64,000 bases of DNA from Solwaraspora sp. WMMA2065 (lineage in GTDB: Bacteria > Actinomycetota > Actinomycetes > Mycobacteriales > Micromonosporaceae): NCBI RefSeq assembly GCF_030345075.1, contig NZ_CP128361.1:4402001-4466000 (forward strand), given 5' to 3'. The notes under the pieces are model-generated. The model ran no database searches. It was given only the letters and a program-made list of their open reading frames with translations, and was not told the DNA's origin. The first letter of the stretch is position 1. Each line of letters begins with the position of its first letter. The translations under genes and the position numbers were made by a program. Below, piece by piece: positions 1 through 64,000 of this stretch.

Positions 1-1
1 G

Positions 2-478
2 GGAGCGGTCGGCTCGTTGCTCGGTTCGCTGGTGGCCCGACGGCTGACCGCGACGGTCGGGCTGGGGCGGAGCATCCTCACCTCGACCGTCCTGTGCTGT
101 GTGGCGCCGATGCTCATTCCGCTCGCGCCGGGCGCGACACCGCTGGGGATCACGATGATCGTCGGTGGGTTCGCGATCGCCGGAGCCGGCGCCACCATGG
201 CCAACATCCAGATCATCAGTCTCCGGCAGGCGATCACCGCCGAACGGTTGCTCGGCCGGATGAACGCCGGCTACCGCCTGATCTCCTGGGGCACTCTGCC
301 GGTCGGCGGCGCGTTGGGTGGCTGGCTCGGCGATCTGATCGGACTGCGCCCCGCGTTGTATCTCACCGCGATCGGTTTCCTCTCGGCGGTGGTGGTGATC
401 GCCACGTCACCGGTCCGACGGCTGGTCGACTTTCCGGCACGCGACCGGCCGACGTCCGAGTTCGCCACCGTCGACTGA
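2..478 (+). CDS. MFS transporter, C-terminal part (5' end outside window)
   Basis: The reading frame is open from the first bases of the window, so only the last ~158 residues of a longer protein are present. They form hydrophobic helices separated by short basic loops. One loop, 'AERLLGRMNAGYRLISWG', resembles the cytoplasmic loop of MFS_3/enterobactin-exporter-like major facilitator proteins, where a conserved RMNA..R stretch precedes the last two helices. It is probably a proton-driven drug or metabolite exporter in the inner membrane; the substrate cannot be told. The charged tail after the last helix ends 35 bp before the next gene on the same strand, so the two may be co-transcribed. 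Confidence 0.8.
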   Translation, partial: GAVGSLLGSLVARRLTATVGLGRSILTSTVLCCVAPMLIPLAPGATPLGITMIVGGFAIAGAGATMANIQIISLRQAITAERLLGRMNAGYRLISWGTLPVGGALGGWLGDLIGLRPALYLTAIGFLSAVVVIATSPVRRLVDFPARDRPTSEFATVD

Positions 479-513
479 CCGTTCGCCGTCCCCACCCGAC
501 CGAGGTAGCCGTT

Positions 514-1740
514 GTGGACATCGACGAAGCACCAGCGAAGCCGGCGACCGTCCGAGGTCCGTCGCCACGCCGGCTGGCCGAGACGCGGCTGCGGACCGAA
601 CTGGCCGCCCACCGGGCGACCGCGTGGCGCCGGCTGCTGACGGACCGGACCGCGGTGCCCGCCTCGACCCGTACCCGGCTCGACATGACCTTCCGGTTGC
701 GCGGCCCGGAACGGTTCGTCGCGGCGCTCGGTCAGGCGATGACCGTCGCGGACCTGCCGGACGGCCCGGACGGCGCGTTCACCCTCGGTCTACGGGTGGA
801 CGACCGCCGGCTGGCGGTCGTCTACGAGTTTCCCGGACCGGAGGTGGTTCCCGGCGGCGTCGGCCACGGCCGCGTCGGGGCGCACGGACCGGTCGGGGCC
901 CGGTCACGGCCGACGGACGCACGCCGGCGGGCGTACCAGGATCTGGTGGCCCTGCTGACGCTGCGTGCGGTGGCCGACGCGTTCGACGCGACCCCGGGAT
1001 ATCTGGTCGACAGTGTCGCGTTCACCGGGTACGGACCACCGGTCGACGGCGTGCCGGGGGGCGATCCGCCGCTGCTGGTCGACGCGCTCGTCGGTCGGGA
1101 CGCCTTCGCACGAATACCGCTCGACGATCCCGACCTCGACCCGGTGAGCTGTCTACCCGGCCCTGACCCGGTGAACCGGCCGCCCGGCCCCGTCACCGCG
1201 CCCGACGTCTGGTCGGGCCGCCGCTTCGCCCACTGCGGTGGGGCGTGCTGGCGGGATCCGGCCCTCGCGCCGGACCTGCTGGTCCTGCGCCCTGCCGAGT
1301 TCGGGCGACTGCTGCGCAGGTTGTTCGAGGTGACCGGGATGACCGACTGGATGCGGTTGTCGGCCTCCGACGACGAACTGCTCGCCGCCGCGATCGATCC
1401 CGATGCGGCCACCGGCGGGGTGTGCATCCTGCTGGCGGTACGGGGTCCGGTCCGGCCGGCGGCGATGGAGACGCTGTCCCGGACGCTCGACAAGTGGGTG
1501 CCGGCGCGTGGACTCATGATCAGCACCGGGCGGGTCGATCGGGCTGGGCTGCCAACCGACGACCGCATCCGGATCATCGACGGGGCCGCGCTGCGTGACC
1601 TCATCCGCCGCGAACTACGACTGGACCTGCTCAGCGGCGGTCACGACACCGGCCACCTGATCCTCGAGACCGACCGGACGGCACCGACGACCGGTCACGG
1701 AGCGGGTACCGGCGGACGAACCGGGAGCCGCCCACGGTGA
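514..1740 (+). CDS. Hypothetical protein with degenerate Mrr-like restriction endonuclease domain
   Basis: A GTG at 514 is the first plausible start after the upstream stop and gives about 408 residues. The N-terminal part (about 1-240) matches nothing I recognise. The last ~150 residues run 'LVLRPAEFGRLLRRLFE', then a GGV..LLAVRG strand, then 'ARGLMISTGRVDRAGL' and 'IRIIDGAALRDLI'. That order resembles the Mrr_cat domain of type IV restriction enzymes: a helix, a D..(E/Q)xK core, the kGvivTtg..f strand and a final LIDG..L motif. The usual QxK is AVR here, so nuclease activity looks lost. The domain call rests on motif order only. It lies 35 bp after an MFS gene and 55 bp before the UbiD gene. 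Confidence 0.55.
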   Translation: MDIDEAPAKPATVRGPSPRRLAETRLRTELAAHRATAWRRLLTDRTAVPASTRTRLDMTFRLRGPERFVAALGQAMTVADLPDGPDGAFTLGLRVDDRRLAVVYEFPGPEVVPGGVGHGRVGAHGPVGARSRPTDARRRAYQDLVALLTLRAVADAFDATPGYLVDSVAFTGYGPPVDGVPGGDPPLLVDALVGRDAFARIPLDDPDLDPVSCLPGPDPVNRPPGPVTAPDVWSGRRFAHCGGACWRDPALAPDLLVLRPAEFGRLLRRLFEVTGMTDWMRLSASDDELLAAAIDPDAATGGVCILLAVRGPVRPAAMETLSRTLDKWVPARGLMISTGRVDRAGLPTDDRIRIIDGAALRDLIRRELRLDLLSGGHDTGHLILETDRTAPTTGHGAGTGGRTGSRPR

Positions 1741-1795
1741 GCCGGAAGAGACCCAGGTGCCGGTGCCGGTCGGCAGGTAGGCCAGACTTGGCGGC

Positions 1796-3259
1796 ATGGC
1801 GGCTCCAGGTTTCCCGTACCAGGATCTGAAGGACTTCGTCGCGGCGCTGGAGACGGCCGGTGAGCTGCGGCGGGTCGACGTACCGGTGGATCCGACGCTG
1901 GAGATCAGCGAGGTGGTCACCCGGACCGTACGCGCCGGCGGGCCGGCGCTGCTGTTCGAGCGGCCCACCCGGGGCGAGATGCCGGTGGCGATCAGCCTGT
2001 TCGGCACCGAGCAGCGCACCGCGATGGCGCTCGGCGTGGACCGGCTCGACGAGATCGGCGACCGGATCGGGGCGATGATCAAGCCCGATCTGCCGGTCGG
2101 CTGGTCCGGCATCCGCGACGGGCTGGGCAAGGTCATGCAGCTCACCTCGCTGCCGCCGCGCAAGGTGAAGACCGCGCCCTGCCAGGAGGTCGTCTACACC
2201 GGTGCGGACGTCGACCTCAACCGGCTGCCCGGGCTGCAGGTCTGGCCCGGCGACGGCGGGATCTTCCACAACTACGGGCTGACCCACACCAAGCACCCGG
2301 AGACCGGCAAGCGCAACCTGGGCCTGTACCGGCTGCAGCAGCACTCGCCCACCACGCTCGGGATGCACTGGCAGATCCACAAGGACTCCACCGCCCACCA
2401 CGCGGTCGCCGAGCGGCGCGGCGAGCGGCTTCCGGTCGCGGTGGCGATCGGCTGCGACCCGGTGGTCAGCTACTCAGCGTCGGCACCACTGCCCGGCGAT
2501 ATCGACGAATACCTGTTCGCCGGGTTCCTGCGCGGCCAGCGGGTCGAGATGGTCGACTGCAAGACCGTACCGTTGCAGGTGCCGGCGCACGCCCAGATCG
2601 TGCTGGAGGGCTACCTGGAACCGGGCGAGCGGCTGCCCGAGGGCCCGTTCGGCGACCACACCGGCTTCTACACCCCGGTCGAACCGTTCCCGGTGCTGCA
2701 CATCGAGTGCATGACCATGCAGCGCGACCCGGTCTACCACTCGATCATCACCTCGAAGCCGCCCCAGGAGGACCACGGGCTCGGCAAGGCCACCGAACGG
2801 ATCTTCCTGCCGCTGCTGCGGATGCTGATCCCGGACATCGTCGACTACGACCTGCCGGCGGCCGGGGTGTTCCACAACTGCGTGATCGTGTCGATCCGCA
2901 AGCGCTACCCCAAGCACGCCCAGAAGATCATGTCGGCGATCTGGGGTGCCCACCTGCTGTCGCTGTCGAAGCTGATCGTCGTGGTCGACGACGACTGCGA
3001 CGTGCACGACTACCACGAGGTGGCGTTCCGCGCCTTCGGCAACGTCGACTACGCCCGCGACCTGCTGCTCACCGAAGGCCCGGTGGACCACCTCGACCAC
3101 TCGTCGTACCAGCAGTTCTGGGGCGGCAAGGCCGGCGTCGACGCCACCCGCAAGCTGCCCACCGAGGGCTACACCCGGGGCTGGCCGCAGGAGATGATTA
3201 TGTCTCCGGAGATCGTCTCGCTGGTGGACAAGCGATGGCGGGAGTACGGGATCTCGTGA
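1796..3259 (+). CDS. mqnL: UbiD-family prenylated-FMN decarboxylase, menaquinone (futalosine) pathway
   Basis: The product is 487 residues, the normal UbiD length. The conserved block 'EGPFGDHTGFYTP' carries the acidic and Asp residues of the UbiD active site. 'IFHNYGLTHTKHPETGKRN' and 'SIITSKPPQEDHGLGKATE' are further family blocks. UbiD enzymes decarboxylate aromatic acids with the prFMN cofactor made by UbiX. In Streptomyces the UbiD/UbiA/UbiX trio next to mqnE is assigned to late steps of futalosine menaquinone synthesis. The same trio and mqnE are in this window, so I assign dihydroxynaphthoate decarboxylation. The stop overlaps the GTG of the UbiA gene (GTGA), which suggests translational coupling. 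Confidence 0.88.
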   Translation: MAAPGFPYQDLKDFVAALETAGELRRVDVPVDPTLEISEVVTRTVRAGGPALLFERPTRGEMPVAISLFGTEQRTAMALGVDRLDEIGDRIGAMIKPDLPVGWSGIRDGLGKVMQLTSLPPRKVKTAPCQEVVYTGADVDLNRLPGLQVWPGDGGIFHNYGLTHTKHPETGKRNLGLYRLQQHSPTTLGMHWQIHKDSTAHHAVAERRGERLPVAVAIGCDPVVSYSASAPLPGDIDEYLFAGFLRGQRVEMVDCKTVPLQVPAHAQIVLEGYLEPGERLPEGPFGDHTGFYTPVEPFPVLHIECMTMQRDPVYHSIITSKPPQEDHGLGKATERIFLPLLRMLIPDIVDYDLPAAGVFHNCVIVSIRKRYPKHAQKIMSAIWGAHLLSLSKLIVVVDDDCDVHDYHEVAFRAFGNVDYARDLLLTEGPVDHLDHSSYQQFWGGKAGVDATRKLPTEGYTRGWPQEMIMSPEIVSLVDKRWREYGIS

Positions 3260-4182
3260 GCGCCGCAGCCACCGCCGGACCGGCCGGCGCGCCCGCCGCC
3301 CCGGTCGGCAAGATCCGAGCCTTCCTACGGCTCGTCGCGATCGAACACTCGGTCTTCGCGCTGCCGTTCGCGTACCTGTCCGCGCTGACCGTGATGGCCC
3401 GCCTCGACGGCGGCGTCCGCTGGCTCGACCTGCTGCTGATCACCGTGGCGATGGTCGGTGCCCGGACGTTCGCCATGGCCGCGAACCGGATCATCGACCG
3501 GCACATCGACGCGCGCAATCCGCGTACCGCCGGTCGGGAACTGGTGACCGGGGCGGTCAGCGTCCGGACGGCCTGGACCGGCGCGGTGGTCGCTCTGGTG
3601 GTCTTCCTCGGCGCCGCCGCCGCGCTGAACCCGCTCTGCCTCGCGCTCGCCCCGCTGGCGGCGGTCCCGCTGGTGGTCTACCCGTACGCCAAGCGGTTCA
3701 CCGACTGGCCGCACGCGGTGCTCGGACTGGCCCAGCTGATCGGCCCGGTCGGTGCCTGGCTGGCGGTCACCGGCACCTTCGACGGCGCCGGGCCGGCGAT
3801 CCTGCTCGGCGCGGCGGTCGGGCTCTGGATCGGCGGCTTCGACCTGATCTACGCCTGCCAGGACGCCGAGATCGACCGTGAGATCGGGGTACGCAGCGTA
3901 CCCGCCCGGTACGGTCGACGCTTCGCGCTGCATGCCTCGACGGTGGCGCACCTGGTGACGTTCGCCCTGTTCGGGTGGTTCGGCGTGCTGGTCGGCTTCG
4001 GCTGGCCGTGGTGGATCGGGCTGGTGTTGACCGCGGTGGCGTTCGGCTACCAGCATCTGGTGGTGACGCCGACCGACCTGTCCCGGGTCAACCGGGCGTT
4101 CTTCACCGCCAACGGCTTCGTCGGCATCGCGTTGTTCGCGTTCGCCCTCGTCGACCTGGTGGTACGGCTCGGCCTGCGTTGA
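3256..4182 (+). CDS. mqnP: UbiA-family prenyltransferase (menaquinone pathway)
   Basis: A GTG start overlapping the UbiD stop gives 308 residues with about eight membrane helices. Both Asp-rich motifs of UbiA prenyltransferases are visible: 'NRIIDRHIDARNPRT' in the first half and 'YACQDAEIDREIGVRSVPA' in the second. They bind Mg2+-diphosphate of the polyprenyl donor. The enzyme should attach the isoprenoid tail to the naphthoate-derived ring at the membrane. Coupling to the UbiD gene and the UbiX gene 1.2 kb downstream support the pathway call. The symbol is by analogy with the Streptomyces futalosine genes. Confidence 0.87.
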   Translation: MSAAATAGPAGAPAAPVGKIRAFLRLVAIEHSVFALPFAYLSALTVMARLDGGVRWLDLLLITVAMVGARTFAMAANRIIDRHIDARNPRTAGRELVTGAVSVRTAWTGAVVALVVFLGAAAALNPLCLALAPLAAVPLVVYPYAKRFTDWPHAVLGLAQLIGPVGAWLAVTGTFDGAGPAILLGAAVGLWIGGFDLIYACQDAEIDREIGVRSVPARYGRRFALHASTVAHLVTFALFGWFGVLVGFGWPWWIGLVLTAVAFGYQHLVVTPTDLSRVNRAFFTANGFVGIALFAFALVDLVVRLGLR

Positions 4183-4220
4183 CCGTTGACCGTTGACCAC
4201 CCCGGCCGGGCCGGGCCGGG

Positions 4221-5267
4221 TCAGCGCCGCTGCTGGTAGCGGGCGCTCTCGAACGACCAGTCGATGGTGCCGCGCACGGCGTACCCGACCCCGACCAGCA
4301 GGCCGTGGGCCGCCCGGTCGTGATCCGGCCCGAACGACGGCACCTCGGCTTGGCGTGCGCCGAACGCCGCCATCTCGGCCCGCCACCGGTGCGCGACGAT
4401 GACCAGCGCGTCGCCGATCGGCACCCGCCGCGTCTCGGCGACCGCCACCACCAGGTTGTGACCGCCGGCGGTGGTCAGGTCGCGGGACAGTGAGAAGAGA
4501 TCGTTGTACCAGGAGAGCAGGTCGTTGCCGGCGACTCGGACATCGCGCACCCGGGGGTGGTGGAAGACGGCGTCCGGCACCGGGTCGCCGGTCGCGTACT
4601 CGATCAAGGTGTACGCCACGTGCGCCGCCGAGGTGGCCCGGCGCAACTCGACGTACTCGTCCGGGCCGGGCCGGTAGCCGGCCGCCTTGTTCGCCGCCTC
4701 GCGTACCGCTCCGTCGAGGTGCTCCGCCACCGCCTCGACGAACCGTCGGTGCCACCACTCGGGCATCGACTGGCGTACGGCCTGCCACGGACCGGCGAGC
4801 ATCCGGCGCAGCGGCCCGGCCAAGACCGGGTCACTGCCCGGTGCCGGATCACTGCACAGCACCGCCAGCACCCCGTCGGCCAGTCGGCGCAACCTCCCCT
4901 CCTGCGGATCCGCGACCCCGTCGAACTCGTCGTCGAGCAGGAAGAACCAGGCGAACATGGCGGCCAACACACGCAGCCGGCCGATCGGCGCACCCGGATA
5001 GAGCCGGGCGGCGTACCGGCCGATCCTGGCCCCGGCGAGCCGACGGTGGGTCGCGGTGCCCGGTGGCAGGCCGCACCGCTGCAGCCAACCGGGCAGCCAG
5101 GCGTCGGCCTGCGCCGCGTACGGGGACAGCACGGCGGGCAGCGGGCAGCCGGCGCGCAGCGCAACGAGCAGTTCGCCGAGCAGTTCGGCGGCCGGCCCGT
5201 CGAGGCCGGTACGGCTGTACGGGACGTCGGGGCGGGGCGGCGGCGGGGTGGATTTGCGGGAGTCCAT
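4221..5267 (-). CDS. Class I terpene synthase
   Basis: The ATG at 5267 gives 348 residues, typical of bacterial class I terpene cyclases. The Asp-rich motif DDEFD is at about 112-116. The Mg2+-binding NSE motif appears as NDLFSLSRD at about 255-263, with Arg residues about 46 positions before it as expected for the diphosphate sensor. The protein ends with an 'ARYQQRR' RY pair. All ionisation and metal-binding residues are present, so it should cyclise a prenyl diphosphate; substrate and product cannot be told from sequence. No P450 or prenyl diphosphate synthase is adjacent. It lies on the opposite strand between the UbiA and UbiX genes and shares a 109-bp divergent promoter region with UbiX. 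Confidence 0.88.
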   Translation of the reverse strand: MDSRKSTPPPPRPDVPYSRTGLDGPAAELLGELLVALRAGCPLPAVLSPYAAQADAWLPGWLQRCGLPPGTATHRRLAGARIGRYAARLYPGAPIGRLRVLAAMFAWFFLLDDEFDGVADPQEGRLRRLADGVLAVLCSDPAPGSDPVLAGPLRRMLAGPWQAVRQSMPEWWHRRFVEAVAEHLDGAVREAANKAAGYRPGPDEYVELRRATSAAHVAYTLIEYATGDPVPDAVFHHPRVRDVRVAGNDLLSWYNDLFSLSRDLTTAGGHNLVVAVAETRRVPIGDALVIVAHRWRAEMAAFGARQAEVPSFGPDHDRAAHGLLVGVGYAVRGTIDWSFESARYQQRR

Positions 5268-5376
5268 GGGCTGCCTGCGAAGTTGCTGCCAATGTGTCCG
5301 TGAGGCGGGTCGTCTTACCCTATGGGGTGACCGGGCACGGTGACAGCCCGCGACCAGCCACGCGAGCAGGGATCTT
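5268..5376. promoter_or_regulatory. Divergent promoter region between terpene synthase and UbiX genes
   Basis: The 109-bp gap must hold promoters for both genes. The sequence TACCCTATGG near 5317-5326 gives a plausible -10 hexamer on either strand (TACCCT on +, TAGGGT on -). No convincing -35 is visible, so the exact start sites are unassigned. Confidence 0.3.
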
Positions 5377-6006
5377 ATGAGAAGACCATGGGTGATCGGC
5401 GTCTCCGGGGCGTCTGGTACGCCGTATCCGGCTGCGGTGCTCCGCGCGCTGCTCGACGCCGGCCATCCGGTCGACCTGGTGGTGTCCCGCGCGGCCCGAC
5501 TCACCCTGCTCGACGAGACCGGCGCGCCACTGCGGGACAGTCACTGGCGGGCCGACCTGGCCCGCTGGCTCGGCCGTGGGCTGGACGACGCGGACGTACG
5601 GTTCTGGCCGGCGGGTGATCTCGCCGCCGGGCCAAGCAGTGGCTCGTACCAGGTACGCGGGATGGTGGTCGTACCGGCCAGCACGGCCGCCTGTGCCGGC
5701 ATCGCCATCGGGCTGTCGAAGGACCTGCTGCAGCGGGCCGCCGAGGTGAACCTCAAGGAACGCCGGCCGGTCGTGCTGGTCCCCCGGGAGACCCCGGTGA
5801 CCCGCAGTCACCTGGAGCATCTGCTCGCCCTGCACGACGCGGGGGCGGTGGTGCTGCCGGCCAGTCCCGGCTTCTACGGTGCGGGTGCCGGGGCCACCGC
5901 CGCCCAGTTGGTCGACTTCGTTGCCGGGAAGGTGCTGGACGCGCTCGGCGTACCGCACGATCTGTTCCGGCGGTGGTCCGGCGAGTTGGGCGCGGACCGG
6001 GCGTGA
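5377..6006 (+). CDS. mqnM: UbiX-family flavin prenyltransferase
   Basis: The product is 209 residues. The N-terminus 'WVIGVSGASGTPYPAAVLRAL' is the UbiX/Pad flavoprotein signature. 'IGLSKDLLQRAAEVNLKERRPVVLVPRETP' (split in the protein as family blocks around residues 105-140) matches the conserved core that holds FMN and the dimethylallyl donor. UbiX makes prenylated FMN for UbiD, encoded 2 kb upstream. The ATG at 5377 starts exactly at the family N-terminus. It is probably part of the menaquinone gene set. Confidence 0.9.
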   Translation: MRRPWVIGVSGASGTPYPAAVLRALLDAGHPVDLVVSRAARLTLLDETGAPLRDSHWRADLARWLGRGLDDADVRFWPAGDLAAGPSSGSYQVRGMVVVPASTAACAGIAIGLSKDLLQRAAEVNLKERRPVVLVPRETPVTRSHLEHLLALHDAGAVVLPASPGFYGAGAGATAAQLVDFVAGKVLDALGVPHDLFRRWSGELGADRA

Positions 6007-6031
6007 CCACCTGCTCGGTACGGCCCGGCGG

Positions 6032-6292
6032 TCAGTACGGCCCGGCTCCTCCTGACCCGTTCTCGGTGTGCCGGGGCCGGGTGGTCTCCGCGCTTTCTGC
6101 CTGCATCTCCTCCAGCACGCCTTCGCCTTCGAGTAGCGCACGCACCTCGGACTCCCGGAACCGACGATGGCCTCCGGGAGTTCGGATACTGCCGATCCGG
6201 CCGGCCGCTGCCCATCGTGTGACGGTCTTCGGGTCGACGCGGAACAGCGCGGCCACCTCGCCCGGCGTCAGCAGACGATCTCCAGTGTCCAC
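6032..6292 (-). CDS. BldC-like MerR-type DNA-binding protein
   Basis: This 86-residue protein consists of one winged helix-turn-helix: 'LLTPGEVAALFRVDPKTV', 'TRWAAAGRIGSIRTPGGHRR' and 'FRESEVRALLEG'. It is very close to the developmental regulator BldC of streptomycetes, which lacks an effector domain and binds direct repeats cooperatively. The charged tail of about 20 residues after the domain is longer than in BldC. It converges on UbiX, 25 bp away. Whether it is the BldC orthologue or a paralogue cannot be decided here. Confidence 0.85.
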   Translation of the reverse strand: MDTGDRLLTPGEVAALFRVDPKTVTRWAAAGRIGSIRTPGGHRRFRESEVRALLEGEGVLEEMQAESAETTRPRHTENGSGGAGPY

Positions 6293-6539
6293 GGTCCCCT
6301 CCTCGCGTCCGCGACGGCTCTGGCGTGGCCAGTCAGCCCCCCGATGGACCGTGTGCCAGATGCCGTAGTGCCAGACGTACGGCCATTAGAGCACCGGCCG
6401 ACCCCCGTGTCCGGGAAATGCGGAAAGCTACCCGACTGGGCAGTTATCCGGTAGGATTTGCGCCCTATGTTGTAATTTACCCCAGCTCGTCGACCAGCGG
6501 GCCACCCGGGCGGGCGGCAGGCACTAGGGTCTACATTCC

Positions 6540-6989
6540 GTGGACGCCATCGATTCCCGGCTCGTCGACCTGCTGCGCGGCAACGCCCGGCTCTCCTACG
6601 CCGAACTCGCCCGCCAAGTCGGACTCTCCGCACCCGCCGTACACGAACGGATCGGCAAACTCGAAACCACCGGGGTGCTGCGCGGCTACCGGGCCGACGT
6701 ACAGCCGGAGTCGGTCGGCCTCGGCGTCACCGCCCTGATCGGACTGGTCGAAGACTCAGGTGCCGACACCGAGGCGGTGCTGGACGCGCTGCGCGACATG
6801 CCGGAGATCGAGTCCTGCTACTTCATGGCCGGCACCGAGTCGTTCCTCTGCCTCGCCCGGGTCGGCACCATCGCCGAGCTGGAACAGCTCATCATGCGGC
6901 TGAACCGGACACCGGGGATCGCCAACACCCGGACCAGCGTCACGCTGTCCACCAAATGGGAGAACCGGCCCCGCCCCCTGACCGGGTGA
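6540..6989 (+). CDS. Lrp/AsnC-family transcriptional regulator
   Basis: A GTG at 6540 starts a 149-residue protein. The N-terminal helix-turn-helix is 'LSYAELARQVGLSAPAVHER' followed by IGKLETTGVL, the classical Lrp layout. The C-terminal RAM ligand-binding domain has 'YFMAGTESFLCLARVG' and ends with a TSVTLSTKW strand. It lies 30 bp before a cysteine desulfhydrase-like gene on the same strand, so control of that gene by an amino acid, probably cysteine, is a reasonable inference. The AT-richer stretch at 6440-6485, including TTGTAATTTACC, is a candidate operator region. Confidence 0.85.
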   Translation: MDAIDSRLVDLLRGNARLSYAELARQVGLSAPAVHERIGKLETTGVLRGYRADVQPESVGLGVTALIGLVEDSGADTEAVLDALRDMPEIESCYFMAGTESFLCLARVGTIAELEQLIMRLNRTPGIANTRTSVTLSTKWENRPRPLTG

Positions 6990-7019
6990 TTCGGCGACTG
7001 CACTTGTTACCGTCTGCGA

Positions 7020-8120
7020 GTGAATCAACTGGACCGGTACGACGACGCCGGCCGGGCCTGGGTGACCGACGCGATCGCCAAGGTCGAGGCGGACGCCAAC
7101 CGGTCCGCCGACACCCACCTGCTGCCGTTCCCACTCCCCCCGTCCTGGGGCATCGACCTCTACCTCAAGGACGAGTCGGTGCACCCGACCGGCTCGCTCA
7201 AGCACCGGCTGGCCCGCTCGTTGTTCCTCTACGCCCTGTGCAACGGATGGATCGGGCCGCAGACCACGATCGTCGAAGCGTCGTCCGGCTCCACCGCCAT
7301 CTCCGAGGCGTACTTCGCCCGGATGCTCGGCCTGCCGTTCGTCGCGGTGATGCCCGCCGGCACCTCGGCGGAGAAGATCGCCCAGATCGAGTTCCACGGT
7401 GCCCGCCCCCACCTGGTCCGCGACCCGGCCGCGGTGGTGATCGAGGCACGGTGGCTCGCCGAGGACCTCGGCGGGCACTTCATGGACCAGTTCACCTACG
7501 CCGAACGGGCCACCGACTGGCGGGGCAACAACAACATCGCCGAGTCGATCTTCGCCCAGTTGGCGCTGGAACGGCACCCGGTCCCGCACTGGATCGTGGT
7601 CGGTGCCGGCACCGGCGGCACCAGCGCCACCATCGGCCGGTACGTCCGCTACCAGCGGCACCGCACCAAGATCTGCGTCGTCGACCCGGAGAACTCCGCC
7701 TTCTACCCGGCATGGTGCAGCGGCGACTGGTCGACCTCGACCGGCCGGGGGTCGATGATCGAGGGGATCGGTCGGCCGACCGTCGAAGCGTCCTTCCAGC
7801 CGTCCGTGGTGGACCGCATGATCCAGGTCCCGGACGCCGCCTCACTGGCCGCCATGCGCATCGCCAGCGAACTGCTGGGTCGGCGGGTCGGCGGGTCGAC
7901 CGGCACCAACCTGTGGGGTGCGTTCGGGCTGATCGCGCAGATGCGGGCCGCCGGCGAGCAGGGCTCGGTGGTGACGTTGCTGTGTGACAGCGGCGAACGG
8001 TACGCCGCCAGCTACTACTCGTCCGACTGGCTGACCCGGCACGGGATCGATCTGGCCCCGTACCGGGCCGTGGCCGATCAGTTCATGCGTACCGGCGAGT
8101 GGCCGACCGACGCGCCATGA
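7020..8120 (+). CDS. PLP-dependent L-cysteine desulfhydrase (Cds1-like) of the cysteine synthase family
   Basis: GTG at 7020 gives 366 residues. The PLP lysine lies in '[14 protein letters not shown]', the substrate loop is '[12 protein letters not shown]', and the phosphate-binding glycine loop is '[15 protein letters not shown]'. The family layout and length match Cds1 of Mycobacterium, which degrades L-cysteine to pyruvate, ammonia and H2S, rather than CysK. The Lrp gene directly upstream fits a cysteine-sensing detoxification pair, as with DecR/CyuR in enterobacteria. Cysteine synthase activity cannot be excluded from sequence alone. Confidence 0.78.
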
Positions 8121-8126
8121 TCGGGA

Positions 8127-8747
8127 TCAGGCGCGCTGCGCCAGCCCCGGGTAGTGCAGCACGAAACCGTGCGGATCCACCGTCATCTCGGCCGTGAAGC
8201 TGTCGCTGCGGTAACGGACCCGGTCAGCGCCGAGCACCGTGTAGGTCTGCTCCATCGGTATCACCTCCAGGCTCGGCACCCGGACCCAGGCCGCGACCAG
8301 CCGGTGCTCCTGCCCGACCGGCTGCTCCGACAACCGCAGCCGGCGGATCGGCAGGGTGTTGAACAGCGGCACCCCGCCCAGATCGACGTCGAACGCCGCG
8401 TCGAGCCGGCCCGGTTCCTCGGTGCCGGGCAGGCCGACCGGGCTGCGCCCGGCCGCCCGCAGAGCACCGTCCAGGTCGCCCTGTTCGGCGGTGCTCACCC
8501 GCCACCGGCCGAGCGCCCGTTCCATCCGTACGGTCCGCAGCCAGCCGGCACCCTCGACGGTGACGGTGAGCCGGACGGCGGCCCACTGCTCGTCGGTGGC
8601 GAGTTCGTAGTGGCAGCTGTACGGCAGTGGCGCCGCCGCCACCGCCACACCGCGAGCGGTCAGCCCGCGCTGGTCGTCGAAGAGGACATGATCGGCACCG
8701 CCGGTGTCCGTCCGCGTCCAGACGATCGATTTCGGCAACGTCGGCAT
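8127..8747 (-). CDS. Putative glycolipid-binding family protein
   Basis: 206 residues without a signal peptide. It has the features of the putative glycolipid-binding family (PF06475): an N-terminal 'IVWTRTDTGGADHV', a central LFNTLPIRRL block and a C-terminal 'SFTAEMTVDPHGFVLHYPGL'. The family forms an antiparallel beta sandwich; its role in the cell is not established. It converges with the Cds1-like gene with only six bases between them and lies 67 bp downstream of the helicase gene on the same strand. Confidence 0.75.
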   Translation of the reverse strand: MPTLPKSIVWTRTDTGGADHVLFDDQRGLTARGVAVAAAPLPYSCHYELATDEQWAAVRLTVTVEGAGWLRTVRMERALGRWRVSTAEQGDLDGALRAAGRSPVGLPGTEEPGRLDAAFDVDLGGVPLFNTLPIRRLRLSEQPVGQEHRLVAAWVRVPSLEVIPMEQTYTVLGADRVRYRSDSFTAEMTVDPHGFVLHYPGLAQRA

Positions 8748-8814
8748 GTTCCCGACCGTACCGGCCCGACGAGCCGCTGCGGAGCGGGTCGCCGGTGCCG
8801 GTCACGCACGCGCG

Positions 8815-10386
8815 TCAGTAGCTGCGGCTCGGCCGCCGGTCAGTGAAGCGCCGGTCACCACCGCCGCGCCGCCGGTCACCACCGGCCCGGTCGGCACCAC
8901 CGCGGCCGGCCCGGTCGGCACCACCACGGGTGCCCCGCTCGCCGTCGCCCCGGAAGCGGTCCGCTCCGTCGGCCCGGGAGCGGTCGCCCCGCCCTCGGAA
9001 GCGATCGGGGCGGTCCGGCCTGAACCGGTCCCCTCGCGGGCGGGACTGCCGGGGCGGCTCCGGCTCGTTCACGATCGGCACGCCGCTCGGCTCCGTCGCT
9101 CCGGTCAGCTCGGACAGTGCGGCGTCGCCGCGGCGTACCCGGGTCTGGGCCGGCTCCACCCCGGCCTTCTCCAGCATGGCCAGGGTGCTGCGCCGCTGCT
9201 TCGGCAGCACCAGGGTGGCGACCGCGCCGGACTCGCCGGCCCGCGCGGTCCGCCCCGCCCGGTGCAGGTAGTCCTTGGGGTCCTTCGGCGGGTCGACGTG
9301 CACCACCAGCGAGACCCCGTCGACGTGAATGCCCCGGGCAGCCACGTCCGTGGCGACCAGGACGTTCGTCCGCCCTTCCTTGAACTCGGCGAGGGTACGG
9401 GTGCGTACCCGCTGGGTCTTGCCGCCGTGCAGGGCACCGGCCCGCACGCCGACCGACGCCAGCTGGTCCACCAGCCGGTCCACCCCCAGCTGGGTCCGGG
9501 CGAACATCATGGTCCGCCCGGAACGGGCGGCGATCGAGGCGGCCACGGCGAACTTGTCACTCGGCGGGATCAGCAGCAGGTGGTGGTCCATCGTGGTCAC
9601 GGCGGCAGTGGCCGGCGCGGTGGAATGGGTGACCGGATCGGTCATGAACCGCTGGACCAGCGTGTCGACGTCATTGTCCAAGGTGGCCGAAAAGAGCAGC
9701 CGCTGGGCGTCCGCCGGAGTCTTGGCCAGCAGCTCGGTGACCTCTGGCAGGAATCCCATGTCGGCCATCTGGTCGGCCTCGTCCAGGACGGTGATCTCGA
9801 TGTCGTCCAGCTGGCAGACGCCGCGCTGGATCAGGTCACCAAGCCGCCCCGGAGTGGCCACGATGATTTCCACACCGCGACGCAACGAATCGATCTGCCG
9901 GTCGTACGGGACGCCGCCGACCGCGGTCTTGAGGAAGACCCCGACCGCCCGGCCCAGCGGGAACAACGCGTCGTTGACCTGCATCGCCAGCTCACGGGTG
10001 GGGACCAGGATCAGGGCCCGGGGCCGCAGTGGGCGGGCCCGGCGGCCGTCGGCGATCCGGGCCAGCAACGGTAGGCCGAACGCGAGGGTCTTACCGGAGC
10101 CGGTCTGGCCCCGGCCGAGCACGTCCCGGCCGGCCAACGCGTCGGGCACGGTGGCGCGCTGGATCTCGAACGGAGTGGTGATGCCCTCCCGGGCGAGTGT
10201 CCGGACGAGTTGCCGGGGCAACCCGAGCGCCGCGAAGTCAGGCTCGTCGGCAACCGGCTCGGCGGCCCTGGCCGCGACGACCGGCTCAGCGGTCTGCCTG
10301 GTCGCCTGCTCCGCAGGCAGGTCAGCGGCTTCGGGCACGGTGTCGAGAACGGAGGGGAACGTGCTGGGATCAGCGAAGGTGGTCAA
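8815..10386 (-). CDS. DEAD-box RNA helicase with Arg/Gly-rich tail
   Basis: The start is TTG at 10386, with GAGAGG just upstream; it gives 523 residues. All motifs are present in order: Q motif 'FEIQRATVPDALAGRD', motif I GQTGSGKT, Ia PTRELA, II 'VLDEADQM' (DEAD), III SAT, IV MMFARTQ, V 'VATDVAARGIHVDG' and VI 'HRAGRTARAG'. It should unwind RNA duplexes, for example in ribosome assembly or mRNA turnover. The last ~90 residues are very rich in Arg, Gly and Asp, a disordered RNA-binding tail common in actinobacterial helicases. About 75 residues of low complexity precede the Q motif. Confidence 0.93.
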   Translation of the reverse strand: MTTFADPSTFPSVLDTVPEAADLPAEQATRQTAEPVVAARAAEPVADEPDFAALGLPRQLVRTLAREGITTPFEIQRATVPDALAGRDVLGRGQTGSGKTLAFGLPLLARIADGRRARPLRPRALILVPTRELAMQVNDALFPLGRAVGVFLKTAVGGVPYDRQIDSLRRGVEIIVATPGRLGDLIQRGVCQLDDIEITVLDEADQMADMGFLPEVTELLAKTPADAQRLLFSATLDNDVDTLVQRFMTDPVTHSTAPATAAVTTMDHHLLLIPPSDKFAVAASIAARSGRTMMFARTQLGVDRLVDQLASVGVRAGALHGGKTQRVRTRTLAEFKEGRTNVLVATDVAARGIHVDGVSLVVHVDPPKDPKDYLHRAGRTARAGESGAVATLVLPKQRRSTLAMLEKAGVEPAQTRVRRGDAALSELTGATEPSGVPIVNEPEPPRQSRPRGDRFRPDRPDRFRGRGDRSRADGADRFRGDGERGTRGGADRAGRGGADRAGGDRRRGGGDRRFTDRRPSRSY

Positions 10387-10580
10387 GAAAACCTCTCAGA
10401 GCGGGGCGGATCTTCGCGAATGGCCCGTTCCGGTGTGCACCGTTGAATCGCCCGCAAGATCGCCCATGAGCACGCGGTAGCGCGCCGGGTTGATGATCGA
10501 GTGACAAGTGTACGGGTTTGCCGCGCTGCTGCCACCTGACCCGTCCGACCGTGGGCCCGCTCACCTCCGCCGATCCGGCG

Positions 10581-11966
10581 TCAACCGCCCAGCAGCCCGT
10601 CGAAGATGTCGGCGAAGGTGTTACCTACGGCGAACACCGCGACGATGCCGATCACCACCATCACGGCCAGGCCAACCACCATGACCAGCACCACCTTGGT
10701 CGTACTGCGGTCCTCCCGCTCAGGCAGGTCAGCCCAGCCCTGGGCCAGGATGTGGCCGGTCAGCGAGCCGGAGTTTTCCACGGCGGGGTTGAACACCACG
10801 CCGCCGGGTGCGCCGGACATGCCGCCGGGTGCCCCCATCGGCAGACCCATGGTCGGATCGGCCGCTGGCCGGCTGGTCGGGCCGGGTCCGGGCGTGTCGC
10901 TGTCGGGCCGGCGGGCCCCGTACACCCGCCCGGCCGCCGGGGTGGGGGTGCTGCGTGCCCATTGCCCGTCGGCCGGCGAAGGCTCCGGCAGCACGACAGG
11001 CTCCGGCGGCTGATGCCAGGGCGTCGGTGGTGACTCGCGCCACGGCGTCGGTGGAACTGCCGGTGGGATCGTGTAGCCCCCGGCCGCCTGGGTCATCTGG
11101 TACGCAGTCCCGGCTGGCGGTGGGAACGGCGGCGGCGGAGTCGGGCCCGGTGGGTTCGGACCCGGGCCCGGCGGGTACGGGCCTGGCACCGGAGCGGGTG
11201 AGGTCGGCCGTGGCGGCAACGGCGGAGCCGGGGCCGGGGCGGGTTCCGGCTCGGGTGAGTTCGGCCCGGACGGCGGTTCCGCAGGCGCGGGCGGCTGTAC
11301 CGGGTCGGGGGGTAGGGCCGGATCGCTGGGCGAGGGCTCCTCGGTACGACGCGCACCGTAGACCCGGGTCCCGCCGGTCGGCACCCGGAGCGCCCCGACG
11401 TCGCTGGCGGAGACCTGTTGCGCTCCGGCCACCGTGGCGCGGGCACGGGCCGATGCAGCCTCTTCGCTGGCCGCCGGAGGCGACGACGCCGCGGCGGGTG
11501 GCTCGGTCGCGGCGGGTGCGGACGCCGACGCGACATGGTCGGCGGGTGGCTCGGTCGCGGCGGGTGCGGACGCCGACGCGACATGGTCGGCCGGTAGTTG
11601 GTCGGCCGGTGGCCGATTAGTCGCGCCCGGCGGCTGCCAGGGCGAGGCAAACGCCGACCATGCGGACGCCGGCGACGCGGGAGCCGGCGAAGTCGGAGCC
11701 GACGGTCCGGCCGCCGGCGAAGTCGGAGCCGACGGCTCGGCCGGCGACGACGTACCAGGCACGACCGGGACGTCGGCACTGGAGCCGGTGCCGACCGGCG
11801 ACGCCCACAGCGCCCCGTCCGGCGGCGGTGGCGGTGGACTGAACGGAGCCGGCAACTCCTCTGCCGGTGGCGGCGCCGATCCTGACCGGTCGACCTGGTC
11901 GGGCACCCGCCGCTGACCACCGTCGACCTGGTCCACCGACGACCAGGGCCGAGCTTCGTCCATCAC
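10581..11966 (-). CDS. Proline-rich protein with single C-terminal membrane anchor
   Basis: 461 residues. About the first 400 are low-complexity Pro/Ala/Ser/Gly. A single hydrophobic helix, 'VVLVMVVGLAVMVVIGIVAV', lies close to the C-terminus and is followed by about 18 residues. There is no signal peptide, so it is probably tail-anchored with the Pro-rich part in the cytoplasm. A 'VYGARR' motif occurs twice. A 16-residue unit is tandemly duplicated. I recognise no function. The NlpC/P60 gene lies upstream on the same strand, 160 bp away. Confidence 0.6.
   Translation of the reverse strand: MMDEARPWSSVDQVDGGQRRVPDQVDRSGSAPPPAEELPAPFSPPPPPPDGALWASPVGTGSSADVPVVPGTSSPAEPSAPTSPAAGPSAPTSPAPASPASAWSAFASPWQPPGATNRPPADQLPADHVASASAPAATEPPADHVASASAPAATEPPAAASSPPAASEEAASARARATVAGAQQVSASDVGALRVPTGGTRVYGARRTEEPSPSDPALPPDPVQPPAPAEPPSGPNSPEPEPAPAPAPPLPPRPTSPAPVPGPYPPGPGPNPPGPTPPPPFPPPAGTAYQMTQAAGGYTIPPAVPPTPWRESPPTPWHQPPEPVVLPEPSPADGQWARSTPTPAAGRVYGARRPDSDTPGPGPTSRPAADPTMGLPMGAPGGMSGAPGGVVFNPAVENSGSLTGHILAQGWADLPEREDRSTTKVVLVMVVGLAVMVVIGIVAVFAVGNTFADIFDGLLGG
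11493..11588. repeat. Two tandem copies of a 48-bp unit
   Basis: A 48-bp unit occurs twice in direct succession inside the proline-rich protein gene. It encodes the 16-residue block PPADHVASASAPAATE twice, so the reading frame is kept. It looks like a recent slippage or unequal-crossover duplication. Confidence 0.75.
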
Positions 11967-12125
11967 TGCCTCCCGTGCCAGCTCACCGGAACACCTCCGG
12001 CCGGTGAGGGGTCCGCCGGTTTACCGTGCCATACCGATGCACCTCGGCACAGCCGGAGTATCGGCGTACCGACCGTGGCCGTCTGTCCGGTCCTGGGCGC
12101 AACGGCCCGACCGGAGGACGTACGG

Positions 12126-13742
12126 TCAGCCTTCCAGCGGGCCTGCGCTCGGCGTGCCGGCCGACGTCGCCGACGCGCTCGGGCCGGCCGACGCGGAACT
12201 CGACCCGCTCGGGGTACTGGTCGGCGTCCCGGAGCCACTCGCGTCCGGATCCGGCGTCCCGGAGCCGGGGTCGGTCGGCGATGGACTCGGATCACTCGGC
12301 GTCGGCATCGGACCGGGCGTGGACGGGCTGGTCGACGGCGACGGGTCAGGGGACGGCGAATCCGACGGGTCAGGGGACGGCGAATCCGACGGGTCAGGGG
12401 ACGGCGAGTCGGACGGATCGGGCGACGGCGAATCCGTGGGGTCCGGTGTCGGGTCCGGTGACGGGGTGGGCGTCGGAGTCGGGGTGGGCGTCGGAGTCGG
12501 GGTGGGCGTCGGAGTCGGTGCGACCTCGCGGATCACCCGGGTCGCCGCGTAGAACCGGGACCACCAGACGGTGGAGACCTTGACCACGTCTCCGGTGGTC
12601 GGCGCGTGCACCATCTTGCCGTTGCCGACGTACATCCCGACGTGGTGCACCGTCGTCCAGCTGGAGCCGGAGGCGAAGAAGATCAGGTCGCCGGGGAGCA
12701 GCGCCGACCGGTCCACCTTGTTGTGCCGGGTCGCGTAGTACTGGTCCTTGGCGACCCGGGGCAAGCTGAAGTAGTCGGCACCGGGCGACCGGTACGCCGC
12801 CCACATCAGGCCGGAACAGTCGTAGCGATGCGGCCCTTCGGCCCCCCACAGGTACGGCTTGCCGAGCTGCTTGAGGGCGAACTCCAGGGCGGCGACGGCA
12901 CGGGGATGGGCGGCGGCACCGTCGATCCCGTCGATGCCCTGCCCGATTTCCTGCTCGGCGGCCTCCCGCTGGCGTTCGATCGCCACCAGCTGCTCGGTGT
13001 TCTGCTCCTTCAAGGCGAGCAGCGCGGTCTCCCGCTGCTTGAACGTGCCCTCAGTGCTACCGAACTCGCTGCGCAGCGCGTCGACCAGGGCCAGCGCCGC
13101 CGTGTAGGTCTGATACGCCTCCTGCTCGGCGGCTGCGGCGAGCGAGACGTCCCGGTTGGCGGCGTCGGTGCCGACGCCGGGCTGCTGGCCCCGCTGCAGT
13201 CGGGACAGGGCGCCGAGGCCGTGCAGGTCACCGCGGTACTCGCCGGGCGGCATCGCGGCGGCGTCCTTCAGCGCGTACGACGCCGCGCTGTCCGCGTCCC
13301 GCTGCGCCTCGATCAGTGCGGTCCGCGCCTCGCGCAGCGACTGCTCGGCGGCGGCCAGCGCGGTCTCCGCCGCGGTCTGCTCCTGTTCGAGCTCGAGCAT
13401 CTGCTGACCGAGCAGCGCGACCTCGGTCTCACCGGCGTAGATCTGCGCGGCGAGCGGGCCCTCCACCGGGGTGGGGGTGATGGCCGGCGCGTCGGTCGTC
13501 GGTCCGGTGCCGGGCAACTGCAGGCCGCCGGCGGGCACCGGCCGGCTGCCGGTGTCCGGCACGGTCACCGGCTGGGCGTACACCGGGGAGGCGAGGGCGA
13601 CTGCGGTGACGGCACCGAGCAGGCCGGCCCACAGGGCCGGGCTCAGCCGGACCGGAACGGCGCCGACCATCACGAACCGGCGTTGCCGCCGTGCTCCGCC
13701 GTGCCGCTGGCCCACTGCCGCGCCCCTGCTTCTTCGTGCCAT
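12126..13742 (-). CDS. Secreted NlpC/P60 peptidoglycan hydrolase with coiled coil and repeat tail
   Basis: The ATG at 13742 gives 538 residues and begins with a basic stretch and a hydrophobic signal segment ending near 'ALASPVYAQP'. Then comes a coiled coil of about 140 residues rich in Glu, Gln and Ala. The catalytic NlpC/P60 domain follows, with the Cys in 'YDCSGLMWAAY' and the His in 'VHHVGMYVGNGKMVHAP'. This is the layout of RipA-like gamma-D-Glu-mDAP endopeptidases that cleave peptidoglycan stems. The C-terminal ~120 residues are Pro-Thr repeats and then SPDPSD repeats, probably a flexible wall-spanning linker. It is divergent from mqnE. Confidence 0.88.
   Translation of the reverse strand: MARRSRGAAVGQRHGGARRQRRFVMVGAVPVRLSPALWAGLLGAVTAVALASPVYAQPVTVPDTGSRPVPAGGLQLPGTGPTTDAPAITPTPVEGPLAAQIYAGETEVALLGQQMLELEQEQTAAETALAAAEQSLREARTALIEAQRDADSAASYALKDAAAMPPGEYRGDLHGLGALSRLQRGQQPGVGTDAANRDVSLAAAAEQEAYQTYTAALALVDALRSEFGSTEGTFKQRETALLALKEQNTEQLVAIERQREAAEQEIGQGIDGIDGAAAHPRAVAALEFALKQLGKPYLWGAEGPHRYDCSGLMWAAYRSPGADYFSLPRVAKDQYYATRHNKVDRSALLPGDLIFFASGSSWTTVHHVGMYVGNGKMVHAPTTGDVVKVSTVWWSRFYAATRVIREVAPTPTPTPTPTPTPTPTPTPSPDPTPDPTDSPSPDPSDSPSPDPSDSPSPDPSDSPSPDPSPSTSPSTPGPMPTPSDPSPSPTDPGSGTPDPDASGSGTPTSTPSGSSSASAGPSASATSAGTPSAGPLEG
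12346..12520. repeat. Two in-frame tandem repeat tracts encoding PT and SPDPSD
   Basis: From about 12346 to 12430 a 24-bp unit (encoding DSPSPDPS) occurs about three and a half times. From about 12461 to 12520 an 18-bp unit (GTGGGCGTCGGAGTCGGG) repeats about three times. Both lie in the tail of the NlpC/P60 gene. Unit lengths are multiples of three, so copy-number change alters tail length but not the frame. Confidence 0.7.
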
Positions 13743-14028
13743 GCCCGCTCGCTCCCCGTACGGCGCATTTTGTCCGGTGCCGATGCGCCGGAACCGAGTC
13801 GCGCCGCCTGGTGTCGCCTGTCCCACATCGGTCTTACCGCACGGGGCTGCTGATGTCGATGATTCGTGAGGTAACGAGAAGCTGAGAGGTTGGCGACCCG
13901 GGCATGACGCAGGTCGCTGTGCCGCCGGGCGAGGAGCCGACCGGCGGTCCCGGGACGTACGCTCGAACGCGGATCACGGCTGATGGTCGTCGACGGCGGG
14001 TCGTCGGCGTGGCCGGCCGGGAAGGGGC
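13743..14028. other. Divergent intergenic region between NlpC/P60 and mqnE
   Basis: 286 bp without a convincing gene. It should carry promoters for the divergent wall hydrolase and mqnE. I could not place -10/-35 boxes with any certainty. Confidence 0.4.
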
Positions 14029-15207
14029 GTGGCGGACGTGGACGCTGGTCGCAAGCGTGAGCTCGAAGAGAAGGTGTACGCCGGGGAGCGGCTGGACCAC
14101 ACCGACGGGGTGGACCTGTACGCCAGCGACGACCTGGCCTGGCTGGGCCGGCTGGCGCATCATCGGCGGACCGAGCTCAACGGCGACCGGGTGATGTTCA
14201 ACGTCAACCGGCATCTCAACCTGACCAACGTGTGCAGTGCCTCCTGCGCGTACTGCTCGTTCCAGCGCAAGCCGGGCGAGAAGGACGCGTACACGATGCG
14301 CATCGACGAGGCCGTCCGTAAGGCCAAGGAGATGGAGGACGAGCAGCTCACCGAGCTGCACATCGTCAACGGCCTGCACCCGACCCTGCCCTGGCGGTAC
14401 TACCCGAAGGTGCTGCGCGAGCTCAAGGCGGCGCTGCCGAACGTCAAGCTCAAGGCGTTCACCGCGACCGAGGTGCAGTGGTTCGAGAAGATCAGCGGGC
14501 TGCCGGCGGACGAAATCCTCGACGAGCTGATGGACGCCGGCCTGGAGTCGCTGACCGGTGGCGGCGCGGAGATCTTCGACTGGGAGGTCCGCCAGCACAT
14601 CGTCGACCACGCCTGTCACTGGGAGGACTGGTCACGGATTCACCGGCTGGCGCACAGCAAGGGGCTGCGGACGCCATCGACGATGCTCTACGGCCACATC
14701 GAGGAGCCCCGGCACCGGGTGGACCACGTGCTGCGGCTGCGCGAGTTACAGGACGAGACCGGCGGTTTCACCGTCTTCATCCCGCTGCGCTACCAGCACG
14801 ACTTCGTCGACTCGGCGGACGGCAAGATCCGAAACCGGATCCAGGAGCGCACCACGATGGCGGCACCGGCCGAGTCGTTGAAGACCTTCGCGGTGTCCCG
14901 GCTGCTGTTCGACAACGTGCCGCACGTCAAGTGTTTCTGGGTGATGCACGGGCTGTCCGTGGCGCAGTTGTCGCTCAACTTCGGCGTCGACGACCTGGAC
15001 GGGTCGGTGGTCGAGTACAAGATCACCCACGACGCGGACTCCTACGGCACGCCGAACACCATGCACCGAGAGGACCTGCTGCACCTGATCTGGGACGCCG
15101 GCTTCCAGCCGGTCGAGCGGGACACCCGCTACCAGGTGGTACGCGAGTACGACCGGCCGCCGGCGCTGGCCGACCGGCGGGCCGAGCCGCAGCAGATCTG
15201 GGCCTGA
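14029..15207 (+). CDS. mqnE: Aminofutalosine synthase (radical SAM)
   Basis: GTG at 14029, 392 residues. The radical-SAM cluster motif is C-x3-C-x2-C in 'TNVCSASCAYCSFQRKPGEK'. 'HIVNGLHPTLPWRYY' and 'SLTGGGAEIFDWEVRQ' are hallmarks of MqnE. The enzyme joins SAM-derived adenosyl radical to 3-(1-carboxyvinyloxy)benzoate, giving aminofutalosine and CO2, the first committed part of the futalosine route to menaquinone. UbiD/UbiA/UbiX genes 8-12 kb upstream complete a locus similar to that of streptomycetes, here interrupted by unrelated genes. mqnA, B, C and D are not in the window. Confidence 0.95.
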   Translation: MADVDAGRKRELEEKVYAGERLDHTDGVDLYASDDLAWLGRLAHHRRTELNGDRVMFNVNRHLNLTNVCSASCAYCSFQRKPGEKDAYTMRIDEAVRKAKEMEDEQLTELHIVNGLHPTLPWRYYPKVLRELKAALPNVKLKAFTATEVQWFEKISGLPADEILDELMDAGLESLTGGGAEIFDWEVRQHIVDHACHWEDWSRIHRLAHSKGLRTPSTMLYGHIEEPRHRVDHVLRLRELQDETGGFTVFIPLRYQHDFVDSADGKIRNRIQERTTMAAPAESLKTFAVSRLLFDNVPHVKCFWVMHGLSVAQLSLNFGVDDLDGSVVEYKITHDADSYGTPNTMHREDLLHLIWDAGFQPVERDTRYQVVREYDRPPALADRRAEPQQIWA

Positions 15208-15326
15208 GCGAGGCCGCCGCAGATCTGGGCCTTGGCGAGCCGGAACGGCAACGCCTTCGAGCGGCCCGGACCGGCCTGATCCGGCCGGCAGGTGTCGACC
15301 CGCCCTGGCGTGGGTAGGACGCTGCG

Positions 15327-16547
15327 GTGAGTCAGCCGCGCGGCATGCTGTCCCGCCTCCGTGGCGTGTGGGGCAGTTTCTGGGCGGTACCGGCGGCGTT
15401 CGCGACCGGCGCGGTGCTCGGCGCGATCCTGCTCACCGCCCTGGACCTGCGGCTGCGACTGCCACTGGACGGCTTCCTGCCGAGCGGGCCGGCCGGCGCG
15501 AGATCGCTGCTGTCGTCGGTGATCACCGCGATGATCTCGTTCACCGCGCTGGTCTTCTCCATCACGGTGGTCGCGGTGCAGCTGGCTTCCAGCCAGTACT
15601 CACCCCGGGTGCTACGGACGTTCCTGCGCGACCGGGTCACCCAGGCCACCCTGGGCACGTTCGTCGCGACGTTCCTGTTCGCGATGGTGGTCCTCGCCGC
15701 GCTACCGGGCCGGGCCGAGGCCCGGCTGCCGGCGCTGTCGCTGGCCGTGTCGATGGCCCTGGTGCTGGGCAGCACCGGGATGTTCATCTACTACCTGCAC
15801 CACATGACCGCGCTGATGCGGGTCTCGCACATGATCGCGACGATCGGGGTGCAGAGCAGGCGCAGCATCGACCGGTGGGCGGCCCGGCCGACCGATCCGA
15901 CCGGTTCCCCGGACGGCCCGATCGTCGACGTGCTGGCCGCACCGGCCACCGGGGTGGTCGTCGCGGTCGACGTCAATCTGCTGGCGCGGCTCGCCCGCCG
16001 GTACGGCTGCGCTCTCACGGTCGAGCGGATCCCGGGCGAGTTCGTGGTGGCCGGCATGCCACTGGTCGCCGTGCACGCCGTCGGTGACGCCCCGCCGGGC
16101 CCGGTTGACGCGACGCTGGCCGGGCAGGCCGTCGAGGTCGGCGTCGAACGGGTACCCGGCCAGGACGTCGGCTTCGGGCTACGGCAGCTCGCCGACATCG
16201 CCGAACGGGCGCTCTCGCCCGGCATCAACGACGCCACCACCGCCGTCCGCGCCCTGCAGGAGGCGCACGACCTGCTACGCCGACTGGCCGACCGGCCGGA
16301 CCGACCGCGGATCGTCCAGGACGACGACGGGACGGTCCGGGTCCACGTCCGCCGGCAGTCGTTCGCCAGCCACCTCGCCACCTCGATCACCGACGTCCGG
16401 CGGGCCGCCACTGACCAGCCGAGGGTCATCGAGCTGATCGACAGCATTCTCGCCGACCTGACCACGGCGGTCCGGCCCGAGCACCGGCCGGACATCCAAC
16501 GGTGCCAGGCGGCCTCACCGGTCGCCGACACCACGGGACATCGCTGA
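15327..16547 (+). CDS. DUF2254 family membrane protein
   Basis: GTG at 15327, 406 residues. About four membrane helices fill the first 180 residues, including 'SVITAMISFTALVFSITVVA' followed by QLASSQYSPR, the signature stretch of DUF2254. The cytoplasmic C-terminal half has 'LADIAERALSPGINDATTA', also characteristic. The function of the family is not known. The 3' end overlaps the convergent antiporter gene by 33 bp. Confidence 0.85.
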   Translation: MSQPRGMLSRLRGVWGSFWAVPAAFATGAVLGAILLTALDLRLRLPLDGFLPSGPAGARSLLSSVITAMISFTALVFSITVVAVQLASSQYSPRVLRTFLRDRVTQATLGTFVATFLFAMVVLAALPGRAEARLPALSLAVSMALVLGSTGMFIYYLHHMTALMRVSHMIATIGVQSRRSIDRWAARPTDPTGSPDGPIVDVLAAPATGVVVAVDVNLLARLARRYGCALTVERIPGEFVVAGMPLVAVHAVGDAPPGPVDATLAGQAVEVGVERVPGQDVGFGLRQLADIAERALSPGINDATTAVRALQEAHDLLRRLADRPDRPRIVQDDDGTVRVHVRRQSFASHLATSITDVRRAATDQPRVIELIDSILADLTTAVRPEHRPDIQRCQAASPVADTTGHR

Positions 16548-17729
16548 GTACCAGCGGCGACCGGCGGTGGCGGTCACCCCGTGCGCCAGGGTGCTGGCCG
16601 CGATCACCAGCGTCCCGGCCGCCCACAGCCGGGAATCCGTCGCCCCCTCGGCGTAGCTGTACGTCAGGTAGAACAGGGCGGACACGCCGATCGGGCCGAA
16701 CCAGCCGAGAAACACGGTGTCCCGCCACGACATGCCCAGCGCCGGCCGCAGGGCCAGCACCACCGGCAGCCGGCGCAGCAGTAGCACGGCCACCGGGAAC
16801 GCCACGACGGGCCAGCCGAGCTCCAGCCACTGCCGCCACGGGACCACCAGACCCAGCAGGAAGAACACCGGCAGGACGAGATACCGGGTGAGCGCGTCGT
16901 CGAGTTGCTGCTCGGACGCCCGGGACCGGCGGCCGATCATCCGGTTGTAGGCCAGGCCGGTGACGAACACGGCGAGGATCGCGTCGGTACCGGCGACCCG
17001 GGCGACGCCCAGGGCGGCCACGCCGAGAACCACGGCGAAGACCAGCAGCGAGCCCTGGTCGACCTGCTCCCGCGCCTCGGCGGCCCGTACCGCCCAACCG
17101 GCCAGGTAGCCGACCGCCCCGCCGACCAGAACCGCCCCGCCGACGCCCCAGGCCGCCTCGACCGCCTGCTGGCCGGCCGGCCGGGCGGCGGCTGCGATCA
17201 ACGCCAGCGCGACCAACAGGTACGCGAGCCCGTCGTTGATCCCGGACTCACCGCTGATCACCTGACGCAGCCGGGCCGGCAGTGCCCGTTCGGCTGGTGT
17301 CCCGGACACGACGCTCGACGCCAGCACCGGGTCGGTCGGGGTCAGGCAGACCCCGAGGAGCACCGCCAGGGCGACCGGTAGGCCGAGCAGCAGCCAGGCC
17401 AGACCGGCGCTGACCACCGCCATCCCGACCATGCCCAGGGTCAGCAGCACCCCGACCGGGCGGGCCACCATCAGATATCCGGTGGCGGGAAACCGCAGCG
17501 CCACCGCCATCAGCGACACGGCCAGCAGAATCCGGCTGGCCTCCCGGAGCAGGCCGGTGGTGTCGTGGTCGGACGGATCGATCAGCCCGGACACCGGGCC
17601 GACCAGGATGCCGAGCAGCAACGCGAGCAGCGGTTCGCTGACCGGCGCGCGGCGGATGGCGCTCGACCAGAAGGCCAGCAGTACGGCGAGCACGCCGACC
17701 AGCGCGTAGCTCAGGTGCAGCGGGTGCAT
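16515..17729 (-). CDS. Na+/H+ antiporter, CPA1 family
   Basis: 404 residues with about twelve membrane helices. The CPA1 signatures are clear: 'GVCLTPTDPVLASSVVSGTP' with the conserved TDP, and 'RQVISGESGINDGLAYLLVA' with the ND pair involved in cation exchange. It should exchange Na+ or K+ for H+ across the cell membrane. There is no long cytoplasmic C-terminal tail. The ATG at 17729 matches the first helix. Confidence 0.88.
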   Translation of the reverse strand: MHPLHLSYALVGVLAVLLAFWSSAIRRAPVSEPLLALLLGILVGPVSGLIDPSDHDTTGLLREASRILLAVSLMAVALRFPATGYLMVARPVGVLLTLGMVGMAVVSAGLAWLLLGLPVALAVLLGVCLTPTDPVLASSVVSGTPAERALPARLRQVISGESGINDGLAYLLVALALIAAAARPAGQQAVEAAWGVGGAVLVGGAVGYLAGWAVRAAEAREQVDQGSLLVFAVVLGVAALGVARVAGTDAILAVFVTGLAYNRMIGRRSRASEQQLDDALTRYLVLPVFFLLGLVVPWRQWLELGWPVVAFPVAVLLLRRLPVVLALRPALGMSWRDTVFLGWFGPIGVSALFYLTYSYAEGATDSRLWAAGTLVIAASTLAHGVTATAGRRWYSAMSRGVGDR

Positions 17730-17893
17730 CCGGACACCTCCACCGCAGCGGCCAGCGGTTCATACCTGGCAGCGCCGACCCTCGGTGCCCCGTGCCATCG
17801 GGGGTCGGCAGTCACCTGGGCCGGTTATCCGGATGCCGGCTTGGCAAACCTGGTCCGGGTGCGGCACAAGCTCAGGCGTACCCTCATGGGGTC

Positions 17894-18313
17894 ATGACGG
17901 AATCGAAGAGCGACAGTCTCCCGCGCCGGGACGCCGCAGGTCGGGTCGCCGCGTTGCCGGATCTGCTCGGCGTGGTCGGCGCCGGACTGGTGATCGGACT
18001 GGTCGTGCTGCTGCTGTTCGACGGCGTGTTCACGCTGATCGGCGACGGCCGACTCGGCCAGTCGAACGGCTGGCTGGCGGTGATCCTGCCGGCGTGGCTG
18101 TTCGCCGACGACTTCCGGGCCTGGGCCGGCGGCTCCGCCCGGTTCGTCGCCGCTGCCGTCGCGACCGGGGTCGGGGTCACGTCCGGGCTGCTCGCCGCCG
18201 GGATAGCGGCCGAGCTGCCGGCGACGGCCGGCGGCGCAATCGGGGCGGCGGTCTTCGCCCTGGTGTACGCGGCGGTCTGGTTCCATGGCGTCCGGTGGCT
18301 GGACGGCCGGTGA
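17894..18313 (+). CDS. Small multi-pass membrane protein
   Basis: 139 residues from the ATG at 17894. About 20 charged residues precede three or four hydrophobic helices: GLVIGLVVLLLFDGVFTLIG, a second near 'WLAVILPAWLFADDFRAW', and two more toward the end. An extended open frame upstream exists, but the ATG begins a normal membrane-protein N-terminus. I do not recognise the family. The DUF4229 gene follows after 8 bp, so the two are likely an operon. Confidence 0.7.
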   Translation: MTESKSDSLPRRDAAGRVAALPDLLGVVGAGLVIGLVVLLLFDGVFTLIGDGRLGQSNGWLAVILPAWLFADDFRAWAGGSARFVAAAVATGVGVTSGLLAAGIAAELPATAGGAIGAAVFALVYAAVWFHGVRWLDGR

Positions 18314-18321
18314 GGAGAGGC

Positions 18322-18624
18322 ATGAGCCCTGCGGTGAAGTACACGCTCGGCCGGATCGGGCTGTTCGTGGTCGTCGTGCTGGCCCTCTGGCCGATCGACA
18401 TCAACATTTTTCTGAAACTTATGATCGCGGTCATTTTCTCGGCCGCGCTGTCCTGGTTTCTGATGCGCGGCTGGCGGGACGAGATGGCGCAGCAGATCGC
18501 CGAGTCCGCCGAGCGCCGCCGGTCCGAGAAGGAACGGTTGCGGTCCGCGCTGGCCGGCGAGGACCAGACCGACGGTACGGCCGGCAGGTCCGGTACGGCC
18601 GGCAGGTCCCAGGAGGATTCCTAG
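18322..18624 (+). CDS. DUF4229 family membrane protein
   Basis: 100 residues with a strong ribosome-binding site (GAGGAGAGG) before the ATG. Two adjacent helices ('IGLFVVVVLALWPI' and 'LMIAVIFSAALSWFLM') are followed by a charged helix 'EMAQQIAESAERRRSEKERL' and a disordered tail. This matches DUF4229, a small actinobacterial membrane protein family of unknown role, in some genomes found beside mqn genes. The tail contains a 15-bp direct duplication (encoding GTAGRS twice). Confidence 0.75.
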   Translation: MSPAVKYTLGRIGLFVVVVLALWPIDINIFLKLMIAVIFSAALSWFLMRGWRDEMAQQIAESAERRRSEKERLRSALAGEDQTDGTAGRSGTAGRSQEDS

Positions 18625-18646
18625 CATTCGCCCCGGCCCGGTGACC

Positions 18647-18684
18647 GTACGGCCGGCCGACCCCAGCCCAGGGCCGGCCGGTAC
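18647..18684. terminator. Inverted repeat between convergent genes
   Basis: GTACGGCCGGCC (18647-18658) pairs with GGCCGGCCGGTAC (18672-18684) across a 13-base loop with one bulged base. It lies between the convergent DUF4229 and glutathione peroxidase genes, the right place for a bidirectional terminator. There is no U-tract, as is common in actinomycetes. Confidence 0.5.
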
Positions 18685-18701
18685 AACGCGGCAGTCCTGC
18701 C

Positions 18702-19190
18702 CTAGCCGGGCAGTTGTGCCTCGATCGCGGCGACCACCGCGTCGTCGGTCGGCTCGACCCGGGGCCGGAACCGGCCGACCACCCGGCCGTCCGGCGCAAT
18801 CAGGAACTTCTCGAAGTTCCACTGGATGTCACCGGCCGTACCGTCGGCATCGGCGGTTTCGGTCAACTCGGCGTAGACCGGGTGTCGGCCGGGTCCGTTG
18901 ACCTCGATCTTGGCGAACATCGGGAACGTCACCCCGTACGTCGCCGAGCAGAACTCCTGGATCTCCTCGGCGCTGCCCGGCTCCTGGCCGCCGAACTGGT
19001 TGCACGGGAAGCCGACCACCGAGAAGCCCCGGTCGGTGTACCGCTCGTGCAGCTGCTCCAGGCTGGCGTACTGCGGGGTCAGCCCGCACTTCGACGCCAC
19101 GTTGACCACCAACAGTGCCTTGCCGGCGAAGTTCCCCAACGAGCCGGGCTGCCCGGCCAGGGTGGTGAGTGGAATGTCGTAGATCCCCAC
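18702..19190 (-). CDS. Glutathione peroxidase family thiol peroxidase (Cys type)
   Basis: The GTG at 19190 has a good ribosome-binding site (AGAGAGGA) and gives 162 residues, the usual GPx length. The catalytic tetrad residues are visible: Cys in 'VASKCGLTPQY', Gln in 'FPCNQFGGQEPGS', and Trp/Asn in 'IQWNFEKFLI'. A cysteine stands where animal enzymes have selenocysteine. In actinobacteria, which lack glutathione, such enzymes probably use thioredoxin or mycothiol systems to reduce peroxides. A longer in-frame extension reaches 19364 but is low-complexity and has no family match. Confidence 0.9.
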   Translation of the reverse strand: MGIYDIPLTTLAGQPGSLGNFAGKALLVVNVASKCGLTPQYASLEQLHERYTDRGFSVVGFPCNQFGGQEPGSAEEIQEFCSATYGVTFPMFAKIEVNGPGRHPVYAELTETADADGTAGDIQWNFEKFLIAPDGRVVGRFRPRVEPTDDAVVAAIEAQLPG

Positions 19191-19362
19191 GTCTCGATCC
19201 TCTCTCCCGCCCGGTGCGCTCACACCGGCCGGCCGTCGTGCAGGTAGGCGACGTGTCCGTGATCGGCCGCCGCGAGTGCGCACCGCACCCGCCTGCCAAC
19301 ATAAGCCGCCGCAGCCTTCCGACCGCCTCGGGGCGGACGAACTGGTTGGTAGGCTCGAAACC

Positions 19363-19917
19363 ATGAACCAGCCCGTACTCGCCTACCGATGGAGTCGGAG
19401 CGAGTTCGTGCGCGCCTTTGAAGCGGGTGCCTTCGACCGCCGGGTCGAGCTCGTCGAAGGAGAGATCTGGCCAGTGGTGATCGGTTCGTGGCACGGCGAC
19501 ACCGTCGGTCAACTGCTGGCGCTGCTGCCACGATCCGGGGTGCGGGTGACGACTGCGACCCTGCCGACCGGGGAGTCGCTTCCCGACCCGGACTGCTGGG
19601 TGCGTCGAGCCGACGCGGATCCGATCGGGTCCGTCGGGACCCGGCTGTCGGTCTGGGACGCCGCCGACGTGCTGCTCGTGGTCGAGGTCGCCGACGAGAC
19701 CGCGATCCAGGACCTCAACGTCAAGGCCAGGCTCTACGGTCAGGCCGGTTACCCCGTGTACTGGGTGGTCACCCAGGAGGCGATCTACGAACACACCGGT
19801 CCTGTCGCAACCGGGTACCGCACGCGGGTCGAGTACCGGCACGGTGAGCGCATCCCGGTTCCGTACACCCGGATGGACCTCGCGATCGACGACCTGATCG
19901 CCCCGCGTCTCGGTTGA
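19363..19917 (+). CDS. Uma2 family (DUF820) PD-(D/E)XK endonuclease-like protein
   Basis: 184 residues from the ATG at 19363. The order of acidic residues fits Uma2: an early Glu in 'RVELVEGEIWPV', Asp in 'SLPDPDCWVRR', the VEV strand in 'VLLVVEVADET', then 'DLNVKARLYGQAGYPVYWVV' with the Lys. Uma2 proteins have a restriction-endonuclease fold and are abundant in actinobacteria and cyanobacteria; their biological targets are unclear. It stands alone between divergent and convergent neighbours. Confidence 0.85.
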   Translation: MNQPVLAYRWSRSEFVRAFEAGAFDRRVELVEGEIWPVVIGSWHGDTVGQLLALLPRSGVRVTTATLPTGESLPDPDCWVRRADADPIGSVGTRLSVWDAADVLLVVEVADETAIQDLNVKARLYGQAGYPVYWVVTQEAIYEHTGPVATGYRTRVEYRHGERIPVPYTRMDLAIDDLIAPRLG

Positions 19918-20011
19918 CCGCCCCATTCCCTTTCCCATCTCGTGGTTCCGCCTCATCCTGATACATCTGCGGCCTACTCGGACGATCGACCCGGCTGCCC
20001 TGTCGACGAAG

Positions 20012-20044
20012 GGTGCCCGTGATGCCGGCGGCATCACGGGCACC
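20012..20044. terminator. Perfect 15-bp hairpin, bidirectional terminator
   Basis: GGTGCCCGTGATGCC (20012-20026) is exactly complementary to GGCATCACGGGCACC (20030-20044) with a 3-base loop. It lies between the convergent Uma2 and serine protease genes. The symmetry and position make a bidirectional intrinsic terminator likely. Confidence 0.75.
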
Positions 20045-20079
20045 TGGTGCCGCCGGTATCAGCACCGCGGTTCGGTCGG

Positions 20080-21672
20080 TCAGCCGCGCCGCCACTTCTG
20101 GTTGGCGCCGCCGTGGCACTCGTAGATGATCAGGCGGGCACCGTCGGCGGTGTTCCAGTCGACCACGTCGACGCACTTGTTGGCCTGCGGGTTTACCAGG
20201 TCACCGGCGCCGGAGAGCACCCACTGCTGGGCCGGGTTGCCACTGCAGTTCGCGAGCTGCACCACGGCGCCGTTGGCGGTCGAGCCCCAGGCGACGTCCA
20301 TGCACAGGCCCAGCGCCCGGATGGTGCCGTCGCCGGGGAAGGTCCAGTTCTGCGCGTTGGTGCCGTTGCACCGGTACAGCTGCAGGTACTGGCCGTCGAC
20401 TCCGTTGGAGTTCGGTACGTCGATGCACTTGTCGGCGAGCCCGATGATCCGGCTGGTCGAACCGCCGCCGGTGGTGGTCAACGACAGCCTGTAGCGGGAA
20501 AGGATCTCGTTGACCGGCTGGTAGACGGTGGTGCCGCCGGAGCTGCAGTTGCCGCCGGCGCCGGAGGTGACGCCCTGCGCCTGGGTGCCGGCGAGGAACG
20601 AGCCGCCGGAGTCACCGGGCTGCGCACAGGCGCTGCTGGAGACCAGTCCGTAGACGAGCTGGCCTGAGTAGTTGACGGTGACATTCTTGGCGGTGATGGT
20701 GCCGCACCGCCAGCCGGTGGTCCGGCCGGACCGGCAGACGGCGGCCCCGACCGCCGCCTCCTGGGAGCCGGTGACGTTGACCGTGCCGCCGCCGTAGTTG
20801 TTCACCCAGGGCCGGGGCACCCAGTTGGCGTTGGTCTGCACCCAGGCCAGGTCGTCGCCGGGGAACGACGACCCCCGGAAGGTGCCCTGCGCGACCCCGC
20901 TGCCGGCGGTGGAGGCCCCGACGCCGCCACAGTGGCCGGCGGTGACGAATCCACCGGCGACGGCGAAGCCGACCGAGCAGAGCACACTGTCGTTGATCAC
21001 GTACTGGTCGCCGCCCCGAATGTCGTACACCGGGCGGTAGGCGTCGTCGCTGCGTACCACCGATGTGGCGGCGGTGGGCAGCCCGGCGGCGCGGGCGAAG
21101 CCGGCCGCCGCCGCGACGTCGGCGGCCTCGATGGTCACCGTGTTGGTGACCGGGTCGACGTACCAGGAGTGCACGGCGGTGTCGGCGCTGGCGGCCTGTC
21201 GGTCGAGTCCGGCGGCGAGCCGGTCCAGCTCGGCGAGGCTGCGGGTGACGGTCCGGGGCTCGGCACCGGCTGCGCGGACCCGGGCGGCCTGCGCCGGGTC
21301 GGTCACCCCGACGACGACGGTACGGCCGTCGTCGGCGACCCAGGTGCCGGCGTACGCGTCGGCCAGTTCGGTGCGCAGGCGGTGTTCGATCGGTACGGCG
21401 GCCGCCTCGACGGCGAGCCGGGTGGCCAGTTGGTCCGGGGTGAGGTCGAGATCCCGGCGCAGCGCGGCGATCTGGCCGGCGGGCAGCGCGGCCATATCGG
21501 CGGTTGCGGCGGAGTCGGCCGGATCGGCGATCTCGGTGGCGGCGGCCGGCGCGCTCGTGGCGGGGCCGGAGGTGCCGGCGGTCGGCGCGGCGGCGGCCGG
21601 TGGCGGTACGGCGAGCAGGCTGGCGCTCAGGGTCAGGCCCAGCAGCGCACCCAGCTTGCGGTTCATCTGCAT
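20080..21672 (-). CDS. Secreted S1-family serine protease with C-terminal ricin-type lectin domain
   Basis: 530 residues. Residues 1-30 are a signal peptide. About 50-170 look like an alpha-lytic/streptogrisin pro-region. The catalytic domain has His in 'FVTAGHCGG', Asp in 'GDDLAWVQT' and Ser in 'AQPGDSGGSFL'. The last ~130 residues are a ricin B-type beta-trefoil with three Q-x-W motifs (NAQNWTF, PAQQWVL, ANQKWRRG), one per subdomain. It should be exported, self-processed and held on carbohydrate, perhaps chitin, cellulose or cell-wall glycan. A LacI-type palindrome and an AT-rich promoter lie just upstream, suggesting control by a sugar. Confidence 0.93.
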   Translation of the reverse strand: MQMNRKLGALLGLTLSASLLAVPPPAAAAPTAGTSGPATSAPAAATEIADPADSAATADMAALPAGQIAALRRDLDLTPDQLATRLAVEAAAVPIEHRLRTELADAYAGTWVADDGRTVVVGVTDPAQAARVRAAGAEPRTVTRSLAELDRLAAGLDRQAASADTAVHSWYVDPVTNTVTIEAADVAAAAGFARAAGLPTAATSVVRSDDAYRPVYDIRGGDQYVINDSVLCSVGFAVAGGFVTAGHCGGVGASTAGSGVAQGTFRGSSFPGDDLAWVQTNANWVPRPWVNNYGGGTVNVTGSQEAAVGAAVCRSGRTTGWRCGTITAKNVTVNYSGQLVYGLVSSSACAQPGDSGGSFLAGTQAQGVTSGAGGNCSSGGTTVYQPVNEILSRYRLSLTTTGGGSTSRIIGLADKCIDVPNSNGVDGQYLQLYRCNGTNAQNWTFPGDGTIRALGLCMDVAWGSTANGAVVQLANCSGNPAQQWVLSGAGDLVNPQANKCVDVVDWNTADGARLIIYECHGGANQKWRRG

Positions 21673-21701
21673 ACCTCCGAGAGGTCGATGTGAGCAAGTC
21701 G

Positions 21702-21715
21702 TGAGAGCGCTCTCA
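21702..21715. promoter_or_regulatory. CebR/LacI-type operator palindrome
   Basis: TGAGAGCGCTCTCA is a perfect 14-bp palindrome 30 bp upstream of the protease start. It differs only at symmetrical positions from the CebR/CelR box TGGGAGCGCTCCCA of cellobiose-responsive LacI regulators in actinomycetes. A LacI-family repressor bound here would block the promoter just upstream. Confidence 0.65.
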
Positions 21716-21732
21716 GGAAGGAAAGTTTACTA

Positions 21733-21752
21733 ATTGACAAACTTCTGTCAAT
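21733..21752 (-). promoter_or_regulatory. Candidate promoter with inverted repeat ATTGACA-N6-TGTCAAT
   Basis: On the minus strand TTGACA (the -35 consensus) begins at 21751. AAACTT lies 17 bases after it as a weak -10. The -35 is half of an inverted repeat ATTGACA-N6-TGTCAAT. The stretch is clearly AT-rich against its surroundings. The palindromic CebR-like operator lies between it and the protease start codon. Confidence 0.5.
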
Positions 21753-21772
21753 ATCCACAGAGGTCGACCCGA

Positions 21773-22197
21773 TCACCTACGGTCGGAGACCGTCGACGGA
21801 TGCCGCCGGCGGACGGGTTCGGCCGGGGTCGGGCTGGATTCGCCCGGTGCGCCGCGGACCGGTTCTCCTGACCGCCGCAGGCGGCTGCGCCGTGCCGCGC
21901 TGGCCCGACTCCGGTCATGGCGCGGTCAGCCACGCGGTCGTCGACGTACTCGGGAACGCGTTGGCCAACCGGGTCAGCTCGGCGGTCCGCCAGCCTGCCG
22001 CCGGCGCCGCGTCATTGACAGCCCGTCGACGGCCAGCATGATCACGCCATGGCGTGCCCACGACAGTTCTGCGAGGACGACATCGGGGACGTCCGACAGT
22101 GAGGTGTACGGAGCCGACGGCACAGATCCCCTCTTCCCCGGCTTCGAGGATCACCGACGCCACCGGCACCGCCGGGCTGACCGGCACCGACGCCACG
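21773..22197. other. Gene-free stretch with a truncated duplicate of the 24585 gene start
   Basis: I see no intact gene in these 425 bp. From 21837 to 21894 the sequence matches 24575-24632 at 56 of 58 positions. That copy covers the start region and first codons (MRRGPVLLTAAGGCAV) of the membrane protein gene at 24585; then similarity stops abruptly. It is a partial duplication or recombination scar. Confidence 0.7.
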
Positions 22198-22250
22198 AGT
22201 TGAAGGTGAGACACCTTTCCCGCCGACTGAAAGGTATCTCACCTTCAACT
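22198..22250. terminator. Large 22-bp inverted repeat (hairpin)
   Basis: Arm 22198-22219 (beginning AGTTGAAGGTGAGA) is complementary to arm 22229-22250 with one mismatch and a 9-base loop. It lies beyond the 3' end of the small-gene cluster on the minus strand (last stop at 22317), so a terminator is the simplest reading. The arms are less GC-rich than the surroundings and unusually long. Confidence 0.5.
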
Positions 22251-22316
22251 GATCTTGGTGATCCCGGCCGGGCGGGCAGGTGACCCCGGCTTGGTGGGTG
22301 TCGGGGCGTGCGTCGG

Positions 22317-22580
22317 TCAGGGTGAGCCGTGCAGGACGACCCGGTAGCCGAGTTGCTGGCCGTAGGTCATCAACGGGCGCAGGGTCGGGACGAGTTCGGT
22401 GGCCTGCGTGGACCAGTGGTGTCCCCGGTTGCTGTCGAATCGGCGGTGGCGGGCAGATGCCGTCTGTCGCTGTCGCCGCAACTCGCGTCGCAGGTGGTGC
22501 AGCCGCTTGGACGCCGTGGACCGGCCGGAGCGCCAGTCGAGCCAGCGTAGCCACCAGTCACGTAGCATCTCGGTGATCAT
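22317..22580 (-). CDS. Small basic protein of unknown function
   Basis: 87 residues from the ATG at 22580, which has AAGGGAGAG just upstream. The protein is Trp- and Arg-rich: 'MLRDWWLRWLDWRSGRS' and then 'RLHHLRRELRRQRQTASAR'. I recognise no family. It is the last of four closely spaced minus-strand genes that face an XRE/DUF397 pair, an arrangement seen in several actinomycetes. Confidence 0.5.
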   Translation of the reverse strand: MITEMLRDWWLRWLDWRSGRSTASKRLHHLRRELRRQRQTASARHRRFDSNRGHHWSTQATELVPTLRPLMTYGQQLGYRVVLHGSP

Positions 22581-22608
22581 TTCTCTCCCTTGATCAATTG
22601 GTCGATGG

Positions 22609-22866
22609 TCAGGTTTCCGTGCGCCGGGGTAGTCGGTAGAGTCCGTGGCGCTGGACGAATATCTCCCGCCGTTCGGCTGCGTTGCCGTGGCGGTCGATGA
22701 CGTATCCGGTGATCCAGATCCACCCGTCGTAGGTCCACTTCCGGTCGACGGCGATGACCCGGAGTCGGATGGCGCGGTCATCGGCGAACTGGACGCTGGC
22801 TTCCCGGCCGATGATCAGCACGTCGCCGGGTTTCGGCTCCGGTGTGGCGAGTAGCCGGCTACTCAC
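22609..22866 (-). CDS. Small conserved actinobacterial protein
   Basis: 85 residues. 'PGDVLIIGREASVQF' is followed by alternating strands ('RLRVIAVDRKWTYDGWIWIT') and 'GYVIDRHGNAAERREIFVQ'. Short all-beta proteins like this are common near XRE/DUF397 genes in Streptomyces and relatives; the role is unknown. The start overlaps the end of the next upstream gene by 8 bp, supporting co-translation. Confidence 0.65.
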   Translation of the reverse strand: MSSRLLATPEPKPGDVLIIGREASVQFADDRAIRLRVIAVDRKWTYDGWIWITGYVIDRHGNAAERREIFVQRHGLYRLPRRTET

Positions 22867-22996
22867 CAGGCCGATCCGCCATCGGGTACGTCGTACGCCC
22901 GCAGTCCGGGCACCACCTGGACTTGACCTTGAACGACCACAACCCCGCGCAGAAGCCGAGCAGCGCCGCGCTGAACAACGCTCCCACTTCCATCAT
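22859..22996 (-). CDS. Tiny membrane protein with zinc-ribbon-like CxxC
   Basis: 45 residues from the ATG at 22996, chosen because AGGAGGGG lies about 7 bases upstream. One hydrophobic helix ('VGALFSAALLGFCAGLWSF') is followed by a basic stretch and 'RWCPDCGRTTYP', a CPDCG half zinc ribbon. No function is known. It is part of the four-gene minus-strand set. Confidence 0.55.
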   Translation of the reverse strand: MMEVGALFSAALLGFCAGLWSFKVKSRWCPDCGRTTYPMADRPGE

Positions 22997-23027
22997 CGAC
23001 ATCCCCTCCTGTGGGATCGACACAGCA

Positions 23028-23246
23028 TCAGCGCCACCACCCAATGAACCGCCAGTACAGGTACCCGGACCTGTGCAGCGGCAGATCGGTCATGGCGTCT
23101 ATCAGGCACGTGGCCATGTAGACCGACAGCGACACCCGTGCGCCGGTGTACTCGGCGAGGAGCTCCTGACGGCGCGCGTCGCACGGCCATGGAAGTCCGC
23201 ACTTCGCACACATCCAGTGGGGACGATCCGGAGTGTGCGTGCTCAC
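23028..23246 (-). CDS. Small zinc-knuckle-like conserved protein
   Basis: 72 residues from GTG at 23246 with GAAGGAAG upstream. It begins 'STHTPDRPHWMCAKCGLPWP' with a C-x2-C...C pattern, then an amphipathic helix 'RVSLSVYMATCLIDAMTDL' and ends RFIGW. This matches a widespread small actinobacterial protein usually beside XRE/DUF397 genes. The function is unknown. It is the first gene of the minus-strand set and divergent from the XRE gene across 190 bp. Confidence 0.65.
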   Translation of the reverse strand: MSTHTPDRPHWMCAKCGLPWPCDARRQELLAEYTGARVSLSVYMATCLIDAMTDLPLHRSGYLYWRFIGWWR

Positions 23247-23436
23247 TGGGCTTCCTTCGGCCAGTGCCCCCGGTTGATAGGGACGTGTTGAGACATGCCC
23301 GCTCCCTCGCATCTGCGCGATGTGGCTCGTGCGTCCATTTTGCGCGCGCACTTTTGTGGAGTCAAGGATTGGCAGCCATCTAGGATTGACGAAATATGGA
23401 TGGCCGAGAACGAGGCGTCAGGAGCAGAATGTGGGC

Positions 23437-24276
23437 ATGACGAGCCCGACCTTCGTGCGGTTCCAGCTCGGCGTGCAGCTCCGCCGAGCACGCGAGGAAG
23501 CCAACGTGACCACCGAGAAGGCAGCTGACACCATCGAAGTCTCGGCAAGCACCTTGCGCCGCATCGAGCAGGGCAGGGTCGGGCTGAAGGGTCCGGCGCT
23601 GAACGCCCTACTGGACCTGTACGGCGTGGCCGACGCCGAGCTGCGCGAGACCCTGCTGTCGATGGCGCGGAGCGGCAAGCAACGCGGCTGGTGGGCGAAG
23701 TACGGAGACCTGCCGAACTCGTACCGGCAGTACATCGGACTGGAGTCCGCCGCCACGACGATCCAGAACTTCGAGACGCTCGTGGTGCCCGGCCTGCTGC
23801 AGACCGTCGACTACACCCGTGCGATCACGGTCGCTGACGCATCGCAGCCCACACCGCAGGCCGTAGAGGAACGGGTAGCGGTCCGCGTGGAGCGACAGAA
23901 GCTGCTCACCGAGGAGAAGCTCCGCCTGGTCGCGGTCATCGACGAGGCAGTGCTGCACCGCCGGATCGGCGGACCGGAGATCATGACCAACCAGCTGACA
24001 GCGCTGCTCGAAGCCCAGGACCGGTGGAACGTGATCATTCAGGTCATCCCGTTCGGGGAGGGTGCATACGCCTCGATGCTGTCGAGCTTCCACATCCTCA
24101 GCTTCGACGAGGGGCCGGGGGTGGTCTACATCGAAGGGCTGACCGGAGACCTCTACGCTGAAGGTGAGGATGTGCAGAGGTGCGCCAAGGTCTTCGACGA
24201 CCTGCGGGCATCTGCCCTGTCACCCGCAGCATCGGCCGAGATGATCAAGGACCTCCGGGATAGGGAGACACCATGA
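23437..24276 (+). CDS. XRE-family regulator with DUF5753 (WhiJ-like)
   Basis: 279 residues from the ATG at 23437; upstream in-frame codons are not protein-like. The helix-turn-helix covers about residues 10-65 ('QLRRAREEANVTTEKAADTI', 'SASTLRRIEQGRVGLKG'). The rest is the DUF5753 domain: 'YIGLESAATTIQNFETLVVP' and 'GLLQTVDYTRAI', ending with 'VVYIEGLTGDLYAEGEDV'. Such WhiJ-like proteins pair with small DUF397 proteins and influence development and antibiotic production in Streptomyces. The DUF397 gene follows with an ATGA overlap. TAGGAT at 23381 is a candidate -10. Confidence 0.9.
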   Translation: MTSPTFVRFQLGVQLRRAREEANVTTEKAADTIEVSASTLRRIEQGRVGLKGPALNALLDLYGVADAELRETLLSMARSGKQRGWWAKYGDLPNSYRQYIGLESAATTIQNFETLVVPGLLQTVDYTRAITVADASQPTPQAVEERVAVRVERQKLLTEEKLRLVAVIDEAVLHRRIGGPEIMTNQLTALLEAQDRWNVIIQVIPFGEGAYASMLSSFHILSFDEGPGVVYIEGLTGDLYAEGEDVQRCAKVFDDLRASALSPAASAEMIKDLRDRETP

Positions 24277-24467
24277 AGGCACTCGACAACCAGTGGCGCA
24301 CGAGCAGCCGCAGCGGCGGCAACGGTGCCTGCGTGGAGGCACGGTACGTCGACCAGGCCGCCCAGGTGCGTGACAGCAAGGACCAGGCTGGGCCGGTGCT
24401 GTCCTTCACCCCGGCCCAGTGGACCGGCTTCGTCCAGGACATCAGGACCGGCAGGTTCGAAGCCTGA
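24273..24467 (+). CDS. DUF397 protein (BldB/ScoA-like partner of the XRE regulator)
   Basis: 64 residues, the whole of a DUF397 domain: 'WRTSSRSGGNGACVEARYV' then 'VRDSKDQAGPVLSFTPAQW' and 'FVQDIRTGRFEA'. These proteins act with the adjacent XRE/DUF5753 regulator, in some cases resembling an antitoxin-toxin pair. The start overlaps the regulator stop by four bases (ATGA). Confidence 0.92.
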   Translation: MKALDNQWRTSSRSGGNGACVEARYVDQAAQVRDSKDQAGPVLSFTPAQWTGFVQDIRTGRFEA

Positions 24468-24584
24468 TACCCGTCCGACCGCTGGCCCGGCAAGCGAAGG
24501 CCAGCGGTGCTGCTCCGTCGATGTCCGCCTGGAGCGTTGGTAAGCGATCCGACCGCTGGCAGAGGGGCGAGCTAGATTCGCCCG

Positions 24585-25457
24585 GTGCGTCGCGGACCGG
24601 TTCTCCTGACCGCCGCAGGCGGGTGCGCCGTGATCCACGTCGCTGGCGTTTTGACAGCCAGCCCGGCCTGGCGCTACGCCGAGGTGCTGGCGATCGGCCT
24701 GCTCGTCGCCTACGCCGTGGCCAGCGGGCTGCCGACGCCACGTTGGGCGGTGCCGGCGGCGCTCGCCGTCCTGATGCTGGACGCCGTCCGGACGATGCCC
24801 GGTGACCGCGCCGAGGGCCACGGCTGGCAGGTGCTGCGGCCGGATACCGCCGGCGTCGACCGATTCGCCGGCGTCGAGGCGGGCCTCGCCCTCTGCTGGG
24901 CGTCGCTGACCGCAGTGGCGGTGCTGGTCGCGGCGTGGCACCGCCACCCCCGGCGGCGCCGGCCAGCAGTCGCCACAGCGCTGGCAGCCGTGGTGATCAC
25001 CGGGTACGCGGCGATCCGGATCATCGCCAGCTGGCTGACCATGGCGATCAACCACCGCGACCATTCGACCGGAGCGGACCTGGCCGGCTCGGTGATCGCC
25101 GTGAGCCTGGCGGTGCTGCCGCCGTTGGGGCTCGGGTTGGCCGCGCTGGCGCTCGCCACGGCGCTGGCCGGGCACCGCCGGTGGCTCGCCTCGGCCGGGG
25201 CGGCGCTGCTCGCCGTCACCGCGCTGCCCCATGTGGACGCGGCCATCCGGGCCGTGCCGCTGCCCCTGCACGCGGGCGACCAGCTGGCCTGGTCCGCCGC
25301 CTACGCCATCGGGTCCACGCCGTCGACGCCGTACCCGGTCACGGCGCTCATCACGCTGCTGGAACTGACCGCGTACCTGCTGCTCGTCACGGGCTTGGCC
25401 GATTTCCACCCGCCGACATCCACTGCCCGGACCGAGGCAGACCAGTCGCGGCGGTGA
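24585..25457 (+). CDS. Multi-pass membrane protein of unknown function
   Basis: GTG at 24585, 290 residues with about eight hydrophobic helices and a charged C-terminal tail. I do not recognise the family. TAGATT lies at 24573-24578, seven bases before the GTG, and no Shine-Dalgarno sequence is visible. This is the arrangement of a leaderless actinobacterial transcript. The first 58 bp around the start codon are duplicated at 21837-21894. Confidence 0.65.
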   Translation: MRRGPVLLTAAGGCAVIHVAGVLTASPAWRYAEVLAIGLLVAYAVASGLPTPRWAVPAALAVLMLDAVRTMPGDRAEGHGWQVLRPDTAGVDRFAGVEAGLALCWASLTAVAVLVAAWHRHPRRRRPAVATALAAVVITGYAAIRIIASWLTMAINHRDHSTGADLAGSVIAVSLAVLPPLGLGLAALALATALAGHRRWLASAGAALLAVTALPHVDAAIRAVPLPLHAGDQLAWSAAYAIGSTPSTPYPVTALITLLELTAYLLLVTGLADFHPPTSTARTEADQSRR

Positions 25458-25509
25458 GCCCTCGGGGCCGCTGCCGCACTCGCTGACCGGCTGCCGGGCA
25501 GCGTGCGCC

Positions 25510-25537
25510 TATCCTCAGTAAACGATAACCGTTACCA
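25510..25537 (+). promoter_or_regulatory. Candidate promoter and Fur/Zur-family box of the 11-gene operon
   Basis: TATCCT at 25510-25515 is a possible -10. Right after it, CGATAAC-C-GTTACCA (25523-25537) is an imperfect 7-1-7 inverted repeat, the geometry of Fur-family (Fur, Zur, Nur) operators, in a stretch that is AT-rich for this genome. A repressor there would cover the transcription start. GAGGAGG precedes the ATG at 25571. That the operon carries a peptide/nickel-type importer fits metal control, but the regulator is not identified. Confidence 0.4.
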
Positions 25538-25570
25538 TCACCATGCCGGTTTCCGAGCGAGGAGGCGTCG

Positions 25571-26878
25571 ATGGCGCATGTGCTGCTGGTGGAGAGCTGG
25601 GTCGGTGCGATGGCGCATCTGCTGCCCAGGGCCGTGCTGGAGGCCGGTCACCAGTTCTCCTTCCTGACCCGCGACCTGCACCACTACCTGCGCAGCGCAC
25701 CGGCCGGGGGTGCACATCCGTTGCTCGCCGCGCACAATGTACTGACCGCCGAGACCAACGAGCTGCCCGGACTGCTGGAGCACACGGAACAGCTGCACCG
25801 GGCGCTGCGCTTCGACGGCGTGCTCACCTCCTGCGACTACTACCTCGACACCGCCGCCCAGCTGGCCGCCCACCTAGGACTGCCCGGCGCGGACCCAGAG
25901 GCGGTGCGCCGGGCGTACCGCAAGGACCTCGCCCGGGCGGCGATGGACGCCGCCGGCGTGCCGCAACCCCGGTACGCGCTCGCGCAGAGCTGGTCCGACG
26001 TCGCGCAGGCCGCCCGGGAGCTGGGCTTCCCGTTGGTGGTCAAACCGGTCGACCTCTGCGCCGGCATGTACGTGCGCGAAGTCGCCGACGAGGCCGGGCT
26101 ACGGGCGGCGTTCAACGCCCTCACCGGGTTCCCGGTCAACGCCAGACGCCAGCCCCGGGTGCCGACGGTGCTGCTGGAGGAGCTGCTGTCCGGTCCGGAG
26201 GTGAGCGTGGAGACGGTCACCGTGGACGGACACACGACGGTCGTCGGGGTGACCGACAAGAGCCTCGGCGGCGCCTCGGGGTTCGTCGAGACCGGACACA
26301 TGTTCCCGGCGGTGCTCGACCCGGCGACCACCCGCCGGGCCGGTGAGGTGGCGGTGGCCGCGCTGGCGGCGGTCGGGCTGGACCGCGGGGTCGCCCACAC
26401 CGAGCTGCGACTGACCCCGGCCGGGCCCCGGGTGGTCGAGGTCAACCCCCGGCCGGCCGGCAACCAGATCACCGAGCTGGTGCGCCGGGTCACCGGCATC
26501 GACCTGCCCATGGTGTACGCGCAGCTGGCGCTCGGCGAGACCGCCGACCTCACACCCGCCGACACGGGCGTACGCAGCGCGGCGATCGCATTCGTACTGC
26601 CGCCGCGCCCCGGTGTCATCGCCCGGGTTGACGGAACCGGGGCCTGGCAGACCGACCCACGGGTGGTCGACTGGTCGGTGAAACCCGCCGGCCACCGGGC
26701 CGGGGACAGCAGCAGCAACAACGACTACCTGGGCCACGTCATGGTTGTCGACACGGCCGGGACCGACGCGCGGACCATCGCCGACGGCCTGGCCGCACAG
26801 GTACGCGTCGGGTACGTCGACGACGACGGCACCGACCGGCACCGGTTCGCCGCCACGCCGGCCGGAGCGGCGGTATGA
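25571..26878 (+). CDS. ATP-grasp carboxylate-amine ligase
   Basis: 435 residues. The ATP-grasp fold is visible from about residue 115: 'GFPLVVKPVDLCAGMYV' carries the nucleotide-binding Lys, 'VLLEELLSGPEVSVETVT' the central strand, and 'RVVEVNPRPAGNQITEL' the Mg2+-binding Glu and Asn. The C-terminal ~120 residues resemble the LAL_C2 domain of L-amino acid ligases. It should activate a carboxylate as acyl phosphate and join it to an amine, probably forming a dipeptide or pseudopeptide. It is the first gene of an 11-gene operon and ends ATGA with the next gene. Confidence 0.85.
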   Translation: MAHVLLVESWVGAMAHLLPRAVLEAGHQFSFLTRDLHHYLRSAPAGGAHPLLAAHNVLTAETNELPGLLEHTEQLHRALRFDGVLTSCDYYLDTAAQLAAHLGLPGADPEAVRRAYRKDLARAAMDAAGVPQPRYALAQSWSDVAQAARELGFPLVVKPVDLCAGMYVREVADEAGLRAAFNALTGFPVNARRQPRVPTVLLEELLSGPEVSVETVTVDGHTTVVGVTDKSLGGASGFVETGHMFPAVLDPATTRRAGEVAVAALAAVGLDRGVAHTELRLTPAGPRVVEVNPRPAGNQITELVRRVTGIDLPMVYAQLALGETADLTPADTGVRSAAIAFVLPPRPGVIARVDGTGAWQTDPRVVDWSVKPAGHRAGDSSSNNDYLGHVMVVDTAGTDARTIADGLAAQVRVGYVDDDGTDRHRFAATPAGAAV

Positions 26879-27702
26879 CGGCCGTGTCGCCGGCCCCGCC
26901 GGCGTACCGGTCCCTCGCCGCGCTGATCGACGCGGTACAGGCCGGACGGCACGGCGTGGACCCGACCCGCTGCCAGGTCAGTGTGGGGTTCGTGACCAGG
27001 CAGGGCGCGAGGCACGCGAATCGGCTGCGCGGCTACCGCAACCAGGTGCTGAGCCTGCGGGTCGACGCGGCGGTCGGCTCCTGCGCGGTCGAGCCCGGCG
27101 CGCTGCCCGACGAGGTCGTCTACGACTGTGTCGGCGCCTCGGTCGCCGACCTGCTCGCGCATCCGCTGCTGCCGGTGCGGGTGGCCGCGCTCGACGCGTA
27201 CCTGATGGCGCAGCGGCCACACGCCGAGGTGGCCGACACCGTGGTCACCGTGCCCGCCGGCAGCTCGCTGGCCAAGTCGCAGACCCGGGCCGCCGCCGTG
27301 GTCGACCTGCTGCCGCCGACCGGCGGCCCGGTCCTGGTCGTCGGGGTGGTGAACTCGCTGCTGGCCCGGCTCCGCGCCGCCGACCGGCGGTACCTGCCGT
27401 GCGACCTGGCCGGCGGCCACACCGAATGGGACGAGCCGTGTCTGCCCGACGCGGCGGCGCTGCTGGACCGCTGCGACGCGATCCTCGCCTCGGGGATGAC
27501 GCTCGGCAACGGCACCTTCGAGCCGCTGCTGACCCACGCCGCCGCCGAGGGCAAGCCGTTCGTGACGTTCGCGCAGACCGGCAGCGCCGTGCTGCCGTGG
27601 TTCCTCGGCGCTGGGCTGACGGCGGTGTCGGCCGAGCCGTACCCGTTCTTCTGGCTCGACGGCGGACCGACGACCCTCTACCGGTACGGGGTGTCCGGGT
27701 GA
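26875..27702 (+). CDS. DUF4213/DUF364-type putative metal-chelation protein
   Basis: 275 residues. The N-terminal ~110 residues resemble the enolase-N-like DUF4213 domain. The C-terminal half is the Rossmann-like DUF364 domain: 'GPVLVVGVVNSLLARL', then 'ILASGMTLGNGTFEPLLTHA' and 'VTFAQTGSAVLPWFLGAG'. The structure of one family member led to a proposed role in binding heavy metals; no reaction is established. Here it stands between an amide ligase and a PLP enzyme, so it may be an enzyme or metal-handling protein of the same pathway. It is coupled to both neighbours by 4-base overlaps. Confidence 0.72.
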   Translation: MTAVSPAPPAYRSLAALIDAVQAGRHGVDPTRCQVSVGFVTRQGARHANRLRGYRNQVLSLRVDAAVGSCAVEPGALPDEVVYDCVGASVADLLAHPLLPVRVAALDAYLMAQRPHAEVADTVVTVPAGSSLAKSQTRAAAVVDLLPPTGGPVLVVGVVNSLLARLRAADRRYLPCDLAGGHTEWDEPCLPDAAALLDRCDAILASGMTLGNGTFEPLLTHAAAEGKPFVTFAQTGSAVLPWFLGAGLTAVSAEPYPFFWLDGGPTTLYRYGVSG

Positions 27703-28751
27703 GCGCCCCGCAGCTGCTGAACCTGGTGGGGCACACCCCGCTGATCTACGTCGACGCGCCGCTGCCGCACCCGCACGGCGGCTTCTGGGCGAAGGTCGAG
27801 TCCGCCGCGCCGGGTGGGATGAAGGCCCGCGCGGCGGTGGCGATGCTGGTAGGCGCGCGGCGGCGCGGCGAACTCCGCGACGGCGCACCGGTGGTGGAAT
27901 CGACCAGCGGCACCCTCGGCATCGGGCTGGTCTTCGCCGGGCAGGCCCTCGGCCACCCGGTGGTGCTGGTTGTCGACCGGGAGCTGGAGCCGTCGATGCG
28001 GGCGCTGCTACGCGCGTACGGAGCCCGGCTGGAGGTGGTCGAGCAGCCCCACCCGACAGGTGGCTGGCAGCAGGCCCGCCGGGAACGGCTGACGCAGGTG
28101 CTGGCGACGCTGCCCGGCGCGTACTGGCCGGACCAGTACCACAACCCCGACAACGTCGCCGGGTACGCGAGCCTCGGTGACGAGATCGCCGCCCAGGTCG
28201 ACACCGTCGACGTGCTGGTCTGCAGCGTCGGCACCGGCGGGCACAGCGCCGGGCTGGCCCGGACGCTGCGCCGGCACTGGCCGCAGCTGCGGCTGATCGG
28301 CGTGGACACCATCGGCTCGACGATCTTCGGCCAGCCGGCCCGACGGCGGGTGATGCGCGGGCTGGGCAGCAGCATCTTCCCGAACAACGTGGACTATCCG
28401 GCGTTCGACGAGGTGCACTGGCTGGGCCCGGCGGAGGCGGTGGACACCTGCCGGCGGCTGGCCCGGACGGCGTTCGTCACCGGCGGATGGTCCACCGGCG
28501 CGGTCGCCAGGGTCGCCGCCTGGGTGGCCCGCACCCAGCCGGACACCCGGGTGCTGGCGGTCTTCCCCGACGGCCCGCACCGCTACCTCGACTCCATCTT
28601 CGACGACGGCTGGTGCGGCCGGCACGGGCTGCTCGGCCCCACCCCCGGCCATCCGGTCGAGATACCGCACCCCGGTGCGGTGGAGGTCACCCGGTGGAGC
28701 CGCTGCCGGGTGGTCGGCGACCCGGTACGCCACGAGCGGGTGCCGGCATGA
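27699..28751 (+). CDS. Cysteine synthase-family PLP enzyme
   Basis: GTG at 27699 overlaps the previous stop; 350 residues. 'LLNLVGHTPLIYVDAP' is the fold-type II N-terminus. The PLP lysine is in 'APGGMKARAAVAML', and the substrate loop is 'VESTSGTLGIGLVFAGQ'. The phosphate loop is 'SVGTGGHSAGLARTL'. The usual 'PGGS(V/I)K' is changed to PGGMK, and the protein lacks CysK-specific features, so a specialised beta-replacement is likely. SbnA in staphyloferrin B synthesis is a precedent: it makes a precursor of 2,3-diaminopropionate. The product is unknown. Confidence 0.82.
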   Translation: MSAPQLLNLVGHTPLIYVDAPLPHPHGGFWAKVESAAPGGMKARAAVAMLVGARRRGELRDGAPVVESTSGTLGIGLVFAGQALGHPVVLVVDRELEPSMRALLRAYGARLEVVEQPHPTGGWQQARRERLTQVLATLPGAYWPDQYHNPDNVAGYASLGDEIAAQVDTVDVLVCSVGTGGHSAGLARTLRRHWPQLRLIGVDTIGSTIFGQPARRRVMRGLGSSIFPNNVDYPAFDEVHWLGPAEAVDTCRRLARTAFVTGGWSTGAVARVAAWVARTQPDTRVLAVFPDGPHRYLDSIFDDGWCGRHGLLGPTPGHPVEIPHPGAVEVTRWSRCRVVGDPVRHERVPA

Positions 28752-29797
28752 AACTGTCCTGGCACTCCTACCGGCTGGTGCTGCGCGAGCCGCTGCGGAT
28801 CTCCCGTTCGGTGATGGCCCACCGCGAAGCGGTCCGGCTCACCGTCACCCACGACGGGCTCACCGGCCACGGCGAGGTCGTCACCAGCGGCTACTACGGA
28901 CTCGACCGGGCCGCGATCGAACGTACCTGTGCCGGCTGGACCGGCCGACTCGCCGGCTGTTCGGATCCGGCGGCCCTGCGCGACGAGCTGAGCACCTTCG
29001 ACGGACCCGCCGGGGTGCTCGCGGCGCTGGACACCGCCGTGCACGACCTGCTCGGCCAGGCCCGGGGGCTGCCGGTGCACCGGCTGCTGCAAGCACCGGC
29101 ACCGACTCCGGTGGCCACGGCGTACACGATCGGGCTGGTGCCGGTCGCGGACGCGGCGGCGACCGCGCGTCGGCTGGTCGCCGCCGGGTTCGCGGTGCTG
29201 AAGGTGAAAGCCGGTGACGACGCCGACGTGGCCCGGGTGGCGGCGGTACGCGCCGAGGCGCCGACGGCCCGGCTGCTGCTCGACCCCAACGGCGGCTGGT
29301 CCGCCGAGCAGGCGGTACGGCGGCTCGACGCGCTCACCCCGTACCGGATCGACGCCGTCGAGCAGCCGATCCCGCCGGGTCGGCCCGACCTGCTGGCCCG
29401 GGTGGCCGCCCGCACCGCGATCCCGGTCGTCGCCGACGAGGACGCCGAGCGCCTCGCCGACCTGGACCGGCTCACCGGATCGGTCGCCGGGGTGAACGTC
29501 AAGCTGGCCAAGTGCGGCGGGATCGTCGCCGCCACCCGGATCGTCGAGGCGGCCAGGGAACGCGGCCTGGACATCATGCTCGGCTGCCTGGTCGCCAGCA
29601 CGCTCGGCGTCGCACCGGCCGTGCATCTGGCCGGCCTCGCCCGCTGGGTCGACCTGGACGGGCACCTGCTGATCGCCGATGACCCGTGGACCGGGATCGG
29701 CGGCCACGACGGCGTGCTGCGCCTGGCGGACACCCCCGGACTGGGCGTGACGCCGACGGCGACGACCGGATCCGGCGTGGCGGAGGCGGTGCGGTGA
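28748..29797 (+). CDS. Enolase-superfamily enzyme, dipeptide epimerase-like
   Basis: 349 residues starting ATGA with the previous gene. The muconate lactonising subgroup residues are all seen: K-x-K in 'FAVLKVKAGDD', metal ligands Asp in 'RLLLDPNGGWSA', Glu in 'IDAVEQPIPPG' and Asp/Glu in 'PVVADEDAERL', and the second-side Lys in 'GVNVKLAKCGG'. Two lysines facing each other across the site are what Ala-Glu type dipeptide epimerases and N-acylamino acid racemases use. With the ATP-grasp ligase two genes upstream, epimerisation of a newly made dipeptide is a reasonable inference. Confidence 0.82.
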   Translation: MKLSWHSYRLVLREPLRISRSVMAHREAVRLTVTHDGLTGHGEVVTSGYYGLDRAAIERTCAGWTGRLAGCSDPAALRDELSTFDGPAGVLAALDTAVHDLLGQARGLPVHRLLQAPAPTPVATAYTIGLVPVADAAATARRLVAAGFAVLKVKAGDDADVARVAAVRAEAPTARLLLDPNGGWSAEQAVRRLDALTPYRIDAVEQPIPPGRPDLLARVAARTAIPVVADEDAERLADLDRLTGSVAGVNVKLAKCGGIVAATRIVEAARERGLDIMLGCLVASTLGVAPAVHLAGLARWVDLDGHLLIADDPWTGIGGHDGVLRLADTPGLGVTPTATTGSGVAEAVR

Positions 29798-31056
29798 AGG
29801 CGACCTGGACGACGCTGACCAGTTTTCCACCGGCGATCCGGCTGCTGGTGGTCAACCAGCTCGGGGTCAACGTCGGCTTCTACATGCTGCTGCCCTACCT
29901 GGCCGGTTACCTGCGCGACGACATCGGCCTGTCGGCCACCCTGGTCGGCCTGGTCCTCGGGGTACGCAACCTGAGCCAGCAGGGACTGTTCCTGGTCGGC
30001 GGATCGGCCGCCGACCGGCTCGGCGCACGTGGCGTGATCATCGCGGGCTGCGGGCTGCGGGCGGTCGGCTTCGCGGTGTTCGCGGTCGGCGGGTCGCTGC
30101 CCGCACTGCTGGCCGCCTCGGTGCTGACCGGGCTGGCCGGGGCGCTGTTCAACCCGGCGGTACGCGCCTACCTCGCCGAGGCCGCCCCCGAGCGCCGGGC
30201 CGAGGCTTTCGCCCTGTTCAACGTCTTCGCCAGCGCCGGTGCGCTGCTCGGGCCGCTGCTCGGCAGCGCGCTGCTGCTGGTCGACTTCCGGGCCGCCGCG
30301 ATCGGCGCGACGGTGGTGTTCGCCGCGCTGACCGTGGCGCAACTGCTGGTGCTGCCACCGCACCCGGTGACCCGCAGCGGGCAGAGCGTCGGCCGGGACT
30401 GGCGGGAGGCGCTGACCGACGGTCGGTTCCTGGCGTTCACGGTGGCGTTGAGTGCGCTGTTCGCCCTGCAGACCCAGCTGTACCTGGTGCTACCGGTGCA
30501 GGCCGAGGCCGCCGCCGGCACCGCGCTGGCGGTGGCGGCACTCTTCGTCGTGTCCACGGTGGTCACTCTCGTCTGGCAGGTGCGGTTGACCGGCTGGCTG
30601 CGCCAGCGGGGCAGCCGTGGGGTGTCCATCGCGGCCGGGTCGGCGGTGGCCGGTCTCGGATTCCTGCTGCCGCTGCTGCCGGTGACCGGCCCGCCTCCGG
30701 TGCGGGCGCTGCCGACGCTGGTCGCCGCGCTGGCGCTGGCGGTCGGTGTGATGATGGCGCAGCCGTTCGTGTTGGAGCTGGTGCCCGGCTTCGCCCGCGA
30801 CGGGCTGACCGGCACCTACTTCGGCGTGTTCTACCTGGCCTCCGGGGTTGTGGCGGCGCTGGCCACCACCGCCGTCGGCCGGTTCATGCAGACCGGTGGC
30901 CAGCCGGACGGGGCGGCGCAGGGCGTACCCGCCGGAGCGTGGCTGCTCTGCGCCGGGCTGGGCCTGGCCTGCGGCGCCGCTGTGTGGGCGCTGCACCGCC
31001 GGGGCCTGCTCGCCCCACGTACGGTGCCGACCACCGCCGGAAAGGCGGCCCGGTGA
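29794..31056 (+). CDS. MFS transporter, likely product exporter
   Basis: 420 residues from GTG at 29794 (GTGA overlap). Twelve hydrophobic helices are visible, with an MFS motif in the loop after helix 2 ('GGSAADRLGARGVIIAG', a GxxxDRxGxR form). The first half closely resembles multidrug-type DHA1 transporters. Within a biosynthetic and import operon it most likely exports the product. Start and stop both overlap its neighbours. Confidence 0.85.
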   Translation: MKATWTTLTSFPPAIRLLVVNQLGVNVGFYMLLPYLAGYLRDDIGLSATLVGLVLGVRNLSQQGLFLVGGSAADRLGARGVIIAGCGLRAVGFAVFAVGGSLPALLAASVLTGLAGALFNPAVRAYLAEAAPERRAEAFALFNVFASAGALLGPLLGSALLLVDFRAAAIGATVVFAALTVAQLLVLPPHPVTRSGQSVGRDWREALTDGRFLAFTVALSALFALQTQLYLVLPVQAEAAAGTALAVAALFVVSTVVTLVWQVRLTGWLRQRGSRGVSIAAGSAVAGLGFLLPLLPVTGPPPVRALPTLVAALALAVGVMMAQPFVLELVPGFARDGLTGTYFGVFYLASGVVAALATTAVGRFMQTGGQPDGAAQGVPAGAWLLCAGLGLACGAAVWALHRRGLLAPRTVPTTAGKAAR

Positions 31057-31886
31057 GCGGGCCGGTGGTCGGGGGCGGGCCGGTGGTGTCGGACGGCAAC
31101 CTGCTCACCGACAACCCGCAGCTGTACGAGGCCCAGTTTCCCGACCCGGAGCACCGGGCGGCACGGTTCGTGGCCGACCTGGTCGACCGGTTCGCGCCCG
31201 GACCGCCCGGCCGGCGGCTGCTCGACCTCGGCTGCGGCACCGGCCGCGACGCCGGGTACCTCGCCGACGCCGGCTTCGACGTCACCGGGCTGGACCTGTC
31301 CACCCGGATGCTGGCCTACGCCCGCCGCCGCCACCAGCGGGTCCGGTTCGTCGAAGGTGACCTGCGTACCTTCGACCTCGGTCACCGCTTCGACGTGGTC
31401 ACCTGCCTGGACAGTGCCCTGCTGTACTGCCACGACAACGCCGACCTGACCACCGCGCTGGCAAACTGCCGACGGCAGCTGACCCCCGGCGGGCTGCTCG
31501 TCGCCGAGATGCGCAACGGCGCGTACTTCCTCGGCAACACCGACCTGGTCGACGGGCCCAGCATCCGGTCGGTGCGCTGGCAGGGCGTCACCTACACGTC
31601 CCGTACCACCTTGTGGATCGACGCCGCGGCGCAGCTGCTGCGCCGCCGTCGGATGTGGACCTGGCCGGGTGCGGAGCAGGAACTCGTGCAGAATTCCGCA
31701 TGGCGGCTGCTCTTCCCGCAGGAGCTGCGCCATCTGCTGGAGGGCGCCGGGTTCGACGTCCTCGCCCTGTTCGACGCCCCCGGCCCGCGTACCGAACCGC
31801 CCTGGCGTCCCGGCGCCGAGCTGGCGACCGGCCTACGCGGCGACCGCCTGCACCTGGTCGCCCGCCGCCGCGACGAAGCGGCCTGA
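31053..31886 (+). CDS. SAM-dependent methyltransferase
   Basis: 277 residues from GTG at 31053. The class I motif I is 'RRLLDLGCGTGRDAGYLAD', motif II 'VTGLDLSTRMLAYARRR', then 'VRFVEGDLRTFDL' and 'FDVVTCLDSALLYC'. About 15 extra residues precede the family start. It probably methylates an N, O or carboxyl group of the operon's product; the target is not visible. It is followed by 24 bp with a ribosome-binding site before the solute-binding protein gene, the only non-overlapping junction in the operon. Confidence 0.85.
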   Translation: MSGPVVGGGPVVSDGNLLTDNPQLYEAQFPDPEHRAARFVADLVDRFAPGPPGRRLLDLGCGTGRDAGYLADAGFDVTGLDLSTRMLAYARRRHQRVRFVEGDLRTFDLGHRFDVVTCLDSALLYCHDNADLTTALANCRRQLTPGGLLVAEMRNGAYFLGNTDLVDGPSIRSVRWQGVTYTSRTTLWIDAAAQLLRRRRMWTWPGAEQELVQNSAWRLLFPQELRHLLEGAGFDVLALFDAPGPRTEPPWRPGAELATGLRGDRLHLVARRRDEAA

Positions 31887-31910
31887 AATCCCCTCTGGAA
31901 GGAAACCGAT

Positions 31911-33476
31911 ATGTCTGCTGTTGCACGACTACGCCGCCGAACATTGCTCGGCGGCGGTGCCGCCGTGACCGCCGCGCTTCTCGCCGGCTGCGGCGCCGAC
32001 TCCGACGCCCCTGCTGGTTCCGACACCGCCGCCGGCGGCACCCCGAAGAAAGGTGGCCGACTGCGGGTCGCCTTCGCCGGTGGCGGCGCCAACGAGAGCC
32101 TCGACCCGCACCTGGCGGGCCTGTTCAACGAGGCGTCCCGGGCCAAGGCGATCTTCGACAAGCTCGCCGACTACGGCCCGGACGTGTCGATCCAGCCCCG
32201 GCTCGCACTGAGCTGGGAGCCCAACGCCGACCTCACCCGCTGGCGGGTGCCGCTGCGCGAAGCCACCTTCCACGACGGCCGGCCGGTGCGGGCCGCCGAC
32301 GTGCTGGCCAGCTACGCCCGGATCACCGACCCGGACCGGGCCTTCCGCGCCAGGTCAAGTCTGTCGCTGATCGATCTGCGGGCGAGCCGGGCCGTCGACG
32401 ACCGGACCGTCGAATTCGCTCTGACCCGTCCGTTCGCCGAGTTCGGCAACATGCTCGCCGCGTTCGGCGCCTACATCGTGCCTGAGGGCAGCGAATCGTT
32501 CGACCAGCCGATCGGCTCCGGGCCGTTCACGTTCAGCAGCTTCACCCCCGGTACGTCGCTGCTGCTGGCCCGGTACCCGGACTACTGGGAGGGCGCCGCG
32601 CACCTCGACGAGCTGGAGTACGTGATCGCCAACGAGGAGTCGGCGCGGGTCAACGCGCTGCTCGCCGGGCAGGTCGAGTACGCGCACGACATCAGCCCCA
32701 CCACGGCCCGCAGCTACGCCGCCGACGACCGGATCGCCATCACCCGGATGGCCAACAGCGGCCTGCAGGGCTTCACCATGAAGCTGGACCGGCCCCCGTT
32801 CGACAACCGGGACCTACGGGAGGCGATGTTCCTGCTCACCGACCGGCAGCAGCTGGTCGAGACGGTGCTGTCCGGATCCGGGCAGATCGGCAACGACCTG
32901 TTCGGCAAGGGCTACCAGTACTACGCCGACGACATCCCGCAGCGCGAACCCGACCTCGACCGGGCCCGCGCGCTCATCGACCGGGCCGGCGCAAGCGGCC
33001 TGCGGATCCCGCTGGACACCGCGCCGGTGGCCGCCGGGTTCGTCGAGGCGGCCAGCGTCTTCGCCGACCAGGCCCGCGCGGTCGGGCTGAACGTCGAACC
33101 GGTGCAGCGCAACAAGGACACCTACTGGCGGGAGGTGCTCGACAACGGAGTCATGGCCTGCTTCCGCTCCGGCGCCATGCCGATCGAGACCCACATCTCG
33201 CAGCGGCTGCTGAGCACCTCCACGACGAACGCCACCAAGTGGATGCGGCCCGAGTTCGACGACCTCTACGCCACCGCCGTGTCCAGCGCCGACGAAGCGG
33301 GCCGGCGGCAGGCGTACGGCGACATGCAGCGGATGCTGCACGCCGAGGGCGGGCTGCTGGTGTGGGGCTTCGCCGACTTCCTCGTCGCCACCACACCCCA
33401 GGTCGGCGGGGTGTCCGCCGATGCCCCCGCCAACACCCTCGACTGGGCCCGCTTCGACAAGGTGTGGCTGGCTTGA
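31911..33476 (+). CDS. Family 5 solute-binding lipoprotein (peptide/nickel ABC importer)
   Basis: 521 residues. The N-terminus has twin arginines ('RLRRRTLLGGGAAVT') and a lipobox LAGC, so it is a Tat-exported lipoprotein. The body is SBP_bac_5 (DppA/OppA/NikA/CntA): 'ANESLDPHLAGLFNEASRA', 'VSIQPRLALSWEPNADL' and 'ATFHDGRPVRAADVLASYAR'. The Cys anchors it outside the membrane, where it should bind a peptide or a metal complex and feed the permeases encoded next. Placement in a ligase/PLP/epimerase operon suggests recapture of the exported product, like CntA for staphylopine. Confidence 0.9.
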   Translation: MSAVARLRRRTLLGGGAAVTAALLAGCGADSDAPAGSDTAAGGTPKKGGRLRVAFAGGGANESLDPHLAGLFNEASRAKAIFDKLADYGPDVSIQPRLALSWEPNADLTRWRVPLREATFHDGRPVRAADVLASYARITDPDRAFRARSSLSLIDLRASRAVDDRTVEFALTRPFAEFGNMLAAFGAYIVPEGSESFDQPIGSGPFTFSSFTPGTSLLLARYPDYWEGAAHLDELEYVIANEESARVNALLAGQVEYAHDISPTTARSYAADDRIAITRMANSGLQGFTMKLDRPPFDNRDLREAMFLLTDRQQLVETVLSGSGQIGNDLFGKGYQYYADDIPQREPDLDRARALIDRAGASGLRIPLDTAPVAAGFVEAASVFADQARAVGLNVEPVQRNKDTYWREVLDNGVMACFRSGAMPIETHISQRLLSTSTTNATKWMRPEFDDLYATAVSSADEAGRRQAYGDMQRMLHAEGGLLVWGFADFLVATTPQVGGVSADAPANTLDWARFDKVWLA

Positions 33477-34423
33477 GCCTGACCCGCTACACGGTTCGGC
33501 GGCTGCTGCTCGGCGTCGGGCAGGTCGCCGGCATCACCACCATCGTGTTCGTGCTCACCGAGGCGCTGCCCGGCGACGCGGCGGTGGTGATCGCCGGTGA
33601 CCAGCCCGACCCGGAGCGGATCGCGCTGATCCGCGAACAGCTCGACCTTGACCAGCCACCGTGGCAGCGGTACCTCGACTGGCTCGCCGGGCTGCTGCAC
33701 GGAGACTTCGGCGAATCGCTGATCTCCCAACGGCCGGTCCTGGACATGATCGTCGGCAGCGCCGCCGCGACCGTACTGCTGGCCGCCGTGACGCTGCTCG
33801 TCCTCGTCCCGATCGCGATCGGCCTCGGCATGCTCGCCGCCCGGCGCGAAGGCGGCCGGCTCGACCGCGCCATCAGCGCCGTCGCCGTCGGTCTCTACGC
33901 GGTACCGGAGTTCGCCCTGGCCATCCTGCTGGTCGCGGTTTTCGGCGTACGGCTGGGCTGGTTTCCGCCGACCGCCGTCGGCACCGGCCCCAACCTGCTC
34001 GCCCAGCCGGCCGTGCTGGTCCTGCCGCTGCTGGTGCTGCTGGCCCGACCGATCTGCTCACTCAGCCGGCTGACCCGCGCCGGCATGGTCGACGCGCTGC
34101 GCTCCGAGTACGTCGCCCACGCCCGCCGCCTCGGCCTCGGTGCCCGTCGCCGGTGGCTGGCCCACGCACTGCCCACCGCCGCCGCGCCGGTCGTGCAGCA
34201 ACTCGCCCGCACCACCGACTGGCTGCTCGGCGGCGTCATCGTCGTCGAGGCGGTCTTCGTCATCCCCGGTCTGGGTACCGCCCTGGTCGACGCGGTCGCC
34301 GCCCGGGACGTCCCCACCGTCCAAGGGCTGTGCGTGATCGTGGCGGTCACCACCGTGGTCGTCAACCTGGCCGCCGACCTGGTCGCATTCCGGCTCGCCC
34401 CGCGTGCGGCAGGTGCCCGATGA
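33473..34423 (+). CDS. ABC permease, DppB/NikB type
   Basis: TTG at 33473 overlaps the previous stop (TTGA); 316 residues. It starts 'LTRYTVRRLLLGVGQVAGIT', the usual DppB beginning, and has six helices. The 'EYVAHARRLGLGARRR' loop is the EAA motif that contacts the ATPase. It is one half of the membrane channel with the next gene. Confidence 0.9.
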   Translation: MSLTRYTVRRLLLGVGQVAGITTIVFVLTEALPGDAAVVIAGDQPDPERIALIREQLDLDQPPWQRYLDWLAGLLHGDFGESLISQRPVLDMIVGSAAATVLLAAVTLLVLVPIAIGLGMLAARREGGRLDRAISAVAVGLYAVPEFALAILLVAVFGVRLGWFPPTAVGTGPNLLAQPAVLVLPLLVLLARPICSLSRLTRAGMVDALRSEYVAHARRLGLGARRRWLAHALPTAAAPVVQQLARTTDWLLGGVIVVEAVFVIPGLGTALVDAVAARDVPTVQGLCVIVAVTTVVVNLAADLVAFRLAPRAAGAR

Positions 34424-35265
34424 CCGGCCGGGCTCCGATGATCAGCCGGGTTCGGCGGACCGGCCGGGTTCCGCGCCTGGTCACCGGGGTCGTCCTGCTC
34501 GCCGTACCGCTGCTGCTCGCTCTCGCCGGTCCGGCCCTGGTCGATCTGGCCCTGGTCGGCAACGGCGCGGACCGGACCCGGCCGTTCGACCAGGCAGGGC
34601 TGCTCGGCACCGACTTCGTCGGCCGGGACGTCACCGGGCAGCTCCTGCTCGGCGGCCGGTCCGTCGTCGCGGTCGCCGCCGCCGCGACCGCCCTGGCCTA
34701 CCTGATCGGCGTACCCGTCGGTCTGTTCGCCGCGCTCACCCGCCGGCGCTGGCTCGACGAGGTGCTGATGCGCCCGCTGGACCTGCTCCTCGCCGTCCCG
34801 TCGCTGCTGCTGCTCATCCTGCTCGCCGCCACCGCACCCCAGGGGCCGGTGACGCTGGTGGTAATCGTCGCCGTCATCGCCCTGCCGGAGATCGCCCGGA
34901 TCACCCGCGCCGCGGCCCTGCCGCTGGCCCACGGACCCGCGATGGAAGCGATGCGGCTCTACCGGGAGACGTGGTGGCGGCGGGCGGTCGGGTACGTCGC
35001 CCGGGGTATCCGCCGGGTCCTGCTGGCCGACGCCGGGATCCGGTTCATCGGCGCCGTCTACCTCGTCGCCACCGCCAGTTTCCTGGGCATCGGCGTCGCC
35101 CCGGACGCCGCCGACTGGGCCGTCATGGTCGACCGCAACCGCGCCGGGATCTTCCTGCAGCCGTGGGCGGTGGTGGTGCCCGCCGCGCTGCTCGTCGCGC
35201 TCGCCGTCGGGGTCAACCTGGTCACCGATCAGCTGCTGGCCACCCGGCCGGAGGTCACGAAGTGA
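34420..35265 (+). CDS. ABC permease, DppC/NikC type
   Basis: 281 residues from the ATG at 34420 (ATGA overlap). 'GLLGTDFVGRDVTGQLLLGG' is the DppC signature after the first helix, and five more helices follow. The EAA loop is degenerate ('PAMEAMRLYRETWWRRAVGY'). It should pair with the previous permease. Confidence 0.87.
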   Translation: MTGRAPMISRVRRTGRVPRLVTGVVLLAVPLLLALAGPALVDLALVGNGADRTRPFDQAGLLGTDFVGRDVTGQLLLGGRSVVAVAAAATALAYLIGVPVGLFAALTRRRWLDEVLMRPLDLLLAVPSLLLLILLAATAPQGPVTLVVIVAVIALPEIARITRAAALPLAHGPAMEAMRLYRETWWRRAVGYVARGIRRVLLADAGIRFIGAVYLVATASFLGIGVAPDAADWAVMVDRNRAGIFLQPWAVVVPAALLVALAVGVNLVTDQLLATRPEVTK

Positions 35266-36845
35266 TCCGGGTCGACGGGCTGTGCGCCGACGCCGGTGGA
35301 CAGCGGCTGCTGCGCGACGTGTCGTTCACCGTGGCGGCCGGCGACATCCTCGCCGTCGTCGGCCCGTCCGGCAGCGGCAAGACCACGCTCGGGCGGGCGC
35401 TGCTCGGCGAAGCCGGACCCGGCGTCCGGCTTACCGGCGACGTCGAGATCCATGGTCGCCCGGTCAGCCCAGAGACACCGCCGGCCGGCGGCACCGTCGG
35501 CTACATTCCGCAGCAGCCGGCGGCGGCGCTGACCCCGGTACGCCGGATCGGCCCGGTGCTGCGCGAGATCGCCCGCCGGCACACCCCGACGCCGTCGCGT
35601 CGGACACGGAGCGCCGCCACCCGGCAGGCGGTCCGGGCGGTACTGGCCCGGGTCGGCCTGCCGGACGACCGCGACCTGCTGCGGCGCTACCCGCACCAAC
35701 TCTCCGGCGGCCAGCAGCAGCGGCTCGTCATCGCGCACGCCCTGCTGGCCGGTGCCCGCGTCCTGGTCGCCGACGAACCGACCACCGGGCAGGACAGCCT
35801 CAACCGCCGCGACGTCGCCGCCGAACTACGCCGTCTCGCCGGCTCCGGCGTCGCGGTCGTCCTGCTCACCCACGACCTGCACCTGGTACGGGCGGTCGCC
35901 GATGGCGTCCTCATGCTCGACCGGGGCGCCGTCGTCGCCTCCGGTCCACCGGACGCGGTCCTTCCTGACACCCCAGCTCGGCCAGCGCGGACCCCCGCCG
36001 CTGACCCGCCGGGCGGTGCCGGTCAGCTGCTGCGGGTCGCCGGGCTCACCGCAGCGCACCACGGCAGCACCGTCCTGCACGACATCGACATGGTCATCGG
36101 CCCCGGACAGCGCCTCGCCCTGGTCGGCCGCTCCGGCAGCGGCAAGACCACCGTCGCCCGCTGCCTGGCCGGCCTGCACTCACCGAGCGGCGGCAGTATC
36201 GAACTCGACGGCCGCCGGCTCGCCGGCTCGATCGACCGCCGGCAGCGGGGCGACCTCACCACCGTGCAGTACGTCTTCCAGGATCCGCGGGCCAGTTTCC
36301 AGCCGTCCGCCGCCCTGCTCGACCAGGTCGCCCGCCCCGCCGTACGGCTGCACCGCCAACCGACCGTCGAGGCGCTGCGGACCGCCCACGACCTGCTGCG
36401 TCAGGTCGGGATCGACGATGCTCTCGCCGCCCGCCGCCCCGACCGGCTCTCCGGCGGTGAGCTGCAACGCGCCGCTCTGGCCCGCGCCCTGGTGGCCCGA
36501 CCCCGGCTGCTGGTCTGCGACGAGATCACGTCCGGTCTCGACCGCGTCAACCAGGACCGGATCCTCGACCTGCTCGACGAAGTGTGCCGCACCCACCGGC
36601 TCGCGCTGCTGGTCATCACGCACGACCCGGACGTGGTCGACCGGCTCGCCGACCACGTCACCGTGCTCGACCACGGCCGGGTCGTGGAACACGGTCCCGC
36701 CGCCACCGTGCTGCGCGCCGGCCGGCAGCCGCTGACCCGCGCCCTGCTCGACCCTGACCTGCCGCGACCGCGCGACCCCGACCTGCCGCGACATCTGTCG
36801 CGACCCGCAACCACGTCCAGCACCGGAGAGATGAGCACCACGTGA
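35262..36845 (+). CDS. Fused double ABC ATPase (DppD-DppF type)
   Basis: GTG at 35262, 527 residues holding two complete nucleotide-binding domains. The first has GPSGSGKTT, LSGGQQQR and 'VLVADEPTTGQD'; the second has GRSGSGKTT, LSGGELQR and 'LLVCDEITSGLD'. Peptide/nickel importers usually have two separate ATPases; here both are on one chain. The C-terminal ~30 residues repeat RDPDLPR. It powers the two permeases encoded upstream. Confidence 0.92.
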   Translation: MIRVDGLCADAGGQRLLRDVSFTVAAGDILAVVGPSGSGKTTLGRALLGEAGPGVRLTGDVEIHGRPVSPETPPAGGTVGYIPQQPAAALTPVRRIGPVLREIARRHTPTPSRRTRSAATRQAVRAVLARVGLPDDRDLLRRYPHQLSGGQQQRLVIAHALLAGARVLVADEPTTGQDSLNRRDVAAELRRLAGSGVAVVLLTHDLHLVRAVADGVLMLDRGAVVASGPPDAVLPDTPARPARTPAADPPGGAGQLLRVAGLTAAHHGSTVLHDIDMVIGPGQRLALVGRSGSGKTTVARCLAGLHSPSGGSIELDGRRLAGSIDRRQRGDLTTVQYVFQDPRASFQPSAALLDQVARPAVRLHRQPTVEALRTAHDLLRQVGIDDALAARRPDRLSGGELQRAALARALVARPRLLVCDEITSGLDRVNQDRILDLLDEVCRTHRLALLVITHDPDVVDRLADHVTVLDHGRVVEHGPAATVLRAGRQPLTRALLDPDLPRPRDPDLPRHLSRPATTSSTGEMSTT

Positions 36846-37453
36846 ACGACCAGAACATCGGTCCGTACGACATCCGTACCGCCACGCCGCAGCACCTCGA
36901 CGGTGCCCGCAGCGTCATGCTCGACACCTTCTACCAGGTGTTCGGCTACGGCTATCAGCCGCGGTGGCACGCCGACGTCATCGACCTCGCCGGCACCTAC
37001 CTACGGCCTGAGCGGCATGCGCTATTCGTCGCGGTCAAGGGCGACGAGGTGGTCGCCACCACCGCCGTCCGCGCCGCCGCGCCGAACAGCCCGCCGCATC
37101 CCCGCTGGCTGGTCGACCGCTACCCGGCGGCGAGCACCGCCCAGCTGTTCCGGGTCTACGTACGCCCGGAACACCGCCGCAACGGGCTGGCCCGCGCACT
37201 GGTCCGACGGGCCGTCGCGTTCGCCGCCGGGCACCCCGGCTACCGGGCGGTCTACCTGCACACCGACACCGGGGTCCCCGGGGCGGAGGCGTTCTGGCGG
37301 AGCGTGGCCGAGGTGGTGCACGACCCCCGCGACGGCAGCCCGCACGCCTCCCGGGTGGTGCACTTCGAGATACCGATATCCGTCAATACCCGGCGCGTCC
37401 CGGTGGCAGCGGGTTCGGCAGGTCGGAGCCGATGGTCGCGGTCACCGTGCTAG
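36842..37453 (+). CDS. GNAT-family N-acetyltransferase
   Basis: 203 residues from GTG at 36842 (GTGA overlap), last gene of the operon. The acetyl-CoA site is 'LFRVYVRPEHRRNGLARALV' (R-x2-G-x-A form), preceded by 'RHALFVAVKGDEVVATTAVR'. It may acetylate an intermediate or the final product, or protect the producer. The last ~25 residues (after 'HFEIPI') are not family-like and run into a region of pseudogenes, so the native C-terminus may have been lost at a rearrangement. Confidence 0.75.
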   Translation: MNDQNIGPYDIRTATPQHLDGARSVMLDTFYQVFGYGYQPRWHADVIDLAGTYLRPERHALFVAVKGDEVVATTAVRAAAPNSPPHPRWLVDRYPAASTAQLFRVYVRPEHRRNGLARALVRRAVAFAAGHPGYRAVYLHTDTGVPGAEAFWRSVAEVVHDPRDGSPHASRVVHFEIPISVNTRRVPVAAGSAGRSRWSRSPC

Positions 37454-37479
37454 GAGAGAGCCCGTCTGCAAAGGTCACC

Positions 37480-37846
37480 GTGCTCGGGGCTGCGGCCCGG
37501 CCAGGGATTCCGGGTAGGTGAGCACCTTGGTGTAGTTCGCGAACCCGGCGAGAACCGGAATCTCCTGGACGATCACGTTGTCCCGGAACGAGTAGCCGAC
37601 CACCATGCCCGAGGACCGGTTCTCCTGTGCTGCGGGCGAGTGCGTCGGGCAGGGTCTTCGAGGCGGCGCCGGTGAGCAGCTGTTGCTTGGCCGAGGCGTA
37701 CGGCGCGCTCAGCAACTCGATCTCGATGTTCGGGTTCTGCGCGGTGAACTCGTCGATGATCCGGTCGAACTTTGCCGACTGGTCCGACGCACCGTCGTCC
37801 ACACCACACGCCGCGACGAACGCGACTGTCGTCGCGGTCACCGCCC
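37480..37846 (-). pseudogene. Remnant of a sugar-type solute-binding lipoprotein
   Basis: The minus strand encodes the end of a signal peptide and lipobox ('VAFVAACGVDDGASDQSAKF'), then 'FTAQNPNIEIELLSAPYAS', a typical start of a family 1 sugar-binding protein. After about 70 residues similarity is lost and the frame changes; a second protein-like stretch ('GYSFRDNVIVQEIPVLAGF') continues in another frame. The gene has lost its start, most of its middle and its end. Confidence 0.65.
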
Positions 37847-37847
37847 C

Positions 37848-38359
37848 GCACCGACCGCGCCGTCGACCAGCGGCTCAGCCTGCAGGAGAAGGAGAAGATC
37901 GCGGCACTGGCCGCGGCGTTGGTTGAGGACAGCTCGACCATCATGATCAGCAGCGGGACGACGACCCTGGCGGTCGCCCGCAACCTGGGCCGGCACCGCG
38001 ACCTCACCGTGGCGACGACCAATCTGCTGGTGCCCGGGGCGCTGCCACCCACCGCCATCGGCGACATCGGCGTCGGTGCGGTCGATGCGGAGGCCGGTCG
38101 CACGACCAGCAACCTCACCGAAGCCGCGATGACGCAGGAGATGATCTCGCGCGCCGGCCGGGTGGCCATCCTCGCCGACTCCTCGAAGTTCGGCCGCCGA
38201 CTCTTCGCCCAGGTCTCCGAGCTAAGCAGCGCGGACTACCTGATCACCGACACCCTGCCGCCCGCCGAATTACGGGAGGCGCTGGCCGCGAGCGATGTGA
38301 AGGTCGTCACCCCGCCGGCCCCACCACGACAGAGAGGGGCCCGCAACGCGGTCTGCTAG
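37848..38359 (+). pseudogene. Truncated DeoR-family regulator (sensor domain only)
   Basis: From about 37848 the frame encodes 'RLSLQEKEKIAALAAALVED', then 'TIMISSGTTTLAVARNLG' and 'RVAILADSSKFGRRLFAQV', the DeoR C-terminal sugar-phosphate sensor. The N-terminal helix-turn-helix is missing, and about 20-30 residues are missing in the middle. It abuts the remnant lipoprotein head to head; together they look like a deleted sugar-uptake cassette. Confidence 0.7.
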
Positions 38360-38465
38360 ACAGGATCTCCACTCACCACCAGGGGTGCCCTACTGGAGCT
38401 CGGCCTGGCCGTCGAACCGCCGCCCCAGTTGCGTCGTCACCCCGCCGTTGCGGAAGAATTACCCC

Positions 38466-39272
38466 ATGACCGAGGATTGGGAGCTCCCTTCAGGCTCCAA
38501 GCTAGACACCGCTGTTCCGCACTCGGCGCGGATATGGAACTACTGGCTCGGCGGCAAGGATCACTTCGCGGTAGACCGGGCCGCCGGCGATGAGGTCATC
38601 GCCCACATCCCGGACATCCCCATCGGAGCCAAGTCCGAGCGCGCGTTCCTCCAGCGGGTGGTCAGGTTCCTCGTCGGGGACGCCGGCATCCGCCAGTTCC
38701 TCGACGTCGGCACCGGGCTGCCCACAGCGGACAACACCCACGAGGTCGCGCAGTCCCTGGACCCGCGCTGCCGGGTGGTCTACATCGACAACGACCCGCT
38801 CGTCATGGCACACGCGCGTGCGCTGCTGGCCAGCACGCCGGAAGGCAGTTGCGACTACGTCGAAGCCGATCTGCGGCAGCCGGACGCGATCCTCGCGTCC
38901 GCGCGGCGGACGCTCGACTTCTCGCAGCCGATCGGGCTCATGCTCCTCGGCGTCGTCAACCACATCATGGACGACGATGTGGCGTACGGCTCCGTCGCAC
39001 AACTGGTGCAGGCGATGCCCGCCGGCAGCTACCTGGTGCTCACCCACTCCACGGCGGAGATCCACGGCGAGCCGATGCTGCGCGTGATGCGGGAAACCAC
39101 CGAACGCGGCGGCACGCCGATCCGCGCCAGGACCAAAATCGAGCTCGAACGCTTCTTCGGCGGGTTGGACCTGCTGGAACCCGGCGTCGTCACGTGCTCA
39201 CGCTGGCGCCCCGACCCGGAGTCCGACGAGCCCGAGGTCTACCTTTTCGGCGGTGTCGGCCGCATCGGCTGA
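38466..39272 (+). CDS. SAM-dependent methyltransferase (PF04672/DUF574)
   Basis: 268 residues from the ATG at 38466, which has GGAAGAA upstream. 'PHSARIWNYWLGGKDHFAVD' is the strongly conserved N-terminus of this actinobacterial family. 'FLDVGTGLPTADNTHEVAQS' is the SAM-binding loop, and 'VVYIDNDPLVMAHARALL' follows. Members are numerous in actinomycetes; the substrate is generally unknown. It stands alone among pseudogenes and looks intact. Confidence 0.9.
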   Translation: MTEDWELPSGSKLDTAVPHSARIWNYWLGGKDHFAVDRAAGDEVIAHIPDIPIGAKSERAFLQRVVRFLVGDAGIRQFLDVGTGLPTADNTHEVAQSLDPRCRVVYIDNDPLVMAHARALLASTPEGSCDYVEADLRQPDAILASARRTLDFSQPIGLMLLGVVNHIMDDDVAYGSVAQLVQAMPAGSYLVLTHSTAEIHGEPMLRVMRETTERGGTPIRARTKIELERFFGGLDLLEPGVVTCSRWRPDPESDEPEVYLFGGVGRIG

Positions 39273-39329
39273 GCCACCACAGCTCATCTTGTCGTCTGGC
39301 GGTCAACAGTTCGTGGCGGCAGGTCGGCG

Positions 39330-39690
39330 TTAGCGGCCGGGTGGTTGGCCGTGGAGGCGGGCGAAGGCGCGGTTGAAGGCGAACTCGGAGGTACAGCCCA
39401 TCCGGTGGACGATGGTGTCGCGTAGCGCGCGGGCGACCACGTTGAGGTGCCAGCGGGTGAGGTAGGTCAGTGGTGGTTCGCCGACGTGGCGGGCGAAGCG
39501 CCGCACAAGGGTGGCACGGGGGACGTTGACCGTCACGGCGAGGGTGTCCAGGGGGCCAGTCGTGACCGGGTCGCTCGTGCAGGACGGCCAGAACCTGCGC
39601 GGTGAGCGGGTCACGTAGGCAGCGTCCCGGCAGTGGTGGATCCCGTCGGCACCCGGGGCGATCGCGGGTCTGGTGCTCTTCACGGTGCTC
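39330..39690 (-). pseudogene. Frameshifted AraC-family regulator, C-terminal part
   Basis: The minus strand encodes 'PLDTLAVTVNVPRATLVRRF', 'GEPPLTYLTRWHLNVVARAL' and 'CTSEFAFNRAFARLHGQPPG', the paired helix-turn-helix of AraC/XylS regulators. About eight residues are missing between the two helix-turn-helices. The part before it ('DPLTAQVLAVLHERPGHDW') is in a different frame. No N-terminal cupin is visible. Confidence 0.7.
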
Positions 39691-39772
39691 GAGCTTCTGC
39701 GCCACTCGACTCGGCGAAGGGTCACGGGACGACCGTCATGAGCGCCTGCACCCCCGCGTCCACAACAACGTC

Positions 39773-40191
39773 GTGGTGACCGTGCCCCGCCTCGATCCGG
39801 TCATCCACGCACCCCACCGCCTGCACATCTGTTCTCTGCTGACCCCTCGAACGAGGCCGAGTTCCAGGTGCTGCGAGAGGCACTCGGGATCAGCGACTCG
39901 GCACTGTCCAAGCACATCAAACAGTTGGAGGATGCAGGCTACCTCAGGCTGCGCAGGGCTACGCTCAACGGTCGCCGACGGACGTGGGCGCAGCTTACGC
40001 CTACCGGACGGCGGGCCTTCGCCGCACATGTCGAAGCGCTGATGGAGATCGCATCGCTCGCGCGCACCTCCCAGCATCTCCCCCCGCCCGGTCTCCGACC
40101 ACACCAGCGCCCCGACGAGCCCAACCTGCGGCTCAGGACGACCGACGTGTCGACGACGCGCGCAGAGGAGTACGGACATCCATGCACATGA
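39773..40191 (+). pseudogene. Frameshifted winged-helix (MarR-like) regulator
   Basis: The N-terminal piece 'VPRLDPVIHAPHRLHICSLL' is in one frame; near 39845 it must shift to give 'EAEFQVLREALGISDSALSK' and 'HIKQLEDAGYLRLRRATLNG'. This is a common small winged-helix regulator (PF13601-like). A single-base indel explains the break. The second half ends in unrelated residues. A sequencing error is possible, but three neighbouring genes are broken too. Confidence 0.6.
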
Positions 40192-40203
40192 CCTCTGGAA
40201 CTG

Positions 40204-40550
40204 ACGGCTAGTGACAACGCGATTGCGTAGTCAGCCGGCGAGCCGTTGACCAGGTGTTTCGGGGCCAGCTCGGTCTCTACGGGGGCGTGACAAGCGGGTG
40301 AGGCCGCAGCCTACCCGCCGGCGTCATCCCTCGCCCCGCGTCGGCAGTCTGACCGGCGGTCGGCCGTGAGCTGATCGACGTGGGGCCAGGCCAGGCGGGA
40401 TCGCTGTTCGCAGTACCGGCCCGCCCGACAAGATCACAGTTTGGTCGTGAACCTCGGGGCAGGGTCGGTTCGTCATGTTGATGAAGCCTGCTGGCGGGCA
40501 CGGACGATGCGGGCCGATCAAGGTTCGGCGACGGAAGCAGAGATGACGAC
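40204..40550. other. Intergenic stretch, no gene seen
   Basis: 347 bp between the broken regulator and the large discoidin protein gene. I see no protein-like frame, RNA gene or clear terminator. It must contain the promoter of the following gene. Confidence 0.4.
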
Positions 40551-43500
40551 ATGCAGATGGACCGAACACAGGCATCGGGTTCGGCGGCGCTCCGCTGGCT
40601 CCGCGACACGGTCGCCATCGTCGGCGATGCCGAGGGTGGGACGATCGCGGAACTGGCCCGGTCGATCCCTCCGGTCGCCGGCGTTGTAACGGTCGTTGGA
40701 CAGCTCAGCGGACCGGCGGACTGGCGAGCGGTTGCCGAGTCGCTCCCGATCGCGGTTCCCCCTCGCACCTCGGCGATGCTGGCTGTCGCCGGCGCCGGCT
40801 CAGCCGCAGTCGGCGTGGCGGGCCCGGCCCCGGCGGCGGTGGTCGCCGAGCAGCTCGGGTCCGAGGTGCTGGCCCCGGCCGGTAGGCTGCTCCTGGTTCC
40901 CGGTGCTGCACTGTTCGCCGTCGAAGGGTTCCGACGGTTCCGCCCGGGGGCAGCGCCGGTTCCCGCCGGGCGGCGGCACCCGGCGCCCGCCTGGGAGGCC
41001 GCCATAGATTCTCTCTCGGCGGGCGGCAGCCACGGTCTGACCCGGGTCGCGATCCCGGCCGGCCTGTGGGTCTATCCGCAGCGACCGGATACGACCGCAC
41101 CGGGACCGGACGATCTGGCCTACGCCATCCCGGTCGATGTGGAGCGGCCGGTCCTGCTGGTCGGGCGCCCCGGTCACCCGACACCTGATGTGGACGAGGT
41201 GGCGGCAGTGGTCGACGCCCTCCCGGTCGAGCTCCGTACCCGCCTGATCGTCGTGCCCTACGGCCCCGGAGCGATGGTCTGCCGAGAGCTGACCCGGACA
41301 CTGTGTGACCGCTGGCGCGGCACCGTCACGATGGCTACCGGTCTGCCGACGCTGGACACGGCTGGCCGGACGGTGGCGATCGCTGTCGACGCCGAACCGG
41401 CACGCTGCTGGCCGCAACCCGTCCGCCAGATTGTCTTCCCGCCGTCCGGGGTGCCTCGGGTGATAGGGCCGGTCGAGGCGCTCGCCAGCCTGGCCTCTGC
41501 TGGATCCGCTCCGGCCGAGACCACCATCTACCGGTGGAACGAGCGATGGGTGGTCGAGGCCGTACAGTGCGGGTTGTGGGTCCGCCCGCCGTTCGCCGGC
41601 CGACACGGTCCGGTGGTGCGTGACCGGCCGTGGAATCCGGGCAGACTGGAAGTCTTCGTCGGAGTGCCCGGCAACCCGCCAGGTGACGACGTCCGGTCGG
41701 TGATACACGAACTGTTGGCCCGGCTGCCTGCCGCGGCTCGTCGGCGGGTCGTCATCTCCCCGGTGGAGGTGGCGAGAGACCTGGGGCTGGGCCTCGCACC
41801 GAGTAACGACGCGCCCGACATCGTGCTCGTCAACGACGGAACTGAACCGCCCGAGTGGTGGCGGGCCGATCCGCGGCTGTTCTCCGTACTGGTTGGCTCC
41901 GCTGCCGGTGACCAGGTGGTGACCCAGGCCGGTGAGGTAGGACCGGGCGAGCTCGGCGAGATCGTCGCGACGCACGATGGATGGGCCGGGCGGCCGATCC
42001 TGTTGCTGTCGGCTGATCCGGTGCCACGCGAGTTCTGCCAACGGCTGTCCGACCAGCTCCAGGCAGCGGTGGTCAACGGCGGCCCGCCCAACGGTGACTG
42101 GTCAGCAGTCCTGCCCCGGCGGATCGGGCGGGACGAGCCGAGATCGGTTCAGCTCACCGGCGCGTTTCCGTTCCCGGACGACGACCTGACGGCACTGGTC
42201 GAGGTGCCGCTGGGAGAATCGGCTCGGGCGGGCCGACCGGCGGACTTCGGTATCCGGTCGACGCTGGACCTACGAGTCAAGCGGGATGCTGCCGGCGAGG
42301 TGCATCACCGGGACGCAATGCCGCCGACCACCACGCCCATGCCCGACCCGGTACTCGTGGTCGGTCGGGGCCCGGACGCCGACCGACCGTTCCGATTGTT
42401 CGACATCCCGGCCGGAGTGTGGTTCGTAGCCACCGCGGTCGCGACGCAACGGCCGGGATGGGCGCACAGTGGCGTCCGGATCAGGCTGGACGTCGAGCAG
42501 ATCGACCAGGTGAACCTTCAGTTGCTCGCCAACTACCTCGGTGCCGAGGTCATGGTGCCTGCTGACCGGCTCCACGACCATTCAGGCGGAGACACCGCAG
42601 GCCTGTGGCATACGCGATCCCGCTCGCCAGCGGCGCACCGCAGTGATCCGGCGCGGGCGTACGCCGACCTACCTCAGGCCGAGCATCCGGACGTCACGGC
42701 CGGCATCCGGTACGCAGTCGCCCTGCGCGGCCTACCAGATCGTGCGGTGCCTGCGGATCCGCCGGTCGCGCGCGCCCTGCTCGAACGGCCGGCACCGGTC
42801 TCTCGGCCCGCCGCGGGCGGCGAACAGGCATGGGCCCCTGTCGAGGCGCCGGGCGACCGAGCCGGTCCGGCATCCGGCGGTCCGCTCGTCAACCGTATCC
42901 ACCAGCGAGCAGATGACGCCGGTCTTGCCGACTCTGAGGCTGACGACGTCACCGAGCAGTCGGCTCATCCGACAGCTGAGGTGATCCCCGCCGGGGTGGC
43001 CCCGGCGGAAGTCGAGGCTGGGGAACCAGACGAAGTCGAGTCCGGGCCGGCGGCGGCTATCACCGAGTGTGACGCCGGGAAGCCCGAGGCGCTGGTGACC
43101 CCGGGCCCGGCGCGGCAGAAGCCGGTCACCGACCGGCCCCCGGCCTTGATCCCTGTGCCAGTGCCGGCGCTGTCCGCTCCCACGGTACCGCTCCGGGTTT
43201 CGGCACCCGCCGAGCAGCCGGCCACACTGCACACCCGGCGGAATGTGCGGGCTGGTCTCGTGGCGGCGGCATTCGTCGCGATCGTGGCGCTAGCCAGCGG
43301 TGCTGTGACGCAGATCCTGGACGCCGACGACGCGGTGGCCGAGCCACCCCCGTCGAATCTGCAGGTGACGACCGCACTGGCACCGACACTGGCGGCCACG
43401 CCCGGGGCCGACAGCGTCGAATCGGCTACCCCGCCGATCACCCCGGTCGGGTCGACCCCGGCCGTCGCGTCGTCGACGGTTGCAGTCAGCCGGACAGAAC

Positions 43501-44003
43501 CGGCACCGGGTCCGACGACCGCCGGCCCGCCGGCTCCGGTCCGGACGACCGCCCCGGCACCGGCCCCGGTCCGGACGACCGCCCCGGCCACGCCGGTCAG
43601 CGGGCGGACGAACTCGGGCGGTCGCAATCTGGCCCTCGACGCCTCGGCAACCGCATCCAGCATCGAGGGCACGAACTGGGCGGCGAAGCTCGCCGTCGAC
43701 GGCGACGGGAGCACCCGGTGGAGCAGCGCGTGGCAGGACCCGCAGTGGATCAAAGTTGATCTCGGTGAGAACTGGGTCGTTACCGAGGTACGCCTGTCCT
43801 GGGAGTCCGCTCACGCGTCGGCCTACCGTGTGGAGTTGTCCCGCGACGGGGTGAACTGGACGACGGTGTTCAGCACCAGCAACGGGACGGGCGGCAGCCT
43901 GGTCGTCGATGTGCCGTCGCTCGTTGCCCGCTATGTGCGCATGTACGGCACCTCCAGGTCGGGCACCTACGGGTACTCGTTGTACGAATTGGAGGTACGT
44001 TGA
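40551..44003 (+). CDS. Large membrane protein with external F5/8-type C (discoidin) domain
   Basis: 1150 residues. There is no signal peptide. Residues 1-~750 look cytoplasmic and contain at least three related blocks: 'RVAIPAGLWVYPQRP', 'VEAVQCGLWVRPPF' and 'LFDIPAGVWFVATAV', the first two followed by a similar alpha/beta stretch. About 750-895 is disordered. One helix at about 900-920 ('AGLVAAAFVAIVALASGAVT') crosses the membrane. A Pro/Thr linker leads to a discoidin domain at about 1024-1150 ('NLALDASATASSIEGTNWAA', 'WSSAWQDPQWIKVDLG'). The discoidin domain should bind sugar or lipid outside the cell. I know no characterised protein with this layout. Confidence 0.7.
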   Translation: MQMDRTQASGSAALRWLRDTVAIVGDAEGGTIAELARSIPPVAGVVTVVGQLSGPADWRAVAESLPIAVPPRTSAMLAVAGAGSAAVGVAGPAPAAVVAEQLGSEVLAPAGRLLLVPGAALFAVEGFRRFRPGAAPVPAGRRHPAPAWEAAIDSLSAGGSHGLTRVAIPAGLWVYPQRPDTTAPGPDDLAYAIPVDVERPVLLVGRPGHPTPDVDEVAAVVDALPVELRTRLIVVPYGPGAMVCRELTRTLCDRWRGTVTMATGLPTLDTAGRTVAIAVDAEPARCWPQPVRQIVFPPSGVPRVIGPVEALASLASAGSAPAETTIYRWNERWVVEAVQCGLWVRPPFAGRHGPVVRDRPWNPGRLEVFVGVPGNPPGDDVRSVIHELLARLPAAARRRVVISPVEVARDLGLGLAPSNDAPDIVLVNDGTEPPEWWRADPRLFSVLVGSAAGDQVVTQAGEVGPGELGEIVATHDGWAGRPILLLSADPVPREFCQRLSDQLQAAVVNGGPPNGDWSAVLPRRIGRDEPRSVQLTGAFPFPDDDLTALVEVPLGESARAGRPADFGIRSTLDLRVKRDAAGEVHHRDAMPPTTTPMPDPVLVVGRGPDADRPFRLFDIPAGVWFVATAVATQRPGWAHSGVRIRLDVEQIDQVNLQLLANYLGAEVMVPADRLHDHSGGDTAGLWHTRSRSPAAHRSDPARAYADLPQAEHPDVTAGIRYAVALRGLPDRAVPADPPVARALLERPAPVSRPAAGGEQAWAPVEAPGDRAGPASGGPLVNRIHQRADDAGLADSEADDVTEQSAHPTAEVIPAGVAPAEVEAGEPDEVESGPAAAITECDAGKPEALVTPGPARQKPVTDRPPALIPVPVPALSAPTVPLRVSAPAEQPATLHTRRNVRAGLVAAAFVAIVALASGAVTQILDADDAVAEPPPSNLQVTTALAPTLAATPGADSVESATPPITPVGSTPAVASSTVAVSRTEPAPGPTTAGPPAPVRTTAPAPAPVRTTAPATPVSGRTNSGGRNLALDASATASSIEGTNWAAKLAVDGDGSTRWSSAWQDPQWIKVDLGENWVVTEVRLSWESAHASAYRVELSRDGVNWTTVFSTSNGTGGSLVVDVPSLVARYVRMYGTSRSGTYGYSLYELEVR

Positions 44004-44103
44004 CGCCGTGGGCTTCATGCTTCTTCTGTTCGGAATAGGCCAATTTGTTTGGGGCTTGTAGAGAGATCTGTGTAACGGATTGAGATGAATATCCGTTATG
44101 GCC

Positions 44104-45090
44104 GGAGGACTTCCCAAAACTATTTCCAGGTCGGTTCAACGCAATCCGTAAACGCGAAAGATCTCCAACTTGGTTACCGTAAGTAATGTGGCGGGGAACT
44201 GTTCCAGCGATCTGCGGAATCCGGTCTTGAGAACCTTCCAACACTTCAGGTGGGCGATCGCGCGTTCAACGGCGGCGCGGAGCCGGTTGAGCGCGGTGTT
44301 GCACGCACGTCGGACCTCGGTCAACTCCCGACCCCGGGGCTTCTTGTACGGACTCGCGATGCCGGCACCCTGGTAGCCCTTGTCACCGATCATCCCGGGC
44401 CCGCCGGGTGCGTAGTGGCCTGCCCACCGGGCGGCGATCCCGGACACGTCGAAGGCCTTCCGGTCGTGCATGCCCCCGGACACGGATCACCCACGTCGAC
44501 CACCCGTCCCGCGAGGTTGGCGACCACCTGCACGTTCTGCCCGCAGAAACCCTTCTTCTCGGAGAACAACCCGTCGACGTCGTCGCGTTCCCCGACCGGC
44601 GCGACCAGACCATCGACCAGGACCGCGTCCCGGCGGGCCTGGTCACGGACCCGCTCGTACAACGGGGTCAACACCTCGTCCACCAACGGTTCCAACTCGT
44701 CCTGGTAGCGCTCCACGGTCGTCGAGCCGCAGCCGAACACCTCACCGAGCACGTCCGGCGCGAGGTTGTGCCGCAGCCCGAACAGCACCATCACCAGCGC
44801 CGTGTCCAGCGGCAACGCCCGCGGCCGTCCCACCGGCAGGTCCCAGTCCAGCAGCGCGTCCACCTGCTCGACCAACCAGTCGACTTGATCGGAGTCCAAC
44901 CCGGTCATACGCTCACAACGCGGCGGCCGGCCGTTGATCGTTTGAGTCCACATAACCCGAATGATCTAGACGATGCCGGCCGCCGTCTCCACAAGCGACA
45001 CGCCCGAGTTGATCACACCCGGGCCGTCACGCCACGTCACATCGACAGGGCTCGGTTCCGGATCGGCGGACCCCTTTCGGGAAGTCCTCC
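44104..45090. mobile_element. IS5-family element nested in IS256
   Basis: GGAGGACTTCCCAAAA at 44104-44119 is inverted at 45075-45090 (15 of 16 positions match). These terminal repeats enclose a frameshifted IS5-type transposase gene on the minus strand. Confidence 0.55.
44136..44908 (-). pseudogene. IS5-family transposase, two frames
   Basis: The first frame gives 'TGLDSDQVDWLVEQVDALLD', then 'LPLDTALVMVLFGLRHNLAP' and 'DAVLVDGLVAPVGE' with the first catalytic Asp. Near 44470, at a CCGGGGG run, the reading must shift -1 to continue as 'SGGMHDRKAFDVSGIAARW', 'MIGDKGYQGAGIASPYKKP' (second Asp) and 'RAAVERAIAHLKCWKVLKTG' (Glu). It could be programmed frameshifting, as in several IS5 groups, or a mutation. 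Confidence 0.75.
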
Positions 45091-45123
45091 CGGTAGGAGC
45101 CGGTCGGCACAGATAGGACAAGT

Positions 45124-46584
45124 GTGATGACGATGTCGATGATCAACCCGCAGAGGCAGGACCTCCCGGCCGACGAGTGGGGTGGGTTGCGGGAACAGGC
45201 CGCCGCGGACGTACCGAGGTTGCCCCTGTCCGCCCTGGTGCTCGATGAGCAGGCGGCGAAGCAGGCCGCGCGGAAGGCGGTCGCGGACCTGGTCGACGAG
45301 CAGGCGATGGATGCGGTGTTGGCGCAGGTCAAGGGCGACGGGCTGCGGTTGACGGGGCCGGGTGGGTTCCTGTCGGAGCTGGTCAGGGTCGTCCTGGAGC
45401 GGGGGTTGCGGGCGGAGTTGACCGAGCATCTGGGCTACCGGGCGCACGATCCGGGCGGCAAGGGTTCGGGAAACTCGCGTAACGGGCACACGGCGAAGAC
45501 GGTGCGGACCGAGGTCGGGCCGATCGAGGTGCGGATGCCGAGGGACCGGGCGGGCACGTTCACCCCGGTGCCGCTGCCGAAGAACGCCCGCCGCCTGGGC
45601 GGGCTCTCCGATGTGGTCATCTCCCTGTACGCCGGTGGGATGACGGTGCGCGACATCTCCCATCACCTGCACCGGGTGTACGGCACCGAGGTCGGCCCGG
45701 ACACCATCTCCACCATCACCGACGAAGTTCTGGATGAGGTGAAGGCGTGGCAGCACCGGCCCCTGGACGAGGTGTACCCGATCGTCTACGTGGACGCGTT
45801 GATGGGGAAGGTCCGCGACGGCGGGCAGGTGCGCAACAAGGCCTGCTACCTCGTGGTCGGTGTGGGTGTGGACGGGGTCAAGCACGTCCTCGGGATCTGG
45901 GTGCAGCAGACCGAAGGCGCCAGATTCTGGATGCAGGTGTGCACCGAGTTGCGTAACCGCGGGGTGCGGGATGTGCTCATCGCCTGCTGCGACGGGGTGA
46001 CCGGGCTGCCCGAGGCGATCGAGGCCGTGTGGCCGCACACCACCGTGCAAACCTGTGTCGTGCACCTGATCCGGGCGGCGACGCGGTTCGTGTCCTACAA
46101 AGACCGGCGGGCGATGGTCACCGCGTTGAAGGAGATCTACACCGCACCCACGGTCGAGGCCGCCGAGACGGCGCTGCTCGGCTTCGCCGACAGCCCGCTC
46201 GGGAAACGCTACCCGGCTGCGGTCGCCGTCTGGGAGCGGGCGTGGGACCGGTTCACTCCGTTCCTGGCGTTCCCGCCCGAGGTCCGCCGGATCATCTACA
46301 CCACCAACGCGATCGAGTCGTTCAACTACCAGATCCGCAAGGTGATCAAGAACCGTGGGCACTTCCCGACCGACGACGCCGTGGTCAGGCTGACCTGGCT
46401 GGCCATCGCCGATATCGAGGACAAACGCGCCCGGCAACGGGCCGCCGAGGCCGGCAAGCCCCGCAACCAGGCCCGCCAGGCCCCCGGACGACTCGTCGAA
46501 GGCGCCGGCGTCCACGGCTGGAAGCAGGCCCTCAACTCCCTGGACATCTTCTTCCCCGGCCGTATCCCCATCGATGCCCGATAG
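45124..46584 (+). CDS. IS256-family transposase
   Basis: 486 residues from GTG at 45124 (ATG at 45127 also possible). The DDE residues lie in 'YPIVYVDALMGKVRDGG', 'LIACCDGVTGLPEAIEAVWP' and 'IYTTNAIESFNYQIRKVIK', and the zinc-free mutator signature 'CVVHLIRAATRFVSYKD' is present. It looks intact. Confidence 0.95.
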   Translation: MMTMSMINPQRQDLPADEWGGLREQAAADVPRLPLSALVLDEQAAKQAARKAVADLVDEQAMDAVLAQVKGDGLRLTGPGGFLSELVRVVLERGLRAELTEHLGYRAHDPGGKGSGNSRNGHTAKTVRTEVGPIEVRMPRDRAGTFTPVPLPKNARRLGGLSDVVISLYAGGMTVRDISHHLHRVYGTEVGPDTISTITDEVLDEVKAWQHRPLDEVYPIVYVDALMGKVRDGGQVRNKACYLVVGVGVDGVKHVLGIWVQQTEGARFWMQVCTELRNRGVRDVLIACCDGVTGLPEAIEAVWPHTTVQTCVVHLIRAATRFVSYKDRRAMVTALKEIYTAPTVEAAETALLGFADSPLGKRYPAAVAVWERAWDRFTPFLAFPPEVRRIIYTTNAIESFNYQIRKVIKNRGHFPTDDAVVRLTWLAIADIEDKRARQRAAEAGKPRNQARQAPGRLVEGAGVHGWKQALNSLDIFFPGRIPIDAR

Positions 46585-46614
46585 TTATACAGAATAGGGC
46601 GTTACACAGACAAT

Positions 46615-47542
46615 CGGACAGGCTTGTCCTCCGGCGGTACGCACCACCGGCCCGTCCACCATGCAACGCATCCGCGCCACCCTGCGCAAGGCACTCAACG
46701 ACGCGATGGCCCGGTCCAACAACCGGCTCATCGACTTCAACCCGGCCAAGCACGTCGAACTCACACCGGCGAAGCAGCCCAAACCCCGGGTGTGGACGGA
46801 CAGAGCCGTCGCACGGTGGCGCGAGACCGGACAGAAGCCCAGCCCGGTCATGGTGTGGACCCCGCAACAGGCCGGAGCCTTCCTCGACTACGCCCAGGAC
46901 CACGACATCGCCCTCTACCCGGTGTTCGTAGGCATCATGCACCGAGGCATGCGTCGCGGTGAGGCACTCGGCCTGCGGGACAGCACCGTCGACCTGGACG
47001 CCGCCCTCGTCACCGTCGACCTGCAACGCACCACCGTCGGCTACGAAGCGGTCGACAAGAAGGTCAAGTCCGAGGCGGGTAACCGCACCTTCGCCCTCGA
47101 CAGCTTCACCGCCGCCGCGTGGCGCGCCTACCTCGCCCGCCGCGCCCGCTGGAAGTTGGCCAGCGGCGGCAGCTGGCCGGACACCGGATGGTTCTTCGTC
47201 CAACCCGACGGCGAGAAGTGGCACCCGGACACCGTCAGCAAACGCTTCGACAGCCTCGTCCGCGACGCCGGACTGCCCCCGGTCCGGCTGCACGACCTAC
47301 GACACTGCGCCGCCACCTACCTGAAAGCCTCCGGCGCCGACCTCACCGACGTCAAGGAACTCCTCGGCCACTCCACCATCACCATCACCATCACCATCAC
47401 CATCACCATCACCATCACCATCACCATCACCATCACCAGCAACATCTACACCTCCGTCATCGTCGAACTTTAGGTCGAGCGGGACAAGGCGGAGGCCGCC
47501 GCCGCGCTGGTTCCCCGCCGCCGACGCACACAGGCCGCCTGA
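46615..47542 (+). pseudogene. Tyrosine integrase: N-truncated, repeat-expanded, nonsense stop
   Basis: The frame enters at the IS256 right end and runs 'TTGPSTMQRIRATLRKALND', the middle of an SSV1/phage-type integrase core-binding domain; the first ~150 residues are gone. Catalytic residues follow: Arg in 'MRRGEALGLR', H-x2-R in 'VRLHDLRHCAAT', 'LLGHS', and Tyr in 'SNIYTS'. Ten ACCATC hexamers separate GH from the Tyr. A TAG at 47471 stops translation, yet 22 more family-like residues (from VERDKAEAAAALVPR) follow in frame to a stop at 47540. It is almost certainly inactive. Confidence 0.8.
47375..47434 (+). repeat. Ten perfect ACCATC hexamers inside the integrase gene
   Basis: Exactly ten uninterrupted copies of ACCATC encode Thr-Ile x10; the eleventh unit is ACCAGC. 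Related integrases have about two TI pairs at this spot (LLGHSTITITSD), so the tract appears expanded by slippage. As the unit is six bases, changes in number keep the frame. Confidence 0.95.
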
Positions 47543-47730
47543 CCGACCCGAACCGCCGACACCACCTCCCAGCCTCCGACCACACCAACCCCCGGACGAC
47601 CCCAACCCGCGGCTGAGGACACCAGATCGCCCGACGCGTCACCCCCGGTCAGCCGCGACAGCCCCAGACCCGGGCAGCAGACGGGCGGATGCAGAAGCCG
47701 CGGCCAGGCGGAGTAGGGTTGGCCCTTGAC

Positions 47731-47769
47731 GGGCCGTTAGCTCAATCGGCAGAGCTGAGGACTTTTAAT
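47731..47769 (+). pseudogene. 5' half of a tRNA-Lys(UUU) gene (att-site remnant)
   Basis: GGGCCGTTAGCTCAATCGGC and the following bases to TTTTAAT match the acceptor 5' strand, D arm and anticodon loop (anticodon TTT) of an actinobacterial tRNA-Lys. After the loop, the expected TCCTC stem partner is absent and no T arm or acceptor 3' strand follows. It lies about 190 bp after the integrase, so it probably marks the attachment site of a lost or damaged element. Confidence 0.75.
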
Positions 47770-48057
47770 ACCCGGCGTACGCCTTTATACCCACTACTTA
47801 GCGCAAGGTGTTTTAGTCCAGATTTCTGGCCGGCAATCCAGCCGAGTACCGCGCTATATTGGCAGGTCAGCGCGGCGGTCGCGGACGGTAGTCGCCTGGT
47901 CGGCAGTCGCTCGTGGCAGAAGTCCGGTATCCAGGGGTGGAATCCGTCTGGGGTCGGTGGCATCCGATCACCCACGGAGCACCCACACCCCGGCGGCAAA
48001 CGGCGAAAGGTGTATCACGTTCTGGGCCGGCCGGCGGGGTCGGACGGGTCTATCACG
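47770..48057. other. AT-richer stretch without recognised gene
   Basis: 288 bp, less GC-rich than the rest around 47790-47870. No protein-like frame or RNA gene is recognised. It separates the tRNA fragment from a TPR-gene fragment. Confidence 0.4.
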
Positions 48058-48216
48058 TCAGCGGGACGGGCGGCGGTAGATGGTGACGGCCTCCTCGATC
48101 GCAGCCAGGCCCTCCTCCCGCCGACCCACCTCACCCAGATCAACCGACCAGTTGTTCAACGATCCGGCGAGGTCGGGCAGGTAGGCGGCGGGGTTGGCAT
48201 CGGCCAGCCGGCGGTA
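48058..48216 (-). pseudogene. Fragment of a TPR-repeat protein
   Basis: The minus strand encodes 'RLADANPAAYLPDLAGSLNN' and 'GRREEGLAAIEEAVTIYRR', one and a half units of the tetratricopeptide repeats typical of large actinobacterial NB-ARC/TPR proteins. Both ends are cut off. It shows that another STAND-type gene once lay here. Confidence 0.65.
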
Positions 48217-48377
48217 GACGCATCCGTATCTCTTCCCGTTTGGCCCGCCCGCCGGCGGACAGGCCACCACTATCGGCGTACCTCATACCTCCGGCATAGA
48301 CCGGCCGTCGTCGATGGTCACGTCGACACGCCGCCTGTGATCAACCAGACCCGAACCGACCAACAGACCCCAGCCAT

Positions 48378-51300
48378 TCAACCGCTGTAGTGCTCTAGTC
48401 GCACGCTTATGACGCCGAGAGTGGTTGCAATGGCGATGATTCCGGGAACGAGGAATGCGGTTCCATAAGCTGATTCTGGAAGATGAATCTCTGTGGTTTC
48501 GTAGGCTCGTAGGCTGGCCGTGTCCCACATCCGCACCGTCTTGTCGGCGCTGCCGGAGACGATGATGGTGCGGCCGTCGAGTTGGCCCACCGCCACCGAA
48601 TGCACCCAATCGGTGTGGCCGGTGAAGGGCTGGCCGATCGGGGTGCCGGTGGCTGCGTCCCACATCCGCACCGTCTTGTCGGCGCTGCCGGAGACGATGA
48701 TGGTGCGGCCGTCGAGTTGGCCCACCGCCACCGTACGCACCCAATCGGTGTGGCCGGTGAGGGGCTGGCCGATCGGGGTGCCGGTGGCTGCGTCCCACAT
48801 CCGCACCGTCTGGTCGGCGCTGCCGGTGACGATGATGGTGCGGCCGTCGAGTTGGCCCACCGCCACCGACCAGACCGCGCTGGTGTGACCGGTGAAGGGC
48901 TGGCCGATCGGGGTGCCGGTGGCTGCGTCCCACATCCGCACCGTCTGGTCGGCGCTGCCGGTGACGATGATGGTGCGGCCGTCGAGTTGGCCCACCGCCA
49001 CCGACCAGACCGCGCTGGTGTGACCGGTGAAGGGGTCGCCGACGGGGGTGCCGGTGGCCGCGTCCCACATCCGCACTGTCCGGTCGGCGCTGCCGGAGAC
49101 GATGATGGTGCGGCCGTCGAGTTGGCCCACCGCCACCGAATGCACCCAATCGGTGTGGCCGGTGAAGGGCTGGCCGATCGGGGTGCCGGTGGCTGCGTCC
49201 CACATCCGCACCGTCTGGTCGGCGCTGCCGGAGACGATGATGGTGCGGCCGTCGAGTTGGCCCACCGCCACCGACCAGACCCTGCTGGTGTGACCGGTGA
49301 AGGGCTGGCCGATCGGGGTGCCGGTGGCTGCGTCCCATACCCGCACCGTCTTGTCGTCGCTGCCGGTGACGACGACTGGGCTGCCGTCGAGTTGGCCCAC
49401 CGCCACCGTACGCACCCAACCGGTGTGGCCGGTGAGGGGCTGGCCGATCGGGGTGCCGGTGGCTGCGTCCCACATCCGCACCGTCTTGTCGTCGCTACCT
49501 GTGACAATGATGGTGCGGCCGTCGAGTTGGCCCACCGCCACCGTACGCACCCAACCGGTGTGGCCGGTGAAGGGCTGGCCGATCGGGGTGCCGGTGGCTG
49601 CGTCCCACATCCGCACCGTCTGGTCGGCGCTGCCGGAGACGATGATGGTGCGGCCGTCGAGTTGGCCCACCGCCACCGTACGCACCCAACCGGTGTGGCC
49701 GGTGAAGGGCTGGCCGATCGGGGTGCCGGTGGCTGCGTCCCACATCCGCACCGTCTTGTCGTCGCTACCTGTGACGATGATGGTGCGGCCGTCGAGCTGG
49801 CCCACCGCCACCGACCAGACCGCGCTGGTGTGGCCGGTGAAGGGGTCGCCGATCGGGGTGCCCGTGGCGGTGTCCCACATCCGCACCGTCTTGTCGTCGC
49901 TGCCGGAGACGATGACTGGGCGGCCGTCGAGCTGGCCCACCGCCACCGAACGCACCCAACCGGTGTGACCGGTGAAGGGGTCGCCGATCGGGGTGCCCGT
50001 GGCGGTGTCCCATACCCGCACCGTCCGGTCGGCGCTGCCGGAGACGACGACTGGGCGGCCGTCGAGCTGGCCCACCGCCACCGACCAGACCCTGCCGGTG
50101 TGGCCGGTGAAGGGCTGGCCGATCGGGGTGCCCGTGGCGGTGTCCCACATCCGCACCGTCTGGTCGGCGCTGCCGGAGACGATGACTGGGCTGCCGTCGA
50201 GCTGGCCCACCGCCACCGCGCTCACGTCGCCGGTGTGGCCGGTGAAGGGGTCGCCGATCGGGGTGCCCGTGGCGGTGTCCCACATCCGCACCGTCCGGTC
50301 GGCGCTGCCGGAGACGATGACTGGGCTGCCGTCGAGCTGGCCCACCGCCACCGCGCTCACGTCGCCGGTGTGGCCGGTGAAGGGCTGGCCGATCGGGGTG
50401 CCCGTGGCGGTGTCCCACATCCGCACCGTCCGGTCGGCGCTGCCGGAGACGATGATGGTGCGGCCGTCGAGCTGGCCCACCGCCACCGACCAGACCCTGC
50501 CGGTGTGACCGGTGAAGGGCTGGCCGATCGGGGTGCCCGTGGCGGTGTCCCACATCCGCACCGTCCGGTCGGCGCTGCCGGAGACGATGATGGTGCGGCC
50601 GTCGAGCTGGCCCACCGCCACCGACCAGACCCTGCCGGTGTGACCGGTGAAGGGCTGGCCGATCGGGGTGCCCGTGGCGGTGTCCCATACCCGCGCCGTC
50701 CGGTCGGCGCTGCCGGAGACGACGACTGGGCGGCCGTCGAGCTGGCCCACCGCCACCGCGCTCACGTCGCCGGTGTGGCCGGTGAAGGGCTGGCCGATCG
50801 GGGTGCCCGTGGCGGTGTCCCACATCCGCACCGTCCGGTCGGCGCTGCCGGAGACGACGACTGGGCGGCCGTCGAGCTGGCCCACCGCCACCGCGCTCAC
50901 GTCGCCGGTGTGGCCGGTGAAGGGCTGGCCGATCGGGGTGCCCGTGGCGGTGTCCCACATCCGCACCGTCCGGTCGGCGCTGCCGGAGACGACGACTGGG
51001 CGGCCGTCGAGCTGGCCCACCGCCACCGCGCTCACGTCGCCGGTGTGGCCGGTGAAGGGCTGGCCGATCGGGGTGCCCGTGGCGGTGTCCCACATCCGCA
51101 CCGTCCGGTCGGCGCTGCCGGAGACGACGACTGGGCGGCCGTCGAGCTGGCCCACCGCCACCGCGCTCACGTCGCCGGAGTGGCCGGTGATGGTGTGGTG
51201 GGGTGTGGACAGGCGGCAGGATGCCCAGTCGGTGGCGAATGGCAGCGGTAGGCCGCTGTCCGCGATCGCTTGGGCGAGTTTCGGGGCACGCGCGCAGCGG

Positions 51301-53582
51301 GCGGTGAGTTGCAGGTAGGCGGCGCGCTGGCCGGTGGGGGCGGTACGGAGTCGGGCGAGAGCGCGGCGGTAGGCGTCAGCGGCGGCGTGACCGTCCGGGG
51401 TGCGGGTGTGGGGTAGCGCGGCGGACAGCGGCGCCGGGGGCGTATCGAGCAGGAACCGCGGCTGGGTGATCAGTGCGTCGAGGCGGTCGGTGCCAGCGGC
51501 GTGGGTGGCGATGGTCGCCGCCGTGTACGGGTGGGCGCGGGACCAGTCCGGGGTACCGTCGACCAGCCGGGGGACCCGATCGGCCAGAACATCGACAATC
51601 GCAGCCTGATCGGCTTCGGTGTCCCGATCCTCCCGCAGATGCTCGGCGAGAGATTCGTGGTACAGGCGGTACACCGAGCGGCGGTCGAGACTGGTTTCGA
51701 TGATGTAGTAGCCGGCCTGCTCGATCAGCCACTCCAAGTCGGCGTTCGTGCACGGCCGTCCGGTCAGCGCATGCACGAGTCGGGGCCACACGTCCTCCCA
51801 CGGCATACCGGTCGCTTCGGCGTAAGCCAGGGGCAACAGCAGGTCACGGGCGCGGGAGGCCTGGCCGCGCAACCGCTGGTCGAGATCCTGGCTCATCGCG
51901 TCGGCGGCGTGCCGGGGAAGCCCCGCCCGCCACGTCGGATCATGCGGATTGGCGACCGGTTCCGGACGCAACGCGAGGCTGCGGGCGGTGATCAACGCGA
52001 CCAGGAACGAGTCACCCGCGCTGGCCGCGACCGCGTCGGCGACCGCGTCCACGAAAGCAGCAGGCTGTCCCCGGTACGGGGAGGTGTCGACCAGTTCGGT
52101 CAGGCACCTCCGCGCGTACCGGTGCACACTGGCGCGGTCGGCGAACTCCGGCCGGTCGAGATCCACCAGCCGGACCGGCTGGCCTAGAGCCTCGACCAGA
52201 TGCGATCGGGTGCCGATCATCATCCGCAGCGGTACCCGCCCGGCGGCGGCCACCAGCGGTGCCAGGACCTGCTCCACCACCGGAGAACCACGATCACGCC
52301 GGGCCTCGCGGCTGTCCACGGCCTCGTCGACCGCGTCCACCACCACGACGACCGGCTCAGCATCACGGGCGAGCCCACGGACCAGGGCGCTGACCGAATC
52401 CACGTCACCGATGCTGTCGACACCGACCGCCTCGGCGAGCGCGGCCAGCAGATCCTGTGGAGTCTGCCCCCGGGCATGCACGAAGCGGCGGATCGCGCCG
52501 TCGGCGGGAATCGTGTCAGCGGGCAACAGATGCAGATTCGGCACCCACCGCCGGCGGCGCGGATCGGCAAGCACATCCAGACGCGCCAGCAGCGCTGACT
52601 TGCCCGAACCCGGCCGGCCGGTGACCACCAACGTCGCCGGCCCGGTACCCGCCAGCCACCGGGTCGCCTCCCGCAACGCGGCATGCCGACCGGTGAACAA
52701 CCACAGATCATCCCGGCCGGCCGGGGCGTCCAGCCCTCGCGCACGCGGGTCGACATGATGACGGCGTTCCCGCTCCCGTGCGTCCCGCTGGGCGCGCAGG
52801 TCACGGGTACGCAGGTCGTAGTCGCTGAACCAGTCGTCGAAACGCGGGTTCGGGAAAAACTCCGCAGCCTTCTCCCCAACGAACATCAACCGGGCCCGCT
52901 GAGACGGGGGAGTCCGCGCGTTGATCGCGGTGACCAGCGCGTCCAACGGCAGGAACGGCACCTCGAAACCGGCCACCGACCGATCCCGCACCGCGCCGGC
53001 CAACGCCTGGGTGAACGCCCCCGCCACGGCACTCTGATAGTCCCGCGCGGCGACGATCACCGCGACGGACGGGGCACCGGCGAAACCTCGCAGCCGAGAC
53101 AGAAAATCTGCGGCACCGGCACTCATCCGCACGGCCGCGCTGCCCCCGTAGCAGGTGTCCAACACGAACAACAGCTGCTGCCCGGCCACCTGGTCCGGCG
53201 TGTGGCTGTCCAGAATCCGCCCGGTCAGGTCCCCGGCCCGCACCGAGCCGTAGGCGAGATCGACGGTATCGGCCATCGGCAGCAGCAGATCACCGTGGTG
53301 GTCGACACCGTGCCCGGTGTAGTAGACCACCACCACATCGTCCGGTCGCCGCTGCGGATCGGTCAGGAACGCACGGAGCCGGTCCTGAAAGTCCCGCGCC
53401 CCCATCCCTATCCCGAAGCTTGGCACCACCGAGTAGCCCAACCCGGTGAACAACTCCCGAGCCCGCCACAACTCGTCGCCAAGCTCAGGCCGGTCGCCCA
53501 ACCCCAGATCCTGCTGGTAGACAGTGGTTGCCGCGCCGACGAAGAACCGCCGAGCTGGACCGCCACCCGCTGCCGAGGTCAC
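48378..53582 (-). CDS. Caspase-NACHT-WD40 STAND protein (bacterial NLR-like)
   Basis: GTG at 53582, 1734 residues. Residues ~10-240 are a C14 caspase-like domain with His91 in 'VVYYTGHGVDHHGD' and Cys144 in 'FVLDTCYGGSAAV'. A P-loop NTPase follows: Walker A GRPGSGKS at 322-329, Walker B 'VVVVVDAVDEAV' at 411-422. Helical arms span ~460-800. From ~800 to ~1690 are 20 WD40 repeats of 45 residues, nearly identical, enough for about three seven-bladed propellers. The layout predicts a sensor (WD40), a switch (NTPase) and a protease effector, as in bacterial NLR-like immunity or cell-death proteins. The start overlaps the upstream hydrolase stop (GTGA). Confidence 0.9.
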   Translation of the reverse strand: MTSAAGGGPARRFFVGAATTVYQQDLGLGDRPELGDELWRARELFTGLGYSVVPSFGIGMGARDFQDRLRAFLTDPQRRPDDVVVVYYTGHGVDHHGDLLLPMADTVDLAYGSVRAGDLTGRILDSHTPDQVAGQQLLFVLDTCYGGSAAVRMSAGAADFLSRLRGFAGAPSVAVIVAARDYQSAVAGAFTQALAGAVRDRSVAGFEVPFLPLDALVTAINARTPPSQRARLMFVGEKAAEFFPNPRFDDWFSDYDLRTRDLRAQRDARERERRHHVDPRARGLDAPAGRDDLWLFTGRHAALREATRWLAGTGPATLVVTGRPGSGKSALLARLDVLADPRRRRWVPNLHLLPADTIPADGAIRRFVHARGQTPQDLLAALAEAVGVDSIGDVDSVSALVRGLARDAEPVVVVVDAVDEAVDSREARRDRGSPVVEQVLAPLVAAAGRVPLRMMIGTRSHLVEALGQPVRLVDLDRPEFADRASVHRYARRCLTELVDTSPYRGQPAAFVDAVADAVAASAGDSFLVALITARSLALRPEPVANPHDPTWRAGLPRHAADAMSQDLDQRLRGQASRARDLLLPLAYAEATGMPWEDVWPRLVHALTGRPCTNADLEWLIEQAGYYIIETSLDRRSVYRLYHESLAEHLREDRDTEADQAAIVDVLADRVPRLVDGTPDWSRAHPYTAATIATHAAGTDRLDALITQPRFLLDTPPAPLSAALPHTRTPDGHAAADAYRRALARLRTAPTGQRAAYLQLTARCARAPKLAQAIADSGLPLPFATDWASCRLSTPHHTITGHSGDVSAVAVGQLDGRPVVVSGSADRTVRMWDTATGTPIGQPFTGHTGDVSAVAVGQLDGRPVVVSGSADRTVRMWDTATGTPIGQPFTGHTGDVSAVAVGQLDGRPVVVSGSADRTVRMWDTATGTPIGQPFTGHTGDVSAVAVGQLDGRPVVVSGSADRTARVWDTATGTPIGQPFTGHTGRVWSVAVGQLDGRTIIVSGSADRTVRMWDTATGTPIGQPFTGHTGRVWSVAVGQLDGRTIIVSGSADRTVRMWDTATGTPIGQPFTGHTGDVSAVAVGQLDGSPVIVSGSADRTVRMWDTATGTPIGDPFTGHTGDVSAVAVGQLDGSPVIVSGSADQTVRMWDTATGTPIGQPFTGHTGRVWSVAVGQLDGRPVVVSGSADRTVRVWDTATGTPIGDPFTGHTGWVRSVAVGQLDGRPVIVSGSDDKTVRMWDTATGTPIGDPFTGHTSAVWSVAVGQLDGRTIIVTGSDDKTVRMWDAATGTPIGQPFTGHTGWVRTVAVGQLDGRTIIVSGSADQTVRMWDAATGTPIGQPFTGHTGWVRTVAVGQLDGRTIIVTGSDDKTVRMWDAATGTPIGQPLTGHTGWVRTVAVGQLDGSPVVVTGSDDKTVRVWDAATGTPIGQPFTGHTSRVWSVAVGQLDGRTIIVSGSADQTVRMWDAATGTPIGQPFTGHTDWVHSVAVGQLDGRTIIVSGSADRTVRMWDAATGTPVGDPFTGHTSAVWSVAVGQLDGRTIIVTGSADQTVRMWDAATGTPIGQPFTGHTSAVWSVAVGQLDGRTIIVTGSADQTVRMWDAATGTPIGQPLTGHTDWVRTVAVGQLDGRTIIVSGSADKTVRMWDAATGTPIGQPFTGHTDWVHSVAVGQLDGRTIIVSGSADKTVRMWDTASLRAYETTEIHLPESAYGTAFLVPGIIAIATTLGVISVRLEHYSG
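48513..51185. repeat. Twenty tandem 135-bp WD40-coding repeats
   Basis: The unit encodes GHT..V..VAVGQLDG and then GSADRTVRMWDTATGTPIGQ, and recurs every 135 bp. Variation is confined to a few positions: after GHT (GDVSA, GRVWS, GWVRT, SAVWS, DWVHS), after LDG (RPVV, RTII, SPVI) and DTATG against DAATG. Neighbouring units are most alike, as expected from unequal crossing over or gene conversion. Confidence 0.95.
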
Positions 53583-54445
53583 CGCAACCCCGCCAGCACC
53601 GCCGCACCGGTCTCCGCAGCCGACAGATACCGCTCAACAGAGTGAGCGGCCACCCCGTTGCTGATGCCCACATCGGTTACTCGATCGCCGAACACCTCAC
53701 GCAGCCTCGGCCGTAACGCCACAAAGTCCCCATCGTCGGTGATGTTCACCCAACGCCGCACACCCGGCCACACCCCCACCAGATCACCCTGCGGGTTGCG
53801 TAACGGCTCCGGTCGCAGCCGGTGCGTCACGACATGCGGCACCCCCAACGGCGAACCCAACGTCACCAGATCCGTCACCGGCCACTGCGGATGCGCACAC
53901 AACGCCTCGTACGCCACCACCGACCCCAACGAATGCGCCACCACCACCCGCGTGTCCGGCCCGATCACGGCCGCGAACCGCCCCTGAATCTCCGCCCGCA
54001 CCTCCGGCTGCCCGAAATAGGCGGAAACCTGCTTCAGCCAGAACACCAACACCCGCTCCGACACCCGAACCAGAAAACGCGACCCCGCCAACGCCAACAC
54101 CGCCGCCCGCACCGACGCCACCCCACCCAACGACCGCCCATCCGGCGACCCCACCAGCGGATCCACCGCCGCCGCAGCCCGCCACCACTCCACCAACAAC
54201 TCGGTCTCCAGACCCGCCTCGACATCGTCCGCCGTCAACGGCGGCACACCCGCGTCGAGAAAACGCCCCGGCGCACGAAACACATCACCAAACGCCACAA
54301 AATCAAGATCGTCGGCAGTCAGCGCGTCCCGCACCCCACCAGCCAACTCGACCCCGCCCAACAACGCAGGACCCCACACCGCAACCATCTGCGGACGCGT
54401 CAAGAACGTATTCAAGATCCCATGAACCGCAACCACCCTCGCCAC
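53579..54445 (-). CDS. Alpha/beta hydrolase (lipase/esterase-like), partner of the caspase-NACHT-WD40 gene
   Basis: About 288 residues from GTG at 54445 (another GTG at 54436). 'VVAVHGILNTF' is the oxyanion HG strand. The nucleophile elbow is 'TRVVVAHSLGSVVAYEAL', then 'TDLVTLGSPLGVPHVVTHRL'. 'WVNITDDGDFVALRPRL' carries the Asp, and 'NGVAAHSVERYLSA' the His. It should hydrolyse an ester, perhaps a lipid. It ends in a GTGA overlap with the caspase-NACHT-WD40 gene, so the two are made together. A decayed relative lies at 62.2-63.0 kb. Confidence 0.85.
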   Translation of the reverse strand: MARVVAVHGILNTFLTRPQMVAVWGPALLGGVELAGGVRDALTADDLDFVAFGDVFRAPGRFLDAGVPPLTADDVEAGLETELLVEWWRAAAAVDPLVGSPDGRSLGGVASVRAAVLALAGSRFLVRVSERVLVFWLKQVSAYFGQPEVRAEIQGRFAAVIGPDTRVVVAHSLGSVVAYEALCAHPQWPVTDLVTLGSPLGVPHVVTHRLRPEPLRNPQGDLVGVWPGVRRWVNITDDGDFVALRPRLREVFGDRVTDVGISNGVAAHSVERYLSAAETGAAVLAGLR

Positions 54446-54683
54446 AGCCCAGCAGGCTACGCCGGACAGGCACCAAAACCAGAGTCCTGACTCACGAATG
54501 TCAACAACCCGACCAAGCGACCACGATCCGCCACCCGACAGCCTCGCACGCCGGCAGCCCGTCCAAGGAGGCAATGAATCACGCCCAAAGACTGCTTACT
54601 CATCTGCCGCAGGCCGCGCGTCACGCAGCGTGGTCTGTCGAGCCGCGCGGTCCAAGGTAAGTGCCCTGGCCGGGGCAGCATCT

Positions 54684-54764
54684 CTAACCCGGGCCGACCG
54701 CTCCACGCACCACGACCGCGATGGCGAGCCAGACGAAGTACGCGACGACGCTGACGCCAACCAT
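54684..54764 (-). CDS. Possible 26-residue hydrophobic peptide
   Basis: An ATG at 54764 opens a 26-codon frame that is almost entirely one membrane helix ('VGVSVVAYFVWLAIAVVVRG'). It could be a small membrane peptide or the tail of a lost gene. No ribosome-binding site is obvious. Confidence 0.25.
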   Translation of the reverse strand: MVGVSVVAYFVWLAIAVVVRGAVGPG

Positions 54765-54794
54765 AATCAGTGCCTTAAGAGTCGTGTAACCACG

Positions 54795-54965
54795 TCACGC
54801 TACGGCTTCCTCGGCCGCCGACTCCGCGACGATCGCCACCACGACGATCGGGTCGACCTGGGTTCCGGCTGAGCGGCGCAGTCCGTGAATCGCTTCCTCG
54901 GCGGAACGGGCCAGGTGGTACGGGTGGCCGGACGTCATGGCCGACCACGCGTCCGCGACCGCCAC
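54795..54965 (-). pseudogene. C-terminal fragment of an HD/HD-GYP phosphohydrolase
   Basis: The minus strand encodes 'VAVADAWSAMTSGHPYHLAR', then 'SAEEAIHGLRRSAGTQVDP', then IVVVAIVAE and a stop. The VADxxxAMTSxxPY and GTQxDP motifs are those at the end of HD-GYP and related HD domains, which often hydrolyse cyclic nucleotides. A TGA stop lies just upstream in frame, so only this end remains. Confidence 0.65.
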
Positions 54966-55055
54966 GCCCCGGGGTCAACAAGATCCGGCTGCCGGCCAGC
55001 CGGTCCGCGATGACCCGAGATCGCTACCGGCTCTGACCCGTCCTGAGCCGCGCTA

Positions 55056-56319
55056 GTGCGTTGTCCATGAACGTTCACCGGGTCGGCGACACGCCGGGCG
55101 GCGTCCGCTGGTAGTCGCTGGTCACGGCTCACTCTCGACGGCGGTGATATTGGCTGTCGAGAGGTGGTGGCGGGGTGGCCGAGCCGGTACGGGCACGGCG
55201 GTTGACGCAAGAAGAAGGCCGTAACTCGTCCGCCGGGGCAAGCACGATTCGGTCCGGGTGCGGCGGGCGCTGATCATCATGGCGTCGGCGTCCGGGACAC
55301 CGGTCCCGGCGATCGCCCGGCTGATCGCCGGCCACGAGGACACCGTCCGCGACGTGATCCACGCGTTCAACGAGATCGGTCTCCGCGCGCTGGACCCTCA
55401 GTGGGCGGGAGGCCGTCCCCGCCGGATCAGTGACGACGATGAAGCGTTCATCGTCGCGACGGCCAAGGCCCGCCCGCGCACCCTCGGGCGGCCTTTCACC
55501 TGCTGGAGCCTGCGTAAACTCGCCGACTACCTGGCCACCGACGCCGCCCGGACGGTGGACGTGGGCCGGGAACGGCTGCGGCAGGTCCTGCGACGTCACG
55601 AGGTCAGCTGGCAGCGGACCCGCACCTGGAAGGAATCGACGGACCCGGACTTCGACGCCAAACTCGACCGGATCGAGGAGGTGACCGGCAGGTTCCCGAC
55701 CCGCTGCTTCGCGTTCGACCAGTTCGGGCCGTTGTCGATCCGTCCGCACCACGGTCGCGGCTGGGCGGCGCGGTCGCGTCCCGGCCGGCTGCCGGCGACC
55801 TACCGTCGCACGCACGGCATCCGGTACTTCCACGGCTGCTACAGCCTCGGCGACGACCAGCTCTGGGGTGTCAACCGCCGCCGCAAGGGCGCGGATCACA
55901 CCCTGTCCGCGTTGAAGTCGATCCGCGGGGCGCGGCCGGACGGCGCCCCGATCTACGTCGTCCTGGACAACCTGTCGGCGAACAAGACCCCGGCGATCCG
56001 GGCCTGGGCTGCCCGTAACGGGGTCGAGCTGTGCCTCACGCCGACCAGCGCGTCCTGGGCCAACCCGATCGAAGCGCAGTTCGGGCCGCTGCGGATGTTC
56101 ACCATGGCGAACTCGAACCACCCCAACCACACCGTCCTGTCCCGAGAGATGCAGAAGTACCTGCGTTGGCGCAACGCCAACGCCCGCCACCCGGACGTGC
56201 TGGCCGCGCAACGCCGCGAAAGAGCCCGGGTCCGCAGCGAACGCCAGCACCGCTGGGGCCGTCCCCGGACCAAGGCCGCCTGACTGATCAGACCCGGTGA
56301 ACGTTCATGGCCAACGCAC
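55056..56319. mobile_element. IS630-family element with intact ends
   Basis: The 29-bp terminal repeats at 55056-55084 and 56291-56319 match at 28 of 29 positions and are flanked by TA on both sides (55054-55055, 56320-56321), the target duplication of IS630/Tc1 elements. The length is 1264 bp. Confidence 0.92.
55175..56283 (+). pseudogene. IS630-family transposase with N-terminal frameshift
   Basis: A GTG at 55175 begins 'VAEPVRARRLTQEEGR', the usual IS630 N-terminus, but near 55223 the frame must shift to continue as 'VRRGKHDSVRVRRALIIMAS'. From there 340 residues are intact: helix-turn-helix, then DDE residues in 'RCFAFDQFGPLSIRPHHG', 'PIYVVLDNLSANKTPAIRAW' and 'SASWANPIEAQFGPLRMF'. One missing base explains it. 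Confidence 0.85.
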
Positions 56320-56322
56320 TAG

Positions 56323-57991
56323 CTTGATTTTTAACCCGTCGGTGGCGGGCGCCGGTCGCTCCTGTGAGGATTCCGGCGTGTCGGGCTGGCGTGGGAACGG
56401 CCACCGTTGATGATCTTCGGGTTCCCTGGCAAGGACGCGAGATCAAGGCGGTGGCCGTGGCCACGATTTTGGCCCATCTGAGTGGGCTGGTGTTACCCCG
56501 CTCTGTCTCGACCGGGCCGGTGAGGGATCCGGCGGAGGTGTTGGCCGGGTTTCGGCGGGACTTCCACCAGGCCCTGTCACGGCGGTCGGATGCGTTGTTC
56601 GAGTTGACCGACGCGGTGTTGTGCGCGGATGGGCCGGTGCGGTCGTTGCCCGGGTTGTCGCTGGTAGCGGAGTACCGCCGTGGGCACGGCGCGTTGTACG
56701 ACGCCTTGGCCGCCGGGCGGGTTGACGTGCAACGGCTGCGTACGGCGGTGGCGGCGGTGCCGCCGCCGCGGGCGGCTGACGGGCGGCTCGTCCTGGCCGT
56801 GGATGTGACGTGCTGGCTGCGGCCGGAGGCGCACACGTCGCCGGAGCGGATCCTGTGTCACACCTACGGCCGTGGCAGGGACCAGCACATCGGAGTTCCA
56901 GGCTGGCCGTATGCGTTCGTTGTGGCGTTGGAGACCGGCCGCACCTCGTGGACCGCACCGCTGGACGCGGTCCGCTTGGCTCCGGGTGCGGATCTGGCGG
57001 CGGTGACCGCCGCCCAGTTGCGGGACGTGGTCGGCCGGTTGATCGCCGCCGGCCATTGGCGGCCCGGCGATCCGCAGGTCTGGGTGGTGATGGACGCAGG
57101 CTACGACGCGGCCCGCCTGGCCTGGCTGCTGCGGGACCTGCCGGTGCGCGTCCTGGCCAGGCTGCGCTCGGACAGGGTCCTGCGCCGACCCGCGCCACCA
57201 CCGCTGCCCGGCCGGCGGGGCCGGCTGCCCCGCCACGGCGCCGAGTTCATCTTCGGCGACCCCCGCAGTTGGGGTGCCCCGGATGTGACCACGGTGACCG
57301 ATACCCGCCTCTACGGCACCGTCACCGCCCGAGCCTGGCACCGCTTGCATCCGAGACTGACCCGCCGCGCGGCCTGGACCGACTGCCCTGCACTGCCGAT
57401 CCTGGAAGGCACCGTGATCCGTCTCGACGTCGGGCGGCTGCCGTCGGGCGCGACCGCGAAACCGGTATGGTTGTGGTGGTCCACCGGTATCGACCACGAG
57501 CCGGGCCACGATCCCAGCCCGGATCCGGCGATGATCGACCTGTTGTGGCAGGCGTTCCTACGCCGTTTCGACATCGAGCACACGTTCCGGCTGTTCAAGC
57601 AGACCCTCGGCTGGACAGTGCCGAAACTGCGCGACCCGCACGCCGCCGACCGGTGGACCTGGCTGATCATCGCCGCCTACACGCAGCTGAGGCTGGCCCG
57701 GCCACTGACCGCCGACCTGCGTCACCCATGGGAACGACCAGCGCCACCCGAACGGCTCACCCCATCCCGGGTCCGCCGCGGATTTCGGCACCTACGTCCG
57801 ACAAGCACCTGCCCCGCCAGCGCGCCGAAACCCACCCGGCCAGGCCCCGGACGACCACCCGGCACGCCCAACCGTCACCCCACCCGCCGCTACGACGTCC
57901 ACACCGTCACCAGCAGCCAAACCGGGAAGACGACCTCCAGAAAGAAGAAATCGGTCAATCCCAGACCACGCCGCACAGGTTAAAGATCAAG
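56323..57991. mobile_element. IS701-like element with CTAG target duplication
   Basis: CTTGATTTTTAACC at 56323-56336 is inverted at 57978-57991 with one mismatch. CTAG flanks both sides (56319-56322 and 57992-57995), a 4-bp duplication of the YTAR type. The left CTAG contains the last base of the IS630 element and its TA, so this element inserted exactly at that junction. Confidence 0.88.
56364..57983 (+). CDS. IS701/IS4-superfamily DDE transposase
   Basis: GTG at 56364, 539 residues. 'GRLVLAVDVTCWLRPEAHTS' holds the first Asp, 'QVWVVMDAGYDAARLAWLLR' the second, and 'RRFDIEHTFRLFKQTLGWTV' the Glu of the IS4-type Y-(2)R-(3)E-(6)K region. The C-terminal ~80 residues are basic and low complexity. 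It looks intact. Confidence 0.88.
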   Translation: MRIPACRAGVGTATVDDLRVPWQGREIKAVAVATILAHLSGLVLPRSVSTGPVRDPAEVLAGFRRDFHQALSRRSDALFELTDAVLCADGPVRSLPGLSLVAEYRRGHGALYDALAAGRVDVQRLRTAVAAVPPPRAADGRLVLAVDVTCWLRPEAHTSPERILCHTYGRGRDQHIGVPGWPYAFVVALETGRTSWTAPLDAVRLAPGADLAAVTAAQLRDVVGRLIAAGHWRPGDPQVWVVMDAGYDAARLAWLLRDLPVRVLARLRSDRVLRRPAPPPLPGRRGRLPRHGAEFIFGDPRSWGAPDVTTVTDTRLYGTVTARAWHRLHPRLTRRAAWTDCPALPILEGTVIRLDVGRLPSGATAKPVWLWWSTGIDHEPGHDPSPDPAMIDLLWQAFLRRFDIEHTFRLFKQTLGWTVPKLRDPHAADRWTWLIIAAYTQLRLARPLTADLRHPWERPAPPERLTPSRVRRGFRHLRPTSTCPASAPKPTRPGPGRPPGTPNRHPTRRYDVHTVTSSQTGKTTSRKKKSVNPRPRRTG

Positions 57992-57994
57992 CTA

Positions 57995-58934
57995 GGGCGT
58001 GTCTCGCGGATCTTGGGTGTGGTTCGTTGTCCCTTGTATGGCACGGTTTGATCTGACGGATGACGAGTGGACGATCCTGGAGCCGTTGTTGCCCGAGCAG
58101 CCGGTTCGGGGTGGTCAGCGGCGCGATCACCGACAGGTGATCAACGGGATCTGCTGGGTGAAGCGCACGGGTTCGCCGTAGCGGGACGCGCCGGAGCGGT
58201 ACGGGCCGTGGAAGACCCTAGCCGGACAGTTCCGCTGGTGGGCGGCCGACGGTACGTGGGCCAGGCTGAAGGCGCATGTGATCGCCGGTGGCCGAGGCGG
58301 ACGGTGACGTCGACTGGCACGCCCAGGCCGATTCGACGGTGGTGCGGGCCCATCAGCACGCCGCCGGGGCTCGTCAAGGGGGCTGGACGCCAAGCAGGCG
58401 CAGACGCGCGAGGGTCTGGGTCGTTCACGTGGGGGACTGACCACGAAGGTGCGCTCTATGACCGACGGGCGGGGCCGGTCGCTCGCCACGCGGATTACGC
58501 CGGGTCAGGCATCGGACACCAGGCAGTTGGTGGCGTTGCTGGACCAGGTGTCGGTGAAACGTCCTGGTGGTGTCGGCCGGCCTCGTGAGCGTCTGGACTC
58601 GCTGTCGGCGGACAAGGCGTACTCCTCGAAGGCGAACCGGGCCGCGTTGCGTGCCCGCAAGATTGAGGCGGTGATCCCCGAGCTGGCAGACCAGAAGGCC
58701 AACCGGGTAAGGAGAGGATCTTCCGGTGGACGTCCACCGGTCTTCGATCCTGACCGGTAAAGGCGGCGTAACCAGGTCGAGCGGGGGGTTTCGGCCGGCG
58801 GAAGCAGTGGCGTGGCCTGGCGACCAGGTACGACAAGCTTTCCGAGTCGTACCAGGCCACGCTCGACCTTGCTGAAACCCTCGACTGGCTCCGCGCGGTC
58901 CCGGACCGTACGTCATGATCCGCGAGAAACGGCC
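57995..58934. mobile_element. Decayed IS5-family element
   Basis: GGGCGTGTCTCGCGGATC at 57995-58012 is inverted at 58917-58934 with two or three mismatches. The left end abuts the CTAG of the IS701-like element. The transposase inside is broken in several places. Confidence 0.75.
58038..58918 (+). pseudogene. IS5-family transposase, multiple frameshifts
   Basis: It begins 'MARFDLTDDEWTILEPLLPE', reaches a stop after 47 residues, continues in other frames ('DWHAQADSTVVRAHQHAAGA', with the first Asp), and again from about 58430 as 'GGLTTKVRSMTDGRGRSLAT' and 'LDSLSADKAYSSKANRAALR'. At least three indels are needed to restore it. Confidence 0.85.
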
Positions 58935-59013
58935 TTGCAGCCGGGCCAGAAGATGCTGCAAGTGCAGCCCCGAGGCCCGCGAAAATGAAGCGCGCGCGCC
59001 CGGTTGAAGTTGG

Positions 59014-62000
59014 TCAACCGCCCGGCTGTCCCCACTTTCCAGTATCGGCCCAGGCTCGGAGGATTGCGATCGCCTCATCAACGCGCTCCTTTCCGGTAGA
59101 CATCACGGCCAATAACAGATCGCTGTAACCGTCGCCAGCATCGGCCCGGGCTTGGATTGCGATCGCCTCGTCAACACGGCCTTGCCGGGCAAGTAGGCTG
59201 GCTAGCACTTTGGATGCGGCCAGATCGCCGGCATCGGCACTGGCTTGGAGAATGGCGATCGCCTCATCAACACGGCCCTGTTGGGCTAGGATCACAGCCA
59301 ACGACAGCGCGGCCTGCCTGTCGCCGGCATTGGCTCGGGCTCGCAATTCGTCAGCACGCCCCTGCTTAGCGAGTGGGTCGGCCAACTGTCGGCCTGCGGA
59401 CGGCAATCGAGCATCGGCGATAGGTTGAAGAATGGCGATCGCCTCATCGACACGACCCGGACGGACGAACATCAAAGCCAGCAACCAAATGGCATCCCAG
59501 TCGCCGGCATCGGCTCGAGCCCGCAACTCGTCAACGCTTCTGCGGGCAAGCAGCCCGGCTACAAACTGATCCCCGGCATCGGCGCGGGCTTGGAGAATAG
59601 CGATCGCCTCATCAACATCGCCCCGCCCGGCCAACAGATTAGCCAACGACAGCGCGGCCTGCCTGTCGCCGGCATTGGCTCGGGCTCGCAACTCGTCAAC
59701 ACGCCTCTGCTTAGCGAGCAGATCGGCCAACCGCCAGTCCGCGCCCCACAGTCCAGCATCGGCGCCGGCTTGGAGAATAGCGATCGCCTCATCAACATCG
59801 CCCCGCCCGGCCAACAGATCAGCCAATGACACCGCAGCCTCCCGGTTACCGGCATCGGCACTGGCTTGGAGAATGGCGATCGCCTCATCAACACGATCCT
59901 GACGGACGAGCAGGCTGGCCAACGGCTCGGCGGCGCCCTGGTCGCCAGCGCTGACCCTGAGTCGTAGGTGACGGGCGCGCGAGATACGGGCAAGGTGGTC
60001 TTGGAAAATGGCGTGACGGAACTGGTAGACCGGGCCAGCTTGGCGTAGAACGCCGCGGTAGTGGGCACCGGCCAGAAAGTGTTGCAGGCGCCAGGGCAAC
60101 CAGCCGTACAGGGCGAGACGGGCATGGGTCAGCCGGAACAGCGTCCAGGTCCAGCCTCCAGCGACAAGACCGGCGGTAGTGCCATAGACCAAGGCGGCGG
60201 TGATACCGATAGCCGAGGACGGCGACGTATGGGCCAGTTCCCCTGCGAGGGTGAACACCGTACCGCTTGTCAGAGCCTGTGGAACTGCGGCGGCGGCGAT
60301 GTTACGGCGGTTGTTAGCCAGGTCAGCTGCGGCGGTGGCGGCCTGGCGGGTCGATGGAGCCGGCCGCCAGGACGGCAGGACCGCAGTGAGGAGTCCGCAG
60401 ATCAGCCCGGCCGGCAACACGGCTGTCCAGCTGGTGGTGATTATCCCGGTCAGCAGTCCACCGCCGATCCCGTATACCAGTGGTAGCGCGACCATCTGGG
60501 CTCGGCGTCGACGAAGCGTCTGGGACTTCAGGCGGGTGTAGGGCGGATAGCCGTGCGGCCACAGCGGCCGCAACCAGCCGCTGGCTGCCGTCGTCATGAT
60601 GAGTACCCCCGTGACGGCCGACCAGAGACCACTAGCCCCAACGGCGGCGCCGACCAGTCCCGCGACCAGTCCGCCTGCGACGACCGCCATACGCCTAGTC
60701 TCGGTCGACGTCTGACGTGGGCGGGCTGCGAGGAGACCAGGGTCGATCTGCCACCAGTGCAGGTCGCGGGTGCCGCTCTGGTACAGGTGGTATGCCAAAC
60801 AAGTCAGCCACCGGCGGGTCCGGTCTGGATCATCACGTCGTTGCCGCGAACCGACTTGACCATTCCGCCAACCAGATGGGTGACCGTAGGCGGCGGTGAC
60901 GAACGCGTCCATCAACCGGTCCGTGATCGCCTGCCGCGTCGCCAGCCCAAGCAGCTCGGCCGGATCCGTTCCCGGATTTTGATAGGCGGTGCGGGCCAAT
61001 GCCACCATCAACGGTGTAGACAACGCTCGCGCCAGCGGATCCGCCGGAGTCATCATGTCCGACCCGTCGCCATCAGAGCGTGAGCGAAGGTGGGTGAACA
61101 CCGGTTCCCAGCGTGGATGGGCTGGTTCCGGGTAGGACAGATACGCAATCGCCGCTTCGACAGTGACCGGTTCGAGTTCCACCACTGCCGCAGTCGTCAA
61201 GATGGTCTCGCTGCGGATTGCCGCCTCCTCGTACTCGCGGGCACGGCAGGTCACCACCAGAGACCGGCCCGCTGCGGCGTAGCTGTCGAGGGCTTGCAGC
61301 GCCGAGTCGATCGCCTGGGCAGGCAGTTCGTCCAGACCATCCAGTACAGGCATCACCTGCCGGTGTTCCACCAGCCGTTCGGCCACCGCCTGCGGGTCGC
61401 CGTAGCCGGCCAGGACATCGGCGTAGTCATCGGTCAGCCGCCGCGCCACGAACACGTCCACCGGCTCGTCCGGAGTCCAGGCATTGATCGCCAACAGCAC
61501 CGGCACCGGCACCGGCTCACCCTCAGCCCTGGTACGGATCAACCCGAGGGTCAACAGCATCGCGAACACGCTCTTACCCGCGCCCGGCTCACCCAGCACC
61601 ATCAACTGCCGCTGCGGCAGAGCCCGGAACGCAGCCACGACTTGCTCGTTGAGCGCATCGGCCTGCCCACGCAGGGGGAACTGCTGCCAGTCGCCCGGCT
61701 GGTCACCGATCACCGTTCCGCGGCTGGCCGCAGGGCGGCTCGTTGACGACCAGGACACCCGCAGCGGCACTGGCCGGGTGACGTCACGCCGTACGGCCTC
61801 CTCAGCCCAGTTCCGCTCCAACCGGGCCGCGAGATCCCCGACAACACCAGCGTCCGAGCCACCCGTTGGCATCCGGGCGTACTGCACCCGCAGCGACGCG
61901 ACTACCAACAGCCCAACGGCCATCCACACTGCCCACGGCCACCACCACCAGGTTTCCGGAGGCTCCACTGTATTCGTAGCCATGTTCCCAACCAACGCAA

Positions 62001-62064
62001 GCGCCATGCCGAGAAGAAGCACCGCGGCCGGCATCGACAACCGACGACCCGAACGAAGGCTCAT
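59014..62064 (-). CDS. Membrane-bound NACHT NTPase with C-terminal TPR/Sel1-like repeats
   Basis: 1016 residues from the ATG at 62064, which has GGGGAGG upstream. Two helices lie at ~8-29 and ~42-60. The NACHT core follows: Walker A GEPGAGKS at 158-165, Walker B 'VMPVLDGLDELPAQ' near 238-251, sensor 'SLVVTCRAREYEEAA'. Residues ~440-650 hold more hydrophobic helices. From ~700 to the end are about ten helical repeats of ~36 residues (LA.LLA..GRVDEAIAILQ.RADAGD). STAND proteins of this type act as switches; the effector may be membrane action. A decayed hydrolase gene diverges from it. Confidence 0.87.
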   Translation of the reverse strand: MSLRSGRRLSMPAAVLLLGMALALVGNMATNTVEPPETWWWWPWAVWMAVGLLVVASLRVQYARMPTGGSDAGVVGDLAARLERNWAEEAVRRDVTRPVPLRVSWSSTSRPAASRGTVIGDQPGDWQQFPLRGQADALNEQVVAAFRALPQRQLMVLGEPGAGKSVFAMLLTLGLIRTRAEGEPVPVPVLLAINAWTPDEPVDVFVARRLTDDYADVLAGYGDPQAVAERLVEHRQVMPVLDGLDELPAQAIDSALQALDSYAAAGRSLVVTCRAREYEEAAIRSETILTTAAVVELEPVTVEAAIAYLSYPEPAHPRWEPVFTHLRSRSDGDGSDMMTPADPLARALSTPLMVALARTAYQNPGTDPAELLGLATRQAITDRLMDAFVTAAYGHPSGWRNGQVGSRQRRDDPDRTRRWLTCLAYHLYQSGTRDLHWWQIDPGLLAARPRQTSTETRRMAVVAGGLVAGLVGAAVGASGLWSAVTGVLIMTTAASGWLRPLWPHGYPPYTRLKSQTLRRRRAQMVALPLVYGIGGGLLTGIITTSWTAVLPAGLICGLLTAVLPSWRPAPSTRQAATAAADLANNRRNIAAAAVPQALTSGTVFTLAGELAHTSPSSAIGITAALVYGTTAGLVAGGWTWTLFRLTHARLALYGWLPWRLQHFLAGAHYRGVLRQAGPVYQFRHAIFQDHLARISRARHLRLRVSAGDQGAAEPLASLLVRQDRVDEAIAILQASADAGNREAAVSLADLLAGRGDVDEAIAILQAGADAGLWGADWRLADLLAKQRRVDELRARANAGDRQAALSLANLLAGRGDVDEAIAILQARADAGDQFVAGLLARRSVDELRARADAGDWDAIWLLALMFVRPGRVDEAIAILQPIADARLPSAGRQLADPLAKQGRADELRARANAGDRQAALSLAVILAQQGRVDEAIAILQASADAGDLAASKVLASLLARQGRVDEAIAIQARADAGDGYSDLLLAVMSTGKERVDEAIAILRAWADTGKWGQPGG

Positions 62065-62189
62065 CCAGCCCTCCCCGATTAGTCCCCAGCGCTGAGAAAC
62101 GACGAAACCTAGCCTGACAGCCCACGGCTACCACCCCCACCTGCAGGCCCAGGCCGAGTCGCTCGATGACCGCGACGAGACGAGCCCAC

Positions 62190-63038
62190 CAGCGCAGGGT
62201 TCGCCGGCGGAGCACGCACCGCCGGACACCCCGACCTGGCCGACCAACTCTGGCCAATTCGACCCACCGTCCGGTGGGCCCGGGTGACGTTCTACGGCAA
62301 CCTGTTCCTCACCCCCGACCAACAGGGCCAGGCCATCGATCTCACCGAGGCGCAACGCGACCTCGCCGACGACATCGCCGTCGAATGGCTCACCAACGCG
62401 TTGGACTCCACCAGGCCCGCGACGCCAGCACCGCCCGCCAGGAACTACAGGCGCTGCAGCACGACCCCACCGACGCCCAAGGGATACGCGGAATGACCAC
62501 CCGCGCGTTCGTCCCTCGACCGCATTTCCTGGTTCGGTGCCGCCGGTTTCCACCTCGCCGGCCTCAACGCGTCCGTCGGCCAGGCCGTGCGCTACCTCAC
62601 CGAACCCGCCATCCGGAAAGCCGCCATCGCCACCGTCCACGAACACCTCGACGACGACACCCGCGTCGTACTCGCGCACAGCCTCGGCTCTATCGTCGCC
62701 TACGAAGCCCTCCACGCCCGACCGCAAACCCTGCCCCTGCTCATCACCCTCGGCAGCCCCCTCGGACTAGCCTCCGTAATCCGCCGCTGCAACAACCCCC
62801 CGCCTACCCCGCCGGCCTGCAATGCTGGATCAACCTCGCCGACCGCGACGACATCGTCGCCGCCCGCACGAACCTCACCGCAACCTTCGACAAGCAACGC
62901 CCCACCGAGGCCACCTTCGAGAGCACCTACACCGTCGACAACGGCGCCCAACCCCACCGCGCCACCTTCTACCTCACCAAACCCACCATCGGCGGCGCCA
63001 TCGCCGACGCGCTACCCACCGACATCCGCAACGAGTGA
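62190..63038 (+). pseudogene. Decayed alpha/beta hydrolase related to the 53.6-54.4 kb gene
   Basis: Pieces in three frames line up with a hydrolase: 'GHPDLADQLWPIRPTVRWAR', 'VTFYGNLFLTPDQQGQAIDL', then 'HEHLDDDTRVVLAHSLGSIV' (nucleophile elbow), 'LITLGSPLGLASVI', and after another shift 'LQCWINLADRDDIVAARTNL'. The AHSLGS and GSPLG motifs and the IN.aDrDD stretch match the intact gene at 53579-54445. At least two indels make it non-functional. Confidence 0.75.
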
Positions 63039-63070
63039 GGATCTCAACCACCCATCGGGTGTATGGCATC

Positions 63071-64000
63071 CTACGAAGCCGCTTGATCCTGCCTCCCGGA
63101 ATCAGAGGCGGTCACCGCCTGGCGGGAAGATCCGGCCGCTGACCTACACGCCGCCGGGTGATCCTGGCCGAGCCAGGAAACGGGCGATGGTCGGTCGGGC
63201 CCCCGCCAGAACAACCGTACGCACGCGCCGAATCGTCGCATCGCCTGGTCGAACGCCTGATGCCGACGCAGGAGCCCGGCAAGCGCGGGCGTCTCCCCGA
63301 AGCCGCGGTACCGGGCCACGGTCCGGCCAGCACGGGCAGCAGCCGCAAGCGCGGGAAGTACGGAGCCGGCGACGTTGACCGGGTCCGGCTCGTACGCGAT
63401 CTCCTGTTGTCCGGTTCGTGCGCTTTTGACCAGGCCCCATGGCATTCCGTGCACGGTCGCCGACAGCAGCGCGTACACCTTCGGCATGTCCGGGAAGGCC
63501 TCCTCAACCAGGTCCGAGGACCTGGTGGCCATCGGAAACTCGGGGCCGCCCGGTCGTACCCGAATCCCCTTGATCCGGTTGCCGGTCCGGTTCGGAACCG
63601 TCTCGATCCTCGGCTGCCGGACAGATTCAGCAGCTGGTCCAGCTCGGCCTGAACTCCTGGTCCAGGGGCAGCCATGTACGGGTTGCCCGGGATGCCGGCG
63701 GCGCCGCTGGCGGCGGCATCGGCGTCAGCGAGTAGGAAAGCCACACCTCGTCCAAGCCGAACGTCGTACGGCTGACCGTCAGCGAACAGGTGCACCATGA
63801 GGGCGGCGGCCTCTACCGCCGAGCGTGCCAGGCTTGCGTGCGCGTAGAGCGGCACCGCCTCCCGCGGTCGCGCCAGCAGCGCTCCGAGACATCGCACGTG
63901 ATCGGCGACCGACACCGCCACATGGAGACCGGCCACCACCGCCCGGCGTCCCAGAGCGTGCCGGTCCTCGCTGCGCGTCGCCGTCAGCGACGCCCGGTGG
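63071..64000 (-). pseudogene. Frameshifted hypothetical gene, 5' end beyond window
   Basis: The first frame runs in from the window edge: 'AVVAGLHVAVSVADHVRCLG', 'LARSAVEAAALMVHLFADGQ'. Near 63620 similarity to a real protein continues only in another frame: 'IETVPNRTGNRIKGIRV', 'MPKVYALLSATVHGMPWGLV'. It resembles unnamed actinobacterial proteins with a mostly helical fold; no function is known. The frameshift could be real or a sequencing error. Confidence 0.55.

Follow-up and report, generated by a model that had tools for sequence, protein, structure and literature searches.

An eleven-gene operon of Solwaraspora sp. WMMA2065 that probably encodes a Zur-repressed zincophore system

An eleven-gene operon in the genome of Solwaraspora sp. 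WMMA2065 probably encodes a Zur-repressed zinc metallophore (zincophore) system, with Zur binding, zinc as the metal and the product itself all predicted from sequence comparison. To our knowledge, few bacterial zincophore pathways are known. No description of this gene set was recognised among the open-access PMC papers listed, as judged by titles and the starts of abstracts, and earlier publication is possible.

The operon lies within the window, the whole 64,000-nucleotide stretch of DNA that was analysed. An earlier note had described eleven genes on one strand with 4-base overlaps at nine of the ten junctions, and both statements hold: no stop codon interrupts any of the eleven frames, which lie on the + strand and span 25571-37453, and the coordinates give exact 4-base overlaps at 9/10 junctions, with start codons chosen to yield them. 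The sole junction without an overlap is a 24-base gap between the methyltransferase and the binding protein. A simple gene finder that had the operon's own genes as its training set placed the starts of the methyltransferase, the binding protein and the first permease slightly later or earlier. Searches of Pfam and NCBIfam confirmed the gene family names given in the note, with the exception of DUF4213, for which the Pfam scan gave no separate match, only DUF364. Rfam yielded no match to known RNA elements in the window at gathering scores, and PADLOC yielded no anti-phage defence match for the first four operon proteins. The features are as follows.

25523..25537, no strand: Zur-box-like palindrome CGATAACCGTTACCA, 33 bases 5' of the first start codon, 2 mismatches to TGANAANNNTTNTCA
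25571..26878, + strand: ATP-grasp ligase, L-amino-acid-ligase type (PF13535, PF18603 LAL_C2 and PF18130 above gathering)
26875..27702, + strand: DUF364 protein, probably an enzyme (PF04016, 29.0 bits, cut-off 23)
27699..28751, + strand: SbnA/cysteine-synthase-like PLP enzyme (PF00291; TIGR03945 252.6 bits, under the 349.95 cut-off)
28748..29797, + strand: enolase-superfamily dipeptide-epimerase-like enzyme (PF13378, PF02746)
29794..31056, + strand: MFS transporter, presumed exporter (PF07690, 2e-35; best NCBIfam match MdtH, under cut-off)
31053..31886, + strand: SAM-dependent methyltransferase (PF13649, 3.7e-21)
31911..33476, + strand: peptide/nickel-type solute-binding lipoprotein with a twin-arginine signal (PF00496, 6.7e-71)
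33473..34423, + strand: ABC permease 1, Opp/Nik type (PF00528, PF19300)
34420..35265, + strand: ABC permease 2, Opp/Nik type (PF00528)
35262..36845, + strand: double ABC ATPase, two fused nucleotide-binding domains (PF00005, 2 stretches)
36842..37453, + strand: GNAT acetyltransferase-like protein (best NCBIfam match RiPP GNAT, 4e-5, under cut-off)

Evidence that this arrangement is not due to chance came from 80 named loci, a similarity-selected sample that comprises the best matches out of at least 252 related loci. In every one of the 80, the first three genes are grouped on a single strand, and gene order is kept in Micromonospora, Streptomyces, Lentzea, Actinokineospora and Saccharopolyspora and on a Rhodococcus plasmid. 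The co-occurrence of the first four genes across genomes, which the earlier note had proposed as a check, was likewise borne out within this similarity-selected sample, where the four-gene core (ATP-grasp ligase, DUF364 protein, SbnA-like PLP enzyme and dipeptide-epimerase-like enzyme) is present in 76/76 named loci examined. Around the core, the transporters are found in 70-73 of the 76 loci and the methyltransferase in 69 (not found in 7). The least constant gene is the GNAT, present in 41/76 loci, on the operon strand in 21 and on the opposite strand in 20; the window copy shares 94.5% identity over 183 residues with the corresponding protein of one relative (G001), and its last ~25 residues diverge from those of relatives. 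Three loci (L008, L021, L038) have the core with no MFS, methyltransferase or ABC matches nearby, three others (L010, L024, L079) lack some importer genes, and one (L176) lacks the epimerase. A closely related DUF364 gene occurs in 28/354 genomes of the host's family.

The assignment to zinc comes from the upstream regions. A Zur-type box with at most 2 mismatches precedes the operon in 80/87 upstream regions, whereas among the controls it appears in 1.84% of 1,740 shuffled sequences and in 2.1% of 300-base pieces drawn at random from the same loci; the other seven regions have 3 mismatches, a score that is the best match in 18% of shuffles. The box agrees with the Zur motif of Streptomyces, tGaNNatSatNNtCa, and with the 21-mer of actinobacteria, taaTGaNAANNNTTNtCANta, as given in passages of PMC5472717. 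The copy in the window, at 25523-25537, is a weak one, with 2 mismatches over 10 specified positions, and alone it proves nothing, since the five host places examined that have no zinc-related gene also score 2 mismatches. Four same-genus relatives carry the box at the same position (−48) with 1 mismatch each, and boxes with 1 mismatch also precede the operon on the Rhodococcus plasmid and on a Streptomyces plasmid. Ten box places were examined in the host genome, five of them with 0-1 mismatches. One of these five precedes a ZnuA gene that appears to belong to a znuABC set, accompanied by one gene each of the ArsR and Fur families. Another precedes a second ZnuA-like gene and a third sits where a CobW gene begins, so that ZnuA-like or CobW genes stand at 3/5 of the best-box places; the rest of the five adjoin surface proteins and another importer of the Opp type. 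By its predicted promoter box, the operon most likely belongs to the Zur regulon, Zur binding itself being a prediction. The conserved box, together with its better host copies at two ZnuA-like genes and a CobW gene, makes zinc the most likely metal, which narrows the choice among Zn, Ni, Co and Fe that the earlier note had left.

Three of the four core proteins resemble families of known chemistry to different degrees. The ATP-grasp ligase matches the ATP-grasp (PF13535, 63.2 bits) and LAL_C2 (PF18603, 53.8 bits) families above gathering, and its closest PDB entries are the L-amino acid ligase 3vot (7.9e-23) and BacD (7.9e-19). It shares its fold and LAL_C2 domain with bacilysin-type BacD and other L-amino acid ligases, but differs from BacD in operon setting and in its score against the BacD model (59.7 bits, cut-off 850). 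For the SbnA-like PLP enzyme, the best PDB matches are the SbnA entries 5d84-5d87. Its Arg127 and Tyr147 align with SbnA Arg132 and Tyr152, and Gly178 takes the place of SbnA Ser185, the three SbnA residues being ones that we take to have functional roles in that enzyme; each of the operon residues is kept in at least 97% of 80 sequences. Because of the glycine, the second substrate need not be the same as that of SbnA. In the epimerase-like enzyme, K152, K154, D179, E205, D230, K252, D302 and D304 are kept in at least 97% of 76 sequences. A KxK motif (here K152/K154), metal ligands and a DxD motif (D302/D304) are what we take to be the signature of dipeptide epimerases of the enolase superfamily. 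PDB matches to this protein include the dipeptide epimerases 3rit and 3jva, and its scores fall under the equivalog cut-offs for DgcA (235.2 of 400) and L-Ala-D/L-Glu epimerase (126.4 of 343). Matches to the SbnA, CntA, NikA and ligase models were all under curated cut-offs.

The DUF364 protein is probably an enzyme. Its AlphaFold2 model (pLDDT 91.8) has as best Foldseek matches 3l5o and 3npg, both DUF364 proteins, with a TM of 0.58-0.61 and E values of 7.5e-8 and 1.5e-7 against 3l5o. A direct phmmer search of the PDB found nothing, and a profile search found 3npg at 2.9e-4. The operon protein shares the fold of these proteins in its predicted model, and what sets its subfamily apart is the association with an SbnA-like enzyme and with Zur-like boxes. 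The 3l5o paper proposed a role in flavin, pterin or siderophore synthesis and heavy-metal chelation, and its passages on 3l5o give no reaction (PMC2954201).

Biosynthesis genes, presumed exporter and dedicated importer are encoded together. The binding lipoprotein has Opp5A_nikA as its best NCBIfam match and matches CntA at 6e-15, all under cut-offs, and contains RRRTLLGG and LLAGC, a signal judged by eye. The double ATPase is NikE/NikD-like and CntD/CntF-like, also under cut-offs.

In the proposed mechanism, Zur would leave the box at 25523-25537 when zinc is low, and the operon would be made as one unit. The SbnA-like enzyme would form an amino acid of the 2,3-diaminopropionate or N-(2-amino-2-carboxyethyl) type, probably from O-phosphoserine, which the ATP-grasp ligase would couple to another amino acid. 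The resulting dipeptide would then be epimerised by the enolase-superfamily enzyme and decorated by the methyltransferase and sometimes the GNAT, and the DUF364 protein may contribute one more step in close association with the PLP enzyme. Export of the product would fall to the MFS protein, and the lipoprotein and Opp/Nik-type ABC transporter would recover its zinc complex. The conserved catalytic residues, and the presence of SbnA, an L-amino acid ligase and dipeptide epimerases among the nearest solved relatives, support this chemistry, which in its details we offer as a tentative scheme, somewhat more apt to need revision than to stand, with product and step order conjectural. The unusual amino acid, ligation, epimerisation and methylation envisaged in the earlier note fit the families and conserved residues. 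Some loci lack the epimerase, some the methyltransferase and some the GNAT.

The core enzymes appear to fit none of the zinc-scavenger pathways compared, a set outside which the EDDS genes lie. EDHA and [S,S]-EDDS are aminopolycarboxylate metallophores with aes-type clusters, and EDDS is described as Zur-controlled in parts of PMC4993170 and PMC9252823. The opine-type zincophores staphylopine and pseudopaline share the logic of synthesis, export and reimport with the operon, and staphylopine also a peptide/nickel-type ABC importer. The core is not of the opine type, since neither CntL (nicotianamine-synthase-like) nor CntM (opine dehydrogenase) is among the matches listed (Pfam for ten proteins, NCBIfam for eleven, best 25 families). 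The staphyloferrin B route provides, in SbnA, the closest solved relatives of the PLP enzyme, but the operon enzyme has Gly in place of SbnA Ser185, and the ornithine-cyclodeaminase family of SbnB is not found in the operon among the matches listed. The EDHA cluster of Streptomyces scabiei, with published locus tags scab_5231-5311 (in part of PMC8914351), was located by a PLP-enzyme match at 598 kb and by gene content, an assignment that is probable. Of the core genes, it shares only the SbnA-like enzyme with the operon, and a family-5 binding protein, Opp-type permeases and an ATPase lie beside it, as in the operon. It encodes TauD, ornithine-cyclodeaminase-like and Orn/DAP-decarboxylase-like proteins and a MATE exporter, and the 18 kb examined contain no ATP-grasp, DUF364 or epimerase match; conversely, no ornithine-cyclodeaminase-like or decarboxylase-like partner is among the Pfam and NCBIfam matches listed for the window operon. 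The window PLP enzyme is 35% identical to the EDHA-cluster enzyme versus 69% to the operon's own S. scabiei counterpart.

A second cluster type (type II) pairs DUF364 and an SbnA-like enzyme with an MFS protein and a FecCD/PBP2 importer, usually with a HemK-like methyltransferase and a GHMP kinase, and boxes with at most 2 mismatches accompany it in 9/9 cases viewed. It and type I (ATP-grasp ligase, epimerase and Opp/Nik importer) both have Zur-like boxes and are both found on plasmids. We lean slightly towards an undescribed zincophore biosynthetic class defined by DUF364 and the SbnA/cysteine-synthase-like enzyme, with two cluster types, in which DUF364 would catalyse a new reaction of metallophore biosynthesis. 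Two candidates were set aside. One is a place in S. scabiei, at 10.01 Mb, that encodes an MFS protein and a PLP enzyme of 57% identity but gave no DUF364 or ATP-grasp match within the 19.5 kb examined. The other consists of DUF364 relatives from two same-genus genomes, at 30% identity, which lack an SbnA-like gene nearby in the stretch examined; the one of them that was scanned adjoins a radical SAM/B12 protein.

The make-export-reimport metallophore of the earlier note has thus gained a conserved Zur-type box, better host boxes at ZnuA-like and CobW genes and a second Zur-box cluster type, its product staying conjectural. Other explanations have to be weighed against it. The operon could make a bacilysin-like dipeptide antibiotic, with the ligase adding a warhead amino acid, the MFS protein exporting the product, the GNAT giving self-resistance and the ABC transporter recycling. 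An MFS exporter and a GNAT are typical of dipeptide antibiotic operons and the ligase resembles BacD, but neither the conserved Zur-type box nor a sister cluster type with a siderophore-type importer would be expected of such an operon, and the GNAT is not found in 35/76 loci; we consider an antibiotic quite unlikely.

A metallophore for nickel, cobalt, copper or iron, merely co-controlled by zinc, is also unlikely. Parts of the importer do resemble nickel and staphylopine systems, and opine metallophores can bind several metals, as stated in part of PMC7438024. However, consensus boxes for IdeR (iron) and Nur (nickel) fit the same upstream regions poorly, with best matches at 6-10 and 3-6 mismatches, respectively, and the best host boxes favour ZnuA-like and CobW genes. 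It is highly improbable that there is no metallophore at all and that Zur switches on zinc-sparing metabolism or the scavenging of peptides: the importer is of the peptide type, and replacement proteins, for example ribosomal protein paralogs that lack cysteines and so release zinc, are also under Zur control (passages of PMC5472717), but the ligase, the PLP synthase-like enzyme and the MFS transporter suggest that a compound is built and exported, not broken down.

Under the zincophore reading, the recurrence of the DUF364 and SbnA-like pairing in a second Zur-box cluster type makes the function of DUF364 testable, and the operon is a concrete setting for finding the reaction of a family with solved structures. 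A 2026 genome-mining paper (PMC12971057, in part) expects that distinguishing siderophores from zincophores will likely need regulatory elements. The locus would be an example of that distinction, in an operon type that is common in soil actinomycetes and for which one scan found at least 252 related loci.

The operon lies at window positions 25571–37453 on the + strand of a host genome assembled as a single contig of 6.74 Mb (completeness 99%). Nine of the ten junctions between its eleven genes are 4-base overlaps, and the remaining one is a 24-base gap upstream of the binding-protein gene. The genes are, in order:

Gene 1, + strand: ATP-grasp ligase with an LAL_C2 domain
Gene 2, + strand: DUF364 protein
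Gene 3, + strand: SbnA/cysteine-synthase-like PLP enzyme
Gene 4, + strand: enolase-superfamily epimerase
Gene 5, + strand: MFS transporter
Gene 6, + strand: methyltransferase
Gene 7, + strand: family-5 solute-binding lipoprotein
Genes 8 and 9, + strand: two Opp/Nik-type permeases
Gene 10, + strand: double ABC ATPase
Gene 11, + strand: GNAT protein

The NCBIfam matches relied on all score under the curated cut-offs, so these proteins are taken to be related to the named enzymes without belonging to their families. The C-terminal ~25 residues of the GNAT protein are unlike those of its relatives, and in the same-genus relative G005 (locus L191) a single 816-residue open frame is called for the second permease and ATPase. 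Directly 3' of the operon, positions 37383–38359 hold an apparent remnant of a sugar-binding protein, recognized by eye, and an apparent DeoR regulator remnant with the PF00455 C-terminal domain alone. Elsewhere in the window, a 1,675-residue open frame (48378–53405, − strand) has a start that resembles a caspase-like domain.

A scan of the DUF364 protein against a collection of species genomes gave at least 252 related loci, of which the best 80 were retained; in all 80, the ATP-grasp, DUF364 and PLP genes share one strand. Gene presence was counted in the 76 of these with at least 10 kb past the DUF364 start, and since the 80 are the most similar loci, the figures are not valid for the whole family: DUF364, PLP enzyme and epimerase are each found in 76/76, an ATP-grasp match in 76/76 (75/76 under a stricter test of place), the MFS gene in 73, the methyltransferase in 69, the binding protein in 71, the permeases in 70 and 71, the ATPase in 72, and the GNAT gene in 41. 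Three loci (L008, L021, L038) have the core with no transporter matches, and in three others (L010, L024, L079) some parts of the importer have no match. Both ligase and epimerase are called as two pieces in L010, and locus L176 has no epimerase.

DUF364 matches occur in 37 of 354 genomes of the host's family (among the matches listed, 28 close relatives, four of a 41–43% type and five weak), in 5/7 genomes of its genus and in 7/396 of a phylum-wide sample. Plasmids also bear the operon, with six of nine plasmid hits at least 54.9% identical. The two of these six that were viewed, on Streptomyces angustmyceticus p1 and Rhodococcus sp. ZPP pRZP2, keep the gene order and lack the GNAT gene; the second permease of p1 is present though unannotated. 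pRZP2 (locus L182) is a linear plasmid typed as mobilizable, and its ten-gene operon has a recombinase gene directly upstream and a DUF1490 gene downstream.

Evidence for zinc regulation came from comparing the sequences upstream of the operons with the consensus sites of several regulators, which showed that the palindrome TGAAAATGATTATCG recurs there. Consensus boxes of IdeR and Nur fit these regions poorly. The pattern TGANAANNNTTNTCA, which matches the Zur motif for Streptomyces and other actinobacteria as set out in PMC5472717, is present at two mismatches or fewer in 80 of the 87 upstream regions, each 300 bases long (0 mismatches in 5, 1 in 44, 2 in 31, 3 in 7); the same holds for 1.84% of 1,740 dinucleotide-shuffled sequences and for 2.1% of pieces drawn at random from the same loci. 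The 87 regions are the window and 86 loci, with loci short of upstream sequence left out and the same species possibly under two handles in some cases; for loci from named organisms only, the count is 69 of 76 usable (of 80). The window box (25523–25537) has two mismatches, and the 64 kb hold just one further site scoring as well. Four same-genus relatives carry the box with one mismatch at an equal distance to the start codon.

The motif was also examined across the host genome. A relaxed pattern gave 28 hits against 8 for a reversed control, counting palindromic places on both strands and including four hits from one repeated sequence. Ten regions with such hits were rescored by the full pattern, and in five of them it is matched with 0 or 1 mismatch. 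One box precedes a ZnuA gene followed by genes for an ABC ATPase, an ABC-3 permease, and ArsR-family and Fur-family proteins; another precedes a second ZnuA-like gene; a third, at a CobW gene, lies within the frame as called, immediately 5' of a likelier start codon. In the other two regions the boxes adjoin Ig-repeat surface proteins, and one of these regions has a second Opp-type importer. The remaining five regions reach two mismatches at best, with no zinc-related genes recognized. This split supports the motif as a putative Zur site. The window copy likewise has two mismatches, so the case for its box comes from the site being conserved in relatives and not from how well this copy scores. 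At locus L141 of the host (G000:C1:1796500-1804500), a second Opp-type binding protein, 32% identical to that of the operon, is encoded with two permeases; three Zur-like boxes (0–1 mismatch) adjoin this importer and a large Ig-repeat protein is divergent. The system is a candidate second zinc-chelate importer.

DUF364 relatives of ~40–43% identity occupy a different cluster (type II), which encodes DUF364, an SbnA-like PLP enzyme (28–30% identical to that of the window where measured), an MFS transporter, a FecCD permease, an ATPase and a PBP2-type binding protein. For the FecCD permease and the binding protein, the assignment is by family scan in two or three clusters and by similarity or annotation in the others. 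Nine were viewed: L169, L170, L171, L178, L179, L180, L183, L184 and L185. A GHMP kinase is found in eight (L169 is without one), and a HemK-like methyltransferase in six (L169, L170, L178, L179, L180, L185), with none seen in L171, L183 and L184. The leading or divergent intergenic region holds a box with no mismatch in L169, L178, L179 and L180, with one in L170 and L185, and with two in L171, L183 and L184, that of L184 being weak because the searched interval is ~1.3 kb. Three type II clusters, one from Tsukamurella, are carried on plasmids. The DUF364 proteins of the window-type operon (type I) and type II have motifs in common that are absent from a more distant DUF364 protein. Because the two types have DUF364, the SbnA-like enzyme and the MFS transporter in common, import by transporters that are unrelated to each other, and each show Zur-like boxes, their comparison provides the strongest argument that the DUF364 and SbnA-like enzymes would make a zinc metallophore.

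Sequence comparisons suggest an outline of the chemistry. SbnA is the closest solved relative of the PLP enzyme, which retains SbnA residues Arg132 and Tyr152 and has Gly in place of SbnA Ser185; given the roles that we assume for these residues, a phosphoserine-type substrate is plausible. The type II GHMP kinase could supply a phosphorylated amino acid. The closest relatives of the ligase are L-amino acid ligases, and the epimerase retains the acid/base lysines, metal ligands and DxD pair typical of dipeptide epimerases; the pathway therefore likely passes via a dipeptide-like intermediate. The predicted DUF364 model (pLDDT 91.8) best matches structures 3l5o and 3npg. For 3l5o, PMC2954201 proposes an interdomain active site, without a defined reaction, and connects the protein with flavins, pterins or siderophores as well as with metal chelation.

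The operon is not of the opine type, because CntL and CntM of those zincophores do not occur among the matches listed for its proteins (the best 25 for a protein with more). The EDHA locus is given in PMC8914351 as scab_5231-5311. A probable EDHA cluster of S. scabiei, identified by its gene content, lies at a 598-kb PLP match; that genome carries the counterpart of the operon at 9.09 Mb. Beside its SbnA-like gene, the probable EDHA cluster encodes TauD, ornithine-cyclodeaminase-like, decarboxylase-like and MATE proteins, and this different gene set argues that the operon is not of the EDHA type. Streptomyces scabiei also has locus L167 at 10.0 Mb, where a PLP enzyme and the MFS gene after it are 57% and 43% identical, respectively, to their operon counterparts, with no DUF364 or ATP-grasp match in the neighbourhood. 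The predicted biosynthetic core differs from those compared (opine, probable EDHA), and we conclude that the operon is most likely, in kind, a metallophore system.
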